Source: Rhodopseudomonas sp. AAP120
Lineage (GTDB): Bacteria > Pseudomonadota > Alphaproteobacteria > Rhizobiales > Xanthobacteraceae
Direction of reading: 5' to 3'
DNA length: 64,000 nucleotides
NCBI RefSeq assembly: GCF_001295845.1
Contig: NZ_LJIC01000017.1
Location: 1-64,000 of the forward strand
In this document: piece after piece, positions 1 through 64,000 of the stretch
Numbering within the stretch: the stretch's first letter is position 1
How the letters are laid out: each line of letters opens with the position of its first letter
Notes under the pieces: model-generated
Databases searched by the model: none
What the model was told of the DNA's origin: nothing
The model's input: only the letters and a program-made list of their open reading frames with translations
Made by a program: the position numbers and the translations under genes

Positions 1-36
1 GCCTCCACACGACGCAACGTCAGCGCTTTGTCGAGA

Positions 37-92
37 CGCCCCCTCACCCGGATTGCTTCGCAATCCGACCTCTCCCCGCAAGCGGGGAGAGG
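37..92 (+). repeat. Palindromic repeat, family A, copy 1
   Basis: Two adjacent hairpins form the unit: one around CGGATTGCTTCGCAATCCG and one around CCTCTCCCCGCaaGCGGGGAGAGG, preceded by CGCCCCCTCACC. The same architecture recurs at 10553, 10665 (inverted) and 11072. The preceding TGTCGAGA is shared with the copy at 11072. The copy ends 36 bases before the GTG of the first livH. Confidence 0.9.
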
Positions 93-128
93 TGACGACA
101 CGCCCTCCCCTCAGTTGCAGGCAAAAAC

Positions 129-1076
129 GTGCTCGAACTGATCGTCATCTCCACCCTCAATGGCGTTCTGTACGGAATGCTGCTGTTTCTGATGGCGAGC
201 GGGCTCACCGTCATCTTCAGCATGCTCGGCGTGCTGAACTTCGCCCATGCCAGCTTCTATATGCTGGGCGCCTTCTTCGGATTTCAGATCAGCCGCTGGT
301 TCGGCTATTGGCCGGCGCTGCTGATCGCTCCGCTGCTCGCCGGCGCGATCGGCGCCGCGGTCGAACGCTACGGCCTGCGCCGCGTTCACAAGAACGGCCA
401 CGTCGCCGAGCTGCTGTTCACCTTCGGCCTCGCCTTCGCGATCGAGGAAATGGTGTCGATCATCTGGGGCAAGGTGCCGGTCGACTACCGCGTCCCCGCG
501 CTGCTTGACTTCCCGGCCTTCACGATCTTCTCGACCAATTACCCGGCCTACAAGATGTTCATGCTGGCGGTGTCGGTGGTGATCTTCGTCGGCCTGCTGG
601 TGGCGCTGAAGAAGACGCGGATCGGCCTGATCGTCCAGGCCGCGCTGACCCACCCGCACATGGTGGCGCATCTCGGCCACAACGTCGAACGCATCTTCAT
701 GCTGGTGTTCGGCGTCGGCACCGCCCTCGCCGCAGTCGCCGGCGTCATCGCCGGCCCGTCGCTGGTGACGCAGTCGAACATGGCGGCGCTGCTCGGGCCG
801 ATCCTGTTCGTCGTCGTCGTGGTCGGCGGCCTCGGCTCGCTGCCCGGCGCCTTCATCGCCTCACTGCTGATCGGCCTGGTGCAGACTTTCGCCGTGTCGA
901 TCAACGGCTCGCTCGCTTCGGTGTTCGGACCGCTCGGTCCCGACCTGGCGCAATCCTGGCTCAGCGACATCTGGAACGTGACGATCGCGCAGATCGCGCC
1001 GATCATTCCGTATCTGCTGCTGGTGCTGATCCTGATCTTTCGGCCGATGGGGCTGTTGGGAACTCGCGAAACATGA
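129..1076 (+). CDS. livH: Branched-chain amino acid-type ABC permease, LivH family
   Basis: This 315-residue polytopic inner-membrane protein is almost entirely hydrophobic, with about eight membrane segments and the LivH-type opening (ISTLNGVLYGMLLFLMASGL). It is one of the two permease subunits of a HAAT-family importer for branched-chain amino acids or, often in this group of bacteria, aromatic or dicarboxylic acids. The start is a GTG at 129; a closer ATG is not available without losing the first helix. It overlaps livM by 4 bases (ATGA), so translation is probably coupled. No binding protein lies inside the window; it may lie just upstream of position 1. The substrate cannot be read from the permease. 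Confidence 0.93.
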   Translation: MLELIVISTLNGVLYGMLLFLMASGLTVIFSMLGVLNFAHASFYMLGAFFGFQISRWFGYWPALLIAPLLAGAIGAAVERYGLRRVHKNGHVAELLFTFGLAFAIEEMVSIIWGKVPVDYRVPALLDFPAFTIFSTNYPAYKMFMLAVSVVIFVGLLVALKKTRIGLIVQAALTHPHMVAHLGHNVERIFMLVFGVGTALAAVAGVIAGPSLVTQSNMAALLGPILFVVVVVGGLGSLPGAFIASLLIGLVQTFAVSINGSLASVFGPLGPDLAQSWLSDIWNVTIAQIAPIIPYLLLVLILIFRPMGLLGTRET

Positions 1077-2374
1077 CCGACCTCGCTGCTCGCGTGGCGC
1101 CGCCACGGCCGGCCGTGTCCGACCGGCTGAAATTCTACGGGACCTGGATCGGCGCCGCGCTGATCCTGCTGGTGCTGCCGCAGGTGTTCTCCTCGGGCGG
1201 CTCGCTGACGACCTTCAGCCTGGTCGGCATCTCGATCATCTTTGCGCTGTCGTACAACATCCTGCTCGGCCAGACCGGCATGCTGTCGTTCGGCCACGCG
1301 GTGTATTACGGCCTCGGCGGCTTTCTGGCGATCCACACCATCAACTTCCTCGGCTTCAACAAGTGGGCGATCCCGCTGCCGCTGGTGCCGTTGATCGGCG
1401 GCCTCGCCGGGTTGTTCTTCGCCGCCCTGATCGGCTGGGTGATGACCCAGCGCTCCGGCACCGCGTTCGCGATGATCTCGCTCGGCCTCGCCGAGCTGGT
1501 CGCCTCCTCGGCCCTGATCCTGCGCACCTTCTTCGGTGGCGAGGCCGGCATCTCGGCCAACCGCGCCAAGCTGTTCAAAGTGTTCGGACTGTCGTTCGGC
1601 CCGCAGATCCAGATCTATTACATGATTGCGGCCTGGACCCTGATCGCCATGATCGCGATGTACGCGCTGACCCGGACCCCGCTCGGCCGGATGTGCAACG
1701 CGGTGCGCGACAATCCCGAGCGCGTGCAGTTCGTCGGCTACGATCCGCACGTCGTGCGCTATCTGGCTTTCTGCTTCTCCGGCTTCTTCGCCGGCATTGC
1801 CGGGGCGCTGGCGGCGATCAATTTCGAGATCGCGAACTCCGCCTATCTCGGCGCGGTGCAGTCCGGCACCGTGCTGTTCGCCGCCTATATCGGTGGCATC
1901 GGCTTCTTCATCGGCCCGATCGTCGGCGCGATCTTCGTCACCGTGCTGTCGCTGGTGCTGAGCGATCTGACCCAGGTCTGGCAGCTGTATTTCGGCCTGT
2001 TCTTCATCGCCGTGGTGGTGTTCGCGCCCGGCGGCATCACCGGCCTCTTGATGATGCACCGGCCACTGGTCCGCGCCGGCATGCTAACGCGGATGCTGCC
2101 GAGCTATCTGATGGCTGCTTTGCCGACGCTTGCGCTGTGCACCGGCCTGATGCTGATGATCGAGACCATCGTGCACTACACCGTCAATCCGCACGAGGAT
2201 CCCAACCGGGTCGCGTTCGGCGTTCCGTTCAACGCCGCCAGCCCGCTGACCTGGGCCGCCTCGGCCGCGCTGATCATCGTCGGCTTCATTCTGGCGCGGC
2301 TGGCGTGGAAGCGCGTTGCCGAGAGCTGGGACACCACGCTCACCGCCGCCCGCGCCAAGGTGCACGCCGCATGA
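1073..2374 (+). CDS. livM: Branched-chain amino acid-type ABC permease, LivM family, with C-terminal extension
   Basis: The second permease subunit has 433 residues. Residues 1 to about 330 match the LivM plan, including the LSYNILLGQTGMLSFGHA-type motif after the second helix and the conserved loop before the last helices (RDNPERVQFVGY). Residues about 330-433 are an extra C-terminal part with two more predicted membrane helices (about 345-367 and 395-415) and a basic tail; LivM proteins usually end near 330-360. The start ATG overlaps the livH stop and the stop overlaps the livG start, both as ATGA, so this is one translationally coupled operon. Confidence 0.93.
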   Translation: MTDLAARVAPPRPAVSDRLKFYGTWIGAALILLVLPQVFSSGGSLTTFSLVGISIIFALSYNILLGQTGMLSFGHAVYYGLGGFLAIHTINFLGFNKWAIPLPLVPLIGGLAGLFFAALIGWVMTQRSGTAFAMISLGLAELVASSALILRTFFGGEAGISANRAKLFKVFGLSFGPQIQIYYMIAAWTLIAMIAMYALTRTPLGRMCNAVRDNPERVQFVGYDPHVVRYLAFCFSGFFAGIAGALAAINFEIANSAYLGAVQSGTVLFAAYIGGIGFFIGPIVGAIFVTVLSLVLSDLTQVWQLYFGLFFIAVVVFAPGGITGLLMMHRPLVRAGMLTRMLPSYLMAALPTLALCTGLMLMIETIVHYTVNPHEDPNRVAFGVPFNAASPLTWAASAALIIVGFILARLAWKRVAESWDTTLTAARAKVHAA

Positions 2375-3120
2375 CCCCCGCCATCGCACTCACCAACGTC
2401 GAAAAGAGCTTCGGCATCACCAAGGTGATCCAGAACGTGACGCTGTCGGTCGCGCAGGGCGAGCGCCACGCGCTGATCGGCCCGAACGGTGCCGGCAAGT
2501 CGACCACTTTCAACCTGATCAGCGGCTACATGAAGCCGACCTCGGGCAGCATCCTGCTGCGCGGCGAGGAGATCGCCGGGCTGCGGCCGTTCCAGATCAA
2601 CCGCCGCGGCCTGTCGCGCTCGTTCCAGGTCACCAACGTGTTCGCCAACATGACGGTGTGGGAAAATCTGCGCTGCGCCGTGCTGTGGGCGACCGGGCAC
2701 CGCTACGCCTTCTGGAAGAACGTCGACAATCTGCCGGAGGTGCGCGAGCGCACCGCGCAGATCCTCGAGGACATCCACCTGACCTCGCGCCGCGATATCC
2801 CGGCCGGCCTCTTGACCTACGCCGAGCAGCGCGCGCTGGAGATCGGCATCACCATCGCGGGCGGCGCCGACGTCATTCTGCTCGACGAGCCGACCGCCGG
2901 CATGAGTAACGCCGAGACTGAGCGGGCGGTGGCGCTGATCCGCCGGCTGACGGAGGGCCGCACGCTGCTGATCGTCGAGCACGACATGAGCGTGGTGTTC
3001 GGCCTCGCCGATCGCATCTCCGTGCTGGTCTACGGCCAGGTGATCGCCTCCGGCACGCCGGAGGAAATCCGCGGCAATCCCAAGGTCAAGGAAGCCTATC
3101 TCGGCGAGGAAGCGGCCTGA
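2371..3120 (+). CDS. livG: ABC transporter ATP-binding protein, LivG family
   Basis: This 249-residue cytoplasmic ATPase energises the LivH-LivM pair. It has Walker A GPNGAGKST (residues 37-45), a LivG-type signature helix LLTYAEQRALE, Walker B VILLDEPTAGM (about 168) and the H-loop VEHDMSVV, ending in the family-typical VKEAYLGEEA. The ATG at 2371 overlaps the livM stop (ATGA); the same frame runs much further upstream through livM but has no support there. The stop overlaps the livF start as TGATG. Confidence 0.95.
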   Translation: MTPAIALTNVEKSFGITKVIQNVTLSVAQGERHALIGPNGAGKSTTFNLISGYMKPTSGSILLRGEEIAGLRPFQINRRGLSRSFQVTNVFANMTVWENLRCAVLWATGHRYAFWKNVDNLPEVRERTAQILEDIHLTSRRDIPAGLLTYAEQRALEIGITIAGGADVILLDEPTAGMSNAETERAVALIRRLTEGRTLLIVEHDMSVVFGLADRISVLVYGQVIASGTPEEIRGNPKVKEAYLGEEAA

Positions 3121-3815
3121 TGCTCGAGATCAAGGATCTGCACGCGTATTACGGCAAGAGCCACATCCTGCAGGGCGTCGACATGCAGATCGGCGCCGGC
3201 GAAGTGGTCAGCCTGCTCGGCCGCAACGGCGTCGGCCGCTCCACCACCGTCAAGGCGGTGATGGGCGAAGTGGCGCCGCACGGCACCATCCTGTTCAAGG
3301 GCAAGAACATCGCCGGGCTGCCGAGCTACAAGATCGCGCATCTCGGCCTGGGCTACGTGCCGGAGCATCGCGACATCTTCCCCGGCCTCACCGTGCGCCA
3401 GAACCTGATGCTCGGCGTCAAGAACCCGCGCAATCCCGGCAAGTGGCGGCTGGACGACATGCTGGACATGTTCTCCAATCTCAAGGCGCGTGCCGACACC
3501 CCGGCTGGCGTGCTGTCCGGCGGCGAGAAGCAGATGCTGACGATCTGCCGGACGCTGATGGGCGATCCCGAACTGGTGATGATCGACGAGCCGACCGAAG
3601 GCCTGGCGCCGCTGATCGTGCAGCAGGTCGGCGACCTGATCGCCGAAATCGCCCGTCGCGGCGTCGCCATTCTGCTGGTCGAGCAGAAGCTGTCGATCGC
3701 GATGAGAATCTCGCACCGGCTCTACGTGATGGGCCACGGCAAGATCGTGTTCGAGGGCACCCCAGACGACCTCAAGAGCAACGCCGCCGTCCGCAAGGAA
3801 TGGCTCGAGGTCTGA
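3120..3815 (+). CDS. livF: ABC transporter ATP-binding protein, LivF family, Walker A Lys replaced by Arg
   Basis: This 231-residue ATPase is the partner of LivG. The signature LSGGEKQML, Walker B LVMIDEPTEGLAP and the VEQ switch are intact. The Walker A motif reads GRNGVGRST (residues 34-42): the invariant lysine is an arginine, encoded by CGC at 3237-3239. The other ATPases in this window all have Lys at this position. The change may make this a degenerate ATP site, with the LivG site driving transport, or it may be a property of a LivF subfamily. The start overlaps the livG stop. Confidence 0.93.
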   Translation: MLEIKDLHAYYGKSHILQGVDMQIGAGEVVSLLGRNGVGRSTTVKAVMGEVAPHGTILFKGKNIAGLPSYKIAHLGLGYVPEHRDIFPGLTVRQNLMLGVKNPRNPGKWRLDDMLDMFSNLKARADTPAGVLSGGEKQMLTICRTLMGDPELVMIDEPTEGLAPLIVQQVGDLIAEIARRGVAILLVEQKLSIAMRISHRLYVMGHGKIVFEGTPDDLKSNAAVRKEWLEV

Positions 3816-3867
3816 GCCGCCGACGACAGTCACCACGGCCACGCGCGATCTGCTCGCGAGTTCGCGC

Positions 3868-3898
3868 TTGACTTCGAGCGCGCTCTAACCTGTAGCAA
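3868..3898 (+). promoter_or_regulatory. MerR-type promoter with operator dyad
   Basis: A TTGACT -35 element (3868-3873) is followed by the palindrome GAGCGCGCTC (3876-3885, extended by TT..AA) and a TAGCAA -10-like element (3893-3898). This leaves a 19-base spacer, the hallmark of MerR-family promoters with the dyad between the two hexamers. It lies 29 bases before the merR-like ATG, so the regulator probably controls its own operon. Confidence 0.6.
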
Positions 3899-3926
3899 CA
3901 GGGCGTCGTGACGGACAGAGCAGGCC

Positions 3927-4361
3927 ATGAAGATCGGAGATCTCGCCAGGCGGACCGGACTGACGGCTCATACGCTGCGTTATTACGAGCGCATCGGGCT
4001 GTTGCCGCGCGCCTCGCGCGATTCATCAGGCCAGCGTAACTACGACGCGTCGATCCTGGTCTGGATCGAATTTCTCGGTCGCCTCAAGACCACCGGGATG
4101 CCGATCCGGGACATGCTGCGCTACGCCAAACTCCGCGCCCGCGGCGCTGCCACCGAGGATGCCCGCCGCGTCCTGCTGCAGCAGCACCGGGCCAAGGTGC
4201 AGGCGCATGTCGCCGAACTGAAGGCCTGTCTGACCGTCCTCGACACCAAGATCGCCGGCTATGCGGCCGGCGCCAGCAAGGTGGAGGTGGACGATGACGC
4301 AACAGCTATCCGACCCGCAGGAAAGATTCGAGCGCGGCCTGCGCGCGCTCGCGGCAATTGA
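3927..4361 (+). CDS. MerR family transcriptional regulator
   Basis: A 144-residue DNA-binding activator. The N-terminus MKIGDLARRTGLTAHTLRYY is the canonical MerR winged helix (residues 1-70), followed by a coiled-coil dimerisation helix (about 80-118) carrying the protein's only cysteine in ELKACLTVLDTKI. No metal-binding Cys cluster is present, so an aldehyde- or redox-responsive role like the NmlR/AdhR group is more likely than metal sensing (inference). The C-terminal 25 residues are low-complexity and overlap the next gene by 68 bases, so the two are co-transcribed. Confidence 0.92.
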   Translation: MKIGDLARRTGLTAHTLRYYERIGLLPRASRDSSGQRNYDASILVWIEFLGRLKTTGMPIRDMLRYAKLRARGAATEDARRVLLQQHRAKVQAHVAELKACLTVLDTKIAGYAAGASKVEVDDDATAIRPAGKIRARPARARGN

Positions 4362-4689
4362 CGGCGAGGCCGGCCAAAAGGTGGTCGACGCTTTGGCTGA
4401 TATCGCGCCGGACTTCGCCAGGTACCTGATCGAGTTTCCCTTTGGCGACATCTACAGCCGCCCCGGCCTCGACCTACGCGCCAGAGAGATTGCAACCATC
4501 GCCGCGCTGACCGCGATGGGCAACGCCGCGCCACAACTCAAAGTCCACATCGAGGCTGGCCTCAATGTCGGGCTGAGCCGCGATGAGGTCACCGAGATCA
4601 TCATGCAGATGGCGGTCTATGCCGGCTTTCCGGCAGCGCTGAACGGCCTGTTCGCCGCCAAGGACGTCTTCGCGACCCGCGCGCCCTAA
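4294..4689 (+). CDS. Carboxymuconolactone decarboxylase family protein
   Basis: This 131-residue protein resembles gamma-carboxymuconolactone decarboxylases (core LDLRAREIATIAALTAMGNA and VHIEAGLNVGLSRDEV, then MQMAVYAGFPAALN). It contains no cysteine, so it is not an AhpD-type CxxC peroxidase; the conserved His in LKVHIEAG is present. The ATG at 4294 is chosen because GGAGG precedes it at good distance (GGTGGAGGTGGACG). It lies within the end of the MerR-type gene, which suggests that regulator controls it. The true substrate is unknown; members of this family also occur as small stress-linked enzymes. Confidence 0.85.
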   Translation: MTQQLSDPQERFERGLRALAAIDGEAGQKVVDALADIAPDFARYLIEFPFGDIYSRPGLDLRAREIATIAALTAMGNAAPQLKVHIEAGLNVGLSRDEVTEIIMQMAVYAGFPAALNGLFAAKDVFATRAP

Positions 4690-4852
4690 GCCGATCGCGA
4701 CGCTTCCGTCTGCCGCAAGCGCTCCGTCAGAGTGTTGCCGGTCGGCGCAGTTGCAGGGCGCGGCGGGGAGCTCCCTCCGCTTTCCTGAACCGATCTTTCC
4801 GGACTAGGATACGGGGAACGCCAGCCGCGCCTTGCGCCGATCGTGAGCCTGA

Positions 4853-5431
4853 ATGCTGCCAGCACCATTGACGCGAATCACCGACTGGTTTCGCGCCTAT
4901 GCGGACAATCCCGATCCTCTCGCCGGGACCGGCAATCTCGTTGCCCTCGTGCTCGCCGGCAACGGACCGTTCTATCCCCTGTACGTGGCGTATGTGGCCG
5001 GCGTCGGCGGGATGCCGTGGCTGCTGCTGACGCTCCTGTCGGCGCCGTTTTTCTTCGCAGTGCCGGCTCTCGCCCGCATGCATTCGCGCCTCGGGCGCGT
5101 GGCGCTGTCGCTGTTCGCCACCGGCAACACCGTGTTCTGCACCTGGCTGCTCGGTGAGGCCTCCGGCATCGAATTGTTTCTGCTGCCCTGCGCGATGCTG
5201 GCGAGCGTGCTGTTCCGGCCGAGCGAGCGGCTGCTGATGCTGCCGCTCGCCGGATTGCCTGTCGTGGCCTACCTTTTTCTCCACGGCCGCTACGGTGCGC
5301 CGCCGCACCTCTACCAGGCGAGCGAATATGCCGGGCTGCTGTCGATGAATGCCTTCAGCGCCGCCATGATTTCGACCTTCATCGGCATCGTGGTGTCGCG
5401 GCTCTACGCCGATCCGGCCAGCCGTTCCTAG
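4853..5431 (+). CDS. Hypothetical integral membrane protein
   Basis: A 192-residue protein with five or six predicted membrane helices (for example around residues 25-50, 55-75, 82-102, 108-128, 133-150, 165-185). Its layout resembles the membrane input region of alphaproteobacterial sensor or adenylate cyclase proteins, but no catalytic domain follows before the stop at 5431. It could be a stand-alone membrane protein or a relic of a larger sensor; no frameshift is visible downstream. Function not recognised. Confidence 0.65.
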   Translation: MLPAPLTRITDWFRAYADNPDPLAGTGNLVALVLAGNGPFYPLYVAYVAGVGGMPWLLLTLLSAPFFFAVPALARMHSRLGRVALSLFATGNTVFCTWLLGEASGIELFLLPCAMLASVLFRPSERLLMLPLAGLPVVAYLFLHGRYGAPPHLYQASEYAGLLSMNAFSAAMISTFIGIVVSRLYADPASRS

Positions 5432-5560
5432 GCCGCTCCCTCTTCGGCCGACGCAGAAGCTTCGCGCCACGTTCTGCCTTATCGCTGCCGCGGCCGGCAT
5501 GCTATCGGGGCGCCGGGTCGATCCGGAATCGTTCGGTCGGCCGCTGCTTCAGGGACATCG

Positions 5561-7480
5561 ATGGCGAGCGCCGAGCGAGACGACGATAAGATGGGCCGGT
5601 CCGGATCACCGCACTTTGCCGGAAATGCCAGGCGCAGTGCGGGGCACTGGTTCGACACCCTGGCGGTCCTGATCGTTGTGGCAGTAGCGATCGGCATCGC
5701 CGGCATGATGCTGGCAGCCTATTATCGGGCGCCCGATCTGCTGTGGCGCGCGTTCTACCACGACCGCAACTCGCACTACAGTTTCGGCCTCGACCTCGCT
5801 CTGGCGATCCGCAATCTCGATCCGGCGTGGTTCTTCAGCGAGCTCGAGAAAGCCAAGGTCTGGCCGCCGTTCCACGGGCTGGTGCTCAGCGCCGTACTGC
5901 TGGTCGGCGGGCCCGACCATCGCCTCGCCATCGTGCCGAGCCTGATCGGCTGGGTCGCCACCATCGCGTTTGTCTGGCTGATCGCTCGCCGGCTCGTCAC
6001 CGACCGGATCGAAGGCGTCTTCGCGGCGGCGATCGCCACCATCCTCACTGCCGCCAGCCCCGCATTCCGGCTGATCAGCGCCGACGTCATGCTCGAAGGA
6101 CTTGGAGCCGGCCTCTCGGCCGCGGCGCTGTGGGCCTATTTGCGCGCCTTCGCCCAGCCCGCCAACGCCGCGCGGTGGCGGCTGGTCGCGGTGCTGCTGA
6201 CGGCGCTGTTCTTCCACAAAGGCAACTACTGGGGGCTGCTGCTGGTGGCGATGGCGATCGCCTTCGCCTCCGAGCATCGCGACGGCAGCTTCCGGCTGGC
6301 GCGAGCGCTCGGCCGGATCAAGGTCGGCGACCTGATCATCAGCGTCGTGCGCCAACCGCTGCTGATCCTCGCGGCGCTGATCGCTATCCTGATCGGCGCC
6401 ATCTACGCCCGCGGCCCGACCGCGATGGAGCTGTTCGGCAAATCGGTCTCGCTGTATCCGCCGGAGAACCTGACCACCTTGGCTTATGCGCTGGTGTTCC
6501 TGTGGTGGTCTCTGCTGTGGTGGCGCAACAAGGCGGCGATCGACGCGGCGCTCGGCGTGCCGGGACGCGCGCTGCTGTACTGGCACCTGACCCCGATCGC
6601 CATCTCGTTCCTGCTGCCGCACCGGCTGTCGCGCTTCCTGTGGTTCGTCGGTCCAGCCAACAATCCCGATCCCAACGCGACGCTGTGGACGAGCGCCCAG
6701 TTCTATTGGCAGGTGTTCGCGGACAGCTTCCACCCCACGCCCGCGATGGCAGTGCCGGTCGCGGCATTGGCGCTGATCGGCCTGCTCGGTATTCCACGGC
6801 TCGCGCCTGGCGCCCGGGTCGTCTTTCTGTTCGCGATCGTCGCCTGGATCAGCGTGGTGATTCATCCGCAGCATCAGGGACGTTTCATGTCTACCTGGGT
6901 GTTTGCGGTGTGGATCTGCGCCGGCATCGGCGCTGCCTTGCTGCTGCGTCGGCTGCGTGGCGCATTGTCGCCTTGGGTGCGGGGCATCGTGGCGGCTGCC
7001 GCGGTCGCGTCATTGCTCGCCGTTACCATCGGCCGCCCGATACCAGGCGCCGCTTATGGGGCGGCGATCCATCCAACCGACGGGCCGACCGATCTCGATC
7101 TGGTCAGGCCCTATCTGCCGGAGCTCGACGGCGCCCGCGAAGTCGCCGTGTTCGCCACCTTCGGCGCCAGCAAGCTGTTCGCCTGGGTGATCCGCGAGCG
7201 CTGCCGCTGCAACCGCCTGGTCGACGATCCCTACATCGACAACCAGCCCTCACGCGAGGACGTCCAAAAGCTGATGGCCGAGCGGATCGCACAATCCACC
7301 GCCGACGTCATCGTGATCATCGACGCGCCGGACAGCCGCTATTCGCTACCTTGGGCCGGCTGGGAGTATCCGCGGATGGTCGGCATCGTCGACGCCATGG
7401 CAGAGCAGACACGTTATAAGCGAACTGCCACCTATGACCTCCCCGATCAGCAGGGCCGCGCCACGATCTGGCGGCGCTGA
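5561..7480 (+). CDS. Membrane glycosyltransferase-like protein (GT39/ArnT-like)
   Basis: A 639-residue protein with roughly ten to twelve membrane helices over residues 20-500 and a soluble C-terminal part. The first extracytoplasmic loop carries acidic and aromatic residues (FYHDRNSHYSFG) in the position of the catalytic Asp region of lipid-linked-sugar-dependent glycosyltransferases. This suggests transfer of a sugar from a polyprenyl phosphate carrier on the periplasmic side, but donor and acceptor are unknown. It stands alone between two transporter operons. The start ATG at 5561 follows GGGACATCG. Confidence 0.65.
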   Translation: MASAERDDDKMGRSGSPHFAGNARRSAGHWFDTLAVLIVVAVAIGIAGMMLAAYYRAPDLLWRAFYHDRNSHYSFGLDLALAIRNLDPAWFFSELEKAKVWPPFHGLVLSAVLLVGGPDHRLAIVPSLIGWVATIAFVWLIARRLVTDRIEGVFAAAIATILTAASPAFRLISADVMLEGLGAGLSAAALWAYLRAFAQPANAARWRLVAVLLTALFFHKGNYWGLLLVAMAIAFASEHRDGSFRLARALGRIKVGDLIISVVRQPLLILAALIAILIGAIYARGPTAMELFGKSVSLYPPENLTTLAYALVFLWWSLLWWRNKAAIDAALGVPGRALLYWHLTPIAISFLLPHRLSRFLWFVGPANNPDPNATLWTSAQFYWQVFADSFHPTPAMAVPVAALALIGLLGIPRLAPGARVVFLFAIVAWISVVIHPQHQGRFMSTWVFAVWICAGIGAALLLRRLRGALSPWVRGIVAAAAVASLLAVTIGRPIPGAAYGAAIHPTDGPTDLDLVRPYLPELDGAREVAVFATFGASKLFAWVIRERCRCNRLVDDPYIDNQPSREDVQKLMAERIAQSTADVIVIIDAPDSRYSLPWAGWEYPRMVGIVDAMAEQTRYKRTATYDLPDQQGRATIWRR

Positions 7481-7615
7481 TAATTATCCTTGCTGCATCG
7501 CACCACGGCAAACTGTGACATGCGGCAACAGGTCGCCTCGGCCGGCGTCGCGCGATCACCAGAGGTGGCCGGCTTGCGTCCAGTATCTTTCCCCAGGCTA
7601 AAATAGTCGAATATC

Positions 7616-7682
7616 ATCAGCCATTCGGCTGATATAAGGTTCGAAAGGCGGATCAACCGCCGGATAAGGCGCGCAAAGCGCC
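7616..7682 (+). promoter_or_regulatory. Leader with three consecutive hairpins
   Basis: Three short stem-loops follow each other upstream of the second livG: ATCAGCC/GGCTGAT around ATTC (7616-7633), GGCGG/CCGCC around ATCAA (7647-7661) and GGCGC/GCGCC around GCAAA (7668-7682). None is followed by a T run. This may be a structured 5' leader of the operon; no known riboswitch consensus was recognised. Confidence 0.35.
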
Positions 7683-7742
7683 GGGAGCATGACAGCGCGT
7701 TCACGGAAATGCGTGACGCCGATGCTCGGGGAGGAAGCAGGT

Positions 7743-8567
7743 TTGGAACACGCGTTAGAAGTACGCAATGTGTCCCTGCGTTTCGGCGGCGTCCGCGCGC
7801 TGAGCGAGGTGAGCTTCGCCGTCAACGACGGCGAGCTGTTTTCCATCATTGGCCCGAACGGCGCCGGCAAGACCTCGATCGTCAACTGCATCTCCGGCCG
7901 CTACCGGCCGACCGAAGGCCAGCTGTTCTATCACGGCCGCGATATCACCGCGCTGAAGCCGAACGCACGCGCCCCGCTCGGCATCGGCCGTACCTTCCAA
8001 AATCTCGCGCTGTTCCACCATATGAGCGTGCTCGACAACATCATGGTCGGGCGCCACCACCTGCTCAAAAACAACTTCCTCACCGGCGCGCTGTACTGGC
8101 TCGGCGCGCGGCGCGAGGAGCTGGAGCATCGCCGCAAAGTCGAGGAGATCATCGACTTTCTCGATTTGCAGTCGGTGCGCAAGGCGACCGCCGGCACCCT
8201 CTCCTACGGCCTGCGCAAGCGCGTCGAACTCGCCCGTGCGATGGCGCTGGAGCCGAAGCTGATCCTGCTCGACGAGCCGATGGCCGGCATGAACTTCGAA
8301 GAGAAGGAGGACATGGCCCGCTACATCGTCGATCTCAACGAAGAGTTCGGCATGACCGTGGTGATGATCGAGCACGACATGGGCGTGGTGATGGACATCT
8401 CAAACCGCGTCGTGGTGCTGGATTTCGGCCGCAAGATCGCCGAGGGCGAGCCGGCCGCGGTGCTGGCCGATCCGCACGTCAAGCGCGCCTATCTCGGCGA
8501 AGAGGATGAGGTGTTGACCGATCCGGACGACGCGCCGGATCATCCCGCTGCGGAGCGCGTCGCATGA
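7743..8567 (+). CDS. livG: ABC transporter ATP-binding protein, LivG family (second system)
   Basis: A 274-residue ATPase with Walker A GPNGAGKTS, LivG-type signature LSYGLRKRVE, Walker B LILLDEPMAGM and H-loop IEHDMGVV, plus an acidic C-terminal tail. The TTG at 7743 is preferred because GGGGAGGA lies seven bases upstream and the protein then begins directly with the family core (EHALEVRNVSLRFGG). In-frame ATGs at 7689 and 7722 have no good ribosome-binding site. It opens a second importer operon; the stop overlaps the next start (ATGATG). Confidence 0.9.
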   Translation: MEHALEVRNVSLRFGGVRALSEVSFAVNDGELFSIIGPNGAGKTSIVNCISGRYRPTEGQLFYHGRDITALKPNARAPLGIGRTFQNLALFHHMSVLDNIMVGRHHLLKNNFLTGALYWLGARREELEHRRKVEEIIDFLDLQSVRKATAGTLSYGLRKRVELARAMALEPKLILLDEPMAGMNFEEKEDMARYIVDLNEEFGMTVVMIEHDMGVVMDISNRVVVLDFGRKIAEGEPAAVLADPHVKRAYLGEEDEVLTDPDDAPDHPAAERVA

Positions 8568-10495
8568 TGGACTACGCCGGCCGCGCCGCGGCAGCCGACA
8601 CCTTCCCCAAGCTGCTGCGGCTCAATGCGCGCGAATTCGGCAGCGCCATTGCGTTGCGCGAGAAGGATCTCGGGCTGTGGCGCGAGTTCACATGGGCGGA
8701 CTATCAGGCCCGCGTGCATGATTTCGCGCTCGGCATGATCGAACTCGGCCTCGGCAAAGGCGACGTCATCGGCATCATCGGCGACAACCGCCCCGACTGG
8801 GTGGCGGCCGAGATCGCCGCCCACGCGATCGGCGCGCTGAGCCTCGGGCTCTATCGCGACGTGCTCGACGAGGAAGCCGCGTATCTGCTGACTTACGGCG
8901 AGGCCCGGCTGGTATTCGCCGAGGACGAGGAGCAGGTCGATAAATTGCTGGCGCTCGCCGAGCGCGTGCCGAACCTGCAGCACATCGTCTATTCCGACCC
9001 GCGCGGGATGCGCAAATACGACGACCCGCGTCTGTTACCGGCCGACACGCTGGCCGCAATGGGGCGCGCCCGCGCGGCGCGCGAAGCCGGGCTGTACGAT
9101 CGCCTCGTCGATGCGACGCGCGGCGAAGACGTCGCGATCCTGTGCACCACGTCGGGCACCACCTCGCATCCCAAGCTGGCGATGCTGGCGGCCGGCCGTG
9201 TGCTGAAACATTGCGCCACTTACTTGTCGTTCGATCCCAAGGGGCCGGACGACGAATACGTCTCGGTGCTGCCGCTGCCGTGGATCATGGAGCAGGTCTA
9301 CGCGCTGGGAAAAGGGCTGCTGTGCCGGATGAAGGTCAACTTCGTCGAAGAGCCCGACACGCTGATGAACGATTTTCGCGAGATCGCGCCGACCTTCGTG
9401 CTGTTCGCGCCGCGGGTGTGGGAAGGCATTGCGGCCGACGTGCGCGCGCGGGTGATGGACGCGTCGCCGCTGAAGCAGCGGCTGTACGACACCGGCATGA
9501 AAGCAGGCCTCGCCGCGCTCGAGCAGGGCAAGCATTCGGCCTTCGCCGACGCCGTGCTGTTCCGCGCGCTGCGCGACCGGCTCGGCTTCACGCGGCTGCG
9601 CTCGGCCGCGACCGGCGGCTCCGCACTCGGCCCGGACACCTTCCGATTCTTCCGCGCCATGGGCGTGCCGCTGCGCACGCTGTACGGCCAAACCGAACTG
9701 CTCGGCGCCTACACGCTGCACCAACCGGACGCCGTCGATCCGGATACGACCGGCGTGCCGATGGGCCAGGAAATCGAGATCAAGGTGCTGAACCCCGACG
9801 TGCAGGGCATCGGCGAAATCGTGGTGCGCCACCCCAACATGTATCTCGGTTACTACAAGAACGAGGAAGCCTCCGCCGCCGACATGAAGGACGGCTGGAT
9901 GCACTCCGGCGACGCCGGCTATTTCAACGCCGCCGGCCAGCTCGTGGTGATCGACCGCATCAAGGACCTCGCCGAGCTGTCGCACGGCGAGCGGTTCTCG
10001 CCGCAATATATCGAGAACAAACTGAAATTTTCGCCCTACGTCGCCGAGGCCGTCGTGCTCGGCGCCGGCCGCGACCACCTCGCCGCGATGATCTGCATCC
10101 GCTATTCGATCATCTCCAAATGGGCCGAGAAGAAGCGCATCGCCTTCACCACCTATTCGGACCTGTCGTCGCGCCCGGAGGTCTACGAGCTGCTGCGCGG
10201 CGAAGTCGAAACGGTGAATTCGACCCTGCCCCCGGCCCAGCGCATCAGCCGCTTCCTGTTGCTCTACAAGGAACTCGACGCCGACGACGGCGAACTCACC
10301 CGCACCCGCAAGGTGCGCCGCTCGGTGATCAACGACAAATACGCCGACATCATCGACGGCATCTACGGCGGCAAGGCCGACATCCCGGTCGATACGACGA
10401 TCAAGTTTCAGGACGGGACCACGCAGCGGATCCGGACGACGTTGAAGGTCGTGGATCTGGGCAGCGGCGCTACGCATGCGGAGGCGGCGGAATGA
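8564..10495 (+). CDS. AMP-dependent long-chain acyl-CoA synthetase
   Basis: A 643-residue ligase of the ANL superfamily that would activate a carboxylic acid to its CoA thioester with ATP. Visible motifs are the P-loop TTSGTTSHPK (about residue 192), the A5-type LYGQTELLG, GWMHSGDAGYF, and the hinge IDRIKDLAELSHGE with SPQYIENKL. The C-terminal LTRTRKVRRS is typical of long-chain synthetases rather than acetyl- or benzoyl-CoA ligases. It is embedded between LivG and LivH of the same importer, which suggests that the imported acid is thioesterified on entry. Substrate unknown. Confidence 0.9.
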   Translation: MMDYAGRAAAADTFPKLLRLNAREFGSAIALREKDLGLWREFTWADYQARVHDFALGMIELGLGKGDVIGIIGDNRPDWVAAEIAAHAIGALSLGLYRDVLDEEAAYLLTYGEARLVFAEDEEQVDKLLALAERVPNLQHIVYSDPRGMRKYDDPRLLPADTLAAMGRARAAREAGLYDRLVDATRGEDVAILCTTSGTTSHPKLAMLAAGRVLKHCATYLSFDPKGPDDEYVSVLPLPWIMEQVYALGKGLLCRMKVNFVEEPDTLMNDFREIAPTFVLFAPRVWEGIAADVRARVMDASPLKQRLYDTGMKAGLAALEQGKHSAFADAVLFRALRDRLGFTRLRSAATGGSALGPDTFRFFRAMGVPLRTLYGQTELLGAYTLHQPDAVDPDTTGVPMGQEIEIKVLNPDVQGIGEIVVRHPNMYLGYYKNEEASAADMKDGWMHSGDAGYFNAAGQLVVIDRIKDLAELSHGERFSPQYIENKLKFSPYVAEAVVLGAGRDHLAAMICIRYSIISKWAEKKRIAFTTYSDLSSRPEVYELLRGEVETVNSTLPPAQRISRFLLLYKELDADDGELTRTRKVRRSVINDKYADIIDGIYGGKADIPVDTTIKFQDGTTQRIRTTLKVVDLGSGATHAEAAE

Positions 10496-10552
10496 GCTAT
10501 TCGCTTGGCTTCAAGCATCATTGGCATTCAGCAAAGCTTGGCCGCGTTGAAG

Positions 10553-10614
10553 CGCCCCCTCACCCGGATCATCGCGTCGCGATGATCCGACCTCTCCCCG
10601 CACGCGGGGAGAGG
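10553..10614 (+). repeat. Palindromic repeat, family A, copy 2
   Basis: CGCCCCCTCACC is followed by a perfect palindrome CGGATCATCGCG-T-CGCGATGATCCG and then by CCTCTCCCCGC-AC-GCGGGGAGAGG. It has the same two-hairpin plan as the copy at 37, with a different but compensated first stem. It lies 57 bases after the acyl-CoA synthetase stop. Confidence 0.92.
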
Positions 10615-10664
10615 TGCACGGTGCGCGCGGCGATGTCGAAGCAGACAAGCGAGCGGCACCCTAA

Positions 10665-10721
10665 CCTCTCCCCGCTTGCGGGGAGAGGTCGGATCGCGTC
10701 AGCGATCCGGGTGAGGGGGCG
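10665..10721 (-). repeat. Palindromic repeat, family A, copy 3 (inverted)
   Basis: The same unit in opposite orientation: CCTCTCCCCGCttGCGGGGAGAGG, then CGGATCGCgtcaGCGATCCG, then GGTGAGGGGGCG. Together with the copy at 11072 it brackets the small nuclease-fold gene as an inverted pair. The last codons of that gene (EAPPHPDR) lie in this repeat. Confidence 0.92.
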
Positions 10722-11064
10722 CCTCCCCGAGCACAGCGGCAAGACTTTCAAGAACGCCTTCGATGTTCCGCAGAACGTCGTCGTTCCAATACCGCAAAAC
10801 GCAATAGTTGTGCTCACGCAGCCATTGATCGCGAACCGCATCGGGGAGGCTGTCGGCGTGCTGTCCGCCGTCGACCTCAACAATCAGGCGGCGCTCCCGG
10901 CACAGAAAGTCCACCGTGTAGGGGCCGATCGGCTCCTGCCGCACGAACTTGAAGCCGAGCAAGGATCGCGACCGCAGTCGCTGCCACAACTCGTTCTCAG
11001 CCTCTGTCGCGTTTCGTCGCAACCGACGGGCTCGATCTGTCTGCTTCTCTCTGGCTTCGCGCAT
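10699..11064 (-). CDS. DUF559 domain protein (Vsr-like nuclease fold), repeat-flanked
   Basis: A 121-residue protein of the DUF559 family, related to the very-short-patch-repair and PD-(D/E)XK nuclease fold. Recognisable parts are RRNATEAENELWQRLRS, LGFKFVRQEPIGPYTVDF and LIVEVDGGQH, which contain the acidic residues of the fold. The ATG at 11064 is taken; an in-frame ATG six codons upstream would begin inside the repeat region. The gene runs against the surrounding importer operon and its 3' end is built from repeat sequence. The function of such stand-alone proteins is not established. Confidence 0.88.
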   Translation of the reverse strand: MREAREKQTDRARRLRRNATEAENELWQRLRSRSLLGFKFVRQEPIGPYTVDFLCRERRLIVEVDGGQHADSLPDAVRDQWLREHNYCVLRYWNDDVLRNIEGVLESLAAVLGEAPPHPDR

Positions 11065-11071
11065 GTCGAGA

Positions 11072-11123
11072 CGCCCCCTCACCCGGCGCTACGCGCCGAC
11101 CTCTCCCCGCACGCGGGGAGAGG
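11072..11123 (+). repeat. Palindromic repeat, family A, copy 4
   Basis: CGCCCCCTCACC is followed by the shorter first hairpin CGGCGCTACGCGCCG and the standard CCTCTCCCCGCacGCGGGGAGAGG. It begins 8 bases upstream of the nuclease-fold gene and ends 21 bases before the ATG of the second livH. The preceding TGTCGAGA matches copy 1. Confidence 0.92.
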
Positions 11124-11144
11124 TTATCACGTCGTGGCCGCCAC

Positions 11145-12038
11145 ATGAACTCGCATCTCCTGATCCAGCTCCTCGTCAACGGTCTCGTCGTCGGCACGCT
11201 GTATGGCGTCGTCGCGATGAGTTTCGTGCTGATCTACAAGGCGACGCAGGTCGTCAATTTTGCGCAGGGCGAATTGTTGCTAATCGGCGCCTGGGTCTGC
11301 TGGGCGCTGCTCGCCAAATACCAAATCCCGTTCTATCTGGGCATGCCGATCACACTCGTCTTCATGTTCATCTTCGGCATCGCGATCCAGATCGTGGTGC
11401 TGCGGCCGATGATCGGTGAGCCAATCATTTCGGTGATCATGGTGACGATCGCGCTGTCGACCGTGTTTCAGGCGGCGCTGAAGTGGATCTTCGGCGTCAA
11501 CCCGCAGCCGTTCCCGCAGATTTTCACCACCCAATCGGTGTCGTTCGCCGGCTTCCAGCTGCAGACCGTCTATGTGATGAGCCTCGTCGTGTCGGTGGCG
11601 ATGATGATCGGCATGGCATGGTTCTTCAAAGTGTCGAAATACGGCTTGGCGATGCGCGCCACCGCGTTCAACCAGCAGGTGGCGCAGTCGCTCGGGATTT
11701 CGGTGAAGAGCGTGTTCGCGATGGCCTGGGCGATCTCCGCCACCGTCTCAGCGGTCGCCGGCGTGGTCGTCGCCGTGGTCAACGGCGTGTCGTCCGGGCT
11801 ATCGGCCTACGGCATCAAGGTGTTTCCGGCGGCGATCCTCGGCGGCCTCGATTCGATCGGCGGCGCCGTGCTCGGCGGCATCATCATCGGCCTTCTCGAA
11901 AACATCGCCCAGTATGTCGACAGCGAATATCTGCACTGGGGCAATCTCTACGAAATCGCGCCGTTCTACGTGCTGATCATCATCCTGATGATCAAGCCCT
12001 ACGGCCTGTTCGGCACCAAGGACATCGAGCGGATCTAG
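11145..12038 (+). CDS. livH: Branched-chain amino acid-type ABC permease, LivH family (second system)
   Basis: A 297-residue hydrophobic LivH-type permease (opening LLVNGLVVGTLYGVVAMSFVLIYKATQVVNFAQGE, a hallmark of the family, split here by helix 1 and 2; C-terminal IILMIKPYGLFG). The ATG at 11145 is only 21 bases from a palindromic repeat and has no clear Shine-Dalgarno sequence. The gene belongs to the operon that starts with livG at 7743 and is separated from it by the repeat-nuclease insertion. Confidence 0.94.
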   Translation: MNSHLLIQLLVNGLVVGTLYGVVAMSFVLIYKATQVVNFAQGELLLIGAWVCWALLAKYQIPFYLGMPITLVFMFIFGIAIQIVVLRPMIGEPIISVIMVTIALSTVFQAALKWIFGVNPQPFPQIFTTQSVSFAGFQLQTVYVMSLVVSVAMMIGMAWFFKVSKYGLAMRATAFNQQVAQSLGISVKSVFAMAWAISATVSAVAGVVVAVVNGVSSGLSAYGIKVFPAAILGGLDSIGGAVLGGIIIGLLENIAQYVDSEYLHWGNLYEIAPFYVLIIILMIKPYGLFGTKDIERI

Positions 12039-12084
12039 GCATGATCGCGGAAAAGTGGACACCGGTTTTCCGGAACGATCATGC
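12039..12084. repeat. Palindromic intergenic element, family B
   Basis: The first base after the livH stop begins an imperfect palindrome: GCATGATCgcGGAAAAgTGG on the left and CCGGTTTTCCggaaCGATCATGC on the right. This resembles the GCATGATC...GGAAAA...GATCATGC element that is abundant in Bradyrhizobium-type genomes (from memory). It could act as a weak terminator or mRNA-stabilising stem between livH and livM. Confidence 0.8.
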
Positions 12085-12143
12085 CCAACGAGAGAAATGG
12101 CGCATGACGATGACTTCACCCCAGAAAGAGTGTCGATAGCGCC

Positions 12144-13217
12144 ATGGCGAATGCTTCTTTGATTCCGGCCGGCGATTTCCGCTCGTCCTACGCCGCCGAC
12201 ACCACGATCTTCCCGACCAGGACCAGCCGCAATATGGCGATCCTCGGAGTGGTGCTGATCGCTTTCGCGCCGCTGGTGCTGTCGGGCTACTGGCTCAGCA
12301 TCCTGATCCAGATCGGCATCTTCGGCATTGCGGCGCTCGGGCTGAACATCCTGGTGGGCTTCACCGGCCAGATCTCGATCGGCCATGCCGCCTTCTTCCT
12401 ACTCGGCGCCTACACCTCGGCCTATCTCAACAACAACCTGCCGATCCCGGTGTTCTTCACCATCCCGCTCGCCGGCGTAGTGGCGGCGCTGGTCGGGCTG
12501 GTGTTCGGCCTGCCGGCGGCGCGGCTGAAAGGTCTGTACCTGGTCATTGCCACGCTGGCGGCGCAATATATCCTGATCGACTTTTTCTCGCGCGCCGAGT
12601 GGTTCTCCGGTGGCTCGGTGCCGGCGTCGGCCAATCCGTTCTCGCTGTTCGGCTGGGTGCTGCGCGGCGACAAGCAATATTTCTACGTCGTGCTGGCCTA
12701 TCTGCTGGTCAGCTACATCCTGGTCACCAACCTGATGCGCACCCGCGACGGCCGCGCGCTGGTGGCGGTGCGGGACCATTATCTCTCGGCCGAGATCATG
12801 GGCATCAACCTCACCAAATATCGCACGCTGTCGTTCGGCCTCGCGGCGTTCTTCGCAGGCATCGCCGGCGCGCTGTACGCGCACTACCAGCTCGTCGTCT
12901 CCAACGAGGGCTTCGGCATCGAGCGCTCGATCCTGTTTCTGGCGATGATCATCATCGGCGGCATCGGCTCGATCTCGGGCACGCTGATGGGCACCGCCTT
13001 CGTGGTGCTGCTGCCGGAGGCGATGGAGTGGATCAGCATGGAGCTGAAGGGCAGCGCGATCGACCGCGCGCTGCTGCTCAACAACAACCTCACCTTCCTG
13101 CGCGAGATCGCAATCGGCCTGATCATCATCGCCTTTTTGGTGTTCGAGCCGGACGGCCTCGCGCACCGCTGGCGGCAGATCAAGGCCTATTGGAAACTCT
13201 ACCCGTTCTCGCATTGA
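12144..13217 (+). CDS. livM: Branched-chain amino acid-type ABC permease, LivM family (second system)
   Basis: A 357-residue LivM permease of normal length, with the family motifs ALGLNILVGFTGQISIGHAA, GLYLVIATLAAQYI and AVRDHYLSAEIMGI before the last helices. Unlike the first system's LivM it has no C-terminal extension. The ATG at 12144 lies 105 bases after livH, past a palindromic element. It is followed by a 56-base gap and the binding-protein gene. Confidence 0.94.
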   Translation: MANASLIPAGDFRSSYAADTTIFPTRTSRNMAILGVVLIAFAPLVLSGYWLSILIQIGIFGIAALGLNILVGFTGQISIGHAAFFLLGAYTSAYLNNNLPIPVFFTIPLAGVVAALVGLVFGLPAARLKGLYLVIATLAAQYILIDFFSRAEWFSGGSVPASANPFSLFGWVLRGDKQYFYVVLAYLLVSYILVTNLMRTRDGRALVAVRDHYLSAEIMGINLTKYRTLSFGLAAFFAGIAGALYAHYQLVVSNEGFGIERSILFLAMIIIGGIGSISGTLMGTAFVVLLPEAMEWISMELKGSAIDRALLLNNNLTFLREIAIGLIIIAFLVFEPDGLAHRWRQIKAYWKLYPFSH

Positions 13218-13273
13218 GCGGGCCGACGAGGGACGCAACGACTTCAATAACAAGACACTGGAGGAGAACACCG

Positions 13274-14554
13274 ATGACGATGAAATCCCTTCTGAGCACG
13301 GCCGCGATAGCGCTGGTGATCGCCGGTGCGTCGGCAACCGCGCAGGCGCAGATCGCGATCGGCCACCTCGCCGATTACTCCGGCGGCACGTCCGACGTCG
13401 GCACGCCCTACGGCCAAGCCGTTGCCGACACCTTCGCCTACGTCAACAAAAACGGCGGCGTCGCTGGCAAACAGCTCAACGTCGACACCAACGACTACGG
13501 CTATCAGGTGCCGCGCGCGATCGCGCTGTACAAGAAGTGGTCGGGCGGCGACAAGGTCGCGGCGATCATGGGCTGGGGCACCGCCGACACCGAAGCGCTG
13601 ACCGGCTTCCTCGCCAACGACAAGATCCCCGATCTGTCCGGCTCCTACGCGGCAGCGCTGACCGATCCGGAAGGCACCAGCGGCAAGGCCAAGCCGGCGC
13701 CGTACAACTTCTTCTACGGCCCGTCCTATTCCGACGCGCTGCGCGCCGAGCTGATGTGGGCGGCGGAAGACTGGAAGGCCAAGGGCAAGCCCGGCGCGCC
13801 GAAATTCGTCCACATGGGCGCCAACCATCCTTATCCCAACGCGCCCAAGGCCGCTGGCGAGGCCATGGCCAAGGAGCTCGGCTTCGAGGTGCTGCCGCCG
13901 CTGGTGTTCGCGCTGGCGCCGGGCGACTACTCGGCGCAGTGCCTGTCGCTGAAGAGCTCGGGCGCCAACTACGCGTATCTCGGCAACACCGCGGCGTCGA
14001 ACATCTCGGTGATGAAGGCCTGCAAGGCGGCCGGCGTCGACGTGCAGTTCATGAGCAACGTCTGGGGCATGGACGAGAACGCCGCCAAGACCGCCGGCGA
14101 CGCCGCCGACGGCGTGATCTTCCCGCTGCGCACCGCGGTCGCCTGGGGTGGCAGCGCGCCCGGCATGAAGATCGTCGAGGAAGTCTCGAAAGCGTCCGAT
14201 CCGTCCGGCAACGTCTATCGCCCGGTGCATTACGTCGCCGCGGTGTGCTCGGCGCTGTACATGAAGGAAGCGATCGAATGGGCCGCCAAGAACGGCGGCG
14301 CCACCGGCGAGAACGTCCGCAAGGGCTTCTACCAGAAGAAGGACTGGGTGCCGGCCGGCATGGACGGCGTCTGCAATCCGTCGACCTGGACCGACAAGGA
14401 CCACCGCGGCACCACCAAGGTCGACCTGTATCGCGCCAAAGTCTCCGGCGCGACCGACGGCGACCTCAAGGACCTGATCGCCAAGGGCACCATCAAGCTC
14501 GAAAAGGTCAAGACGGTGGATCTGCCGCGCAAGCCGGAATGGCTGGGCTGGTAG
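13274..14554 (+). CDS. ABC transporter periplasmic substrate-binding protein, LivK-like
   Basis: A 426-residue binding protein of the Peripla_BP_6 type. A signal peptide with cleavage after about residue 25 (TATAQA/Q) precedes the mature start IAIGHLADYSGG. The ATG at 13274 follows GGAGGAGAA at ideal spacing, the strongest ribosome-binding site in the operon, as expected for the abundant binding subunit; the same open frame extends upstream into livM without support. Three cysteines in the mature part may form disulfides. The ligand is not predictable from sequence alone; related proteins of Rhodopseudomonas bind amino acids, aromatic acids or fatty acids. Confidence 0.93.
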   Translation: MTMKSLLSTAAIALVIAGASATAQAQIAIGHLADYSGGTSDVGTPYGQAVADTFAYVNKNGGVAGKQLNVDTNDYGYQVPRAIALYKKWSGGDKVAAIMGWGTADTEALTGFLANDKIPDLSGSYAAALTDPEGTSGKAKPAPYNFFYGPSYSDALRAELMWAAEDWKAKGKPGAPKFVHMGANHPYPNAPKAAGEAMAKELGFEVLPPLVFALAPGDYSAQCLSLKSSGANYAYLGNTAASNISVMKACKAAGVDVQFMSNVWGMDENAAKTAGDAADGVIFPLRTAVAWGGSAPGMKIVEEVSKASDPSGNVYRPVHYVAAVCSALYMKEAIEWAAKNGGATGENVRKGFYQKKDWVPAGMDGVCNPSTWTDKDHRGTTKVDLYRAKVSGATDGDLKDLIAKGTIKLEKVKTVDLPRKPEWLGW

Positions 14555-14647
14555 CTGACGGCGCGGCAGCGGCTCGCGCCGCAGCTCTGCAACTCTAGGA
14601 AATGTGCGCCGCGTCTGATTTGAGCCGCGGCGCCTCAACACAAACAA

Positions 14648-14751
14648 CCGTCATCCCCCGCGAAAGCGGGGGACCCAGTATGCCGCAGCGTCAACGTTGA
14701 AGAACGAACGCTCTGCAATACTGGGTCGCCCGCTTTCGCGGGCGATGACGG
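14648..14751. repeat. Large inverted repeat, family C
   Basis: Two 34-base arms, 14648-14681 and 14718-14751, are inverted copies with very few mismatches. Each contains its own small hairpin (CCCGCGAAAGCGGG) followed by GACCCAGTAT. The whole can fold as one long stem around a 36-base centre. It fills the gap between the binding-protein gene and livF. The CCCGCGAAAGCGGG-GACCCAGTA motif looks like a dispersed repeat of this bacterial group (from memory). Confidence 0.88.
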
Positions 14752-14798
14752 GAGAAGATGGGGCGACGCTCTGCCTCACGTCAGCGCTAGGACCGACC

Positions 14799-15638
<840 letters not shown>

Positions 15639-15680
15639 CGGCGCCACGCCGCGGGACGCCGAGACGCGGCTGATCGCGCG

Positions 15681-16658
15681 CTATCCTCCACCGGCGCGCG
15701 TCGCGAGATATTTCTCGATATCCTCGATCAGCAGCGCCGTGGTCTGCGGCTGCACGAGCCGTTGCTTGATACGCTCGACCAGCGCACCGCGCCTGCCATT
15801 CGTCAAGGTCTCGGATACCGCGCCGAGCACCGCATCCGGCTCGCACGACGCCACATAGCTGATGTCGTCGCCGAGCAATTCGCGCGACCATGGATGATCG
15901 CGCAGTACAAGAGGCGCCCCGGCGAGGCCAGCCTCGATCGCCGAATGCCCGGGAAAATCCTCGCCGAGTTCGAGATATACCGAACAGCTCTGCATCGCCG
16001 AACGGATGATGTCGGAGCCGGGCTGCAGATACGGCAGGAAACGAACCTTGTCGGACGCCGCTGCCTTGCATTTCGCGTAGTAAGCCCGGTCGCGATAGCC
16101 GCCGATGAAGATCAGCGGCACGTCGAGATCGTGCAGCGCCTCGATCGCCTGCAGCTGCTGCTTGGCCTCGTCGAGCACCCCGACCCAGAGCACGAAGCGG
16201 CCGACGCCGTAGGCGGAGCGAAACAGATCGTCCGGCACCGGTCGAGCGAACGCGGCGCTGATGCCCGGCGGCACCACCACGATCTTGTCGTGCGCGACGT
16301 GGAACAGGCTCTTGCACAGTTCGGCTTCGGCCTCCGTGCGCAGCACGATCACATCCGCCAGATCGAAATGTTCCTGCACAACGGGCAGCGATCCGGCCGA
16401 CGGATTGAAGAAGTTGTAGTTCGGAATCAGAATGATCGGCTTGCCCTGCTCCCGTACATTGCGCAGCAGGATCTGCCCGCCGCCGACCGCTGAGAAATGC
16501 ACGATGGCGTCGTAGTATCGCAACGGTCGCGACGCATGACCGTAAAAATCGGCGCGTACGCCGTTCTCGTTCATGTACTCGGCGAGTTGCAGAAACTCGG
16601 TCTCGCCTCCACCCGGAGCCAGGAAGGCATGATGATAGGTGGTCAACAATAACCGCAT
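15681..16658 (-). CDS. Glycosyltransferase, GT4-like (GGGE paralogue 1)
   Basis: A 325-residue cytoplasmic transferase with a GT-B fold layout. The N-terminus MRLLLTTYHHAFLAPGGGE has the nucleotide-sugar enzyme glycine-rich loop, and the C-terminal half has FVLWVGVLDEAKQQLQAI and an acidic HSAIEAGLAGAPLV segment in place of the usual EGFGL motif. It is clearly related to the products at 26148 and 50665. The ATG at 16658 (after GGAATGAACAG) is preferred over an upstream in-frame start. It marks the left edge of the glycan region. Confidence 0.85.
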   Translation of the reverse strand: MRLLLTTYHHAFLAPGGGETEFLQLAEYMNENGVRADFYGHASRPLRYYDAIVHFSAVGGGQILLRNVREQGKPIILIPNYNFFNPSAGSLPVVQEHFDLADVIVLRTEAEAELCKSLFHVAHDKIVVVPPGISAAFARPVPDDLFRSAYGVGRFVLWVGVLDEAKQQLQAIEALHDLDVPLIFIGGYRDRAYYAKCKAAASDKVRFLPYLQPGSDIIRSAMQSCSVYLELGEDFPGHSAIEAGLAGAPLVLRDHPWSRELLGDDISYVASCEPDAVLGAVSETLTNGRRGALVERIKQRLVQPQTTALLIEDIEKYLATRAGGG

Positions 16659-16915
16659 CTGTTCATTCCGTTGCTGCGCGTGGAGGTTAGCCAGCTTTCC
16701 GGCCCACTGCCAAGAGACCGATTGACGATATATGGCAAAAAAGCCTAAGAGTTGCTGCGACTTCAACCTCATCGTCGGCGGCTCGGGCTTGCCCCGTATC
16801 CGGTGTTGGGTAGCCCGTGAGTTTCGCTGTCGTCTCCGAGCGCTGCCGGCTCCGGGATCTCCGACGCCGACAAGCGGGTTCTTCGGCGAGTGACGGCGTA
16901 CGAACCGGACGGAAC

Positions 16916-17797
16916 ATGGCGAAACCTAAATACAAGGGTATCATCCTGGCCGGGGGACGGGGAACGCGGCTGTTTCCGGCAACAATCTCGATCAGCAAGC
17001 AGCTCATCCCGCTGTACGACAAGCCGATGGTTTACTATCCGTTATCGACGCTGATGCTGGCGGGCATCCGCGAGGTGATGATCATCTCGACGCCGAGCGC
17101 GCTGCCGCTGTACCAGGAATTGCTCGGCGACGGTCATCAGATCGGCATGGAATTCGAGTATGCGGTGCAGGCCGAAGCGCGCGGCCTCGCCGAGGCTTTC
17201 ATCATCGGCGAAAAATTCATCGGCCGTGCCAATGCGGCGCTGGCGCTCGGCGACAACGTGTTCCACGGCTCGGGCGTCGGCGACGGCATCCGCAAGGCCG
17301 CGGCCCGCGAGCGCGGAGCATCGGTATTTGCATATTGGGTGCACGATCCAGAGCGCTACGGCGTGGTCGAGTTCGACGACGACGGCAAGTCGATCTCGAT
17401 CGAGGAGAAGCCCGAGAAACCCAAGAGCAACTACGCCGTCACTGGGCTGTACTTTTATGACAACGATGTGGTCGAGATCGCCAAGGGCGTGAGACCGTCG
17501 GAACGTGGCGAGCTCGAAATCACCGCGGTCAACAACATCTATCTCGCCAATGGCGCGCTGAACGTCGAAAAGCTCGGCCGCGGCGATGCCTGGCTCGACA
17601 CCGGGACTCACGACACGCTGCTCGAGGCGAGCCACTTCGTCCAGACCATCGAGAAGCGGCAGGGCCAGAAGATCGCCTGCATCGAGGAGATCGCCTGGCG
17701 GATGGGCTTCATCGACGATGAAGAATTGGAGCAATTGGCGCATCCGCTGATCGCCAGCGGCTACGGCAAATACATTCTGAATCTGCTCCGGCATTGA
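16916..17797 (+). CDS. rmlA: Glucose-1-phosphate thymidylyltransferase
   Basis: This 293-residue enzyme makes dTDP-glucose from glucose-1-phosphate and dTTP, the first step of dTDP-L-rhamnose synthesis. The nucleotide-binding signature [14 protein letters not shown] is followed by [20 protein letters not shown] and later by the GDNVFHG and [11 protein letters not shown] motifs typical of RmlA. The start at 16916 follows GGAAC. The other rml genes are at 27169 (rmlD), 28084 (rmlB) and 38755 (rmlC), so the pathway is complete but scattered. Confidence 0.96.
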
Positions 17798-17879
17798 GAG
17801 CGGCCAGCGCTCGCCCGCAGTTCCGCGACGATCCATGCCGCAGACTCACAGGCGCGCGTCCTTGCCCATGCCCGTCACC

Positions 17880-19037
17880 ATGAACGTCCTGCACGCCTAC
17901 AAGGTCTACCGTCCGGACGTCGATGGCGGCGTTCCCGAGGTGATCGCCAAGCTGACGGGAGCCGACGCCACCGGCGACCGAGCGGAGATCCTGGTTGCGC
18001 GCGATCGCGGCCTGCCGCGCCGCTATGTGCTGGGTGGAACTCCGGTCCGCGCGGTCGGCTCATTCGGCCAGATCTCCTCGATGCCGATCGCGCCCGGCTT
18101 TCCATTCGCGCTGCGCCAAGCGGCGTCGCGGTTCGACGTCCTGGCGCTGCATCATCCATTTCCACTGAACGACCTCGGGGTCGCGTTCGGGATTCCCGAT
18201 GACGTCGCGGTCGTGGTGCACTGGCACGCCGACATCGTCGGCCGCGGTGCAGTGATGCCGCTGGTGGCACCGCTGATCCGCCGTACTCTCGATCGCGCCG
18301 ACCGGATCATTGTCGCGCATCAATCGATCTTCGACGGATCGAGTTTCCTGCAACCCTATGTGTCCAAATGCGTGACCATCCCGTTCGGGGTCGATACCAG
18401 CGAATGGACCAATATCGATGACGCCTTGCAACGGCGGATCGCGGACCTGAAACGTGACCATCCGCGCCTGATCGTGGCGATGGGCCGGCTGGTTCCATAC
18501 AAGGGGTTTTCGGTGCTGCTGCAGGCCTTGCAGCAGATCGATGGCGAAGTGGTGATCATCGGCGAAGGTGCTGAACGCGACAATCTCCAGCGCCTCGCCG
18601 AGCAGCTCGGCGTCGCCGATCGGCTGCGGCTTCCCGGCTTCCTGCCGCGCGACGAGGTCAAGGCCTATTTCCATGCCGCCAGGCTGTTCACGCTGCCATC
18701 GGTGACGGTCGCGGAAGCGTTCGGCCTGGTCCAGATCGAAGCCATGGCGGTCGGGCTTCCCATCGTGAATACCGCGCTGCCGACCGCTGTGCCGACCATC
18801 GCACGCGACGGGCTTGAAGGGCTGACGGTGCCGGTCAACGACGCTCCGCGGCTGGCCGCTGCGATCAACCGTCTGCTCGACGATCCGGTCCTTGCCGGCG
18901 CTTTGGGCGACGCCGGGCGGCGGCGCGTCGCGGCCGAATACGAGCAGTCCGTATTCCGGGCGAACGTTCGGCAAGTCTATGAAAATGCGGTGGAATCGAG
19001 GCGAAGCCGAGCACCCGGCGGGGAAACTAGGACTTGA
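17880..19037 (+). CDS. Glycosyltransferase family 4 protein
   Basis: A GT-B transferase of about 385 residues. The N-terminus MNVLHAYKVYRPDVDGGVPEVI is typical of GT4, as is the C-terminal donor site (VAMGRLVPYKGFSVLLQAL, VTVAEAFGLVQIEAMAVGLP with the E-x7-E motif). Starts at 17835 and 17868 are in frame and cannot be excluded. It probably adds one sugar during assembly of the polymer exported by the downstream Wzm/Wzt pair. Confidence 0.9.
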   Translation: MNVLHAYKVYRPDVDGGVPEVIAKLTGADATGDRAEILVARDRGLPRRYVLGGTPVRAVGSFGQISSMPIAPGFPFALRQAASRFDVLALHHPFPLNDLGVAFGIPDDVAVVVHWHADIVGRGAVMPLVAPLIRRTLDRADRIIVAHQSIFDGSSFLQPYVSKCVTIPFGVDTSEWTNIDDALQRRIADLKRDHPRLIVAMGRLVPYKGFSVLLQALQQIDGEVVIIGEGAERDNLQRLAEQLGVADRLRLPGFLPRDEVKAYFHAARLFTLPSVTVAEAFGLVQIEAMAVGLPIVNTALPTAVPTIARDGLEGLTVPVNDAPRLAAAINRLLDDPVLAGALGDAGRRRVAAEYEQSVFRANVRQVYENAVESRRSRAPGGETRT

Positions 19038-19151
19038 CTTGAGACAGTCAAAACGGACATTGAGGTCCGACAGGCCTCAGCATGCCGCCGGGCACGGGCC
19101 TTTTCGAGCGGCCATGTTCCGGCTCAGCTCCAATCCCTCGCGCGGGCACCG

Positions 19152-19988
19152 ATGACCGATTCCCTTTCCAGCGCCGCAGCGCCGATCCCGAGCGCGCCGA
19201 AGCCCTCCAGGCATCTGCAGCGCGGCTTCACGCTGAAGCAATATCTCGATCTGATCGTGACCCTCGCGCACAAAGAGGTGAAGGTCAGGTACAAGAACAA
19301 CGTGCTCGGCTATCTGTGGTCGATCGCCAACCCGCTCGCCTCGGCGATGGTGTTCTACTTCGCACTGCAAGTGATCATGCGGTCGAATGTCGAGAACTAC
19401 GTGGTGTTCCTGACGATCGGCCTCTTCGCCTGGCAGTGGTTCAGCAACTATCTGATGGGCGCCTGCGGTATCTTTCTGGCGAACGGCAGCCTGATCAAGA
19501 AGTCTGTGTTCCCGCGTTTCGTGCTGCCGATCGCGCTCAACCTGCAGGACACTTTCCACTACGTGATGTCCGTGCCGGTGACGCTCGGGTTCCTGCTCGC
19601 CTACAGCCTGCCGGTCGGATGGGATATCATCCCCGGAATGATGCTGATCATTCCGGCGCAGTTTCTGCTGCTGCTGGGGCTCGGGCTGGCGATTTCCTCC
19701 GCCAACCTGTTCTTCCGCGACATGGAGCGAATTCTCGCGATCGGACTGAACATGATGTTCTATCTGTCGCCGGTGATTTATCCGATCGACCGCGTGCCCG
19801 ACCAATATCGGCCGCTGCTGCACCTCAATCCGATGACGCCCCTGATCGAGGGTTGGCGCGCGTTGTTCATGAAGGGCATCATCGACTGGCACAATATCGG
19901 ACTGGCTTACGTCTACGGTGCGATCGCCATGGTGATCGGCGTGTTCGTTTATCGCCGGCTAGTCCACCGTTTCGCCGAAGTCATCTAG
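19152..19988 (+). CDS. wzm: ABC-2 type polysaccharide exporter permease (Wzm-like)
   Basis: A 278-residue inner-membrane protein with six predicted helices after a short cytoplasmic N-terminus. Family features are DLIVTLAHKEVKVRYKNNVLGYLWS at the amphipathic start (read here as its first 18 residues and continuation) and FRDMERILAIGLNMMFYLSPVIYP before the last helices. Two subunits form the channel that moves lipid-linked polysaccharide to the periplasm. It lies ten bases before its ATPase. No Wzx flippase or Wzy polymerase was found in the window, so this is the export route. Confidence 0.93.
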   Translation: MTDSLSSAAAPIPSAPKPSRHLQRGFTLKQYLDLIVTLAHKEVKVRYKNNVLGYLWSIANPLASAMVFYFALQVIMRSNVENYVVFLTIGLFAWQWFSNYLMGACGIFLANGSLIKKSVFPRFVLPIALNLQDTFHYVMSVPVTLGFLLAYSLPVGWDIIPGMMLIIPAQFLLLLGLGLAISSANLFFRDMERILAIGLNMMFYLSPVIYPIDRVPDQYRPLLHLNPMTPLIEGWRALFMKGIIDWHNIGLAYVYGAIAMVIGVFVYRRLVHRFAEVI

Positions 19989-19998
19989 GTCGAACGCC

Positions 19999-20760
19999 AT
20001 GAGCATCGCGATCAAGTTCGAGCACGTCAGCAAGAGTTTTTCCGATCATACGTTTCTGACCGGCGGGCTGAAGAACTACATCCTGAACGGATTTCAGGCG
20101 TCAAAGTACAATCGTAGCCATCTCGTCCTCGACGACATCTCGTTCGAGATCGAACGCGGCTCGACCACCGGCTTCGTCGGCCGCAACGGCGCCGGCAAGA
20201 GCACCCTGCTCGGCCTGATCGCCGGCGTGATGAAACCGAACAGCGGCCAGGTGACCGTCAACGGCCGCGTCTCCTCGCTGCTCGAGCTCGGCGCCGGATT
20301 CCATCCCGACCTGTCCGGCCGCGAGAACATCGAGCTGTACGGCGTCGTGCTCGGCTTCTCCCGCCGTGACATCCGCAAGCGGCTCGACAGCATCATCGAC
20401 TTCGCCGAACTCGCCGAGCACATCGACACGCCGATCCGGTTCTATTCGAGCGGCATGCTGGCCCGGCTCGGCTTCGCCGTGGTGTCGCAGCTCGATCCGG
20501 AGATTCTGCTGGTCGACGAAGTGCTCGCGGTCGGTGACTACAAATTTCAGGCCAAGTGCGGCGAGGTGATGAAGCGGTTCCGTGCCGATGGTGGCACCAT
20601 CGTGCTGGTGTCGCACTCCGCCGGTGACGTCACCACGCTGTGCGATCGGGCGCACTTCATCGAGAACCACCGCATCGTGTTCTCCGGCAAGCCGACCGAG
20701 GTGATGGCGAAATATCAGCCCGACGTGCCGCTGCCGACCGCGGTGCCGCCGGCGGCCTGA
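19999..20760 (+). CDS. wzt: Polysaccharide exporter ATPase (Wzt/KpsT-like, no C-terminal glycan-binding domain)
   Basis: A 253-residue ATPase with Walker A GRNGAGKST, the polysaccharide-exporter Q-loop region RVSSLLELGAGFHPDLSGREN, signature YSSGMLARLGFA and Walker B ILLVDEVLAVGD. It stops after the nucleotide-binding domain. Wzt proteins that recognise a capped O-antigen carry an extra 150-200-residue beta-sandwich, which is absent here, so export should not depend on a terminal chain modification. The last 46 bases overlap the convergent gene at 20715. Confidence 0.93.
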   Translation: MSIAIKFEHVSKSFSDHTFLTGGLKNYILNGFQASKYNRSHLVLDDISFEIERGSTTGFVGRNGAGKSTLLGLIAGVMKPNSGQVTVNGRVSSLLELGAGFHPDLSGRENIELYGVVLGFSRRDIRKRLDSIIDFAELAEHIDTPIRFYSSGMLARLGFAVVSQLDPEILLVDEVLAVGDYKFQAKCGEVMKRFRADGGTIVLVSHSAGDVTTLCDRAHFIENHRIVFSGKPTEVMAKYQPDVPLPTAVPPAA

Positions 20761-21920
20761 TCGCCGATCACGGCGAGCATCGCGTCGAGCCGGGCATCCC
20801 AGGTGTTGGCGCGTAGCGCCGGGTGATCCAGCGGTAGCGGCCGGCGCCCGGCGTCCAGCGCGGCCTGAATTTCCGCCGTAAAGGCCTCGGCACCGGATGC
20901 GATCCGGTGCAGGCCGGCACATTCCGCCAGCGCCGGCAGCGGCGTCGCCACCACGCTCAGACCGGCCGCGAGATACTCGAAGAACTTCATCGGAAACATC
21001 GCGCGGGTGTAGTCGTTGATGAGTTGCGGCAGCAGCGCGACCTCGCAGCCACGCAAATAGCCGGGCAGTTCCGCATAGGCGCGCCAGCCGATAAAGTGGA
21101 CGTTCGGCCGCTGCTTCAGTGCAGCGATCTCTTCGCTATGTTGGCCCTCGCGCTCGTCGCCGATGAAGACGAGATGCCAGTCTGGCCGCGCGGCGGCCAC
21201 CTGGCCGATCAGGCCGAAATCGATTTTGAAATCGGACAACGCCCCCACATAGATCATCCGCGGTGACGGGATCGCGGCAAGATCCGGCGGCAGCGGCCCC
21301 GGCTCGCGCGCCCGCGCGAAATGCCCGATATCGGCGACGTTGCCGAAGTAGCGCGTGCGCTCGCCGCTGATCGGTGCGCAGCGGTCATACAGCGCCCGGC
21401 TGGTGACGAACACATGGTCGGCGCGGGCCAGCAACTGCGCCTCGGCGCGGTCATAGGCGTCGTGATCGACACCCGGAATTGCGCCGAGATCATCGACGGA
21501 GTGATACACCAGCGCGGCGGGATCGAGCGCGGCGACCAGCGGCATCATGTAGGGATGATAGGTCCACAGCAGCGGGCGCGCGCCGCCGCGCCGCCGCAGC
21601 CAGCGCAGGATGCGACTCTGCAGCTGCCAGCGATTGAACTCGCCGACCAGCGCGTAGCGATGCCCGAGCGGAATCGTCAGCGGCGACAGCACCCAGACGT
21701 TCTCCGCGACCTCGCGGATCGGCGCCAGCCCGCTGCGCAGCCGTGCCGCCATCCGGCCGAGATCGAGCGCGTTGAGGCCCGGCCGGCGAATGCCGACGCT
21801 CTCGACATAAAGCACGCGAAAGCCGCGCGCGCCGAGCCGGCTCGCGGTGTGCTGCTTGTTGGTCCAGTAACGGTCCTTCCAGTCCGCGGTGGACAGCATC
21901 ACCACGTCGCGGGGCGTCAT
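20715..21920 (-). CDS. Glycosyltransferase, GT-B fold
   Basis: A 401-residue transferase. The N-terminus DVVMLSTADWKDRYWTNKQH fits a GT-B acceptor domain, and the C-terminal half (RMIYVGALSDFKIDFGLI, VHFIGWRAYAELPGYL, FPMKFFEYLAAGLSVVATPL) is typical of transferases close to GT1/GT4. It overlaps the 3' end of wzt head-on. It also overlaps wecB by four bases (ATGA at 21917-21920), so it is translated together with the wecB group on this strand. Confidence 0.87.
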   Translation of the reverse strand: MTPRDVVMLSTADWKDRYWTNKQHTASRLGARGFRVLYVESVGIRRPGLNALDLGRMAARLRSGLAPIREVAENVWVLSPLTIPLGHRYALVGEFNRWQLQSRILRWLRRRGGARPLLWTYHPYMMPLVAALDPAALVYHSVDDLGAIPGVDHDAYDRAEAQLLARADHVFVTSRALYDRCAPISGERTRYFGNVADIGHFARAREPGPLPPDLAAIPSPRMIYVGALSDFKIDFGLIGQVAAARPDWHLVFIGDEREGQHSEEIAALKQRPNVHFIGWRAYAELPGYLRGCEVALLPQLINDYTRAMFPMKFFEYLAAGLSVVATPLPALAECAGLHRIASGAEAFTAEIQAALDAGRRPLPLDHPALRANTWDARLDAMLAVIGDQAAGGTAVGSGTSG

Positions 21921-23041
21921 CGCGCGCGTTCCAGGATGTCCGCGATGGCGATCGCGGCGCGGCCGTCGCCATAGGGATTTGCGCCGACCGGCAGCCGGCC
22001 GGCCTCGCCGCTCAGCCGGAACGCAGCTCGGGTCACGATCAGGTCTTCGTCGGCGCCGACCAGTTCGGCGACGCCCGCCTCGATCCCTTCCGGCCGCTCG
22101 GTGGTTCGCCGCAGCACCAGCACCGGCACGCCGAACGACGGCGCCTCCTCCTGGATGCCGCCGGAATCCGACAGCACCAGCGTGGCGCGCGACAGCAGGT
22201 AGATCAGATCGTCATAGGCGACCGGCTCGCACAGCGCGACGTTGCCGAGCCCACTGAGCAGCGGCATCACCTGCGCGCGGACGTTCGGATTGAGGTGCAC
22301 CGGGAACACGATCAGGCAATCCGGATGCTGCCTGGCGATCCGCGCCACTGCCCGACAAATCGCGGAGAGGTCGTCGCCGAAATTCTCGCGGCGGTGGCAG
22401 GTGACGACCACCAGGCGGCGGCCGTCGGCGCCGAACGCCTTCACCGGCGCGGAAATCCGGTCGAGCCCCCCAGGCGCGGCGAGCCGAGCCTGCAGCAGAT
22501 GCAACGCGTCGACGATCGTATTCCCGGTCAAATGAATAGACGCCTCGGCGATGCCCTCGCGGCGCAGCGCGCCGCGGGCGCGTTCGGTCGGCGCGAAATG
22601 CAATTCGGCGAGCGAGCCGACCATGCGGCGGTTGATCTCTTCCGGAAATGGATTGTAGCGGTCGCCGGAGCGCAGGCCGGCCTCGACATGGGCGACGGGA
22701 AGCCGCGCGTAGTAGGCTGCCAGCGCCGCCGCAAACGCCGTGGTGGTGTCGCCCTGCACCACCACGCGGTCGGGCCTAGTCCGCACGATCGCTTCCGCCA
22801 GCGCCGTCAGCAGCGCGGCGGTCAGGCCCGGCAGCGTCTGATTGGGCTGCATGACTCCGAGGTCGAGGTCGGTGGCGAGGTCGAAACTCGCCAGCGCCTG
22901 ATCCAGCATCTCGCGGTGTTGCCCGGTCGAGCAGACGATGGTCGAAAACGCGTGCGGCCGCCGGTTCAGTTCTGCAACCACGGGCGCCAGCTTGATGCAC
23001 TCAGGCCGGGTGCCGAACACCACCATGACGCGCTCAGCCAT
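21917..23041 (-). CDS. wecB: UDP-N-acetylglucosamine 2-epimerase
   Basis: A 374-residue non-hydrolysing epimerase converting UDP-GlcNAc to UDP-ManNAc. The motifs VMVVFGTRPECIKLAPVV, GDTTTAFAAALAAYY, HVEAGLRSGDRYNPFPEE and SDSGGIQEEAPSFGVPVL are all present. The ATG at 23041 overlaps the upstream gene by eight bases. A UDP-ManNAc dehydrogenase (wecC) is not in the window, so ManNAc itself or a derivative made elsewhere would enter the glycan. Confidence 0.95.
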   Translation of the reverse strand: MAERVMVVFGTRPECIKLAPVVAELNRRPHAFSTIVCSTGQHREMLDQALASFDLATDLDLGVMQPNQTLPGLTAALLTALAEAIVRTRPDRVVVQGDTTTAFAAALAAYYARLPVAHVEAGLRSGDRYNPFPEEINRRMVGSLAELHFAPTERARGALRREGIAEASIHLTGNTIVDALHLLQARLAAPGGLDRISAPVKAFGADGRRLVVVTCHRRENFGDDLSAICRAVARIARQHPDCLIVFPVHLNPNVRAQVMPLLSGLGNVALCEPVAYDDLIYLLSRATLVLSDSGGIQEEAPSFGVPVLVLRRTTERPEGIEAGVAELVGADEDLIVTRAAFRLSGEAGRLPVGANPYGDGRAAIAIADILERAR

Positions 23042-24605
23042 GGTCGGCCGCCGCCTCGATGCGTCCGCGCCAACCGACCGCCAGCGGCAGGCCGGCCGCA
23101 TTGCCCTGCGACACCGCGAAGGCATCGCGTGACGCGTCGTAGTCGATCGCCGTAGCCGACTTGGCGCGCATGAAGTCGAGGCAGGTCTCCTCGTTGACAA
23201 ACAAGGTCGCCTCGCCGGCGCATTCGGCGGCAATGAAGTCGAGAAAGGCGGCATGGACCGCGACGCGGTCGGCCTCGCTGGCCCAGCCATAGGCGTAGCG
23301 CGGCGAGAACGGGTGATCGAGATAGCCGAAGAACTGGCCGAACGCCTTGGCCTGCCGGAACGCCTGCTTGTAGATCCGGATCGGATCGTCGCCGGCGAGC
23401 AGGCAGTCGCCGTGTAGCATGCAGGCTTGGCTGTGCGAGACGAAGCCGGCGGGGCCGAACGGCGCCGCGCCGCCGCGCGCCATCAGATACTCCGGATCAT
23501 TGGCGATGATGCCGCCGACGAAGCCGTCATAGCCGGCGCGCGCCAGCGCGGCCGGCACATAGGTCGGGTTCTGGTGAAACGGCGACACCGCGTAGCGCAC
23601 CGTGAGCCCCCGCACCCGGCTCTCCAGCCAGGCCTTGGAGTCGCGGGCCTCGCGCTCGGCGGCCTCGGCGGAGCCGCCCCAGTTCGGCGCATGCGTCACC
23701 GAATGCGACAGGATCGAGCCGCCAGCGAGATCGAGGTCGGCGAGCAGAGCGAGATGCTCGGCGGTGTCCGGCTGATCGGTCTTGATCGCGACCGACAGCG
23801 GCAGGCCGCGGTCGCGATACAGTTCGAACAGCGGCCGCGACGAGGCGATATCCTCATCGCAGTCGAGCCGCATCGTCAGCGCGGCCGTGACGCCGTGTGG
23901 GATGTCCCGCAGATATGGCCGGCACGGCAGCTCCGCCGCGCGATAATCGGCGACGAAGCGCTCGATGATCGCCCAATCGGCGCCGTCGACCGGACCGACC
24001 GGCCGCGCGAACCACAGCACCGATGAATGCGGCAGATCGCGCAGCGTGATCACCGCGCCAGCGGGCGCGTCCGGCCCGATCCGCAGTTCGCCGACCACGC
24101 CGGCATCGACCGGGCGCGCGGAGACGGCGATCGACCATGCGTCGTCGCCGATGCCGATCCGGCCGTAGCCGAGATTGTTCCATTCGTTGGTGAAGTCGAA
24201 CCGGCACAGCGAGCGCTGCCGCAGCGGCGAGCCCGCGCCGAGTCCTTGATCCGCATAGACGATCTGTCCGGCGCTCTCGGAGAGGCCATAGGTCGGTGCA
24301 GGCTCGCACGCCGCGGCCACCGCGGCGCGCTGGTCGAGCGTATCGACGGCGACGCCCGCGAGGCTGGCGATGCGCGGGCCGATAGCGCCGAGCAGCACCA
24401 GCTTCGCCGGTCGGCGCAGCAGCTTCTCGATCCAGCCCGCGTCCTGCTCGCGCGGCGCGACGACCACGACTACCGCCGGCGGGCGCGATGCGGCGGCGAT
24501 GTCGTCGAGCAGCCGAACCTGGCCCGGCGTGAACGAACGCTCGAAGGCGCGCAGCACGACCTCGCGCGCACAGGCGTCGTCCGATCGGTCGATGATAGCG
24601 ATCAT
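23034..24605 (-). CDS. Polysaccharide deacetylase-like (NodB homology) protein with novel N-terminal region
   Basis: A 523-residue protein. The middle-to-C-terminal part carries NodB-type metal motifs: LTMRLDCDED (about residue 248) and SHSVTHAPNWGG (about residue 302), followed by RYAVSPFHQNPTY. The first 220 residues do not resemble a known catalytic domain to me and have no signal peptide, so the enzyme appears cytoplasmic, unlike most wall deacetylases. It lies between wecB and a CapK-like gene with overlapping or near-overlapping ends. The three probably act together on an N-acetylated sugar or a precursor. Confidence 0.75.
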   Translation of the reverse strand: MIAIIDRSDDACAREVVLRAFERSFTPGQVRLLDDIAAASRPPAVVVVVAPREQDAGWIEKLLRRPAKLVLLGAIGPRIASLAGVAVDTLDQRAAVAAACEPAPTYGLSESAGQIVYADQGLGAGSPLRQRSLCRFDFTNEWNNLGYGRIGIGDDAWSIAVSARPVDAGVVGELRIGPDAPAGAVITLRDLPHSSVLWFARPVGPVDGADWAIIERFVADYRAAELPCRPYLRDIPHGVTAALTMRLDCDEDIASSRPLFELYRDRGLPLSVAIKTDQPDTAEHLALLADLDLAGGSILSHSVTHAPNWGGSAEAAEREARDSKAWLESRVRGLTVRYAVSPFHQNPTYVPAALARAGYDGFVGGIIANDPEYLMARGGAAPFGPAGFVSHSQACMLHGDCLLAGDDPIRIYKQAFRQAKAFGQFFGYLDHPFSPRYAYGWASEADRVAVHAAFLDFIAAECAGEATLFVNEETCLDFMRAKSATAIDYDASRDAFAVSQGNAAGLPLAVGWRGRIEAAADHG

Positions 24606-24618
24606 GCTCAGGCCGCCG

Positions 24619-25986
24619 CTATACGGCCGCTTCCGGCACGAAGTGCCGGAACTTGCCGCGCCAGCCTTGCAGCTTCAGCTCGCTCGGCGCGATGAACTCG
24701 ATACCGGTCGCGTCGCCCCACCAGCCGCTCAGCCGGCCGCGGATGCCTTCGACGTCGGCGCCGTCTTCGGGCACAATGCGGAACACCGGCTTGCCGTCGC
24801 GCATCACGATCTGGAACTCCTTGATGCCGCCGACGCGGTCGAGCACGTCCTGGACGTAGTGGGTCGGCAACTGACGGCCAGCGATCTGAATGACGTCGTG
24901 CACGCGGCCCATCAGTTCGTGGATGAAGAAGCCGTTTGCGGTCTCGCTCAGCACCGCGAGATCGCCGGTGCGGTAGCGGATCAGCGGCATCAGCCGGTTC
25001 TTCAGCGTGGTGATCATCAGTTCGCCGCGGCTGGCGCCGGGCACGTCCTCGAGCTCGGCACCGCCTTCGACCGGCGTCACTTCCGGCCAGCACAAAGGAT
25101 CGAACACATCGAGCGCCGAACGATCCGGATCGGTCTGGTAGGCGACGACGCCGGCTTCGGCGAGGCCGTAGCGATCGATCACCTTGCAGCGAAGCGCGCG
25201 CGCGATGGTCTCGCGCTGCTTCTTCTCCAGCAGTTCGCCCGAGGATTCGAAGATGCTGAACGCCTTGCCGCTGCCGTGCCGCGCCTCGACGTGCAGCGCG
25301 AGCTGATAGATCGTCGACGGATGGCCGTGCACCAGATGCGGCCGGATCGACCGGATCTTCTGCCAGATTGTTTCGAGCTCATCCGGCTCAAAGGTCGAGA
25401 AGAAGATGTTGTAGCGGTTCATCGCGAAGCACTTGAAGTCTTCGCGCAGCTTCGCCTTCCACGGAATCGCGTCGGGAAACTTGCTGGCGAAATGCAGCTC
25501 CGACCGCATGTGGTGATTGCCGATGCGCGCCCGCGCGTAGCGCACCACCGCCGAAGTCCAGTCGGCGCCGTCCTGATCGTAATAGATGTGCGCCGAGGGA
25601 CCGGTGGAGCCGCCGGTCTTGGCGTCGAACTTCTTGAAATTGGCGTGGTCGCTGCGTAGCAGCCGCTCACCCTCGGCGCGGATGATGTCCTTGGTCAGAT
25701 GCGGGATATCCATCCAGTATTTCGGATCGCGCACGAGATTCTCGGGATCGAACCGGATGTTGCTGAACAGGTCACGGTAATACGGAACGTTGGCGGCAGC
25801 GAACCGCACCATGTCGACCGCGGCGGCCCAGGAATGGGCGCGGCGCTGAGCGAACGGCAGCGCCATCTCGGCGGCGAACAGCCGGCGCTTCGAGCGGATA
25901 TCGCGGCCTTCGAGACGTTCGGCGATCGGATAGGCCACCAGACCGGCGGCCAGACCCTTCATGCCGTTGACGACTAAACGAAGCAT
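24619..25986 (-). CDS. CapK / phenylacetate-CoA ligase family adenylate-forming protein
   Basis: A 455-residue protein of the CapK group: adenylation motif TGGSTGPSAHIYYDQ, then RYGLAEAGVVAYQ and the RYRTGDLAVL motif. Members in glycan loci are thought to activate an acyl or amino acid for attachment to a sugar (family knowledge; exact reaction unproven). The ATG at 25986 is used; in-frame alternatives upstream add a basic stretch without homology. The gap to the deacetylase-like gene is 13 bases. Confidence 0.83.
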   Translation of the reverse strand: MLRLVVNGMKGLAAGLVAYPIAERLEGRDIRSKRRLFAAEMALPFAQRRAHSWAAAVDMVRFAAANVPYYRDLFSNIRFDPENLVRDPKYWMDIPHLTKDIIRAEGERLLRSDHANFKKFDAKTGGSTGPSAHIYYDQDGADWTSAVVRYARARIGNHHMRSELHFASKFPDAIPWKAKLREDFKCFAMNRYNIFFSTFEPDELETIWQKIRSIRPHLVHGHPSTIYQLALHVEARHGSGKAFSIFESSGELLEKKQRETIARALRCKVIDRYGLAEAGVVAYQTDPDRSALDVFDPLCWPEVTPVEGGAELEDVPGASRGELMITTLKNRLMPLIRYRTGDLAVLSETANGFFIHELMGRVHDVIQIAGRQLPTHYVQDVLDRVGGIKEFQIVMRDGKPVFRIVPEDGADVEGIRGRLSGWWGDATGIEFIAPSELKLQGWRGKFRHFVPEAAV

Positions 25987-26147
25987 CTCGACCCCATCTC
26001 GCATCTTGCGGCCGCAGATCCGGCCGGCGGGGCTGCGCGAGACGCGACGAGCCCGAAACAACGGGAACAGCCGGTCCGGCCGCAGCGGGACTGATTACAC
26101 CTGATGGCCGAACGAGGCAATCAAGCCTCCGCCTGCGGCCGGAACAG

Positions 26148-27122
26148 CTAGCCGCCGACGACCCGGCGGTAGACATCGACCAGCGTCGCGGTGACGGCCG
26201 ACCAGGAAAAATTGTTCAGAATATGGGATTGCAGTTCGCGGCCCCGAGCGGCGGCCAGCGCGGCATCGATCCCGCGACGGATATCCGCCGGATCGTCGTG
26301 GCGGACATATTGCGCGAGATCGCCGAAATAATCGCGCGTCGATCCCTCCGAGGTGACCACCAGCGGCGCGCCGGCGGCGGCCGCCTCCAGCGCGGCCAGG
26401 CCCGGCGTCTCCAGGGTCGACGGCAGCACGAACGCCGAACATGCCGCATAGGCCGAGGCCAGCAGCGGATCGCCATGATCGAGCGGGCCGAGATAGCGCA
26501 ACCGGTCGCCGCCTTCGGCCAGCATCTGGCGGCCATAATCCGGTTCCCGGATGTGCCCGATCACCACCACCGGCAAATCGTGGCCCGCCATCGCGCGCAG
26601 CAGGCCGAGCTGGTTCTTGCGCGCCTCGACATTGCCGACATTCAGCACGAACGGCCCCTCGATGCCGAAGCGCTCGCGGAACAGCGCCGGATCGTGCGGC
26701 CCGGCGAAGCGCGGCTCGACGCCGTTCATCACCGCGGTGAAGCGTTCGCGCGGCAGCGAGAACACCCGCGCGAGCGTTTCCGACTCGGTGTTGGAATTGG
26801 TGATGACGAGATCGGCGAGCGACAGCTGCGCGCGGATCTCGTCCATCGGATAGCGATGCGCCGTCTCCTCGGTGATCCACAGCGACGAGGTGATCACCAG
26901 CGGCAGGCCACGGCTCTTGGCATAGCCGCAGAACTGGATTGAGCCGCCGAGGCAGCCGAAGAAATGCACCAGCGACACCCGGTCGAAAGCCGGCTTCCAG
27001 ATGTCGTGCAGCACCACCTCGACGCCGAGCGCCGGCAGATGCTCGGCGTATTTGAGCAGCTGAATCTCGCCGCCGCCCGGCGTGGCGAAGGCCCAGGGAT
27101 AGGTGTTGAACAGAACCCGCAT
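26148..27122 (-). CDS. Glycosyltransferase family 4 (GGGE paralogue 2)
   Basis: A 324-residue GT-B transferase whose N-terminus MRVLFNTYPWAFATPGGGE is shared with the products at 15681 and 50665. The donor domain shows FVLNVGNVEARKNQLGLLRA, RYLGPLDHGDPLLASAYAAC and SAFVLPSTLETPGLAALEAA, with the usual pair of acidic residues. The ATG at 27122 is chosen at the start of this conserved block; an in-frame extension to 27335 overlaps rmlD and has no homology. Confidence 0.9.
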   Translation of the reverse strand: MRVLFNTYPWAFATPGGGEIQLLKYAEHLPALGVEVVLHDIWKPAFDRVSLVHFFGCLGGSIQFCGYAKSRGLPLVITSSLWITEETAHRYPMDEIRAQLSLADLVITNSNTESETLARVFSLPRERFTAVMNGVEPRFAGPHDPALFRERFGIEGPFVLNVGNVEARKNQLGLLRAMAGHDLPVVVIGHIREPDYGRQMLAEGGDRLRYLGPLDHGDPLLASAYAACSAFVLPSTLETPGLAALEAAAAGAPLVVTSEGSTRDYFGDLAQYVRHDDPADIRRGIDAALAAARGRELQSHILNNFSWSAVTATLVDVYRRVVGG

Positions 27123-27168
27123 CGGCCGGCATCTCCCATCGACACATCGCGCGCGGCGGTCGCGCGTG

Positions 27169-28044
27169 CTAGTCGGCAATTCTCTCGAGACAGACTTGCA
27201 GCCGCTCGCGCCACGGCTTCGGCGCGATGCCGAAGGCGCCTTCCAGCCGGCCGCACGACAATTGCGAATTGGCGGGCCGTTTCGCCGGAGTCGGATACTC
27301 TGAGGTGGTAATCGGGATAACCGACTGCGGCACACGGCGGCCGGCGCGGGCGGCCTCGGCGAAGATCGCCTGCGCGAAGCCGAACCAGCTCACCGCGCCG
27401 CTGCCCGCATAGTGAGACACCCCCGCGTGCCGGGCGCCGGCCTGGACCTGCGCCACGATCGCAAGACACGTCTCGGCGATGTCGGCCGCGTAGGTCGGAT
27501 TGCCGATCTGATCGTCGACCACGCGCACCTCGTCGCGTTCGCGGCCGAGCCGCAGCATGGTGCGGACGAAATTCTGGCCCTGCTCGTAATACACCCAGGC
27601 GGTGCGCAGCACGATCGCTTGCGGATACTGCTGCATTACCAGCCGCTCGCCTTCCGCCTTCGAGGCGCCATAGACGCCGAGCGGCGCCAGGGGATGATCC
27701 TCGCGATAGGGCTCGTGCGCGCTGCCGTCGAACACATAGTCGGTGGACAGATGCACGAACGGCAGGCCGCGCTGCGCGCAAATCTTCGCCATCCCCCCCG
27801 GCGCCTGGGCGTTCAGTGCGAACGCAGCATCACGTTCGGTCTCGGCCTTGTCGACCGCCGTATAGGCGGCCGCGTTGACGACCGCAGTGGCGCCGATCCT
27901 GGTTACGGCATCGACCAGTGCCGCCTCATCGAGCACGTCGACGTCGGCGCGGCCGAGCGCCTGCAGCGCGACGCCGCGCGCGTCCGCCTCGCGCACCAGT
28001 GCGGTCGCGACCTGACCGCTACGGCCGAACACCAGCACCGTCAT
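27169..28044 (-). CDS. rmlD: dTDP-4-dehydrorhamnose reductase
   Basis: A 291-residue SDR enzyme that performs the last, NAD(P)H-dependent step to dTDP-L-rhamnose. It has the short glycine motif VFGRSGQVATAL, NAAAYTAVDKAE, STDYVFDGS and the catalytic YGASK, all typical of RmlD. The gene follows rmlB by 39 bases on the same strand. It ends 46 bases before the glycosyltransferase at 27122, so all three may be one transcript. Confidence 0.96.
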   Translation of the reverse strand: MTVLVFGRSGQVATALVREADARGVALQALGRADVDVLDEAALVDAVTRIGATAVVNAAAYTAVDKAETERDAAFALNAQAPGGMAKICAQRGLPFVHLSTDYVFDGSAHEPYREDHPLAPLGVYGASKAEGERLVMQQYPQAIVLRTAWVYYEQGQNFVRTMLRLGRERDEVRVVDDQIGNPTYAADIAETCLAIVAQVQAGARHAGVSHYAGSGAVSWFGFAQAIFAEAARAGRRVPQSVIPITTSEYPTPAKRPANSQLSCGRLEGAFGIAPKPWRERLQVCLERIAD

Positions 28045-28083
28045 CGCGCGCTTCGCCCGGATGTGACCGACAGCACGCGCGGA

Positions 28084-29115
28084 TCAGGCCGCGCCGTGCA
28101 GCAGCGGCTTCCACCACCATTCGTTGGCGAGATACCAATCGACGGTCGCCTCGATGCCGGAGTCGAAATCATGTTCGGCTTTCCACCCCAGTTCGGTTTC
28201 GATCTTGGTCGCGTCGATGGCGTAGCGGAAATCGTGGCCGGCGCGATCGACCACGAATTCGATCAGCGACGCGTAGCCGCCAACCGGCGCATCGGCCGTC
28301 TTGGCGTCGAGCAGCGCGCAGATCCGCTTGACCAGGTCGATGTTGCGCCGCTCGTTGCGGCCGCCGATGTTGTACTGCTCGCCGAGCCGGCCGCGGCTGA
28401 CGACGAGCCACAGCGCCTGGGCGTGATCTTCGACATACAGCCAGTCGCGAATATTGAGGCCCTGGCCGAACACCGGCAGCGACTGCCGCGCCAGCGCCCG
28501 CGTGATGGTGCGACCTACCAGCTTTTCCGGATATTGATACGGGCCGTAATTGTTCGAGCAGTTCGAGATCAGGGCCGGAAAGCCGTAGGTGTGAAACCAC
28601 GCCCGGACCAGATGATCCGACGCCGCCTTCGACGCCGAATAGGGCGAGTTCGGCGCATAGGGCGTGGTCTCGACGAAGGCACCGATGTCGCCGAGCGTGC
28701 CGTACACCTCGTCGGTGGAGACGTGGAGAAACCGGAACTGATCGCGCGCCTCTCCGCTCAACCCGTCACGATACCCGCGGGCGGCTTCGAGCAGCCGGAA
28801 GGTGCCGACGATATTGGTATCGATGAAGTCGCCGGCGCCGCGGATCGAGCGATCGACGTGGGACTCCGCGGCGAGATGCATGATGTGCGTCGGCCTGGTC
28901 TGCTGCAGCAGCTCGTCCAAGAGCGCGCGATCGCCGATATCGCCTTGAACGAACCGATAGCGCGGATTGTCCTTAATCGTCTTCAGCGACTGCAGATTGC
29001 CGGCATATGTCAGCTTGTCGAGATTGACGATCTGCGCATCGGTGCGCCCGATCAGATATCGGCACACCGCGGACCCGATGAAGCCGGCGCCACCCGTCAC
29101 TAAGACCGTCGTCAT
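28084..29115 (-). CDS. rmlB: dTDP-glucose 4,6-dehydratase
   Basis: A 343-residue enzyme with the NAD-binding [15 protein letters not shown], the dehydratase-specific HVSTDEVYG (catalytic Asp-Glu pair) and [12 protein letters not shown]. It also has the substrate-binding [15 protein letters not shown]. It converts dTDP-glucose to the 4-keto-6-deoxy intermediate. It is the first gene of the minus-strand group and is divergent from the glycosyltransferase at 29335 across a 219-base gap that must contain promoters for both. Confidence 0.97.
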
Positions 29116-29334
29116 TCAGCGTCCACCCGCACTTGCTTCGCTCTCGCACGCGCCGGCGCGCCCGTCGAAAACGATCTGAAATCAATAGGTTGATTCGAGC
29201 AAAGGGAACCTTCCTTCGCCGTTTTCGTCGCTGGCGTTCTAGTTGGAATTCCGGTCCGCTTCAAGCGCGGCAGGCAGGCTGGTGCCGGGCGGCAAATGGT
29301 TGCAATGCCGGGTCCGGCGTGTGATCTGTTGCCG

Positions 29335-30480
29335 ATGCCGATCACCCCATCGAACTCCGACGCAACTTCGCCACGCGTATTTGTCATCGCGCGCGACATT
29401 CAGCGCAACGACGCGGTTGGAAACTTCTGTGAACAGGTCGGCATGCTGCTGCGGCGCGCCGGCTTCGACGCCGTGCTGGCAGCCGAGAACTGCCATCCCG
29501 ACGACCGCGCGCGGATCCAGCCGATGCCGGCGGCGCTGGCGGAGATCGCGCCGGAAGATACCATCATCTTCCAGTTCTCGACCGAGGACCCGGCCTTCCC
29601 GGCAGTCGCGGCGCTGCCCAATCCGAAGATCGTGTTCTACCAGAACATCACGCCGGAGCGGTTCTTTCGCGGCACCGACGAGCGCACCGCCGATCTGGTC
29701 AAGCAGGGGCTGGCGCAGCGCGGGCTGTGCGGCCGGTTCGACGTCATCATGGCCAATTCGCGCGCCACCGCGGCTGCGCTGATCGAGGATCTCCCCGCGG
29801 ATCAGGCGGCCGGAATCGACGTCGAGCAGATCGTCCCCTGCCCGCCGGTGATCGGCGTCGAGCGCTGGGACAACATCGCAGCACCTGACGCACCGGCCGG
29901 ATCGGACGGACGGCTGGTGCTGTTCGTCGGCCGGCTGGTGCCACACAAGGGCATCGACGACCTGATCGCCGGCTTCGCGCATCTGGCACGCAGCGACCAG
30001 GAGGTGCGTCTCGCCATCGTCGGCGGGCCGTCGCAGTCGGACTACGCGCTCGGGCTCAAGCAACGAGTCGGAGACCTCGATCCCGCCATTGGTAGCCGCA
30101 TCGCCTTTCATCACGACATCGGCGAAGACGACCTGAAGCGGCTGTATCAGCAGGCGACGGTATGCGCCTCGATGAGCCGGCACGAAGGCTTTGGCGTCCC
30201 GCTGCTCGACGCGATGTTCTTCGGCAAGCCACTGGTGATCCGCGCCGAGCCGGGCATGATCGAGACCGCGGGCGATGCGGCGATCGTCGTCACCAATCCG
30301 ACGCCGCAGGCGACGGCGGCGGCCTTAGACGCGGCGCTGAATGACCGGCAGGTCGGCGCCGATCTGGCAGCCGGGCGCGTGCGGCAGCTCGAGAAGCTAA
30401 GGGCGGCTGCGGACGGGCGCAGAATCATCGAGGCGATCGCCAAGGCGCGGACAATCTGGCGTGCCCGGACCAAAGCATAG
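29335..30480 (+). CDS. Glycosyltransferase family 4 protein
   Basis: A transferase of about 381 residues: RVFVIARDIQRNDAVGNFCEQ at the N-terminus (given here in part), the donor-side VLFVGRLVPHKGIDDLIAGF and the motif SMSRHEGFGVPLLDAMFFGKP with the E-x7-E-like acidic pair. The ATG at 29335 is the closest to the conserved core; another in-frame ATG lies at 29296. It is convergent with the small lipoprotein gene, 14 bases away. Confidence 0.88.
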   Translation: MPITPSNSDATSPRVFVIARDIQRNDAVGNFCEQVGMLLRRAGFDAVLAAENCHPDDRARIQPMPAALAEIAPEDTIIFQFSTEDPAFPAVAALPNPKIVFYQNITPERFFRGTDERTADLVKQGLAQRGLCGRFDVIMANSRATAAALIEDLPADQAAGIDVEQIVPCPPVIGVERWDNIAAPDAPAGSDGRLVLFVGRLVPHKGIDDLIAGFAHLARSDQEVRLAIVGGPSQSDYALGLKQRVGDLDPAIGSRIAFHHDIGEDDLKRLYQQATVCASMSRHEGFGVPLLDAMFFGKPLVIRAEPGMIETAGDAAIVVTNPTPQATAAALDAALNDRQVGADLAAGRVRQLEKLRAAADGRRIIEAIAKARTIWRARTKA

Positions 30481-30494
30481 GCTGGCCGCCGAGC

Positions 30495-30845
30495 TCACTT
30501 GAGCGGCGAGAAAGTCTGCTCCTCACAGCGATCGACGATTGCTGAGAACCGCCACGACACCAGCTTGGCGTCGCGATAGAAAAGCGCGTAGGTCGAACGC
30601 GTCGGACCGGGCGTCGCGCTGCGTAGACAGATGATCCAGGGCGCGACGGTCACCGGATTGGCTTCGATCGGGCCGCCGAGTTCGAGCGGCTCGGCAAGCT
30701 TGGCCTCGGCGGCGACCTTCCTGATTCCTTCGGCGGCGGCCGTGAGGCTCGGCGCCTGCCCGGCGGTTTCCGGCAGGGCCTCGAGGATCGACGAGCACGA
30801 CATCAGCAGCACGGCAAGCGTCATCGCCGACGCGCTCCGCGCCAT
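30495..30845 (-). CDS. Small putative lipoprotein of unknown function
   Basis: A 116-residue protein with a hydrophobic N-terminus ending in LAVLLMSCSS, which reads as a signal peptide with lipobox LMSC (cysteine about residue 17). The mature part has two more cysteines (IICLRS and DRCEEQ) that could form a disulfide and no recognised domain. It is downstream of the phosphomannomutase gene with a strong hairpin in between, so it is probably transcribed separately. Function unknown. Confidence 0.6.
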   Translation of the reverse strand: MARSASAMTLAVLLMSCSSILEALPETAGQAPSLTAAAEGIRKVAAEAKLAEPLELGGPIEANPVTVAPWIICLRSATPGPTRSTYALFYRDAKLVSWRFSAIVDRCEEQTFSPLK

Positions 30846-31062
30846 CAGTTCGCCCGCGCGATTAATGGTCGGTTGGTGCCGAATGGTGGATCTCCCTGGC
30901 TGTCCCCTAGATCAAATCGCCAACGGGATCAAAGCGGGGCCGGCCAACACCGGCGCTCCCCGAACTCACCCGCAGACGGCGCCGGACAGGCGTTATACGC
31001 CGAACCGGCGCAATTCCGTCGCGGCGGGACCAAATATCACTCAGCCGTCGCCGGCTTAGAGA

Positions 31063-31090
31063 CCGAGCACCCGACGCGGCGGGTGCTCGG
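31063..31090 (-). terminator. Strong hairpin after the phosphomannomutase gene
   Basis: An 11-base-pair perfect stem, CCGAGCACCCG and CGGGTGCTCGG around a six-base loop, lies 23 bases past the stop of the minus-strand gene at 31114. The downstream side is TCTCTAAG rather than a T run, so it may be an mRNA-stabilising end or a weak intrinsic terminator. Confidence 0.65.
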
Positions 31091-31113
31091 GCGCACGGCC
31101 CCGGCCTATTCGG

Positions 31114-32610
31114 TCAGATCGTCTGGTTGTAGGCGCCGACCTCCGGATGCTGGCGCAACACTACATTCACGGCCTCGAACATCTCGTGCATCCGGGCTTC
31201 CGACACCGGGCTCTCGACCACGACCACGAGCTCCGGCTTGTTCGACGAAGCGCGGACCAGGCCCCAGCTGCCGTCCGCACAGGTAACGCGCACGCCGTTG
31301 ACGGTGACGAGATCGCGGATCGGTTGGCCGGCGACCTCGTCGCCATTCGCCTGGGCGGCTTCGAAATGCTTCACCACCGCGTCGATCACGCCGTACTTCT
31401 TCTCGTCGTCGCAATGCGGCGACATCGTCGGCGACGACCACGTCTTCGGCAACGCGTTCTTCAGGTCCGACATCGATTTGCCGGGCGCGTGGTCGAGCAT
31501 CTCGCAGATCGCGATCGCCGACACCAGACCGTCGTCATAGCCGCGGCCGGGCGGCGTGTTGAAGAAGAAGTGGCCGGACTTCTCGAAGCCGGCCAGCGCC
31601 TTCAGCTCGTTAGTGCGGCGCTTCATGTAGGAGTGGCCGGTCTTCCAATATTCGGTCTTGGCGCCCTGCGCCTGCAGCACCGGATCGGTGTGAAACAGAC
31701 CGGTCGACTTGACGTCGACGACGAACTGCGCGTCCGGAGTCGTCGCCGACATGTCGCGCGCCAGCATCACGCCGACCTTGTCGGCGAAGATCTCCTCGCC
31801 GGTGTCGTCGACGACGCCGCAGCGATCACCGTCGCCGTCGAAGCCGAAACCGAGATCGGCCTTGTGCTGCAGCACCGCGTCGCGGATCGCGTGCAGCATC
31901 TCCATGTCTTCCGGATTTGGATTGTATTTCGGGAAGGTGTGATCGAGCTCGGTGTCGAGCGGGATCACTTCGCAGCCGATCGCTTCCATCACCTGGGGCG
32001 CAAATGCGCCCGCCGTGCCGTTGCCGCAGGCGACCACGACCTTCAGCTTGCGCTTCAGCCGTACGCGCTCGGTGAGGTCCGCAATATAGCGCGCCGGATA
32101 ATTCTCGTGAAAGACGTAGGAGCCAGCGCCGCTGGCGAACCGGGCACCGAGTACGATCTCCTTCAGCCGGCTCATCTCGTCGGGGCCGAAGGTCAGCGGC
32201 CGGTTGGCGCCCATTTTGACGCCTGTCCAGCCATTGTCGTTGTGCGAGGCGGTCACCATCGCGACGCACGGCACGTCGAGGTCGAACTGAGCGAAATACG
32301 CCATCGGCGTGACCGCAAGCCCGATGTCGTGTACCTTGCAGCCCGCCGCCATCAAGCCGCCGATCAGCGCGTATTTGATCGAGGCCGAGTAGCCGCGGAA
32401 ATCATGGCCGGTGACGATCTCCTGCGGCCGGCCCATCTCCGCGATCAGGGTGCCGAGCCCCATTCCGAGCGCCTGCACGCCCATCAGGTTGATCTCTTTG
32501 CCGAACAGCCAGCGCGCGTCGTATTCGCGGAAGCCCGTCGGCTTCACCATCGGTTCGGATTCGTAGGCGTAGGTGTTGGGCTGCAGAAACGGCTTCGGCT
32601 TCGGGAACAT
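31114..32610 (-). CDS. Phosphomannomutase/phosphoglucomutase
   Basis: A 498-residue alpha-D-phosphohexomutase that interconverts hexose 6- and 1-phosphates. The phosphoserine loop is VTASHNDNGWTGVKMG, the metal loop GFGFDGDGDRCG and the sugar-binding segment EKSGHFFF. It supplies mannose-1-phosphate for manC and possibly glucose-1-phosphate for rmlA and rfbF. The ATG at 32610 starts directly at the conserved N-terminus (FPKPKPFLQPNTYAYESE); upstream frame positions run through a CA dinucleotide repeat and into manC. Confidence 0.94.
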   Translation of the reverse strand: MFPKPKPFLQPNTYAYESEPMVKPTGFREYDARWLFGKEINLMGVQALGMGLGTLIAEMGRPQEIVTGHDFRGYSASIKYALIGGLMAAGCKVHDIGLAVTPMAYFAQFDLDVPCVAMVTASHNDNGWTGVKMGANRPLTFGPDEMSRLKEIVLGARFASGAGSYVFHENYPARYIADLTERVRLKRKLKVVVACGNGTAGAFAPQVMEAIGCEVIPLDTELDHTFPKYNPNPEDMEMLHAIRDAVLQHKADLGFGFDGDGDRCGVVDDTGEEIFADKVGVMLARDMSATTPDAQFVVDVKSTGLFHTDPVLQAQGAKTEYWKTGHSYMKRRTNELKALAGFEKSGHFFFNTPPGRGYDDGLVSAIAICEMLDHAPGKSMSDLKNALPKTWSSPTMSPHCDDEKKYGVIDAVVKHFEAAQANGDEVAGQPIRDLVTVNGVRVTCADGSWGLVRASSNKPELVVVVESPVSEARMHEMFEAVNVVLRQHPEVGAYNQTI

Positions 32611-32622
32611 CGGCGTACTACT

Positions 32623-32636
32623 CACACACACACACA
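32623..32636. repeat. (CA)7 dinucleotide repeat in the leader of the phosphomannomutase gene
   Basis: Seven CA units (TG on the coding strand) lie 12 bases upstream of the ATG at 32610, where a ribosome-binding site would be expected. No purine-rich Shine-Dalgarno is visible there. Slippage in the tract would change the spacing of the leader but not the reading frame. Confidence 0.85.
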
Positions 32637-32680
32637 ACTGAAAGACACGATTCGCGTTTGGAAACCCGTGAGGCCGGCCG

Positions 32681-34093
32681 TCAGGCCCTCTGGTAATCAT
32701 CCTCGATGCGAATGATGTCATCCTCGCCCAGATAGCTGCCGGTCTGAACCTCGATCAGTTCAAGCGGGATCTTGCCCGGGTTCTCGAGCCGATGGGTCGC
32801 GCCGATCGGGATATAGATCGACTCGTTCTCGTGCACGATCTTGACGAGTTCGTTGACGGTGACCAGCGCGGTGCCGCGCACCACGATCCAATGCTCGGAG
32901 CGGTGATGATGCTTCTGCAGCGACAGCCTGCCGCCGGCTTTGACGACGATCCGCTTCACCTGGTGGCGATCGCCGGTATTGAGCGACTCGTAGCTGCCCC
33001 AAGGGCGATGCACCCGCAGATGCTGCTGGGTCACTTCCGGCGCCACGGCCTTGAGCTTGGCAACCAGCCGCTTCAGGCCATTGGCGTCCTTCTGGCGCGA
33101 CACCAGGATCGCGTCCATGGTCGCGACGACGACCAGATCGTCGACGCCCTCGAGCGCCACCAGCGCCTTGTCCGACGTCACGTTGCAGTTGCGGCTGTCC
33201 TCGAACACAACGGTGCCCTGAGCGGCGTTGCCATGCTCGTCCTTGTCCGACAGCTCCCAGACCGCATGCCACGAGCCGACATCCGACCAGCCGCAATCGA
33301 CCGGCACGACGGCGGCGCGCGAGGTCTTTTCCATCACCGCATAGTCGACCGAAATCGCCTTGGCCCGGCCGAACGTCTCCGGCGCCAGCGTGAGGAATCC
33401 GAGATCGCGACCGGCCTCGGTCACCGCCTCGGTGATGCTGTCGATGCTGTCGGGATCGTGCTCCCGATATTCGTCCAGAAGCGAAGTCGCGCGGAACATG
33501 AAGTTGCCGCTGTTCCAGAGGTAGCCCTGCTCAACATAGGCGGCGGCGGTCTGAGCATCCGGCTTTTCGACGAACTTCCCGACCCTGAATACGCCGCCGG
33601 TGATCTGCTCGCCCGGACAGATATAACCGTATTCGCTGGCCGGCCGCTCCGGCTTGACGCCGAAGGTCACGATGAACCCTTGGTCGGCCGCAACCTTGCC
33701 GGCGCGGCACGCTTCTACAAAGCCGCGCGTGTCCCGGACCACATGATCCGCCGCCAGCGCCAGAACGACCGCATCCGGATCGCGCTGATGGGCGAGGACC
33801 GTTCCGGCGGCGATCGCCGGGCCGGAGTCGCGACGGGCCGGCTCCAGCAGAATGTCCGCTTCGATGCCGAGCTCACTGAGCTGCTCCAATACGATGAAGC
33901 GATAGCCGGCATTGGTCATCACGATCGGCCGGCCGAACAGCGCCGGATCGGATACGCGCAGCAGCGTCTCCTGGAAGGTGGATCGCTTTCCGAACAGCGG
34001 CAAGAACTGCTTCGGACGGACCTCGCGGGAGGCCGGCCACAGCCGCGTCCCGGCGCCGCCGCACATGATCAGGGGAATGATACGGTTGTCCAT
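32681..34093 (-). CDS. manC: Mannose-1-phosphate guanylyltransferase / mannose-6-phosphate isomerase
   Basis: A 470-residue bifunctional type II enzyme. The N-terminal GDP-mannose pyrophosphorylase part has PLIMCGGAGTRLWPASRE and RPKQFLPLFG (about residues 7-35), and the C-terminal cupin isomerase part has LQKHHHRSEHWIVV (about 400). It makes GDP-mannose from mannose-1-phosphate, feeding gmd and rmd at 36633-38598. The gap to the phosphomannomutase gene is 70 bases, so the two are probably one operon transcribed from the large region upstream. Confidence 0.96.
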   Translation of the reverse strand: MDNRIIPLIMCGGAGTRLWPASREVRPKQFLPLFGKRSTFQETLLRVSDPALFGRPIVMTNAGYRFIVLEQLSELGIEADILLEPARRDSGPAIAAGTVLAHQRDPDAVVLALAADHVVRDTRGFVEACRAGKVAADQGFIVTFGVKPERPASEYGYICPGEQITGGVFRVGKFVEKPDAQTAAAYVEQGYLWNSGNFMFRATSLLDEYREHDPDSIDSITEAVTEAGRDLGFLTLAPETFGRAKAISVDYAVMEKTSRAAVVPVDCGWSDVGSWHAVWELSDKDEHGNAAQGTVVFEDSRNCNVTSDKALVALEGVDDLVVVATMDAILVSRQKDANGLKRLVAKLKAVAPEVTQQHLRVHRPWGSYESLNTGDRHQVKRIVVKAGGRLSLQKHHHRSEHWIVVRGTALVTVNELVKIVHENESIYIPIGATHRLENPGKIPLELIEVQTGSYLGEDDIIRIEDDYQRA

Positions 34094-34623
34094 CGAGTCC
34101 TCGTTGATCGACGATAGCCTCGGCAGCGGGACGGTTGCAAGAACGGCAGGACCGCCGATCTCGTCTCCCCGGCCCCGGCCGGCGTGTTCGGCATGGGATT
34201 ATCCAACGAGCGATTGGTTTGCTCATCGGCAGCAGGGTGTCAATCCTCAAACACCGGACAGGAAGTTTATCGGGGCGAAGACTGCGCCCCAACGGCGCCG
34301 GCCCGGGATCGCGCTCGGGGCCGTTCTGCCTCATGGGAGACCAGACGTCGTGACTTTGTCACGTTCGAGTTGCTCAGAAAAATGGCAATGACACGAAGCT
34401 CGACCGACGAACGTGCGCTCCCCCGTGACATCGGGGTTGAGTGTAGCACGCGTCACACGCCTCTCTATCAAGAGGTTTGACGCAACTAATACCGTTCAAG
34501 TACAGATGATGGGAGCAATATGACATCCCGTTTGGGATACTCGATCTCAGGCGGCCACTCCGCGATAATTGTTTCTCGATCGTTGCGGACCTACCAACCT
34601 CGTGTTCGTTCGGACTGTTGCGT
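34094..34623. promoter_or_regulatory. 530-base divergent regulatory region
   Basis: No gene is supported here. The region lies between the manC operon (left, minus strand) and the WbsX-type gene (right, plus strand) and is less GC-rich than its surroundings toward the right end. A promoter-like pair reads TTGACG at 34477-34482 and TACAGA at 34501-34506 (18-base spacer) toward the plus strand. An inverted repeat ATCCC-GTTT-GGGAT lies about 20 bases downstream. It is probably the main promoter and operator region of the central glycan genes. Confidence 0.4.
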
Positions 34624-36582
34624 ATGAAGAACGCCGATTTGTCGAGGCTGCTTCAAACTTTCATCGATAACCATTTCGGTTATGTTTCGGATCGAGCCGA
34701 GTACATCTCGACCCTCTCGCAGATCAAGACTCCCCGGGCCGCCCGGCTGGTCGCGCACTACCTTCCGCAGTTCTATCCGATCCCGGAAAACAACGAATGG
34801 TGGGGCCACGGCTTCACCGAGTGGACCAACGTCACGCGCGCTGTGCCGCAATTCGTCGGGCATTATCAGCCACGACTGCCGGCCGATCTCGGGTTTTACG
34901 ATCTGCGGCTCCCCGAAGTGCAGGAGCAGCAGGCCGCAATGGCCAAGCACGCCGGGCTCTCGGCGTTCTGTTTCTATTTCTATTGGTTCAGCGGCAGGAC
35001 CTTGCTCGAGGCGCCACTCAAGAGCTTCGTCGAGAACGACAACATCGATTTCGAGTTCTGCCTGTGCTGGGCTAACGACGACTGGTCGCGAACCTGGTCC
35101 GGCAATGCCAATGAAATTTTGATTGCGCAGGAATACAGCCCGGATGACGACATCGCATTCATTGCGCATATCGCGCAATATCTGCGGCACAAGAAGTACT
35201 TCCGTGTCGACGGCAGGCCGCTGATCAATGTCTGGCGGTCGGCGATGCTGCCAGATCCGGCCGCCACCGTGGGCCGATGGCGCGACTGGTGCAGACAAAA
35301 CGGCATCGGCGAAATCCACGTCTGCCGCAGCGAGAGCTACGAACGCCTCGACCCCGCCGAAGAGGGGTTCGACAGTGCGTTTCAACATTCGCCGAGCGAC
35401 AGCCGATGGCTCGAGCGAAACCTGGCGCGCTACCCCGGCTCGCCGCCGTTGCTCAATCCGAATTTCGATGGCCAGGTGTTCGATTATCACGACCTGCTGC
35501 GCCGCGCGCGGAAGTTCGTCGAGCCGGACTATCCGTTGTTTCGCTCGGTGTGCCCGTCCTGGGACAATCAGGCCCGCCGTCCCGGCGCCGGCCGAACCCT
35601 GATGGGCGCCGACCCCGGCAGCTACCGGGACTATCTGGAAACAGTGATCGACCAAACCGCGCAACACCACGCCGACCCGAGCCAGCGGGTCGTTTTCATC
35701 AACGCCTGGAATGAATGGGGCGAAGGCGCGTATCTCGAACCCGACCGGCGGTTCGGCTTCGGCAATCTCGAGGCGACCAAGATGGCAGCTCTGCGTGTCG
35801 CGCTGAGAACCGGCGCGATGGCGGAGCCGGACCGCATCGCCATCGTGGTCCATGTCTATTACACGGACCTGCTCCCGGAATGCCTGGACTGGATCGAGAC
35901 ACTCCAGTTACCCCATGACCTGTTCGTGACGACGAGCGCCGACAAGCGGACGATCGTCGAATCCTTCATTGCCCAACGCGGGCTGGCCGCGACCCTGGTG
36001 TCGACCGAGAACCGCGGACGCGACGTCGCGCCGTTTCTCGAGGTCCTGCGATCGCTGGACGACGAGCGTTACGGCAAGGTGCTGAAGCTTCACAGCAAGG
36101 CGACGCAGGGCGGCCCTTATGGCGCAGCGTGGCGGCAGGGGCTTTTCCGACTGCTGGCCGATCCGGAGCACCTGAAGCGCGCCGCCGCCCTGTTGGACGA
36201 GCATCCGGAGATCGGCGTGCTCGGGCCAAGAAAATATCTGCTCGCCATGCAGCCCTATCTCGGACGCAATGAGGGCGCCGTTCGTCGGCTTGCGCAACGG
36301 ATGGGTGCGGAAGTCGACTTGGAGACGGACACATTTTTCGCCGGGACGATGTTCATCGCCCGCACCAAGGCGCTGCTGCCGCTGGGTGCCCTTGGGCTCG
36401 CAATGGCCGACTTCGAGCCGGAACTGGGACAGGGCAACGGCACGCTCGCGCACGCCATCGAAAGATCGGTGATCTACAGCGCCAAAGCGGCCGGGCTCAA
36501 ACTCGCCGCGATCGACGAGGAGGCCGCAGGGGGCGTCGGACTGGTGTCGCAGGGCTGCACCACCTTCCCGTATGTGGTGTAA
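34624..36582 (+). CDS. WbsX-like glycosyl hydrolase-99-type domain fused to RgpF-like rhamnan synthesis domain
   Basis: A 652-residue two-domain protein. Residues about 40-385 are the WbsX/GH99-like domain (VAHYLPQFYPIPENNEWWG, GFTEWTNVTRA, FCFYFYWFSG, LCWANDDWSRTW, NAWNEWGEGAYLEPD). Residues about 405-640 are an RgpF-type domain (IAIVVHVYYTDLL, STENRGRDVAPFL, VLKLHSKATQ) seen in rhamnan-polymer assembly proteins. The ATG at 34624 is preferred over a TTG six bases upstream. Its role is probably as a glycosyltransferase working on a rhamnose-containing polymer (inference from family names and the adjacent rhamnose genes). Confidence 0.88.
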   Translation: MKNADLSRLLQTFIDNHFGYVSDRAEYISTLSQIKTPRAARLVAHYLPQFYPIPENNEWWGHGFTEWTNVTRAVPQFVGHYQPRLPADLGFYDLRLPEVQEQQAAMAKHAGLSAFCFYFYWFSGRTLLEAPLKSFVENDNIDFEFCLCWANDDWSRTWSGNANEILIAQEYSPDDDIAFIAHIAQYLRHKKYFRVDGRPLINVWRSAMLPDPAATVGRWRDWCRQNGIGEIHVCRSESYERLDPAEEGFDSAFQHSPSDSRWLERNLARYPGSPPLLNPNFDGQVFDYHDLLRRARKFVEPDYPLFRSVCPSWDNQARRPGAGRTLMGADPGSYRDYLETVIDQTAQHHADPSQRVVFINAWNEWGEGAYLEPDRRFGFGNLEATKMAALRVALRTGAMAEPDRIAIVVHVYYTDLLPECLDWIETLQLPHDLFVTTSADKRTIVESFIAQRGLAATLVSTENRGRDVAPFLEVLRSLDDERYGKVLKLHSKATQGGPYGAAWRQGLFRLLADPEHLKRAAALLDEHPEIGVLGPRKYLLAMQPYLGRNEGAVRRLAQRMGAEVDLETDTFFAGTMFIARTKALLPLGALGLAMADFEPELGQGNGTLAHAIERSVIYSAKAAGLKLAAIDEEAAGGVGLVSQGCTTFPYVV

Positions 36583-36632
36583 ATCCCAGACCTTCGAGCA
36601 GGGCCTCCGCCGGATCCGGTGCTGACTGCCGA

Positions 36633-37613
36633 TCAGTTCGGCCCGGGGGCCTGCCTTCGCCAGTAGTCGAGAACCGAGGCGATGGTGTCCGGCCAGGCGT
36701 GAGCAGGCCGCCAATCCAGCCATTCGGCGGCGCGTGCCGCATTGCCGAACGCCACCGGCGTATCGTTCGGACGTAGCCGCTGCGGATCCACCATCACCTC
36801 GATCTTCGACGAGGTCAGCGACAGCAACTGGTCGAGCGCGGCCTGCAGCGGCCGCGCCACACCGGAGGCGATATTGATCACTGCGCCATTCGGCAGATCG
36901 TCGAACCGCAGCAGCGCCCGGACATAGGCATCCACGACATCGCGGACATCGAGGAAATCGCGTTTGCTCGACAGGTCGCCGACGCGGATCACTGGCTCCT
37001 GCTCGCCGCGTTCGATGCTGGCGATCTGCGAGGCGAAGGCCGGAATGGCGAAGTGCGGGGTCTGGCCCGGTCCGGTGTGATTGAACGGGCGAAGCCGCAG
37101 CACCCGCAGTCCGCTGCGCGCCATCTGGCCCAGCATGATGTCGGCGGCCGCTTTTGCGGCGCCATAGGGATTGACGGGATCGAGCAAGGCGGTTTCGTCG
37201 AGCGGCTGCCCGGACTTGAAGCTGGCGCCGTAAACTTCGGCGCTGCTGCAATAGAGCAAGCGGCACTCCGGCGCGAAAGCGGACACCGCCAGCGCGAGAT
37301 TCTGCGTGCCGCCGAAATTCACCGTCCAGGCGAGCCGCTGATCGGCGTTCGCGGCGGTGACCGCAGCCAGCGCCGCGAGGTGCACGATATGGGTCGGTTG
37401 CTCGGCCCGGATCAGCCGCTCGACCTGATCGGCGTCGCTGACGTCGAGCCGCACGAAACGGCGCCCGGCCTCGCTGCGGCCGGCATCGCTTTGGCGATCG
37501 GCGAGCAGAATCTCGCTCTCCGGCAACCGCTCGGCCAGAGCGTCGACCAGATGACGCCCGACGAAGCCCGTGGCCCCGGTGACCAACAGCCGCGCAGGCA
37601 GCGAAGAGGTCAT
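36633..37613 (-). CDS. rmd: GDP-4-dehydro-6-deoxy-D-mannose reductase (GDP-D-rhamnose synthase)
   Basis: A 326-residue extended SDR. It has LLVTGATGFVGRHLVDAL, YCSSAEVYG, catalytic Tyr-Lys in NPYGAAKAAAD and the RMD-typical LRPFNHTGPGQ. Pairing with gmd (stop and start four bases apart) indicates that it reduces the 4-keto product of Gmd to GDP-D-rhamnose; a fucose synthase would be longer and carry different motifs, but a related 6-deoxyhexose such as 6-deoxy-talose remains possible. Confidence 0.9.
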   Translation of the reverse strand: MTSSLPARLLVTGATGFVGRHLVDALAERLPESEILLADRQSDAGRSEAGRRFVRLDVSDADQVERLIRAEQPTHIVHLAALAAVTAANADQRLAWTVNFGGTQNLALAVSAFAPECRLLYCSSAEVYGASFKSGQPLDETALLDPVNPYGAAKAAADIMLGQMARSGLRVLRLRPFNHTGPGQTPHFAIPAFASQIASIERGEQEPVIRVGDLSSKRDFLDVRDVVDAYVRALLRFDDLPNGAVINIASGVARPLQAALDQLLSLTSSKIEVMVDPQRLRPNDTPVAFGNAARAAEWLDWRPAHAWPDTIASVLDYWRRQAPGPN

Positions 37614-37617
37614 GGCG

Positions 37618-38652
<1,035 letters not shown>

Positions 38653-38754
38653 TTAGAAGTCAGACCGGCCGGGAAAGTCAAGGTCGGCCGACCGAGTCGT
38701 TACGCCCAGCGCCGGGGCCGCAGCCCCGAAACCAGCGACCACTCCCGGTTGCGG

Positions 38755-39309
38755 TCACCGGAAGGGAGTCTGGATGTCCTGCAGCCACGGCAGCTTGGCA
38801 TCCTTGGCGGACAGATGCGGGGCGCCCGGCGGCAGCTTCCAGGGGAACGCGATGGTGGGATCGTCCCAGCGCACGCCGCCGTCGGATTCCGGCGCGTAGA
38901 AGCTGGTAACTTTGTAAAGCACCTCGGTGTCCGGCTCGAGCGTCACGAAGGCGTGTGCGAAGCCGACCGGAACGAACAGCTGTTCGCCGTTCTCGGCGGA
39001 CAGTTCCGCCGCGACCCATTTGGCATAGGTCGGCGATCCGGCGCGCAAATCGACCGCGATGTCGACGATGCTGCCGCGGACGCAGCGGACCAGCTTGTCC
39101 TGCGCGTGCGGCGGCGCCTGGAAGTGAAAGCCGCGGATCGTACCGGCGTGCTTCGAATAGGAATGATTATCCTGAACGAACTGCCAGTGAATATCGAACT
39201 GGGCGAGCGTTTTCTGATTGTAGCTCTCCGAGAACCAACCGCGATCGTCCGAGAAGCGCTTCGGCGACAGCAATCGCACGCCGGGGATGTCGAGTTCGCG
39301 AATTTGCAT
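38755..39309 (-). CDS. rmlC: dTDP-4-dehydrorhamnose 3,5-epimerase
   Basis: A 184-residue cupin enzyme (FSESYNQKTLAQFD, GTIRGFHFQAPPHAQDKLVR with the catalytic His, then VPVGFAHAFVTL). It performs the double epimerisation that gives the L-rhamno configuration, completing the dTDP-L-rhamnose set with rmlA, B and D. It lies 53 bases downstream of the SDR gene at 39363 on the same strand. A second, more distant RmlC relative is at 42679. Confidence 0.96.
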   Translation of the reverse strand: MQIRELDIPGVRLLSPKRFSDDRGWFSESYNQKTLAQFDIHWQFVQDNHSYSKHAGTIRGFHFQAPPHAQDKLVRCVRGSIVDIAVDLRAGSPTYAKWVAAELSAENGEQLFVPVGFAHAFVTLEPDTEVLYKVTSFYAPESDGGVRWDDPTIAFPWKLPPGAPHLSAKDAKLPWLQDIQTPFR

Positions 39310-39362
39310 GATGTCTCCATCTCGGCCGCGGTCGAGGAGGCTGTCACGGGACAGCGCTGGCG

Positions 39363-40406
39363 CTACGCCCAGCGCAGGTCGGTCGTCAGAGCGCCTTCCT
39401 TGCGATGCTTCTGAATCGTCTTCAGCCGCATCATCTCGGACGAACGGAAGTCGGCATCGGAGAAGTTGATCGCCTCGAGTCCCGCCTTCAAACGGCGGAT
39501 CGATTCTTCGAGCGTCACGATCGGCGTGTAACCCTCGGCGATCTTCTCGAACAGATCGAAGTTGACCCGATAGGAACGCTTGTCCGGCTGGCCATCCTTG
39601 TTGATGCTGACCCGCGTCCCCGGAATCTCACGGGCGACCGCCTCGGCGAGATCGCGAACCTGGTAGTTCCAGCTGTTGCTTCCGACATTGACCGTGAGGA
39701 ACGGGCCACCGACGCTCTGGTCGCGCTTGATCGCCCAATCGATCGCGCGCGCCATGTCGGCGACGTCGATCAGCGGTCGCCACGGCGAGCCGTCGCTGAG
39801 CACGGTAATCTCCTTGGTGGCGATGGCGCAGGCGACGAAATCGTTCAGCACCAGGTCGAGCCGCAGACGCGGCGACATTCCACACGCCGTCGCAAACCGC
39901 AGCGCGGTGATCGACATGCTGCCGTTCCCAAGCTTGGCCAAGCCCTGCTCGGTTCCAACCTTGGACTTGGCATAGGCGGTCAGCGGATTGAGCGAGTCCC
40001 CCTCACGCCGGGGGGGACCTTCGGCAGCGCCGTAGGCAGAACAGCTCGACGCGAATACGAATGACTTGACGCCCAACTCGGCGGCCCTCTGCGCGATGTC
40101 GAGCACTGCGACCTGATTGATGTCGAGCGTCGGCCCCTCGTGCTCGTTTCCGATCGGATCGTTGGAGATCGCCGCGAGACAGACGATCGCGTCGGCCTCC
40201 TTGATGAGGCTGTCGGGAAGCGTTCGAACGTCACCGTAAACCTGCGCATCGGCGAAGCTTTCCGGTAGGCGGGTGCGAGCTGTCACACAATGTGCAAAAT
40301 AACCCGTGTCATAACCGACGATCCGCGCGTCCGGATACTGCCGCCGCAAATAAGGCACCAGAACTGCACCGACATACCCAAGGTTTCCGGTCACAAGGAT
40401 GTTCAT
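39363..40406 (-). CDS. NAD-dependent epimerase/reductase (extended SDR)
   Basis: A 347-residue extended SDR: NILVTGNLGYVGAVLVPYL, FASSCSAYGAAEG, catalytic YAKSK and a C-terminal RSYRVNFDLFEKIAEGY. The position where dehydratases have Asp-Glu or Asp-Lys after the Thr/Ser reads SSCSAYG, so it is more likely an epimerase or ketoreductase than a 4,6-dehydratase. It is divergent from rfbF across 188 bases and probably acts on the same CDP-linked sugar or on the C-methylated product. Confidence 0.85.
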   Translation of the reverse strand: MNILVTGNLGYVGAVLVPYLRRQYPDARIVGYDTGYFAHCVTARTRLPESFADAQVYGDVRTLPDSLIKEADAIVCLAAISNDPIGNEHEGPTLDINQVAVLDIAQRAAELGVKSFVFASSCSAYGAAEGPPRREGDSLNPLTAYAKSKVGTEQGLAKLGNGSMSITALRFATACGMSPRLRLDLVLNDFVACAIATKEITVLSDGSPWRPLIDVADMARAIDWAIKRDQSVGGPFLTVNVGSNSWNYQVRDLAEAVAREIPGTRVSINKDGQPDKRSYRVNFDLFEKIAEGYTPIVTLEESIRRLKAGLEAINFSDADFRSSEMMRLKTIQKHRKEGALTTDLRWA

Positions 40407-40594
40407 AAAAACCTCTCAATCGATCGGTGGCCGTGCTGCGCGAAGGCAGGTCTTAGCAACCCGGGCGGCACGGCGAAAGGCCGTCTCGGGTTGTATTCCC
40501 ACCGATTTGCTGATCCGGTTGATCGGTGCCCTAACCAATTGACTTGGTTGAAGGCGTGCGGCAAACCAGCCGCTTCACGGGGCTCGAAAAGGCA

Positions 40595-41377
40595 ATGGTT
40601 TCAGTGAAGAAGGCGGTGATCCTGGCCGGCGGCATGGGAACACGTATCGCGGAAGAGACCTCGGTGCGCCCCAAGCCGCTGATCGAGATCGGCGGATTGC
40701 CGATCCTCTGGCACATTATGAAGATCTTTCACGCGCATGGCGTGAACGAATTCATCGTCTGCCTCGGCTACAAGGGTTACCTGATCAAAGAGTACTTCTC
40801 GAATTATTTCCTGCATCAATCCGACGTTACGTTCAATTTTGGTGACAACTCGATTCTGTACCACAACAAGCGCGCGGAGAACTGGACGGTGACCCTGGTT
40901 GATACCGGGGCCGAGTCGATGACCGGCGGCCGCGTCAGGAGAGTCCGGGACTACGTCGGCGACGAACCGTTCTGCCTCACTTACGGCGACGGCGTCGGCG
41001 ATGTCGACATCACCGCGCTGCTGCGCTTCCACGCCTCTCACGGCAAGCTCGCCACCATCACTGCGGTCAGCCCGCCGGGCCGCTTCGGCGCGCTGAATTT
41101 CGACGACAAGGACGGCGTCACCAGCTTCCAGGAGAAGCCCGACGGCGAACTCGGCTGGATCAATGGTGGGTTCTTCGTGCTGTCACCCGAAGTGTTCAAA
41201 TACATTGACGGCGACGCGACGATCTGGGAGCGCGAGCCGCTCGAAGGACTGGCGCGTGACGGCCAGCTCAGCGCCTACAAACATCACGGCTTCTGGCACC
41301 CCATGGATACGCTGCGCGACAAGCAATATCTCGAGCAGCTCTGGACCTCGTCCAAGGCGCCGTGGAAGATCTGGTAG
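40595..41377 (+). CDS. rfbF: Glucose-1-phosphate cytidylyltransferase
   Basis: This 260-residue enzyme forms CDP-glucose from glucose-1-phosphate and CTP. The motifs KKAVILAGGMGTRIAEET, RPKPLIEIGGLPILWHIMK and GDGVGDVDITALL, with HHGFWHPMDTLRDK near the end, are diagnostic for RfbF/DdhA. The ATG at 40595 is used; a TTG 17 codons upstream would add a non-conserved stretch. It opens a four-gene block with a methyltransferase, an RmlC relative and an SDR. Confidence 0.95.
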   Translation: MVSVKKAVILAGGMGTRIAEETSVRPKPLIEIGGLPILWHIMKIFHAHGVNEFIVCLGYKGYLIKEYFSNYFLHQSDVTFNFGDNSILYHNKRAENWTVTLVDTGAESMTGGRVRRVRDYVGDEPFCLTYGDGVGDVDITALLRFHASHGKLATITAVSPPGRFGALNFDDKDGVTSFQEKPDGELGWINGGFFVLSPEVFKYIDGDATIWEREPLEGLARDGQLSAYKHHGFWHPMDTLRDKQYLEQLWTSSKAPWKIW

Positions 41378-41422
41378 CACCCGGCCGAGTTCGATCCGGC
41401 GGCAACTCCAAGGTACTTGTTC

Positions 41423-42682
41423 ATGACTGATACGGCAAACCACGTTTGCAGACATTGCGGGACGCCGCTACGGATTCTGGTCGCGGATCTCGGCAGCACG
41501 CCGATCGCCAACGACTATTTGAGCGCCGCCAAGGTCGACGGCCCGGAGCCGTTCTATCCGCTGCGCACCTTCGTCTGCGACTCCTGCCGGCTTGTGCAGT
41601 TGCAGAACTTCTTCCGCTCCGACGACCTGTTCCGGGAGGACTACGCATATTTCTCGTCGTATTCGACATCGTGGCTCGCCCATGCCCAGCGCTACACCGA
41701 GGAGATGCGCCGGCGCTTTGCGATCGGCGCGTCCGATCTCGTGGTCGAGATCGCCAGCAACGACGGCTATCTGCTGCAGTACTTCCACAAATCCGGCATT
41801 CCGGTGCTCGGGATCGAACCGAGCGCGTCCGTCGCCAAGGTGGCGCAGGAGGAGCGCGGCATTCCGACGGTGGTGAAGTTCTTCGGCGCGGCGACCGCGC
41901 AGGAGCTGGTCGCGAGCGGCAAGCGCGCACGCCTGACTGCCGCTAACAACGTGCTGGCGCATGTTCCGGACATCAACGACTTCGTCAAAGGCTTCGCCAT
42001 CCTGCTCGCCGACGAGGGCGTCGCCACTTTTGAATTCCCGCACGTCGCCAACATGCTCGAGCTCAATCAGTTCGACACGATCTATCACGAGCACTTCTCG
42101 TATCTGTCGCTGCTGGCCTGCGAGCGCATCTTCGCCGCTCAGGGGCTGCGCGTGTTCGACGTCCAGCAGTTGCCGACCCACGGCGGGTCGCTGCGGCTGT
42201 TCGCCTGCCGCAAGGACGCCGGCCACACCGACGGGCCCGGCCTTGCGGAAGTCCGCGACCTCGAACGACGGCTGGGCCTCGATACCGACGCGCCGTATCT
42301 CGCCTTCGCCGAGAAGGTCCGCGAGACCAAGCGGGCCTTCCTCTCGCTGCTGATCGACCTCAAGCGCCAGGGCAAGTCCATCGCCGCCTACGGCGCGCCG
42401 GCGAAGGGCAACACGCTGCTGAACTACTGCGGCGTCGGCGCCGACATGATCGACTTCACCGTGGACATGTCGCCGCACAAGCAGGGCATGTTTCTGCCCG
42501 GCACGCGGCTGCCGATCCTGGCGCCGCAGGCGATCACCGAGGCCAAGCCGGACTACCTGGTGATTCTGCCGTGGAATCTGGAGAAGGAGATCACCGCGCA
42601 GATGGCGGCGATCGCCGACTGGGGCGGCAAGTTCATCATCCCGATTCCGACACCCAAGATCGTCGACGCGTTCCGCGCATGA
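41423..42682 (+). CDS. Sugar C-methyltransferase (class I SAM-dependent, zinc-finger type)
   Basis: A 419-residue protein with the three-part layout of nucleotide-sugar C-methyltransferases. An N-terminal zinc site is CRHCG and CDSC (residues about 10-55), the SAM domain has VVEIASNDGYLLQYF (about 108), and the C-terminal domain has AYGAPAKGNTLLNYCG. TylC3 and related enzymes use this fold to add a methyl branch at C3 of a 4-keto-6-deoxy sugar. The ATG at 41423 follows AAGG; its stop overlaps the next ATG (ATGA). The product is probably a branched-chain sugar. Confidence 0.9.
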   Translation: MTDTANHVCRHCGTPLRILVADLGSTPIANDYLSAAKVDGPEPFYPLRTFVCDSCRLVQLQNFFRSDDLFREDYAYFSSYSTSWLAHAQRYTEEMRRRFAIGASDLVVEIASNDGYLLQYFHKSGIPVLGIEPSASVAKVAQEERGIPTVVKFFGAATAQELVASGKRARLTAANNVLAHVPDINDFVKGFAILLADEGVATFEFPHVANMLELNQFDTIYHEHFSYLSLLACERIFAAQGLRVFDVQQLPTHGGSLRLFACRKDAGHTDGPGLAEVRDLERRLGLDTDAPYLAFAEKVRETKRAFLSLLIDLKRQGKSIAAYGAPAKGNTLLNYCGVGADMIDFTVDMSPHKQGMFLPGTRLPILAPQAITEAKPDYLVILPWNLEKEITAQMAAIADWGGKFIIPIPTPKIVDAFRA

Positions 42683-43224
42683 AGATCGTCCCGACCCCGC
42701 TCGACGGCTGCGTCGTGATAGAGCCCGAGCCGTTTCGTGACGAGCGCGGGTTCTTCATGCGCACCTTCTGCCGGACCACGTTCAGCGAGCGCGGCCTCAA
42801 TCCCGATATCGACCAGTGCAGCTTCTCGTTCAACCAGCGCCGCCATACGCTGCGCGGGATGCACTTCCAGGCGGCGCCGCGGATGGAGGACAAGCTGGTC
42901 CGCGTCGTGCAGGGCGCGATCTACGATGTCGCGGTCGACATCCGCCCGGGCTCGCCGACGTTCGGCCGGTGGTTCAGTCTCGAGCTGACGGCGGAGAATC
43001 TTCTGGCGCTATACGTCCCGCAAGGTTTCGCCCACGGCTTCCTGACGCTCAGGGACGAAACCATGGTGGCGTATCAAATCGCGCAGCCCTATCAGGCCGA
43101 TCTCGCCCGCGGTTTGAACTGGAACGATGGGCAGGTCGGAATCGACTGGCCGCACGCCCCGGACGTGATCAGCGAACGCGACGCGGCCCTGCCCGGCCTG
43201 AGCGATCTGGCGCTGACGCCGTAA
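42679..43224 (+). CDS. RmlC-like nucleotide-sugar 3,5-epimerase (second copy)
   Basis: A 181-residue cupin of the dTDP-4-dehydrorhamnose epimerase family. It keeps the core LRGMHFQAAPRMEDKLVR with the catalytic His and VPQGFAHGFLTL, but differs widely from the rmlC at 38755. It is translationally coupled to the C-methyltransferase (ATGA), so it probably epimerises the methylated CDP-4-keto sugar rather than serving L-rhamnose synthesis. Confidence 0.9.
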   Translation: MKIVPTPLDGCVVIEPEPFRDERGFFMRTFCRTTFSERGLNPDIDQCSFSFNQRRHTLRGMHFQAAPRMEDKLVRVVQGAIYDVAVDIRPGSPTFGRWFSLELTAENLLALYVPQGFAHGFLTLRDETMVAYQIAQPYQADLARGLNWNDGQVGIDWPHAPDVISERDAALPGLSDLALTP

Positions 43225-43241
43225 CCGGACGAAGGCTCGAC

Positions 43242-44153
43242 ATGCGCGTGATGGTGACGGGAGCACGTGGGTTCATCGGCCGGCATCTGCTGGCCCGTCT
43301 CGAGGCCGATACGGCCGTCACCGAAATTCACGGTGTTCATTCCCCAGCCGGCGGCGCGCTGCCCCCCACCACGCGAACGACCTGGCATAGCCTCGACCTC
43401 ACGGCGCCCGGCGCGGCGGAAACACTGATCGCGGCGGCAAGGCCGACCCACCTGATCCACGCCGCCTGGATCACCGCCCACAACGATTATTGGGAGAGCC
43501 CGGCCAATCTGCGTTGGCTGGCGACGAGTTGCGACCTGCTGCAGGCTTTCCTGGCCGCCGGCGGCACGCGCTTCGTGCAGATCGGCACCGCTGCGGAATA
43601 CGACTGGTCGCACGGATACATGACCGAGGGCGTCACGCCGGAACGGCCGTCGACGCTGTATGGCGTCGCCAAGAAATCGTTTCACGACGTGCTGCAGACC
43701 GCAGCCGCCAAAGCGGGCTGCTCGGCTGCCACCGGCCGGGTGTTCTTCGGCTACGGCCCGTTCGAAAATGCCGGCCGCATCATTCCCTATGCGTGCCGTC
43801 AGCTCGCCGCCGGCCAGCCCGCCGCATTCTCCTCCGGGGCGGCTTGGCGGGACTTTCTGTATATCGACGATCTCGCCGATGCGGCGATCGCGCTGCTGCG
43901 GTCCTCACTCGAAGGCGTAGTGAATCTGTCGTCCGGCGATCCGGTGCGGCTGGCGGAAATCGTTACCCGGCTCGGCGAAATCAGCGGTCGACCCGAGCTA
44001 ATTCAGCTCGGCGCCCGCCCCGACCGCGCCGGCGATCCGCCAATGCTGGTCGGCGATTCGACCCGCATCCGCTCCACCGGCTGGCGCCCGACGCATGATC
44101 TGGCGAGCGGCTTGGCGTCGACATATCGGTGGTGGGCCTCGGCGCGAAACTGA
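43242..44153 (+). CDS. NAD-dependent sugar epimerase/ketoreductase (extended SDR)
   Basis: A 303-residue extended SDR: VMVTGARGFIGRHLLARL, GTAAEYDW, catalytic YGVAKKSF and GRVFFGYGPFENAGR, which resembles reductases of CDP-abequose and related 3,6-dideoxy or branched sugars. It is the fourth gene of the rfbF block (17 bases after the epimerase) and probably performs the final C4 reduction. The ATG at 43242 is taken; an upstream in-frame extension overlaps the epimerase. Confidence 0.88.
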   Translation: MRVMVTGARGFIGRHLLARLEADTAVTEIHGVHSPAGGALPPTTRTTWHSLDLTAPGAAETLIAAARPTHLIHAAWITAHNDYWESPANLRWLATSCDLLQAFLAAGGTRFVQIGTAAEYDWSHGYMTEGVTPERPSTLYGVAKKSFHDVLQTAAAKAGCSAATGRVFFGYGPFENAGRIIPYACRQLAAGQPAAFSSGAAWRDFLYIDDLADAAIALLRSSLEGVVNLSSGDPVRLAEIVTRLGEISGRPELIQLGARPDRAGDPPMLVGDSTRIRSTGWRPTHDLASGLASTYRWWASARN

Positions 44154-44159
44154 CGACAG

Positions 44160-44972
44160 TCAGGCCGGATTGCCGTCCGGCGGCAGCAGTCGGCTTTGCC
44201 AGAATGCCCGGGCGTCCTCGAAGCGGTACCAGGCGTGGCATCCGAACGGAATGCGGCCGCCGGATTGCTGCAGCAGGAAGTTCGGATCGTATTCGAACGA
44301 AAACCGGTTCGCGATCTCGACAGGAGCGACCCGAAACGACGGATCGATCAGCGGCGCGAACACGCCCCAATACACGTCCTCGGCCAGCATCTTGTGCTGG
44401 ACGTAGTTCGAAGGCGTCAGATGCTTGCGATAGCGCCACAGGCGGTTAGCCGCGTCGAAGTTGCCTTCCAGCAGACGATCGAGCGTATGCCTCAGCGTCG
44501 GCCGCCGGTTCTCCAGATGATCGATGAAGGCGGAGACGCGGCGCAAGCTGAAGCCGCCATTGCCAGCCGCGATCTTGGCGAAAGGCCACGGCTCGCCGAT
44601 GTACTTCTCGATCAGATGAGGATACCAGCTGGCACCGATATAGTCGTAATCGCTCTCGCACCATTCGATCAGTTCGTCTCGAAACGCGAGCGCGTCGAGG
44701 TGATAAATCAGGATATGGCTGTGCTGAGCAAAGCGACGATAGAACAGCGGTGACAGTTGAAACCGGTTGTAGCGAAGCAGCGAGCCGAAACTGTCGTCTG
44801 GAAAGATCTCATCGTCCAATCCGGGAATCGACCAGTCGAGACGTGCCGGCTTGGCCAGGACAAGACGATAGCGACCGAGAAAATGCCGTAGGTGCCGGAG
44901 CGAGGCTTCCACCTCCGGCCCGGTCTTGGCTTCGTGAACGGGAACGACGATGACGGGATCGACGGACGGCAT
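44160..44972 (-). CDS. DUF5672 family protein (glycosyltransferase-like)
   Basis: A 270-residue protein of the DUF5672 type: VIVVPVHEAKTGPEVEASL, a DALAFRDELIEWCESDYDYIGASW block with an acidic cluster like a DXD site (given here in part), and the C-terminal NRFSFEYDPNFL with GRIPFGCHAW. The family is usually found in glycan loci. The ATG at 44972 overlaps the stop of the upstream SDR gene as TAATG, so the two are translationally coupled; an ATG five codons earlier is less likely. Precise function unknown. Confidence 0.8.
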   Translation of the reverse strand: MPSVDPVIVVPVHEAKTGPEVEASLRHLRHFLGRYRLVLAKPARLDWSIPGLDDEIFPDDSFGSLLRYNRFQLSPLFYRRFAQHSHILIYHLDALAFRDELIEWCESDYDYIGASWYPHLIEKYIGEPWPFAKIAAGNGGFSLRRVSAFIDHLENRRPTLRHTLDRLLEGNFDAANRLWRYRKHLTPSNYVQHKMLAEDVYWGVFAPLIDPSFRVAPVEIANRFSFEYDPNFLLQQSGGRIPFGCHAWYRFEDARAFWQSRLLPPDGNPA

Positions 44973-45724
44973 TACTGCTGATTCCAAACCGTTTGCATCA
45001 GCCAGGCCCGGCCGGTGATGCCGGACGCCTTTTGCGACATCAGAAACGCGACCAGTTCGGCGACTTCTTCGGGGCTGTTGAAGCGCTTCAATTCGAGCGG
45101 ATCGGCGATCTCGGCCTTGAACGCCGCCGCGTCACGCCCCTGCTCGGCGGCGATGCGATCAATGTCGCTATTGGTCATCTCGGTTTCGACCCAGCCCGGG
45201 CAGACGGCGTTCACGGTGATGCCGTCGCGGCCGAGTTCCTTGGCCCAGCATTTGGTCAGGCCGATCAAACCGAATTTCGACGCGCAATAGGCGCCGTAGC
45301 CGGCGCGGCCCTCGACTGAGAGCTGCGAGCCGATGGTGACGATCCGCCCGGGACGCGAGATCCGCGGCAGCAGCCCGCGCGTCAGCCGATAGGGCGCCTC
45401 CAGATTGACCGCCAGCACCTCGCCCCAAGGGTCGTGATCGGGGTCGGCAATGGCCGCCGTTTCGCAGATGCCGGCGTTGTGGACGACGCCCCATAGCGGC
45501 TCCCGCCAATCCGCGACAAACGACGCCAAAGCTGCCGGATCGGCAAGATCGAACGCCACAACGGTGGCGTCCGCGGCCTCGACGAAGCGTTCGGCGCGCA
45601 GCTTCTCTGCCGACGCCTCGGTCTTGGTCACCAGCGCAAGCGAAAAGCCGTCCCGGGCCAGCACCTGCGCGATGGCGAATCCGATGCCCCGCCCTGCCCC
45701 CGTGATGAGAATCCGTCGGGTCAA
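44972..45724 (-). CDS. SDR family oxidoreductase (FabG-like)
   Basis: A 250-residue classical SDR with RILITGAGRGIGFAIAQVL, NNAG-like HNAGICET, catalytic Ser (GSQLSVEG) and Tyr-Lys in YGAYCASK, and PGWVETEM. In this position it may reduce a keto group of a sugar or cyclitol precursor or of an acyl decoration; fatty-acid synthesis is unlikely. It is coupled to the DUF5672 gene. Confidence 0.9.
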   Translation of the reverse strand: MTRRILITGAGRGIGFAIAQVLARDGFSLALVTKTEASAEKLRAERFVEAADATVVAFDLADPAALASFVADWREPLWGVVHNAGICETAAIADPDHDPWGEVLAVNLEAPYRLTRGLLPRISRPGRIVTIGSQLSVEGRAGYGAYCASKFGLIGLTKCWAKELGRDGITVNAVCPGWVETEMTNSDIDRIAAEQGRDAAAFKAEIADPLELKRFNSPEEVAELVAFLMSQKASGITGRAWLMQTVWNQQ

Positions 45725-45859
45725 GATTTCCCAGCTATCTCAGGTGGATGATGCTGGATTTATATTCGGCAATCGGCCCTGCGGCAATCGCAGATTGTCC
45801 CGGCCGAGCTCGTCATTTCAGACGGCGCCAGGCCGCGCACGATCTGCCAGGCAGGCGCG

Positions 45860-47509
45860 TCAGCGGCTGGCGTGGTGCTGCCAGATCTCCTCGAGCCGGG
45901 CGCGAACGGCCCGCGACGTTGTTTCGCGGGAAAACAATGCCTCCGCATGCGCCTTGCCACGCTGGCCCAAGGCGCGCGCGGCGTCGGGAGCGTCGGCAAG
46001 CTCGCGCATCGCGCGGCGAATATCCGGAACCGACGGGTCGGCCCAGACACAACCGCGACGGTAAGGTTCGTCCGTCACCTCGATCTCGGTCAAACGGTAA
46101 GCCAGCGGCCTCGCAACCCCATCGACGACAAAATCCGCCGCGCCGCCATAGGGCGTGGCGATCACCGGACAGCCGCTCAGCATCGCCTCGATGATCGTCA
46201 GTCCGAGCCCTTCGGAACGATGCGGCGAGACATAAGCGAAGGTGTGGTGCAGCAGATCGGCCAGTTCCGGATCGGAAAGGGTGCGCTCCATAAGAAGGAT
46301 GTTGCTCGCACCATCGGCGGCACTCGCCACCCGGCGCGCGGATATTGGATATCGGTCGGCCAGACCGATCTTCAGGACGAGCTGATAACGCGGATCGTCG
46401 CCGAACTCGGCCCGGAAGGCATGGGCGAGCGCTTCCGGGTTCTTGCGGTCGATGCGGCTCGACAGATCACAATTATAGAAGAACACCAGGCTGTCGTCGT
46501 TCAATCCGAAATGCGAGCGCGAAAACTGCCCCGGCGCGACCGGCGGAACCACCGCGGGCCGGAGCAGATTGACCGGGCGCGCCGACACGACATCGACCGC
46601 GCGCACGTTGAATGACGATGCGCACCAGATCTCGTCGAGCAGCGCCACCCACGGCATCCACTCGTGACGAAAAGCAGCGAGCTCCCAATACCAGATCCCG
46701 ATATTGTAGCGGTCCGGACTCAGAATCCCGTTCTGCCGCAGACCGTTCGCGACCAGATGGAAGATATCGGCGTTCATATGGATCAGATTGATCGGCTGCA
46801 GGCTTTGGACGCCCTTCAGGCCGGTGTCGACCGTCTCCTGGTGTTCGAATCCCTCGGTCCATTCGATCAGATGAACCGGAATCTCGGCGCTCTGCAGGGC
46901 ATCGACAAAACCTCGCGCGCTGACGCCGAGCCCGGAAATTCGCGACAGCGGCGAAACGAAATTCACCCCCATCGGAACAGAGGCCGGGCGCACCCATTCT
47001 CGGAGTGGCGGCTTCACCGGCTCTATACGACGCGGCGGCGTGTAGCGCCGCGTCTGGATTAGACCCGCCGACCCGAAGTTCAGAAAATGCCAGAGCGCCG
47101 ACACCTTTGCGCGGTCGACGACGGGGAAGAAGTTGCGATAGCGTGTCGGATCGAACTTGGGATGCGGCCTGAACCCGAGCTGTTCGCCTGATTCGATATA
47201 ATGCAGCAGAGGATTGAAACCGACCGGAAACTGCCCAAACTGGGTGCGATAGTAGTTCGCATCGAACCACGGATTGGGTGACCTCATTTCCCGCGCGCCA
47301 AAATCGATGTAGTGGCGCAGCGGATCCATCCCCGCAGCGTCGACATCGGCATAAGTCGCCAAGTAGAACTTGCGATCGAACAGTCCCGACCGCTCGATCA
47401 CTGCGTAGTCGTCGTCGCCGCTTCGGCAGCCTTCTAGATGACTGCGCCAGCGTTCGCTGACTTCGGTCATCGCGGCTGCGGCGGCGGTGGCGCTGGGAAC
47501 TTTGGACAT
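45860..47509 (-). CDS. Glycosyltransferase family 4 with N-terminal FDxxYY-type repeats
   Basis: A 549-residue protein. Residues about 41-155 hold three copies of a 38-residue module with the pattern FD.xfY...dpl.HYi.fG, e.g. LFDRKFYLATYADVD, WFDANYYRTQFGQFP and KFDPTRYRNFFPVVD. Residues about 175-549 form a GT4 transferase (VSPLSRISGLGVSARGFV, CDLSSRIDRKNPEALAHAF, YVSPHRSEGLGLTIIEAM). The module is common at the N-terminus of large polysaccharide glycosyltransferases and may recruit the growing chain or partners. The gap to the upstream GT2 gene is 16 bases. Confidence 0.9.
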   Translation of the reverse strand: MSKVPSATAAAAAMTEVSERWRSHLEGCRSGDDDYAVIERSGLFDRKFYLATYADVDAAGMDPLRHYIDFGAREMRSPNPWFDANYYRTQFGQFPVGFNPLLHYIESGEQLGFRPHPKFDPTRYRNFFPVVDRAKVSALWHFLNFGSAGLIQTRRYTPPRRIEPVKPPLREWVRPASVPMGVNFVSPLSRISGLGVSARGFVDALQSAEIPVHLIEWTEGFEHQETVDTGLKGVQSLQPINLIHMNADIFHLVANGLRQNGILSPDRYNIGIWYWELAAFRHEWMPWVALLDEIWCASSFNVRAVDVVSARPVNLLRPAVVPPVAPGQFSRSHFGLNDDSLVFFYNCDLSSRIDRKNPEALAHAFRAEFGDDPRYQLVLKIGLADRYPISARRVASAADGASNILLMERTLSDPELADLLHHTFAYVSPHRSEGLGLTIIEAMLSGCPVIATPYGGAADFVVDGVARPLAYRLTEIEVTDEPYRRGCVWADPSVPDIRRAMRELADAPDAARALGQRGKAHAEALFSRETTSRAVRARLEEIWQHHASR

Positions 47510-47525
47510 CTTGGCTTCGGAATGC

Positions 47526-49184
47526 TCAGGTGATCAAGGAGAGATTGTCGGACAGCTTATCGTAGTCTCCGACAAAATTCGGATTCATATAGGGATCGCG
47601 GTCCAACAGCCCCTTCCACCTCGCAACGAAGTTGGCCGTATCGCTGTCCTCGGGAGCGTTGCGCGAGGAAGAACTCCGCTCGAAATGATACAACTCGGCA
47701 TGAGGCGTATACACGATGCGGTAGCCCCTTTCGCCCAGCCGAAGACAGAGATCGATGTCGTTGTAGTCGATTCTCATATTCTCGTCGAAACCGCCGACCT
47801 CGCGCAGCTTCGACATCGTGGTCGCTAGCACCGCGCCCGTAACGGCCGAATAGTTCCGCACCAAGTGAGTGAAACTGTAATAGCCCGGCGCGCCCGCCGG
47901 CCGATTGTAGAAAAGATGCATGCACGGCGAGGTCAATCCGAGCGCGATCCCGGCGTGCTGGATCCGATCGTCGGCGAAGCGCAGACGGCAGCCCACCGCG
48001 CCGATCTCGGGCTGGCGTGAGAAGCCGAGCAGCGCCTCGATCCAATCGGGGCTGATCACCTCGAGATCGTCGTTCAGAATGATGACGTCCTCGGTCTCGA
48101 CCTTGTCGATCGAGAAATTGGGCTTGTTGGAGAAGTTGAACGGCGGCTCGAATGCGTAGGAGTGGACACGTACGCCCAGCTTCTCGAACTTGGCGCGGAT
48201 ATCGGCGGGCAGATTGCCGTTGTCCACCACCACGATCTTGAATGCGCGGAAGGTGGATTTTTCGAAGATGCTGTCGATGAAGTGATCGACCATCAGAATG
48301 TCGCCGCGGCCAGGAACGTCGCGACGCCGCGAATCCGTCAGGATCAGCAATGTCACCGGATCGGGTCGGCGTCCCGCGCTCCAGTTGAGACGAAACAGTC
48401 CGTGCAGTTGGCCGAGGTCGACGGTGGCTTCGGGATCGCGCTGCCGCGCGTAGTCCAGCAGCGCCGCCCGCGCATTGATCAGCGCGGCCGGCTTGGCGTC
48501 AACAGCAGCTGCCGCCGAACCGGGAATCTTGCGCCAATGATACAGAATCTTCGGAATATGCACGATCTTGCGGGCACGGCCGCACACCCGAAGGGCGAGA
48601 TCGTAGTCCTGCGCACCGGCGAATTCGTGCCGCAACATCCCGACGTCGAAGAACAAACTCTTCCGAACGACGGTGAAATGCAGCACATACATCACCGAGG
48701 TCAGATGCTCCGGCGACCAGTCGGGCTTGAAGTAGGGCTCGGTCAGGCTGCCGTCGAGTTCGAGCTTGTCCTCGTCGGTGTAGAGGACGTCGATTTCCGC
48801 ATCGCGCTGCAGTTCAGCCGCGACGTCCGCGAGCGCATCGGGCTGCAGAACATCGTCATGATCGAGAAAGCCGACGAACTCCCCCGTCGCCATCTCGGCG
48901 CAGAGATTGGTCGCGCGGGAAATGTTGAGATTGGTCGGAGCCCGCACGATCTTGATGCGCCGATCGGTGCCCTTGTAGGCGTCGAGCACAGCAAGCGTCT
49001 GCGGATCCGTCGAGCAATCGTCGCAGATGCACAGTTCCCAATCCGTGAACGTCTGCGAGAGAACCGACTGGATCGTCGCATCGAGGACGTCCGGCGGCGT
49101 GTTGTAAACGGGTACCAGAATGCTGATCAGACAGATGTACGGGTCAGAAGCGTCGTGACGAGCAGTTGTCTTCGCTGGTGGCAT
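47526..49184 (-). CDS. Tandem-domain glycosyltransferase family 2 protein
   Basis: A 552-residue cytoplasmic transferase with two GT-A modules. The first (about 18-215) has ISILVPVYNTPPDVLDATIQ, ICDDCSTDP and FLDHDDVLQP with the DXD-type site. The second (about 275-500) has IVVVDNGNLPADIRAKF, EDVIILNDDLEV and YNDIDLCLRLGERGYR. Such two-domain enzymes can add two different linkages. The ATG at 49184 is chosen over a TTG at 49199. It leads the pair with the gene at 45860. Confidence 0.92.
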   Translation of the reverse strand: MPPAKTTARHDASDPYICLISILVPVYNTPPDVLDATIQSVLSQTFTDWELCICDDCSTDPQTLAVLDAYKGTDRRIKIVRAPTNLNISRATNLCAEMATGEFVGFLDHDDVLQPDALADVAAELQRDAEIDVLYTDEDKLELDGSLTEPYFKPDWSPEHLTSVMYVLHFTVVRKSLFFDVGMLRHEFAGAQDYDLALRVCGRARKIVHIPKILYHWRKIPGSAAAAVDAKPAALINARAALLDYARQRDPEATVDLGQLHGLFRLNWSAGRRPDPVTLLILTDSRRRDVPGRGDILMVDHFIDSIFEKSTFRAFKIVVVDNGNLPADIRAKFEKLGVRVHSYAFEPPFNFSNKPNFSIDKVETEDVIILNDDLEVISPDWIEALLGFSRQPEIGAVGCRLRFADDRIQHAGIALGLTSPCMHLFYNRPAGAPGYYSFTHLVRNYSAVTGAVLATTMSKLREVGGFDENMRIDYNDIDLCLRLGERGYRIVYTPHAELYHFERSSSSRNAPEDSDTANFVARWKGLLDRDPYMNPNFVGDYDKLSDNLSLIT

Positions 49185-49449
49185 TTCCGACCATATCAAT
49201 GCGGCTGAAGAGCCTGAAGGAAGGAGTAGCGGCGCAAATCGCCTCTGCTACAGGTACCATGGCCGATATCGATGGTCCATTGGTCCTTCAAAAACCGAGA
49301 TATCGCGCGCCGTAACCGGGATGACGCGATGCTTTCTCAGCGGGCAAGCACGAGACTGCAGCATTTTCCCGAAACCGGACACCTCTGTCCGAAATGGATC
49401 AGCACGATCGCAAACCTCGGCGGGCAAGGTTCGAAGCAGATCGTCCGGA

Positions 49450-50610
49450 TCAGTAGCCCGAACGGGTGCCTGCGCGCCGATTGGCTTCGATCGCTTCGAA
49501 CAGCACCTCGCGCGACACCCAATGCCCGTGCAACCCGTCCTCGCCGCTGTTGCTGGGAACCCCGATGGTGCGCAGCAGCCCCACATAGGCCCGATCGCGG
49601 AAGAAGTGCTTGTCGTAGCGGACCTTCTCCCAGATATCACCGAGCGAAAACTCGTAGGGAACCATGGTCGGCAGTCCCAGCATCGCCAGCGAACGATAGT
49701 GAATATCGACGGTTTCCTCGTCGGTGACACCCATCAGCCGGCCGATTTCCGCCGACACGCACATCCCGATCGAGATCGCTTCGCCGTGATAAATGTCGCC
49801 CCCCGAGAGGTGCTCGACTGCGTGTCCGACCGCGTGGCCGTACTGCTTGACCACCTCTTCGCGGTCGGAATGCAGGCTGGGCGCCATCATCTCGAGCTTG
49901 AGATTCACGGAACGAACCACCGTCTCGGTCAGGAAGTCGAGTTCGCCGAGATGATTGTGATGGGACATGATGTAGTTGAGGAAGTCGCTATCCTGGCACA
50001 GCGCGTGCTTCATCGATTCCGCGAGCCCGCAGCGGATCAGCCGCGGATTCAACGTGCGTAGCGCGATCGGATCGATCAGCACATTCGACGCGGGATAGAA
50101 GCTCCCGATCAGATTCTTGCCATGACTGAAGTTGAGTGCCTGCTTGAAATCGATCGCGGCATCGACCTGGGCTAGCAGGCTCGTCGGTAGATGGATCAGG
50201 CCTATGCCGCGATACAAGGTCGAGGCGAGAAAGCCGGCCAGATTGTTGACCAGGCCGCCGCCGAGGCTGAACACCACGGAATATTTGTCGATCCCGTAGT
50301 CGAGCGCGGTCTGAACTAGGCGCGCATAGACCTCGAAGCTCTTCGACGATTCTTCCGGCGGCACGACGATCGTCCGCACCAGCCGCCCGCTCCGCTCGAT
50401 GCTTTCCAGCACCGGCCGCAGATACAGCTTTTCGACGTTCTTGTCCGTGATCAGAAGGTGCTTGGAGTCCTTCCGCACATTGTCGAGAACACCGAGGCTG
50501 TCGAGATTCCAGAGGCCGTTCTGAGCCACCACAACCCGCGTGTTCATATGGTTGTCCGCACGGAAGCTCGATGAGAGCGAAACGTCGGATGGAGGATGTT
50601 CCATTTTCAT
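49450..50610 (-). CDS. Sugar phosphate cyclase, dehydroquinate synthase fold (2-deoxy-scyllo-inosose synthase-like)
   Basis: A 386-residue enzyme of the dehydroquinate-synthase superfamily, which closes sugar phosphates into carbocycles with NAD and zinc. The NAD loop is LGGGLVNNLAG (116-126), and the zinc ligands E198 (GLAESMKH), H259/H263 (YGHAVGHAVE) and H275 (YHGEAI) are all present. The active-site segment reads DFKQALN (154-160) with HGKNLIG following. True AroB enzymes have GGKTAVN there, while 2-deoxy-scyllo-inosose synthases have KQAVN. It sits inside a glycan locus without aroK. A carbocyclic (inositol-like) product is inferred. Start codon uncertain (ATGs at 50610, 50604, 50547). 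Confidence 0.85.
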   Translation of the reverse strand: MKMEHPPSDVSLSSSFRADNHMNTRVVVAQNGLWNLDSLGVLDNVRKDSKHLLITDKNVEKLYLRPVLESIERSGRLVRTIVVPPEESSKSFEVYARLVQTALDYGIDKYSVVFSLGGGLVNNLAGFLASTLYRGIGLIHLPTSLLAQVDAAIDFKQALNFSHGKNLIGSFYPASNVLIDPIALRTLNPRLIRCGLAESMKHALCQDSDFLNYIMSHHNHLGELDFLTETVVRSVNLKLEMMAPSLHSDREEVVKQYGHAVGHAVEHLSGGDIYHGEAISIGMCVSAEIGRLMGVTDEETVDIHYRSLAMLGLPTMVPYEFSLGDIWEKVRYDKHFFRDRAYVGLLRTIGVPSNSGEDGLHGHWVSREVLFEAIEANRRAGTRSGY

Positions 50611-50664
50611 TCAAACTCGACGGGTACGGTGTCGGACAAGAGAAGCTTCATCAGGAACGTGACG

Positions 50665-51648
50665 TCATAGCCGCCGCAGCGCGGGCACGCCCGCAAGAAC
50701 GCGGCCGAGCGGCTCGAGGCTCTCGGGCAACAGATTGCGCCTGTTGATACGACCCGTTCGCCGCGGTGAAGACTTGTTCTGCAGCAGATCTCCGACCGCT
50801 CGCGCGATCGCTCCCTCGGATTTCGGATCGATCGCGATCACCTCGTCGCCGAAATGCTCATTGGTCCAGTCGCCTTCCGAAACCACGATCGGCCGGTTTG
50901 CCAGATAGGCCTCCATGGCCGACATCCCGGCGGGCTCGAGCGACGCCTCGAGATAGACGTCACAATTCTGCAATGCTGAGCGCAGCATTTCGGATTTCGG
51001 TTGGATGTGCGGGATGAACTTGAAGTGCGGCGGGGCACTGCGCCGGCACGCCTCATAATAGTGCCGGTCGCGATAATCGCCGACCAGCACGAGCGGCACC
51101 GCGCTGTCCCTTAGCGCATGAATGGCCGTCAACTGGTTCTTGCGCTCCTCGATGATGCCCAGCCACAGGACATAGCGGTCGAGTTGGTGATGCGACTTGA
51201 ACAGATCCGGATCGGCGGGCTCGGCATAGCAGCGGTCGACGCCCCACGGACAGAGCACGGCCTTTGAATCCGGAAATCCGGCATATCTGCTGACATTGTC
51301 GCGCTCGGCGGTCGATTTGAACACGATCTGGTCGGCCAGCCGGAAGAACTCTTCGGCATTCGCCCGGTCGTGATCGCTGGGCGGCCCGATCCACCACAGA
51401 TTGGGGACCAGCACGATGCGCTTCGCCGAGGCATTGAGCGCCCGGAACAGGTTCATGCCGGATTCGACCACCGAGAAGTGTAGCACGGTGTCGTAGAACG
51501 AGATCGGTTGCGAAGTCGGGCCGTAGAGATCGACCCTGAAGCCCAGCAGGCGGAGATTGTTCGCCAGCTCGACGATTTCGAACTCACCGCCGCCGCGGTG
51601 CAGAAACGCCTCGGGATATGTGGTGATCAATACCCGTGGGTCACTCAT
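50665..51648 (-). CDS. Glycosyltransferase, GT4-like (GGGE paralogue 3)
   Basis: A 327-residue transferase whose N-terminus RVLITTYPEAFLHRGGGEFE matches the same block in the products at 15681 and 26148. Further matches to 15681 are FYDTVLHFSVVESGMNLFR, YVLWLGIIEERKNQLTAI and VYLEASLEPAGMSAMEAYL. It is upstream of the sugar-phosphate cyclase (54-base gap, same strand), so both are probably expressed together. It is divergent from the large gene at 51947. Confidence 0.88.
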   Translation of the reverse strand: MSDPRVLITTYPEAFLHRGGGEFEIVELANNLRLLGFRVDLYGPTSQPISFYDTVLHFSVVESGMNLFRALNASAKRIVLVPNLWWIGPPSDHDRANAEEFFRLADQIVFKSTAERDNVSRYAGFPDSKAVLCPWGVDRCYAEPADPDLFKSHHQLDRYVLWLGIIEERKNQLTAIHALRDSAVPLVLVGDYRDRHYYEACRRSAPPHFKFIPHIQPKSEMLRSALQNCDVYLEASLEPAGMSAMEAYLANRPIVVSEGDWTNEHFGDEVIAIDPKSEGAIARAVGDLLQNKSSPRRTGRINRRNLLPESLEPLGRVLAGVPALRRL

Positions 51649-51946
51649 CCGGGGGTATCCTCGTGGCTCGCTGGCGCTGTGGAGGGCCCGTCATACGGAT
51701 TTCGCCCTGCGGGAGCAACCGCAATCGGCATATGGAAAGCCCTCTCGGCGTTCCGGTTCTCGGGAAAAGCCTTCTGGTTTCAAACGGATGACACACGCCG
51801 AGCGAGAGAATCGCGGGACCTGACCGCAACGCCGCCGAGCCAAAAGCCACGGACCGGCGACTATCGCGCTGAATCCTGCATCGGCGGTTTGCCAAACACG
51901 TTGAACGCCATTAGCAATGCAGCGCTGTTCCCTTCGGATCACCCCG

Positions 51947-54595
51947 ATGAATGTCGATCAACTGTCGGAAGAGCTGTCGCACCCCGACGGCGAGTATCCG
52001 AACTGTTCTCTAGGATTTGGCCTTCCCAGATCACTGTTGCTGAAGTGGCAATCGGCGGGGCCGGACTTTCATCAAAAAGTGCCGATGCGGTCTGCCGCGG
52101 ACGCCGACGTCCTGCTGGCCTGGTGGTTCACCAGTACGGACAGCAGTTCCACCGAAGTCGACGCGCTCACGGCGGCCTATCTGCTCGACCGCGGTCCATT
52201 CTGCGTCGAGCAGGACGTCGCGAGCGCCGACCGCCTGCCCTACGACTGGCTGGTACAGTTGTTCGTCTGCGAGCGCGAATTCAGCGCCGAACGATTCAGC
52301 GTCACCCTGCCCGCCTCGCTGGCGCTGAGCCGACACCGCCCCGAGCATTTCCAGTACTGGATCGCGAATATCGAGCGGATACTGGAAAGTCATCCCGCGC
52401 TCGCGCCGGGGCTATTCGAGCGCATCGCCGCCTACGCGACGGCGGTCATTCCAGAGTGGCCGCAGGACAGCGTGCTTCCACCGCTACGGCTATTCGGCCT
52501 GATTTACGATGCACGGCCCGAACTACAAGCCGGCTTCGACGTCGGCACGGAGCAGGGATACTTCAACCTGCTCTCGTGGTTCTTCAGGTCAGGCCTGCTG
52601 GAATATCGGCTGGCGCTGCGGTTGTTTCTGCACTGGCTGCAGCCGACCGAACTGGGCCTCACGTCGTCCTTTTGTGGCGAGTCCAGGCTGCATCCGGCCA
52701 TCACCCAGGCGGCCCGCGGCGTTCGGTCAGAATTGGCCTTGATCGCGGCCGACGGCGATCCGCCCGACGACGTCGTATTCGGCTGGTGGCTGCGGGCCGC
52801 CCGGCATCTGGTCACGCGTCCGGGTCAGCTCGGCGCCAGGCTCCAGCTCGTGCGGATGGTTCGGGCGTTCTGGTTCGAAGCGAATTTCGGCGCTTTGTCG
52901 GGCGCAGTGCCGGCGGACATCCCGGGATATCTCGCCCGGCTGCATCGTACGCTGCCCGGACTGACCCAAACCTACGATCTGGCAACTGCGCAAGGCCGGT
53001 CGGCCTACCTGTCATGGTGGAACAACACCGGCCGCTTCGAACATCTCGACTTCGCGATCCTCGAGCAGGAGGATATGTTTGCGCCGACGCTGGCCTATGT
53101 CCAGGATGTCGACCTGCCGATCACCACCGCCTTGCTGCGGTTGCGCGACGAACAACCGGCGCTGGCCTGCGATCTTTCATCCGCTGCCGGAAGGATGAAT
53201 TTCTTCGATAGCCTTACGCATCTTTGGTCGTCGGGGCAACTGACGACGTTCGAGCAGACCCTGCGCAAGCATCGGGGCGAGGTGAAAGTTCTCGCCGAAC
53301 AGTTCTGCGGCGTCGCCCGGCAAATCCTGTCGGCCGAGCCACTCCCGCAGTCGCTGTCGAACAACGTGGCTTGGTGGCGAACCGAACAGCGACACTACAT
53401 CTATCGTGTCGGCTACAAGTCGCAAACTCTGCGCGTCCCCCCTGCAATCGTGACCAAGCCCGCAGCCGCCGGGCGCGAGCAGGTCGACATCGAAATCGTC
53501 GGCTTTCCGCGCGCGGAAAGCGGCCAAGGCGAGGACGCGCGAACGGTGTTCGAGAGCCTGCAGCAGGAGACCTCGCTGCGCCTCAGCCTGTTTCATACCC
53601 GGCGATGGCTTCCGGGTCCGAACAAGGCCGCCGAGAGGTTCGAGCCTTACATCCGCCCCGACCTGCAGGACGCCCGTATCCGAATTTTCGCGTTTTCGGC
53701 CTTCGACATGCTGGCCGAGCAACAGTTCGAGGGGCTGCAAGGCTTTGCCGCAGACCACGTGATCGGCTACTGGCCGTGGGAGCTGTCGCGATGGCCGCGG
53801 CAGGTCTCGCTGCCGCATCTGATCGCGGACGAGATCTGGTCGTCGACGCGGTTCATCGTCGACAGCCTGTCGCCGGTGACCTCGAAGCCCGTCATTCACA
53901 TGCCGCTGCCGGTGACCGTGGACACGGCGGCACTGCCTGGCCGCGACGCTGTGCCGGAGCTTCCGCCCGACCGCTTCAACTTCGTCTTCATCTTCGACGG
54001 CTTTTCGTATTTCGCCCGCAAGAATCCCTTGGGCACGATCCGGGCTTTTCAGAAGGCCTTTCCAAAGAGCGAACGCCACGACGTCGGCCTGACCATCAAG
54101 GCCATGAATGCCGATCGCAATCCGATCCTGCTCGCTCTCAAAATGTTTGCCGAGGAGGATCCGCGGATCACTCTGATCTACGAGACCTGGGATCGCGCAC
54201 GCGTGATGCAATTGATCGAATCCGCGGACGCGCTGGTCTCGTTGCATCGCTCCGAGGGGTTCGGCCGGATCATGGCCGAGGCGATGCTGCTGCGGACGCC
54301 GGTGATCGCCTCGAACTACAGTGGCAACAGGGACTTCTGCACCGACGACACCGCCTTCGTGGTCGATGGGCACGTCACCCCGGTGCTTGAGGATCAGTAC
54401 ATCTTCTGGAACGACCAGGAATGGTTCGAACCATCAACCGACATCGCGGCCGCCCATATGAGGGCTCTGTTCGATAATCCGAACATCGCCGCCGCCAAGA
54501 TCGAGCGCGCACGGCAGAACATGCTCGACAACTACAGCCTGCAGGCATGCGGTCGCCGCTATGCCAGCCGTATCAACGACATCCTGAGCCGATAG
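51947..54595 (+). CDS. Large glycosyltransferase family 4 with repeated N-terminal module
   Basis: An 882-residue protein. The C-terminal part (about 513-882) is a GT4 transferase (VDIEIVGFPRAESGQGED, WPWELSRWPRQV, NFVFIFDGFSYFARKNPLG, SLHRSEGFGRIMAEAM near 765). The first 480 residues contain at least three copies of a 34-36-residue helical module beginning near 191, 337 and 404. Its pattern is P.L....D(V/L)....GR..F...W....G....Y..A, with Trp-rich WW or WF pairs repeating elsewhere. The ATG at 51947 is preferred over 51917. The 298-base gap to the left holds the divergent promoters; no gene is seen in it. Confidence 0.88.
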   Translation: MNVDQLSEELSHPDGEYPNCSLGFGLPRSLLLKWQSAGPDFHQKVPMRSAADADVLLAWWFTSTDSSSTEVDALTAAYLLDRGPFCVEQDVASADRLPYDWLVQLFVCEREFSAERFSVTLPASLALSRHRPEHFQYWIANIERILESHPALAPGLFERIAAYATAVIPEWPQDSVLPPLRLFGLIYDARPELQAGFDVGTEQGYFNLLSWFFRSGLLEYRLALRLFLHWLQPTELGLTSSFCGESRLHPAITQAARGVRSELALIAADGDPPDDVVFGWWLRAARHLVTRPGQLGARLQLVRMVRAFWFEANFGALSGAVPADIPGYLARLHRTLPGLTQTYDLATAQGRSAYLSWWNNTGRFEHLDFAILEQEDMFAPTLAYVQDVDLPITTALLRLRDEQPALACDLSSAAGRMNFFDSLTHLWSSGQLTTFEQTLRKHRGEVKVLAEQFCGVARQILSAEPLPQSLSNNVAWWRTEQRHYIYRVGYKSQTLRVPPAIVTKPAAAGREQVDIEIVGFPRAESGQGEDARTVFESLQQETSLRLSLFHTRRWLPGPNKAAERFEPYIRPDLQDARIRIFAFSAFDMLAEQQFEGLQGFAADHVIGYWPWELSRWPRQVSLPHLIADEIWSSTRFIVDSLSPVTSKPVIHMPLPVTVDTAALPGRDAVPELPPDRFNFVFIFDGFSYFARKNPLGTIRAFQKAFPKSERHDVGLTIKAMNADRNPILLALKMFAEEDPRITLIYETWDRARVMQLIESADALVSLHRSEGFGRIMAEAMLLRTPVIASNYSGNRDFCTDDTAFVVDGHVTPVLEDQYIFWNDQEWFEPSTDIAAAHMRALFDNPNIAAAKIERARQNMLDNYSLQACGRRYASRINDILSR

Positions 54596-54597
54596 GC

Positions 54598-54888
54598 TCA
54601 GGCGGCGTCTTCCTTCGCCTCTTGGACGGCGTCGGCTTCCACCGCCGGCGAGCGCCGTTCGAGCGGAAACGCCTCGCTGTCATACAGAGAGCGAATGCCC
54701 TTCTGATCGAACCGGGCCTCGTCCACCTGCAGATAGGCGCCGTTCAGCGAATCCGCCGGCAATTCCTCGATGGCAAACCGTACGGCATCGGCCGCATTGT
54801 CGAACCGGCGGTAGGCGAAACCGGCACGCTTCTTCTTCCGGATCGCTGCAGGAAACAACTCGGCGGCAGTATCGAAGCTGAATGCCAT
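54598..54888 (-). CDS. Small conserved hypothetical protein
   Basis: A 96-residue soluble, acidic protein (MAFSFDTAAELFPAAIRKKK at the N-terminus, then AGFAYRRFDNAADAVRFAIE). The pattern of a helical segment followed by FAIEELPADSLNGAYLQVDE suggests a small alpha/beta fold. Its stop is two bases from the stop of the large glycosyltransferase gene, head to head. Similar small proteins occur in this bacterial group (from memory), but I cannot name a function. Confidence 0.7.
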   Translation of the reverse strand: MAFSFDTAAELFPAAIRKKKRAGFAYRRFDNAADAVRFAIEELPADSLNGAYLQVDEARFDQKGIRSLYDSEAFPLERRSPAVEADAVQEAKEDAA

Positions 54889-55050
54889 GGCTCAACTAAC
54901 CTTCTGACAATACGCGTGAATTGAACGCCGCGACGAAGGCTCGCAAGAGCCTTGGGCCGGCGCTGTTCGAATTACCCTCAAGATATAGGGACGAACGCCA
55001 AAAAAGCGACCCCAGGGGGCGGGAACTGCCGCGCCTGGACGCTGCCGGTT

Positions 55051-55215
55051 TCAAAGCTTCCTTAGCAGCACCAGCACCACAAGCACGAGCAACACGACGC
55101 CGATCAGGCCGGTCAGTCCCGAGCCCCGCCCATAGCCGTAACCGCCAAAGCGGCGGCTGAGGCCTCCGATCAGCAGCACGATCAGAACGACGATGACGAT
55201 GCTGGCAATCGACAT
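55051..55215 (-). CDS. DUF3309-like small membrane protein
   Basis: A 54-residue protein made of two hydrophobic helices joined by a glycine-rich turn (SRRFGGYGYGRGSGLTG). The ATG at 55215 has a good ribosome-binding site (GGAGGGTGCC). The layout fits the DUF3309 family of small, stress-associated membrane peptides. Role unknown. Confidence 0.75.
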   Translation of the reverse strand: MSIASIVIVVLIVLLIGGLSRRFGGYGYGRGSGLTGLIGVVLLVLVVLVLLRKL

Positions 55216-55334
55216 GGCACCCTCCACAGCCCGTGCACGTTTGACGTGCCGGCCCGGCCGCGGAGAGATGACACGCCCGATCGCAACCGACATGCGCCGT
55301 GCCGCGTGTGACGGCGGCGCGGCGCATCAGCGGG

Positions 55335-55748
55335 TCAGCGCGGCTTCAGCTTCAGCGCGGCCGAGTTGATGCAATAGCGCAGACCGGTCGGCCCCGGGCC
55401 GTCCGGAAATACATGGCCGAGATGACCGCTGCAGCGCGAGCACAGCACCTCGGTGCGGATCATGCCGTGACTCACGTCGCGTTCTTCGTCGATCGCCGCG
55501 GCCTGCGCCGGGGTGGTGAAGCTCGGCCAGCCGCAGCCGGAATCGAACTTGGCATCGGACTCGAACAGGGTCTGGCCGCATCCCGCGCACACATAGGTGC
55601 CGGGCTTGGTCTCGTACTCGTACTCGCCGGTGAATGGCCGCTCGGTCGCCTTCTCGCGCAGCACGGCGTACTGCATCGGCGACAGTTCCTTGCGCCACTC
55701 GGCTTCACTCTTGGTGACCTTGCCGGGCGCGGTCTTGGTATTGGTCAT
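55335..55748 (-). CDS. msrB: Peptide-methionine (R)-S-oxide reductase
   Basis: A 137-residue repair enzyme that reduces methionine-R-sulfoxide. It has the catalytic RYCINSAAL (C126), a resolving candidate in GCGWPSF (C72) and a complete zinc site (C54, C57, C103, C106). No signal peptide, so it is cytoplasmic. It is 32 bases downstream of msrA on the same strand and probably in one operon. Confidence 0.96.
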
Positions 55749-55780
55749 GGCAACTCCTGCAGGTGTGGGCGATCCGGCCG

Positions 55781-56491
55781 TCAGTTCGTCACCTTGGCGC
55801 TGCTCACCAGCGTCGGCTTCTCGAGATAATCCTTCGGGAACAGCTTCTTCAGGTTATCGATCTTCGGCAGGTCGTTGTAGACAATATAGGGCTGGCTCGG
55901 GTGCAGCGTCAGGTAGTCCTGATGATAGGCCTCCGCCGGATAAAAGCGGTCGAGCGGACCGACCTTGGTGACGATCGGGCCACCGTAGACCTTCGCCCCG
56001 TTGAGCTGCGCGATGTAGGCGTCAACCACCTTCTTCTGATCATCGTTGAGAGTGAAGATCGCCGAGCGATATTGCGTGCCGCTGTCGGGACCCTGCCGGT
56101 TGAGTTGGGTCGGATCATGCGCAACCGAGAAGAAGATCTGCAACAGCTTGCCGTAGCTGACCTGCTTCGGATCGTATTTGATCTCCACTGCCTCGGCATG
56201 GCCGGTGGTGCCGGTCGACACCGTCATGTAGCTCGCCGTCGCCTTGCTGCCGCCTGCGTAGCCTGAAACGGCGTTGACCACGCCGGCCGTGTGCTGAAAC
56301 ACGCCCTGCACACCCCAGAAGCATCCGCCTGCGAAAACTGCGGTCTGCAAACCGTCTCCTGCCTTGGCATCGATCGTCGGCGGCGGGATCACCACGGCCT
56401 CTTCGGCGGCACGGCTCGGCGTGAAGCTCGCAGACAGGGCGAGCGCGCTCAGGGCGGCGGCGCAGGCAGCAAGACGGCTGATAAAGCGCAT
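55781..56491 (-). CDS. msrA: Peptide-methionine (S)-S-oxide reductase, exported
   Basis: A 236-residue MsrA with the catalytic GGCFWGVQ (C57), [17 protein letters not shown] and the Tyr/Glu-rich active-site surroundings. A signal peptide (residues 1 to about 28, TPSRAA/E) points to the periplasm, unlike its MsrB partner. The mature part contains no cysteine other than the catalytic one, so the usual resolving Cys at the C-terminus is missing and an external thiol must regenerate it. The ATG at 56491 opens the signal sequence. Confidence 0.94.
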
Positions 56492-56707
56492 GGGTTTTCC
56501 TCGGGTTCGACGTTCGCTCGTTCGGCGCCGCAACCAGTCGGCGCAATCCTCTTCCGGTGACAAGATACGGCGAGACGACAAAAGCGTTACGCCTCGGGGC
56601 ACACGAATGCGTGAGCCGGCTTGGCACGGCCTATTCCCGGAACCGGGACTTAACGTTAACCCCGGGTCGGGCTGGATTGTCGCACCCGACGGAGCCACAA
56701 TGCCTGC

Positions 56708-56782
56708 GGCCCGGTGGCGGAAGATCAACGCGGGAGCGGTGCAACGCTCTTTTTCCTGGTTCAAGTCCAGGCTGGGCCTCCA
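56708..56782 (+). tRNA. tRNA-Cys-like gene, anticodon GCA, aberrant anticodon and D loops
   Basis: The 75-base sequence folds as a cloverleaf with encoded CCA: acceptor GGCCCGG/CTGGGCC (one G-U), D-stem GCG/CGC, T-arm CCTGG-TTCAAGT-CCAGG and discriminator T, the usual Cys identity base. The anticodon region is GGAGC-GGTGCAAC-GCTCT: UGCAA gives anticodon GCA, but the loop has eight bases, or six if its end bases G and C pair. The D-loop GAAGATCAA lacks the conserved GG. It could be a divergent working tRNA-Cys or a degraded copy. Confidence 0.6.
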
Positions 56783-56887
56783 ACACCCCAAATTGCCGGT
56801 TGACGGGAGGCGTTAAACTCTTTCGTCGCTGCGGAAACTGGTCTAAGACACGCCCGCGCGCCTGGGAAGCCCGGCGCTGAACAGCAA

Positions 56888-56915
56888 GGGACGCGCGACG
56901 GCGCGCCCTTTTTTT
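56888..56915 (+). terminator. Intrinsic terminator between the tRNA-like gene and carB
   Basis: Stem GGG-a-CGCGC / GCGCG-CCC with a GACG loop, followed by seven T. It lies 105 bases after the tRNA-like gene and 37 bases before the carB start. It could end the tRNA transcript or, if transcription continues to carB, act as an attenuator. Confidence 0.75.
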
Positions 56916-56952
56916 GTGCCCGATTTCCGCCCGCCCGCGTCAGCGAGATTTG

Positions 56953-59900
56953 ATGCCCAAAAGAACCGACATCTCCACGATCCTCATCATCGGCGCCGGT
57001 CCCATCGTGATCGGCCAGGCCTGTGAATTCGACTATTCCGGGACCCAGGCGGTCAAAGCCCTGAAGCAGGAGGGCTACCGGATCGTTCTGGTCAATTCCA
57101 ATCCAGCCACGATCATGACCGACCCGGAACTGGCCGATGCGACCTATATCGAGCCGATCACCCCGGAGATCGTCGCCAAGATCGTCGAGAAGGAACGCCA
57201 CGTCATCCCCGGCGGCTTCGCCCTGCTCCCGACCATGGGCGGCCAGACCGCGCTGAACTGCGCGCTGTCGCTGCGCAAGCTCGGCACGCTGGAGAAGTTC
57301 GACGTCGAGATGATCGGCGCCACCGCCGACGCGATCGACAAGGCCGAGGATCGCGAGCGCTTCCGCGAGGCGATGACCAAGATCGGTCTGGAGACGCCCC
57401 GCTCCCGCCAGGTCAAGAATCTGCCCGACGCGCTGCGCGCGCTCGACGAAATCGGCTTCCCGGCGCTGATCCGGCCGTCCTTCACCATGGGCGGCACCGG
57501 CGGCGGCATCGCCTACACCAAGGCGGAGTTCATCGAGATCGTCGAGAGCGGCATCGACGCCTCTCCGACCAGCGAAGTCTTGATCGAAGAATCCATCCTC
57601 GGATGGAAAGAATACGAGATGGAGGTTGTCCGCGACCGCAAGGACAACTGCATCATCGTCTGCTCGATCGAGAATCTCGATCCGATGGGCGTGCACACCG
57701 GCGACTCGATCACGGTGGCACCGGCGCTGACGCTGACCGACAAGGAATACCAGATCATGCGCGACGCCTCGCTGGCGGTGCTGCGCGAGATCGGCGTCGA
57801 GACCGGCGGCTCCAACGTGCAGTTCGCCGTCAATCCCGAGGACGGCCGGCTGGTCGTGATCGAGATGAATCCGCGCGTGTCGCGCTCCTCGGCGCTGGCG
57901 TCGAAGGCCACCGGCTTCCCGATCGCCAAGGTCGCCGCCAAGCTGGCGGTCGGCTACACGCTCGACGAAATCGCCAACGACATCACCGGCGGTGCCACGC
58001 CGGCGTCGTTCGAGCCGACGATCGACTACGTCGTCACCAAGATCCCGCGCTTCGCCTTCGAGAAATTCCCCGGCGCCTCGGCCAACCTGACCACATCGAT
58101 GAAGTCGGTCGGCGAGGTCATGGCGATCGGCCGCACCTTCCAGGAAAGCCTACAGAAGGCGCTGCGCGGCCTCGAAAGCGGCCTCACGGGTCTGGACGAA
58201 ATCGAGATCGACGGGCTCGGCCGCGGCGACGACAAGAACGCGATCCGCGCGGCGCTCGGCACCCCGACGCCGAGCCGGCTGCTGCAGGTCGCGCAGGCGA
58301 TGCGGCTCGGCTGGTCGGACGACGAGATCTTCAACTCCTGCAAGATCGATCCGTGGTTCCTGGCGCAACTGCGCGGCATCGTCGACATGGAAGCGCGCGT
58401 GCGCAGCAGCGGCCTGCCGGAGCACGCCTTCGGCATGCGCACCTTGAAGGCGATGGGCTTCTCCGACGCCCGCCTTGCGGTGCTGGCCGGCACCACCGAA
58501 GCCGAGGTCAAGGCGAAGCGGCGGGCGCTCGACGTGCGCCCGGTGTTCAAGCGCATCGACACCTGCGCGGCCGAGTTCGCCTCGCCGACCGCCTACATGT
58601 ACTCGACCTACGAGTCGCCGTTCGCCGGCCCGGTTTCGGACGAAAGCCGGCCGTCGGACAAGAACAAGGTCATCATTCTCGGCGGCGGTCCGAACCGGAT
58701 CGGCCAGGGCATCGAGTTCGACTATTGCTGCTGCCATGCCTGCTTCGCGCTGCACGACGCCGGCTACGAGTCGATCATGGTGAACTGCAACCCGGAAACC
58801 GTGTCGACCGACTACGACACCGCGGACCGGCTGTATTTCGAACCGCTGACTGCCGAAGACGTGCTCGAGATCATCGACACCGAGCGCAGCAAGGGCAGCC
58901 TGAAGGGCGTCATCGTGCAGTTCGGCGGCCAGACGCCGCTGAAGCTGGCGCGCGCGCTGGAAGCCGCCGACGTCCCGATCCTCGGCACCTCGCCGGACGC
59001 CATCGACCTCGCCGAGGACCGTGACCGCTTCAAGCGCATCCTCGACAAGCTGCGCCTCAAGCAGCCGAAGAACGGCATCGCCTATTCGGTCGAGCAGGCC
59101 CGTCTCGTCGCCGCCGAACTCGGCCTGCCGCTGGTGGTGCGCCCGAGCTACGTGCTCGGCGGCCGCGCCATGCAGATCATCCGCGAGGACAATCAGCTCA
59201 GCGACTATCTGCTCGGCACCCTGCCCGAGCTGGTGCCGGCGGACGTCAAGGCGCGCTACCCGAACGACAAGACCGGGCAGATCAACACCGTCCTCGGCAC
59301 CAATCCGCTGCTGTTCGACCGCTATCTGTCGGACGCCATCGAGATCGACGTCGACTGCCTGTCCGACGGCAAGGACACGTTCATCGTCGGCATCATGGAG
59401 CACATCGAGGAAGCCGGCATTCACTCCGGCGACTCCGCCTGTTCGCTGCCGCCCTATTCGCTCGACGCGCCGATGATCGCCGAGCTGGAGCGGCAGACTC
59501 GCGAGCTGGCGCTCGGCCTCGACGTCGTCGGCTTGATGAACGTGCAGTACGCCATCAAGGATGGCGAGATCTACGTGCTCGAAGTCAATCCGCGCGCCTC
59601 GCGCACCGTGCCGTTCGTCGCCAAGGTGATCGGCATGCCGGTCGCCAAGCTGGCGGCACGGATCATGGCCGGCGAGAAGATCGCCGACCTCGGCCTGCAG
59701 AAGCGCGAACTCGACCACGTGGGCGTCAAGGAATCGGTGTTCCCGTTCGCGCGCTTCCCCGGCGTCGACACCGTGCTCGGCCCGGAGATGCGCTCGACCG
59801 GCGAAGTGATGGGCCTCGACCGCTCGTTCGAGATCGCCTTCGCCAAGAGCCAGCTCGGTGGCGGCACCCGCGTGCCGCGCAAGGGAACGGTGTTCGTCTC

Positions 59901-60282
59901 CGTCCGCGAGAACGACAAGACGCGGATCATCGACGCCGTGAAGCTGCTGCACGAAGTCGGCTTCAAGGTGATCGCCACCTCTGGCACGCAGCGCTATCTC
60001 AGCGACCACGGCGTGCCGGCCGAGAAGATCAACAAGGTGCTGGAAGGCCGGCCGCACATCGTCGACGCCATCATGAACGGCGAGGTGCAACTGGTGTTCA
60101 ACACCACCGAAGGCCCGCAGGCGCTGGCCGACAGCCGCTCGCTGCGGCGCGCTGCCCTCTTGCATAAAGTGCCGTATTACACCACTCTTTCCGGGGCTGT
60201 GGCGGCCGCAAAGGGAATTCGGGCCTATCTGGGCGGGGACCTTGAGGTTCGGACCTTGCAGAGCTACTTTTCCCAATCCTGA
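56953..60282 (+). CDS. carB: Carbamoyl-phosphate synthase large subunit
   Basis: A 1109-residue enzyme producing carbamoyl phosphate for arginine and pyrimidine synthesis from bicarbonate, ATP and ammonia delivered by CarA. It shows the internal duplication: the first ATP-grasp half starts [20 protein letters not shown], and the second starts [19 protein letters not shown] at about residue 574. From about residue 979 there is a C-terminal regulatory MGS-like domain ([14 protein letters not shown]). The ATG at 56953 is at the conserved N-terminus. carA is not in the window, as is usual in alphaproteobacteria. Confidence 0.98.
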
Positions 60283-60411
60283 TCGTCAGCCGGGCTCCGT
60301 GCCCGGAAAACCGATCGGCAAGGCCGGGAACCCGCCAGCTTCAGGTGAGTTTTAATGCGCCCTTCATGGCGCCCCTGAGCGACCGGCTGGACGTATCCTG
60401 GAAGTTTTCTC

Positions 60412-60433
60412 GGCGAGCCACTGGCGGCTCGCC
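60412..60433. other. Hairpin between carB and greA
   Basis: A perfect eight-base stem GGCGAGCC / GGCTCGCC around ACTGGC, 130 bases after the carB stop. No T run follows on the plus strand. A second short hairpin (GGTCAC-GCC-GTGACC, 60461-60475) lies closer to greA. These may be a 3' end of carB mRNA and part of the greA leader. Confidence 0.45.
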
Positions 60434-60506
60434 CTTACGCAAGCTGACGAGAATGTGGGTGGTCACGCCGTGACCATCCGCAACGAATACTGAGGATGAA
60501 GGCAAG

Positions 60507-60983
60507 ATGGTCGAAAAGATACCGATGACGGCGGGTGGCTATACCGCGCTTTCGGACGAACTGAAGAAGCGTCAGTCGGAGGATCGTCCGCGGATCATCG
60601 AGCATATCGCCGAGGCGCGCTCTCACGGCGACCTTTCGGAGAACGCCGAGTATCACGCCGCCAAGGAAGAGCAGTCGCACAACGAGGGCCGCATCGCGGA
60701 GCTCGAGGACAAGCTCGCCCGTGCCGACATCATCGACATCAGCAAGCTCTCCGGCGACACCATCAAGTTCGGAGCGACCGTGACGCTGATCGACGAAGAC
60801 ACCGAGAAGAAGGCGGTGTGGCAGATCGTCGGCGAGGCCGAGGCCGACGCCAAGAAGGGCAAGATCTCGATCACTTCACCGCTGGCCCGGGCGCTGATCG
60901 GCAAGAAGATGGGAACCTCCGTCGAGGTCGTCGCGCCCGGTGGCGCTAAGGCCTACGAGATCGCCAAGGTGGAGTGGCGCTGA
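60507..60983 (+). CDS. greA: Transcription elongation factor GreA
   Basis: A 158-residue factor that rescues backtracked RNA polymerase by stimulating transcript cleavage. The N-terminal coiled coil (to about residue 77) carries [20 protein letters not shown] with the acidic tip residues, and the C-terminal FKBP-like part ends with [14 protein letters not shown]. The ATG at 60507 is preceded by AAGG. Followed by a strong intrinsic terminator. Confidence 0.98.
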
Positions 60984-61007
60984 CCTTTCGACCATGAATG
61001 ATGATGC

Positions 61008-61033
61008 AAAGGCCGCCGCGAGGCGGCCTTTTT
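61008..61033 (+). terminator. greA intrinsic terminator
   Basis: Stem AAAGGCCGCC / GGCGGCCTTT with a GCGA loop and a run of five T (61029-61033), 25 bases past the greA stop. A textbook rho-independent terminator. Confidence 0.95.
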
Positions 61034-61187
61034 GCTATCTGGAGCCCCGCAGCGCTCAGACCGGAGTGATCACAAGCAGGAAGCTCGAATTCACTTGTCC
61101 GTGTTGCGCTGAGCAGCCGATGGACAAGGACGCGGAACCCCAAGTATCCACCTGCGATACATCATCAACAAAGGACGCGCACCGCAC

Positions 61188-61598
61188 ATGGATAGCTTCG
61201 CCGCCAAGTGGCAGCCCACGGTCCTGAGCTTGTTTCGCTTCATCACCGGCCTGCTACTGTTTCAGTACGGCGTGGCCAAGCTCTTCAAGTTTCCGGTCGT
61301 CCCCTACTTCGCCAAGGTCGAGCTGTTTTCGCTGATCGGCTTCGCCGGCGCTCTCGAACTGGTGCTCGGCGCGATGCTGATGCTCGGCCTGTTCACCCGC
61401 CTGGTGGCGTTCATCCTGTCCGGCGAGATGGCGTTCGCCTACTTCATCGGCCACGTGTTCAAGGGTGATAGTCCGGTGTGGTTTCCGCTGCTGAACAACG
61501 GCACGGCCGCTATCCTGTTCTGCTTCGCCTGCTTGTATCTGTCGACGGCCGGCGGCGGGCCGATCAGTCTCGACGCTGCGCTGCGTCGCAAGATCTGA
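61188..61598 (+). CDS. DoxX family membrane protein
   Basis: A 136-residue protein with four membrane helices and the DoxX pattern (LSLFRFITGLLLFQYGVAKL, GFAGALELVLGAMLMLGLFT and a C-terminal NNGTAAILFCFACLYL). DoxX proteins are linked to thiosulfate oxidation or to redox control, but most are uncharacterised. The promoter is probably in the 154 bases after the greA terminator. Convergent with the Lrp-type regulator (41 bases apart). Confidence 0.88.
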   Translation: MDSFAAKWQPTVLSLFRFITGLLLFQYGVAKLFKFPVVPYFAKVELFSLIGFAGALELVLGAMLMLGLFTRLVAFILSGEMAFAYFIGHVFKGDSPVWFPLLNNGTAAILFCFACLYLSTAGGGPISLDAALRRKI

Positions 61599-61639
61599 GT
61601 CTCGCGACGAATCCGGAATGCCGGGCTACGGCCCGGCTT

Positions 61640-62122
61640 TCAGGTGGCGGCCGCCTTCAGTTCCAGCGGCACGGCAGCGGCATATTTCGAGTTGCGCAGC
61701 ACCAGCGAGGTGCGGACGTTACGGACATGCGGGGCGGCGGTCAGATGCGCGACGAAGTTCTGGAAAGTCGCCATATCCGGCGCGACGCATTTCAGGATGA
61801 AATCCACCTCGCCAGACAGCATCCAGCATTCCCGGACCAGCGGCTCGTTGCGCACGAACTCCTCGAAGCCACGCAGATCGGCCTCGGCCTGGCTGGACAG
61901 ATGGACCGAGGCGAAAACCGTCACATCGAAGCCGAGCTGGGCCGGATCGAGCAGCCCGCGATAACCCTGGATGTAGCCCTCTTCTTCCAGGGTCCGGACT
62001 CGGCGCAGACACGGCGGGGGCGAGATGCCGACCCGCTTCGCCAATTCGACATTGGTGATTCGCCCGTCATCCTGGATTTCTTGCAGAATTTTCAGGTCGA
62101 TCTGGTCGAGGCTCTTGGACAC
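61640..62122 (-). CDS. Lrp/AsnC family transcriptional regulator
   Basis: A 160-residue regulator: N-terminal helix-turn-helix (LDQIDLKILQEIQDDGRITN, LAKRVGISPPPCLRRVRTLE) and a C-terminal RAM domain (ASVHLSSQAEADLRGF, VRECWMLSGEVDFILKCVAPD). It is divergent from trxB across 254 bases and may control it or itself; the effector is probably an amino acid. Confidence 0.95.
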   Translation of the reverse strand: MSKSLDQIDLKILQEIQDDGRITNVELAKRVGISPPPCLRRVRTLEEEGYIQGYRGLLDPAQLGFDVTVFASVHLSSQAEADLRGFEEFVRNEPLVRECWMLSGEVDFILKCVAPDMATFQNFVAHLTAAPHVRNVRTSLVLRNSKYAAAVPLELKAAAT

Positions 62123-62376
62123 GCGGCGAAATCCCGTGTTGCGGACAGGCTGGCAGCCGCCCCCCTCTTAGCCCAGAAGACCAAACTTGAGCAATTTTAT
62201 TTCGCGATGATCACAACTCGTTTGCCAAAGCCGGTGGGAAATCCTGCACAGACGGATTGCAAAACTTGCATGGCTCACCAGATGACATAAAGTTGCGTCT
62301 AAACCTTCCGCCCGTTGGCGATGCCCCTGCCAGGCCATTCCTGCTTCGCGCCGCCCTATATTTGGGGAGCTGAAAC

Positions 62377-63342
62377 ATGCCCAGTCCAGTCCACGCCAAA
62401 GTCGTGATCATCGGCTCCGGACCGGCCGGCTACACCGCAGCAATCTACGCCGCACGCGCGATGCTCGAGCCGATCCTGCTGCAGGGCATGCAGCCCGGCG
62501 GGCAGCTCACGATCACCACCGATGTCGAGAACTATCCCGGCTTTGCGGACGTCATCCAGGGCCCTTGGCTGATGGAGCAGATGGAAAAGCAGGCGGTGCA
62601 CGTCGGAACCAAGATCATCACCGACCTGGTGGTGAATCTCGATTTGAGCCAGCGCCCGTTCCGGCTGACCTGCGACAGCGGCGACGTCTACATTGCCGAA
62701 ACGGTAATCCTCGCAACCGGCGCGCAGGCGCGGTGGCTCGGCATCCGCTCCGAACAGACCTACAAGGGCTTCGGCGTCTCGGCCTGCGCGACCTGCGACG
62801 GCTTCTTCTATCGCGGCAAGGAAGTCGTGGTGGTCGGCGGCGGCAACACCGCGGTCGAGGAAGCGCTGTTCCTGACCAACTTCGCCTCCAAGGTCACGAT
62901 CGTGCACCGCCGCGATCATTTCCGCGCGGAGCGCATCCTGCAGGACCGGCTGTTCAAAAATCCGAAGATCAACGTGGTCTGGGACAGCGCCGTCGATGAA
63001 ATCTGCGGCAGCGACAACCCGACCAAGGTCACGCATGTCCGGCTGAAGAACGTCAAGACCGGCGCGCTGACGGAGCTGCCCGCCGACGGCGTCTTCATCG
63101 CGATCGGCCACGCGCCCGCGACCGAACTGGTCAAGGATCAGCTCAAGCTGAAGCCATCCGGCTACGTCCATGTAGCGCCGAACTCGACGGCCACGTCGGT
63201 GCCCGGCGTGTTCGCCGCCGGCGACGTCGCCGATGAAACTTATCGCCAGGCCGTCACCGCGGCTGGCCTCGGCTGCATGGCCGCGCTGGAAGCGGAGCGC
63301 TTCCTCGCGGTCCAGGCCAGTGAACGTGAGGCAGCGGAATAA
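62377..63342 (+). CDS. trxB: Thioredoxin-disulfide reductase
   Basis: A 321-residue FAD/NADPH enzyme: FAD site VVIIGSGPAGYTAAIYAARA, redox-active pair C137-A-T-C140 in SACATCDGFFY, NADPH site VVVVGGGNTAVEEALFLTN and C-terminal GVFAAGDVADETYRQAVTAA. It recharges thioredoxin, which in turn would regenerate the methionine sulfoxide reductases encoded about 6 kb upstream. The LysR gene begins about 30 bases later. Confidence 0.97.
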   Translation: MPSPVHAKVVIIGSGPAGYTAAIYAARAMLEPILLQGMQPGGQLTITTDVENYPGFADVIQGPWLMEQMEKQAVHVGTKIITDLVVNLDLSQRPFRLTCDSGDVYIAETVILATGAQARWLGIRSEQTYKGFGVSACATCDGFFYRGKEVVVVGGGNTAVEEALFLTNFASKVTIVHRRDHFRAERILQDRLFKNPKINVVWDSAVDEICGSDNPTKVTHVRLKNVKTGALTELPADGVFIAIGHAPATELVKDQLKLKPSGYVHVAPNSTATSVPGVFAAGDVADETYRQAVTAAGLGCMAALEAERFLAVQASEREAAE

Positions 63343-63374
63343 CCGTGCCTCGAAACCGCGACGGGTTCACCGAT

Positions 63375-64000
63375 ATGGATTGGGATAAGCTCAAGGTCTT
63401 TCACGCCGCAGCCGAAGCGGGCAGCTTCACTCATGCGGGCGAACAGCTCGGGCTGTCACAATCAGCCGTCTCGCGTCAGGTCAGTGCGCTGGAACAGGAG
63501 CTGTCGGTTTCGCTGTTCCACCGCCACGCCCGCGGTCTGATCCTGACCGAACAGGGCGACCTGCTGTTCCGAACCGCGCACGACGTGTTCATGCAGCTTC
63601 AGGCGGCGCGCGCCAAGCTCACCGACAGCCGCGAGCGGCCAAGCGGCGACCTGAAGATCACCACCACGCCCGGCCTTGGCATCCACTGGCTGGTGCCGCG
63701 GCTCGGCGAGTTCACCGCGCTGTATCCTGAGATCCGGATTTCGCTGATCGTCACCGACGAGGAGCTGGATCTGTCGATGCGCGAGGCCGATGTCGCGATC
63801 CGGACCCGGAAGCCGACCCAGCCCGACCTGATCCAGCGCAAGCTGTTCTCGATCGGATTTCACGCCTATTGCTCGCCCGAATACATCAAGCATTTCGGCA
63901 CGCCGCGGACGCTCGAGGATCTCGACAACCACCGGCTGATCATGCTGAGCGACAACCAGGTGCCGCAGCATCTGCAGAACCGGAGCTGGCTGGTCGACGC
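63375..64000 (+). CDS. LysR family transcriptional regulator (3' end outside window)
   Basis: The first 208 residues are visible. MDWDKLKVFHAAAEAGSFTH and AGEQLGLSQSAVSRQVSALE form the LysR helix-turn-helix; the effector domain follows (LKITTTPGLGIHWLVPRL, VAIRTRKPTQPDLIQ). An in-frame GTG at 63345 could add ten residues. It is just downstream of trxB on the same strand and may be co-transcribed with it. The gene runs off the window without a stop. Confidence 0.92.
   Translation, partial: MDWDKLKVFHAAAEAGSFTHAGEQLGLSQSAVSRQVSALEQELSVSLFHRHARGLILTEQGDLLFRTAHDVFMQLQAARAKLTDSRERPSGDLKITTTPGLGIHWLVPRLGEFTALYPEIRISLIVTDEELDLSMREADVAIRTRKPTQPDLIQRKLFSIGFHAYCSPEYIKHFGTPRTLEDLDNHRLIMLSDNQVPQHLQNRSWLVD

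Follow-up and report, generated by a model that had tools for sequence, protein, structure and literature searches.

A sugar phosphate cyclase from a sister clade of the 2-deoxy-scyllo-inosose synthases in a polysaccharide locus of Rhodopseudomonas sp. AAP120

What does a ring-forming enzyme of the dehydroquinate synthase (DHQS) fold do among glycosyltransferases? The question is raised by a gene on contig NZ_LJIC01000017.1 of Rhodopseudomonas sp. AAP120, of which positions 1 to 64,000 were analyzed (the window). The gene (49450–50610, minus strand) is a single open frame with an ATG start and encodes an intact sugar phosphate cyclase (SPC) of 386 amino acids. Both halves of the Pfam family DHQ_synthase are matched (N half 2.3e-32, C half 1.3e-24), and the NCBIfam model for AroB, TIGR01357, scores 247.9 bits, under its cut-off of 305. 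The original prediction had named two unusual motifs, and both were found as quoted, DFKQALN at residues 154–160 and LVNNLAG within GGGLVNNLAG at residues 117–126. Its statement that the zinc and NAD sites of the fold are kept was also borne out by alignment: the zinc ligands E198, H259 and H275 are all present, as are the GGG of the NAD loop, K156, K165, N166, D150, R134 and K201. With the DHQS fold, the Glu/His/His zinc site, the GGG loop for NAD and the Lys/Asn phosphate site, the protein has the features of the SPC superfamily.

The AlphaFold2 model (pLDDT 90.1, pTM 0.90) matched solved sugar phosphate cyclases at Z values of 36–48, with up to 47.7 for DHQS, 42.1 for 2-deoxy-scyllo-inosose synthase (DOIS), 41.0 for EEVS and 39.8 for DDGS. 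Since these values are high for all four subfamilies alike, the fold is certain and the subfamily is left undecided by it. Among PDB entries, DHQS ranks above DOIS by whole-sequence score as well as by fold, and BtrC, a DOIS, is the fourth-best match by sequence. That the gene is not a chance product follows from its orthologues, which are 96–97% identical in two congeners, 79% identical in two other named genomes and 48–65% identical in six more (L066–L071).

To place the protein, it was aligned with two orthologues and three DOIS sequences, and this alignment was used to scan named species genomes. The best 80 of 155 relatives were taken, so that the clade size given here is a lower bound. 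Of these 80, 26 (L064–L089, 36–79% identical) group with the window protein, while tree and motifs assign the remaining 54 to the DOIS type. Scans of genome and viral contigs with close orthologues alone found nothing and their patterns were uninformative. The window protein, the two congener orthologues and the 26 relatives, 29 aligned members in all, are referred to as the Q clade. In a tree of 61 rows this clade is supported at 100/99, DOIS including BtrC (20 rows) at 100/97 and the two together at 100/96; the window cyclase branches outside DOIS, which is whole without it. The sedoheptulose 7-phosphate (S7P) cyclases and EboD stand apart, separated from the Q clade by a branch with 100/95 support, as judged from three S7P rows (L146–L148) and one EboD row (L150) from annotated plasmids, with EVS and aminoDHQS not represented by name. 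The best tree that places the Q clade with AroB was rejected (p-AU 0.013). A quick tree of 118 rows also recovered the Q clade (29 rows, 98) and DOIS (56 rows, 99) whole; it holds no S7P cyclase or EboD references, and the order of the Q clade, DOIS and AroB was read from the 61-row tree instead.

The SPC of the window belongs to a clade of its own, with DOIS as the sister group and a clade-specific Gln in the active site. The phylogeny proposed as a check of the original prediction came out in its favor insofar as the protein does not fall inside AroB and has DOIS as its nearest relative; it does not fall inside DOIS either. The label inosose-synthase-like is apt to the same degree, as the protein is closer to DOIS than to AroB, the S7P cyclases or EboD on the tree. 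Because it branches outside DOIS and lacks the Glu invariant there, inosose synthase is an analogy and not an identification. Literature searches, conducted mostly without subscription papers and preprints, revealed no description of the clade among the titles and abstracts listed, and it is apparently a hitherto undescribed branch of the ring-closing sugar cyclases.

The active sites were compared in one alignment of 145 sequences, among them the 29 clade members, 57 DOIS and 52 AroB. The residues kept throughout SPCs (GGG, R134, D150, K156, K165/N166, E198, K201, H259 and H275) are found in 29/29 clade members. Position 256, just before the Tyr-Gly-His and three residues ahead of the zinc His, is Gln in 29/29 clade members, Glu in 57/57 DOIS and Asn in 52/52 AroB. 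Similarly, position 202 is His in the whole clade, Asn in all 57 DOIS and mostly Tyr in AroB (49/52). The clade and DOIS (57/57) have N123 and Q157 in common, which no other group in the alignment possesses, and K156, Q157 and N160 of the DOIS substrate loop KQ[AG]xN occur in 29/29 members. The remaining letters of the motifs that drew attention to the gene are less constant, as only 11/29 members have N122 and D154/F155. Lys334 of the window cyclase is as in AroB, whereas DOIS has Asn there. AroB, though alike in fold and catalytic residues, differs by its invariant Arg at 252, Asn at 256, Thr at 157 and Asp at 123, all of which the clade lacks. At column 252 the Arg of AroB (52/52) is absent from 29/29 clade members, and the window cyclase has Glu there, hence Glu and Gln at columns 252 and 256 instead of Arg and Asn. 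We take this Arg to be the carboxylate-binding Arg264. According to the DHQS and BtrC structure papers, the AroB Arg reportedly binds the carboxylate of DAHP and the DOIS Glu is said to matter for catalysis. With the Arg missing from every clade member DAHP is an unlikely substrate, and with Gln in place of the DOIS Glu the chemistry may differ. None of the papers listed by a literature search dealt with Glu243 of DOIS.

The cyclase is rare. In the genus of the window it is carried by 3 of 16 genomes searched (the strain's own, G002 and G003; 96–97% identity), and the other 13 gave AroB-level matches only, of about 150 bits or less; photosynthetic reaction-centre genes occur in 16/16. The G002 locus is collinear with the window over the stretch compared (31.4–64 kb), and in G003 (L060–L061) a block matching 30.5–54.6 kb of the window, cyclase included, is inverted. 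Within the family (Xanthobacteraceae sample) the gene was found in 5/296 genomes. Even draws of 397 genomes from the order, 385 from the class and 398 from the phylum, searched at strict E-value limits of 1e-48 and 1e-50, gave no match above 185 bits besides the window's own at 868 bits, and the next-best matches have AroB motifs. Further hosts of the clade are Bradyrhizobiaceae PARB1 (L064), Rhodoplanes, Paraburkholderia atlantica, Ralstonia, Trinickia symbiotica, a Chloroflexi bin, Sulfurovum and a Bdellovibrionales bin. The remaining 18 clade loci among the best 80 of 155 relatives belong to Myxococcota/Deltaproteobacteria or other bins; this Myxococcota branch groups together at 92/59 in the 61-row tree, that is, not with full support.

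The most constant companion of the cyclase is a short-chain dehydrogenase/reductase (SDR), encoded in the window at 44972–45724 (minus strand) with TGxxxGIG and YxxxK present. Related SDRs occur in 24/26 clade loci (best 80 of 155) at 118–422 bits, and in the two loci lacking one, L065 and L075, the sequence ends 2.6 and 0.14 kb past the cyclase. In 17/18 loci of the Myxococcota branch no more than 80 bases separate the start of the SDR from the cyclase; in the window's branch the distance between the two ranges from 8 bases to 8.7 kb, and in L069 they are on opposite strands. The same search in the 54 DOIS loci gave 11 matches with a best score of 104 bits, four of them within 1 kb of the cyclase at 62–80 bits. 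Since the best solved matches of the window SDR are an unnamed SDR family oxidoreductase and then FabG, little can be said from them about its substrate.

The surroundings of the cyclase were described correctly by the original prediction: it lies among glycosyltransferases in a glycan locus. The analysis showed GT2 and GT4 neighbors, an ABC exporter and sugar-nucleotide genes. A GT4-type glycosyltransferase is located directly upstream (50665–51648, minus strand) and immediately precedes the cyclase in L064–L068 as well. The gene is further flanked by a tandem GT2 glycosyltransferase (47526–49199, minus, 74% to L064), a GT4-type enzyme (45860–47509, minus, 64% to L064), a large GT4-type enzyme (51917–54595, plus, 58% to L064) and a DUF5672 protein (44160–44987, minus) that is also near the cyclase or SDR in L064, L069 and L071. 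The polysaccharide set as a whole extends over about 16–54 kb and includes rhamnose-type, GDP-mannose and CDP-glucose genes. The exporter comprises a Wzm-like ABC-2 membrane protein (19152–19988, plus) and a Wzt-like ATPase of 253 amino acids (19999–20760, plus). These are followed on the minus strand by a GT4-type glycosyltransferase (20715–21920, 51–53% to L066–L068), a UDP-GlcNAc 2-epimerase family protein (21917–23290), a polysaccharide-deacetylase-like protein (23034–24605, weak Pfam match of 0.023, 40–42% to L066–L068), an AMP-binding protein (24619–26061, Pfam below cut-off, 40–49% to L066–L068, L070 and L071) that is presumably CapK/PaaK-like, a frame related to GT4-type genes of L066–L068 and L070 (26148–27335, 43–53%), an RmlD family reductase (27169–28044), an NDP-sugar 4,6-dehydratase family protein (28084–29115), a phosphoglucomutase/phosphomannomutase (31114–32721), a ManC-type mannose-1-phosphate guanylyltransferase/mannose-6-phosphate isomerase (32681–34093) and a GDP-mannose 4,6-dehydratase family protein (37618–38637). 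On the plus strand are the glucose-1-phosphate cytidylyltransferase RfbF (40544–41377, 441 bits, cut-off 300) and a C-methyltransferase (Methyltransf_13/_14, 41417–42682) that probably acts on an NDP-sugar.

Much of this set recurs in distant hosts. ManC, the ABC exporter, the CapK-like AMP-binding protein, GT4 enzymes, the cyclase and the SDR are common to the window, three Burkholderiaceae loci and the Sulfurovum locus, and the deacetylase-like protein to the window and the Burkholderiaceae loci. ABC-transporter polysaccharide loci are the setting of the cyclase in the window and in four or more of its relatives. PARB1 has the glycosyltransferases, the cyclase, the SDR and DUF5672 in common with the window, and no exporter was seen within its 21 kb of sequence; L065, L069 and L071 have fewer genes in common.

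A different arrangement was observed in the Myxococcota branch. In 15/18 loci (best 80 of 155) a nucleotidyltransferase (NTase) forms the N-terminal half and the cyclase the C-terminal half of one frame of 622–701 amino acids; of the other three, L080 is cut off at its start and L079 and L087 are unfused. By sequence, the best solved relative of the NTase domain of L089 is CTP:inositol-1-phosphate cytidylyltransferase (2xme 6.9e-16, 4mnd 4.1e-15; next 7.3e-10). A PfkB kinase follows in 14/18 loci, the query locus L078 counted. The four others are the cut loci L074 and L075, and L073 and L089, whose genomes have PfkB elsewhere (118 and 137 bits). Among the 54 DOIS loci (best 80 of 155), PfkB was found in 0/54 and the NTase as one match of 32 bits. 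Of 103 genomes sampled from the phylum of L089, the cyclase is encoded in 11, including those of L089 and L073, which are the two already counted above. In 11/11 of them the NTase is joined to the cyclase and the SDR is close by, and in 8/11 PfkB is close by too; one genome has the module on two different contigs. Twenty flanking frames, scanned out of 77 candidate frames at 12 loci, belong to unrelated families or have no Pfam match (4/20), which leaves the three-gene core seemingly on its own; among these 20 neighbors nothing that would use an NDP-cyclitol, such as a CDP-alcohol transferase, was detected. Cyclase, SDR, PfkB and NTase of this branch could form a module able to make an NDP-cyclitol.

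In 11 genomes of the window's branch a search for the Myxococcota-type NTase gave no close relative (best 42.6 bits), and a search for the corresponding PfkB gave a best score of 86 bits, from the Chloroflexota genome, with none of the other ten exceeding 35 bits. This makes activation and attachment of a cyclitol the weak link in that branch, where the cyclitol might be glycosylated as an acceptor or be served by an enzyme not recognized here.

We favor, with a probability of roughly 55%, a metal- and NAD-dependent SPC that makes a deoxy-inosose from a hexose 6-phosphate, the product being reduced by the SDR and the resulting cyclitol used in a surface polysaccharide. Oxidation, elimination, reduction and ring closure are the established general chemistry of SPCs. 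Here, a hexose 6-phosphate would most likely be oxidized transiently at C4, lose its phosphate, be re-reduced at C4 and close to a six-carbon ring, with deoxy-inosose as the presumed product. The near-constant linkage suggests that the SDR reduces the ring ketone to the cyclitol. From there, the PfkB kinase and the fused cytidylyltransferase-like domain of the Myxococcota branch would lead to an NDP-cyclitol, while in the window's branch the adjacent glycosyltransferases may join the cyclitol into the exported polysaccharide, which is the weakest step. A cyclitol in the polymer is plausible. Apart from bradyrhizose, no cyclitol turned up as an O-antigen component among the titles and abstracts listed in literature searches that covered the broad topics in part. 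A bolder reading, less likely than not, is that the clade is a new SPC class and provides a route to activated cyclitols independent of inositol-phosphate synthase. Its cyclase, together with the reductase, the kinase and the cytidylyltransferase, would yield an NDP-deoxyinositol that serves Myxococcota as a head group or as a donor for glycans, whereas in Rhodopseudomonas-like bacteria, Burkholderiaceae and Sulfurovum the cyclitol itself would be incorporated into an exported surface polysaccharide, as a type of polymer unit that has so far gone undescribed.

Known pathways resemble this scheme in part. The usual setting of DOIS is an aminoglycoside cluster, whereas the Q clade occurs in polysaccharide or mixed contexts and has an SDR partner. 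The cyclitol pathway of acarbose and validamycin consists of a cyclase, kinases, a nucleotidyltransferase and a pseudoglycosyltransferase, with AcbR and ValB resembling glucose-1-phosphate adenylyltransferases (PMC9200736). The Myxococcota-branch module has a similar logic of cyclase, reductase, kinase and nucleotidyltransferase, but its cyclase is of another SPC branch and its NTase is fused to the cyclase and nearest to inositol-1-phosphate cytidylyltransferase. CDP-inositol pathways combine MIPS with a cytidylyltransferase for di-myo-inositol phosphate or inositol lipids (PMC9246714). The cytidylyltransferase-like enzyme is a common element, whereas in the clade an SPC would build the ring in place of myo-inositol phosphate synthase, and the product would then have to pass through a kinase. 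EboD and the S7P cyclases EEVS and DDGS are likewise SPCs other than AroB, and EboD is described as a clade of unknown substrate as well (PMC5133447). They are set apart by the tree with its four reference rows, and no ebo genes were recognized among the window frames scanned.

The closest competitor is a true DOIS that converts glucose 6-phosphate to 2-deoxy-scyllo-inosose and was recruited into a glycan locus. The sister relationship, the fold and zinc ligands, the KQAxN loop with N123 and the rank of BtrC would all fit, but the clade is separate with full support, Q256 and H202 replace the Glu and Asn invariant in DOIS, K334 replaces an Asn, and no aminotransferase was found among the window frames scanned with Pfam; we regard this as unlikely, albeit to be taken seriously. 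It is rather improbable that the enzyme cyclizes a different substrate, for instance a sugar phosphate with seven carbons or an N-acetyl group, or that its product serves outside the polymer, for example as a lipid head group or solute. The clade-specific Q256 and H202 and the unrelated neighbors scanned in Myxococcota, unlike those of an antibiotic or glycan cluster, would speak for it. Two points argue against it: the S7P cyclases and EboD stand apart on the tree, and the window genes have glycosyltransferases on either side and share their locus with a polysaccharide exporter. A second dehydroquinate synthase, which the Pfam match, the TIGR01357 match below cut-off and the first rank of DHQS structures might suggest, is scarcely credible in view of the rejected AroB grouping, the loss of the AroB-invariant Arg and Asn and the polysaccharide context. 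Moreover, the strain has another DHQS-family gene on contig C35, with a better N-terminal Pfam score (158.6 bits versus 114.7 for the window cyclase), that groups with AroB in both trees; we regard it as the housekeeping AroB.

Bradyrhizose is an inositol-fused sugar, and the original prediction had linked the cyclase to its formation. That the enzyme makes part of this or a similar bicyclic sugar is very improbable. The window belongs to the same family as genus g47, which from our assignment is probably Bradyrhizobium, and a C-methyltransferase is present in the locus. However, the gene is absent from both photosynthetic g47 genomes sampled (7.4 and 7.8 Mb), where the search gave just a single match per genome, at the level of AroB (152 and 151 bits), and from 291/296 family genomes, and relatives of the cyclase occur in Myxococcota, Chloroflexota and Campylobacterota. 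Busset et al. 2016 describe the bradyrhizose genes as unknown and propose a cluster of 11 genes that includes a dTDP-glucose 4,6-dehydratase and is conserved among six photosynthetic strains of Bradyrhizobium (PMC4743980). Taken together, the genomic evidence against the link is good, though not final.

The products of SPCs end up in aminoglycosides, acarbose and sunscreens. A clade that differs by a single residue at the metal site, occurs in several phyla and is linked to surface glycans or to a CDP-inositol-like activation module would bring a further type of ring formation into the biosynthesis of polysaccharides or lipids. The scheme makes a testable prediction on the O-antigen of phototrophic bacteria, and the fused enzyme could be assayed in one pot. 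An easy mislabelling of such genes as AroB is corrected as well.

Some minor observations were made along the way. In the window, WbsX-type glycosyltransferase and RgpF rhamnan-synthesis domains share one frame (34618–36582, plus strand), and a methionine sulfoxide reductase A domain (55781–56791, minus strand) follows about 150 residues with no Pfam match; the start may be nearer. Polysaccharide loci from several phyla have the CapK/PaaK-like AMP-binding protein in common (window, L066–L068, L070, L071), with a deacetylase-like neighbor in the window (both genes together 23034–26061, minus strand) and in L066–L068. Trinickia has the Q clade in one species (L068) and DOIS-type genes in two others (L109, L114). 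DOIS-type genes were also detected in Sodalis, Photorhabdus, Xenorhabdus and Pseudomonas (L055, L095, L097–L099, L101–L103); the one on a Sodalis praecaptivus plasmid (L055) has genes for ABC transporters, a PIG-L deacetylase and a radical SAM protein in its vicinity. On plasmid 1 of Ketogulonicigenium vulgare (L150), typed as conjugative, the cyclase has EboE, UbiA-type and phosphodiesterase neighbors and belongs to an ebo-type operon.
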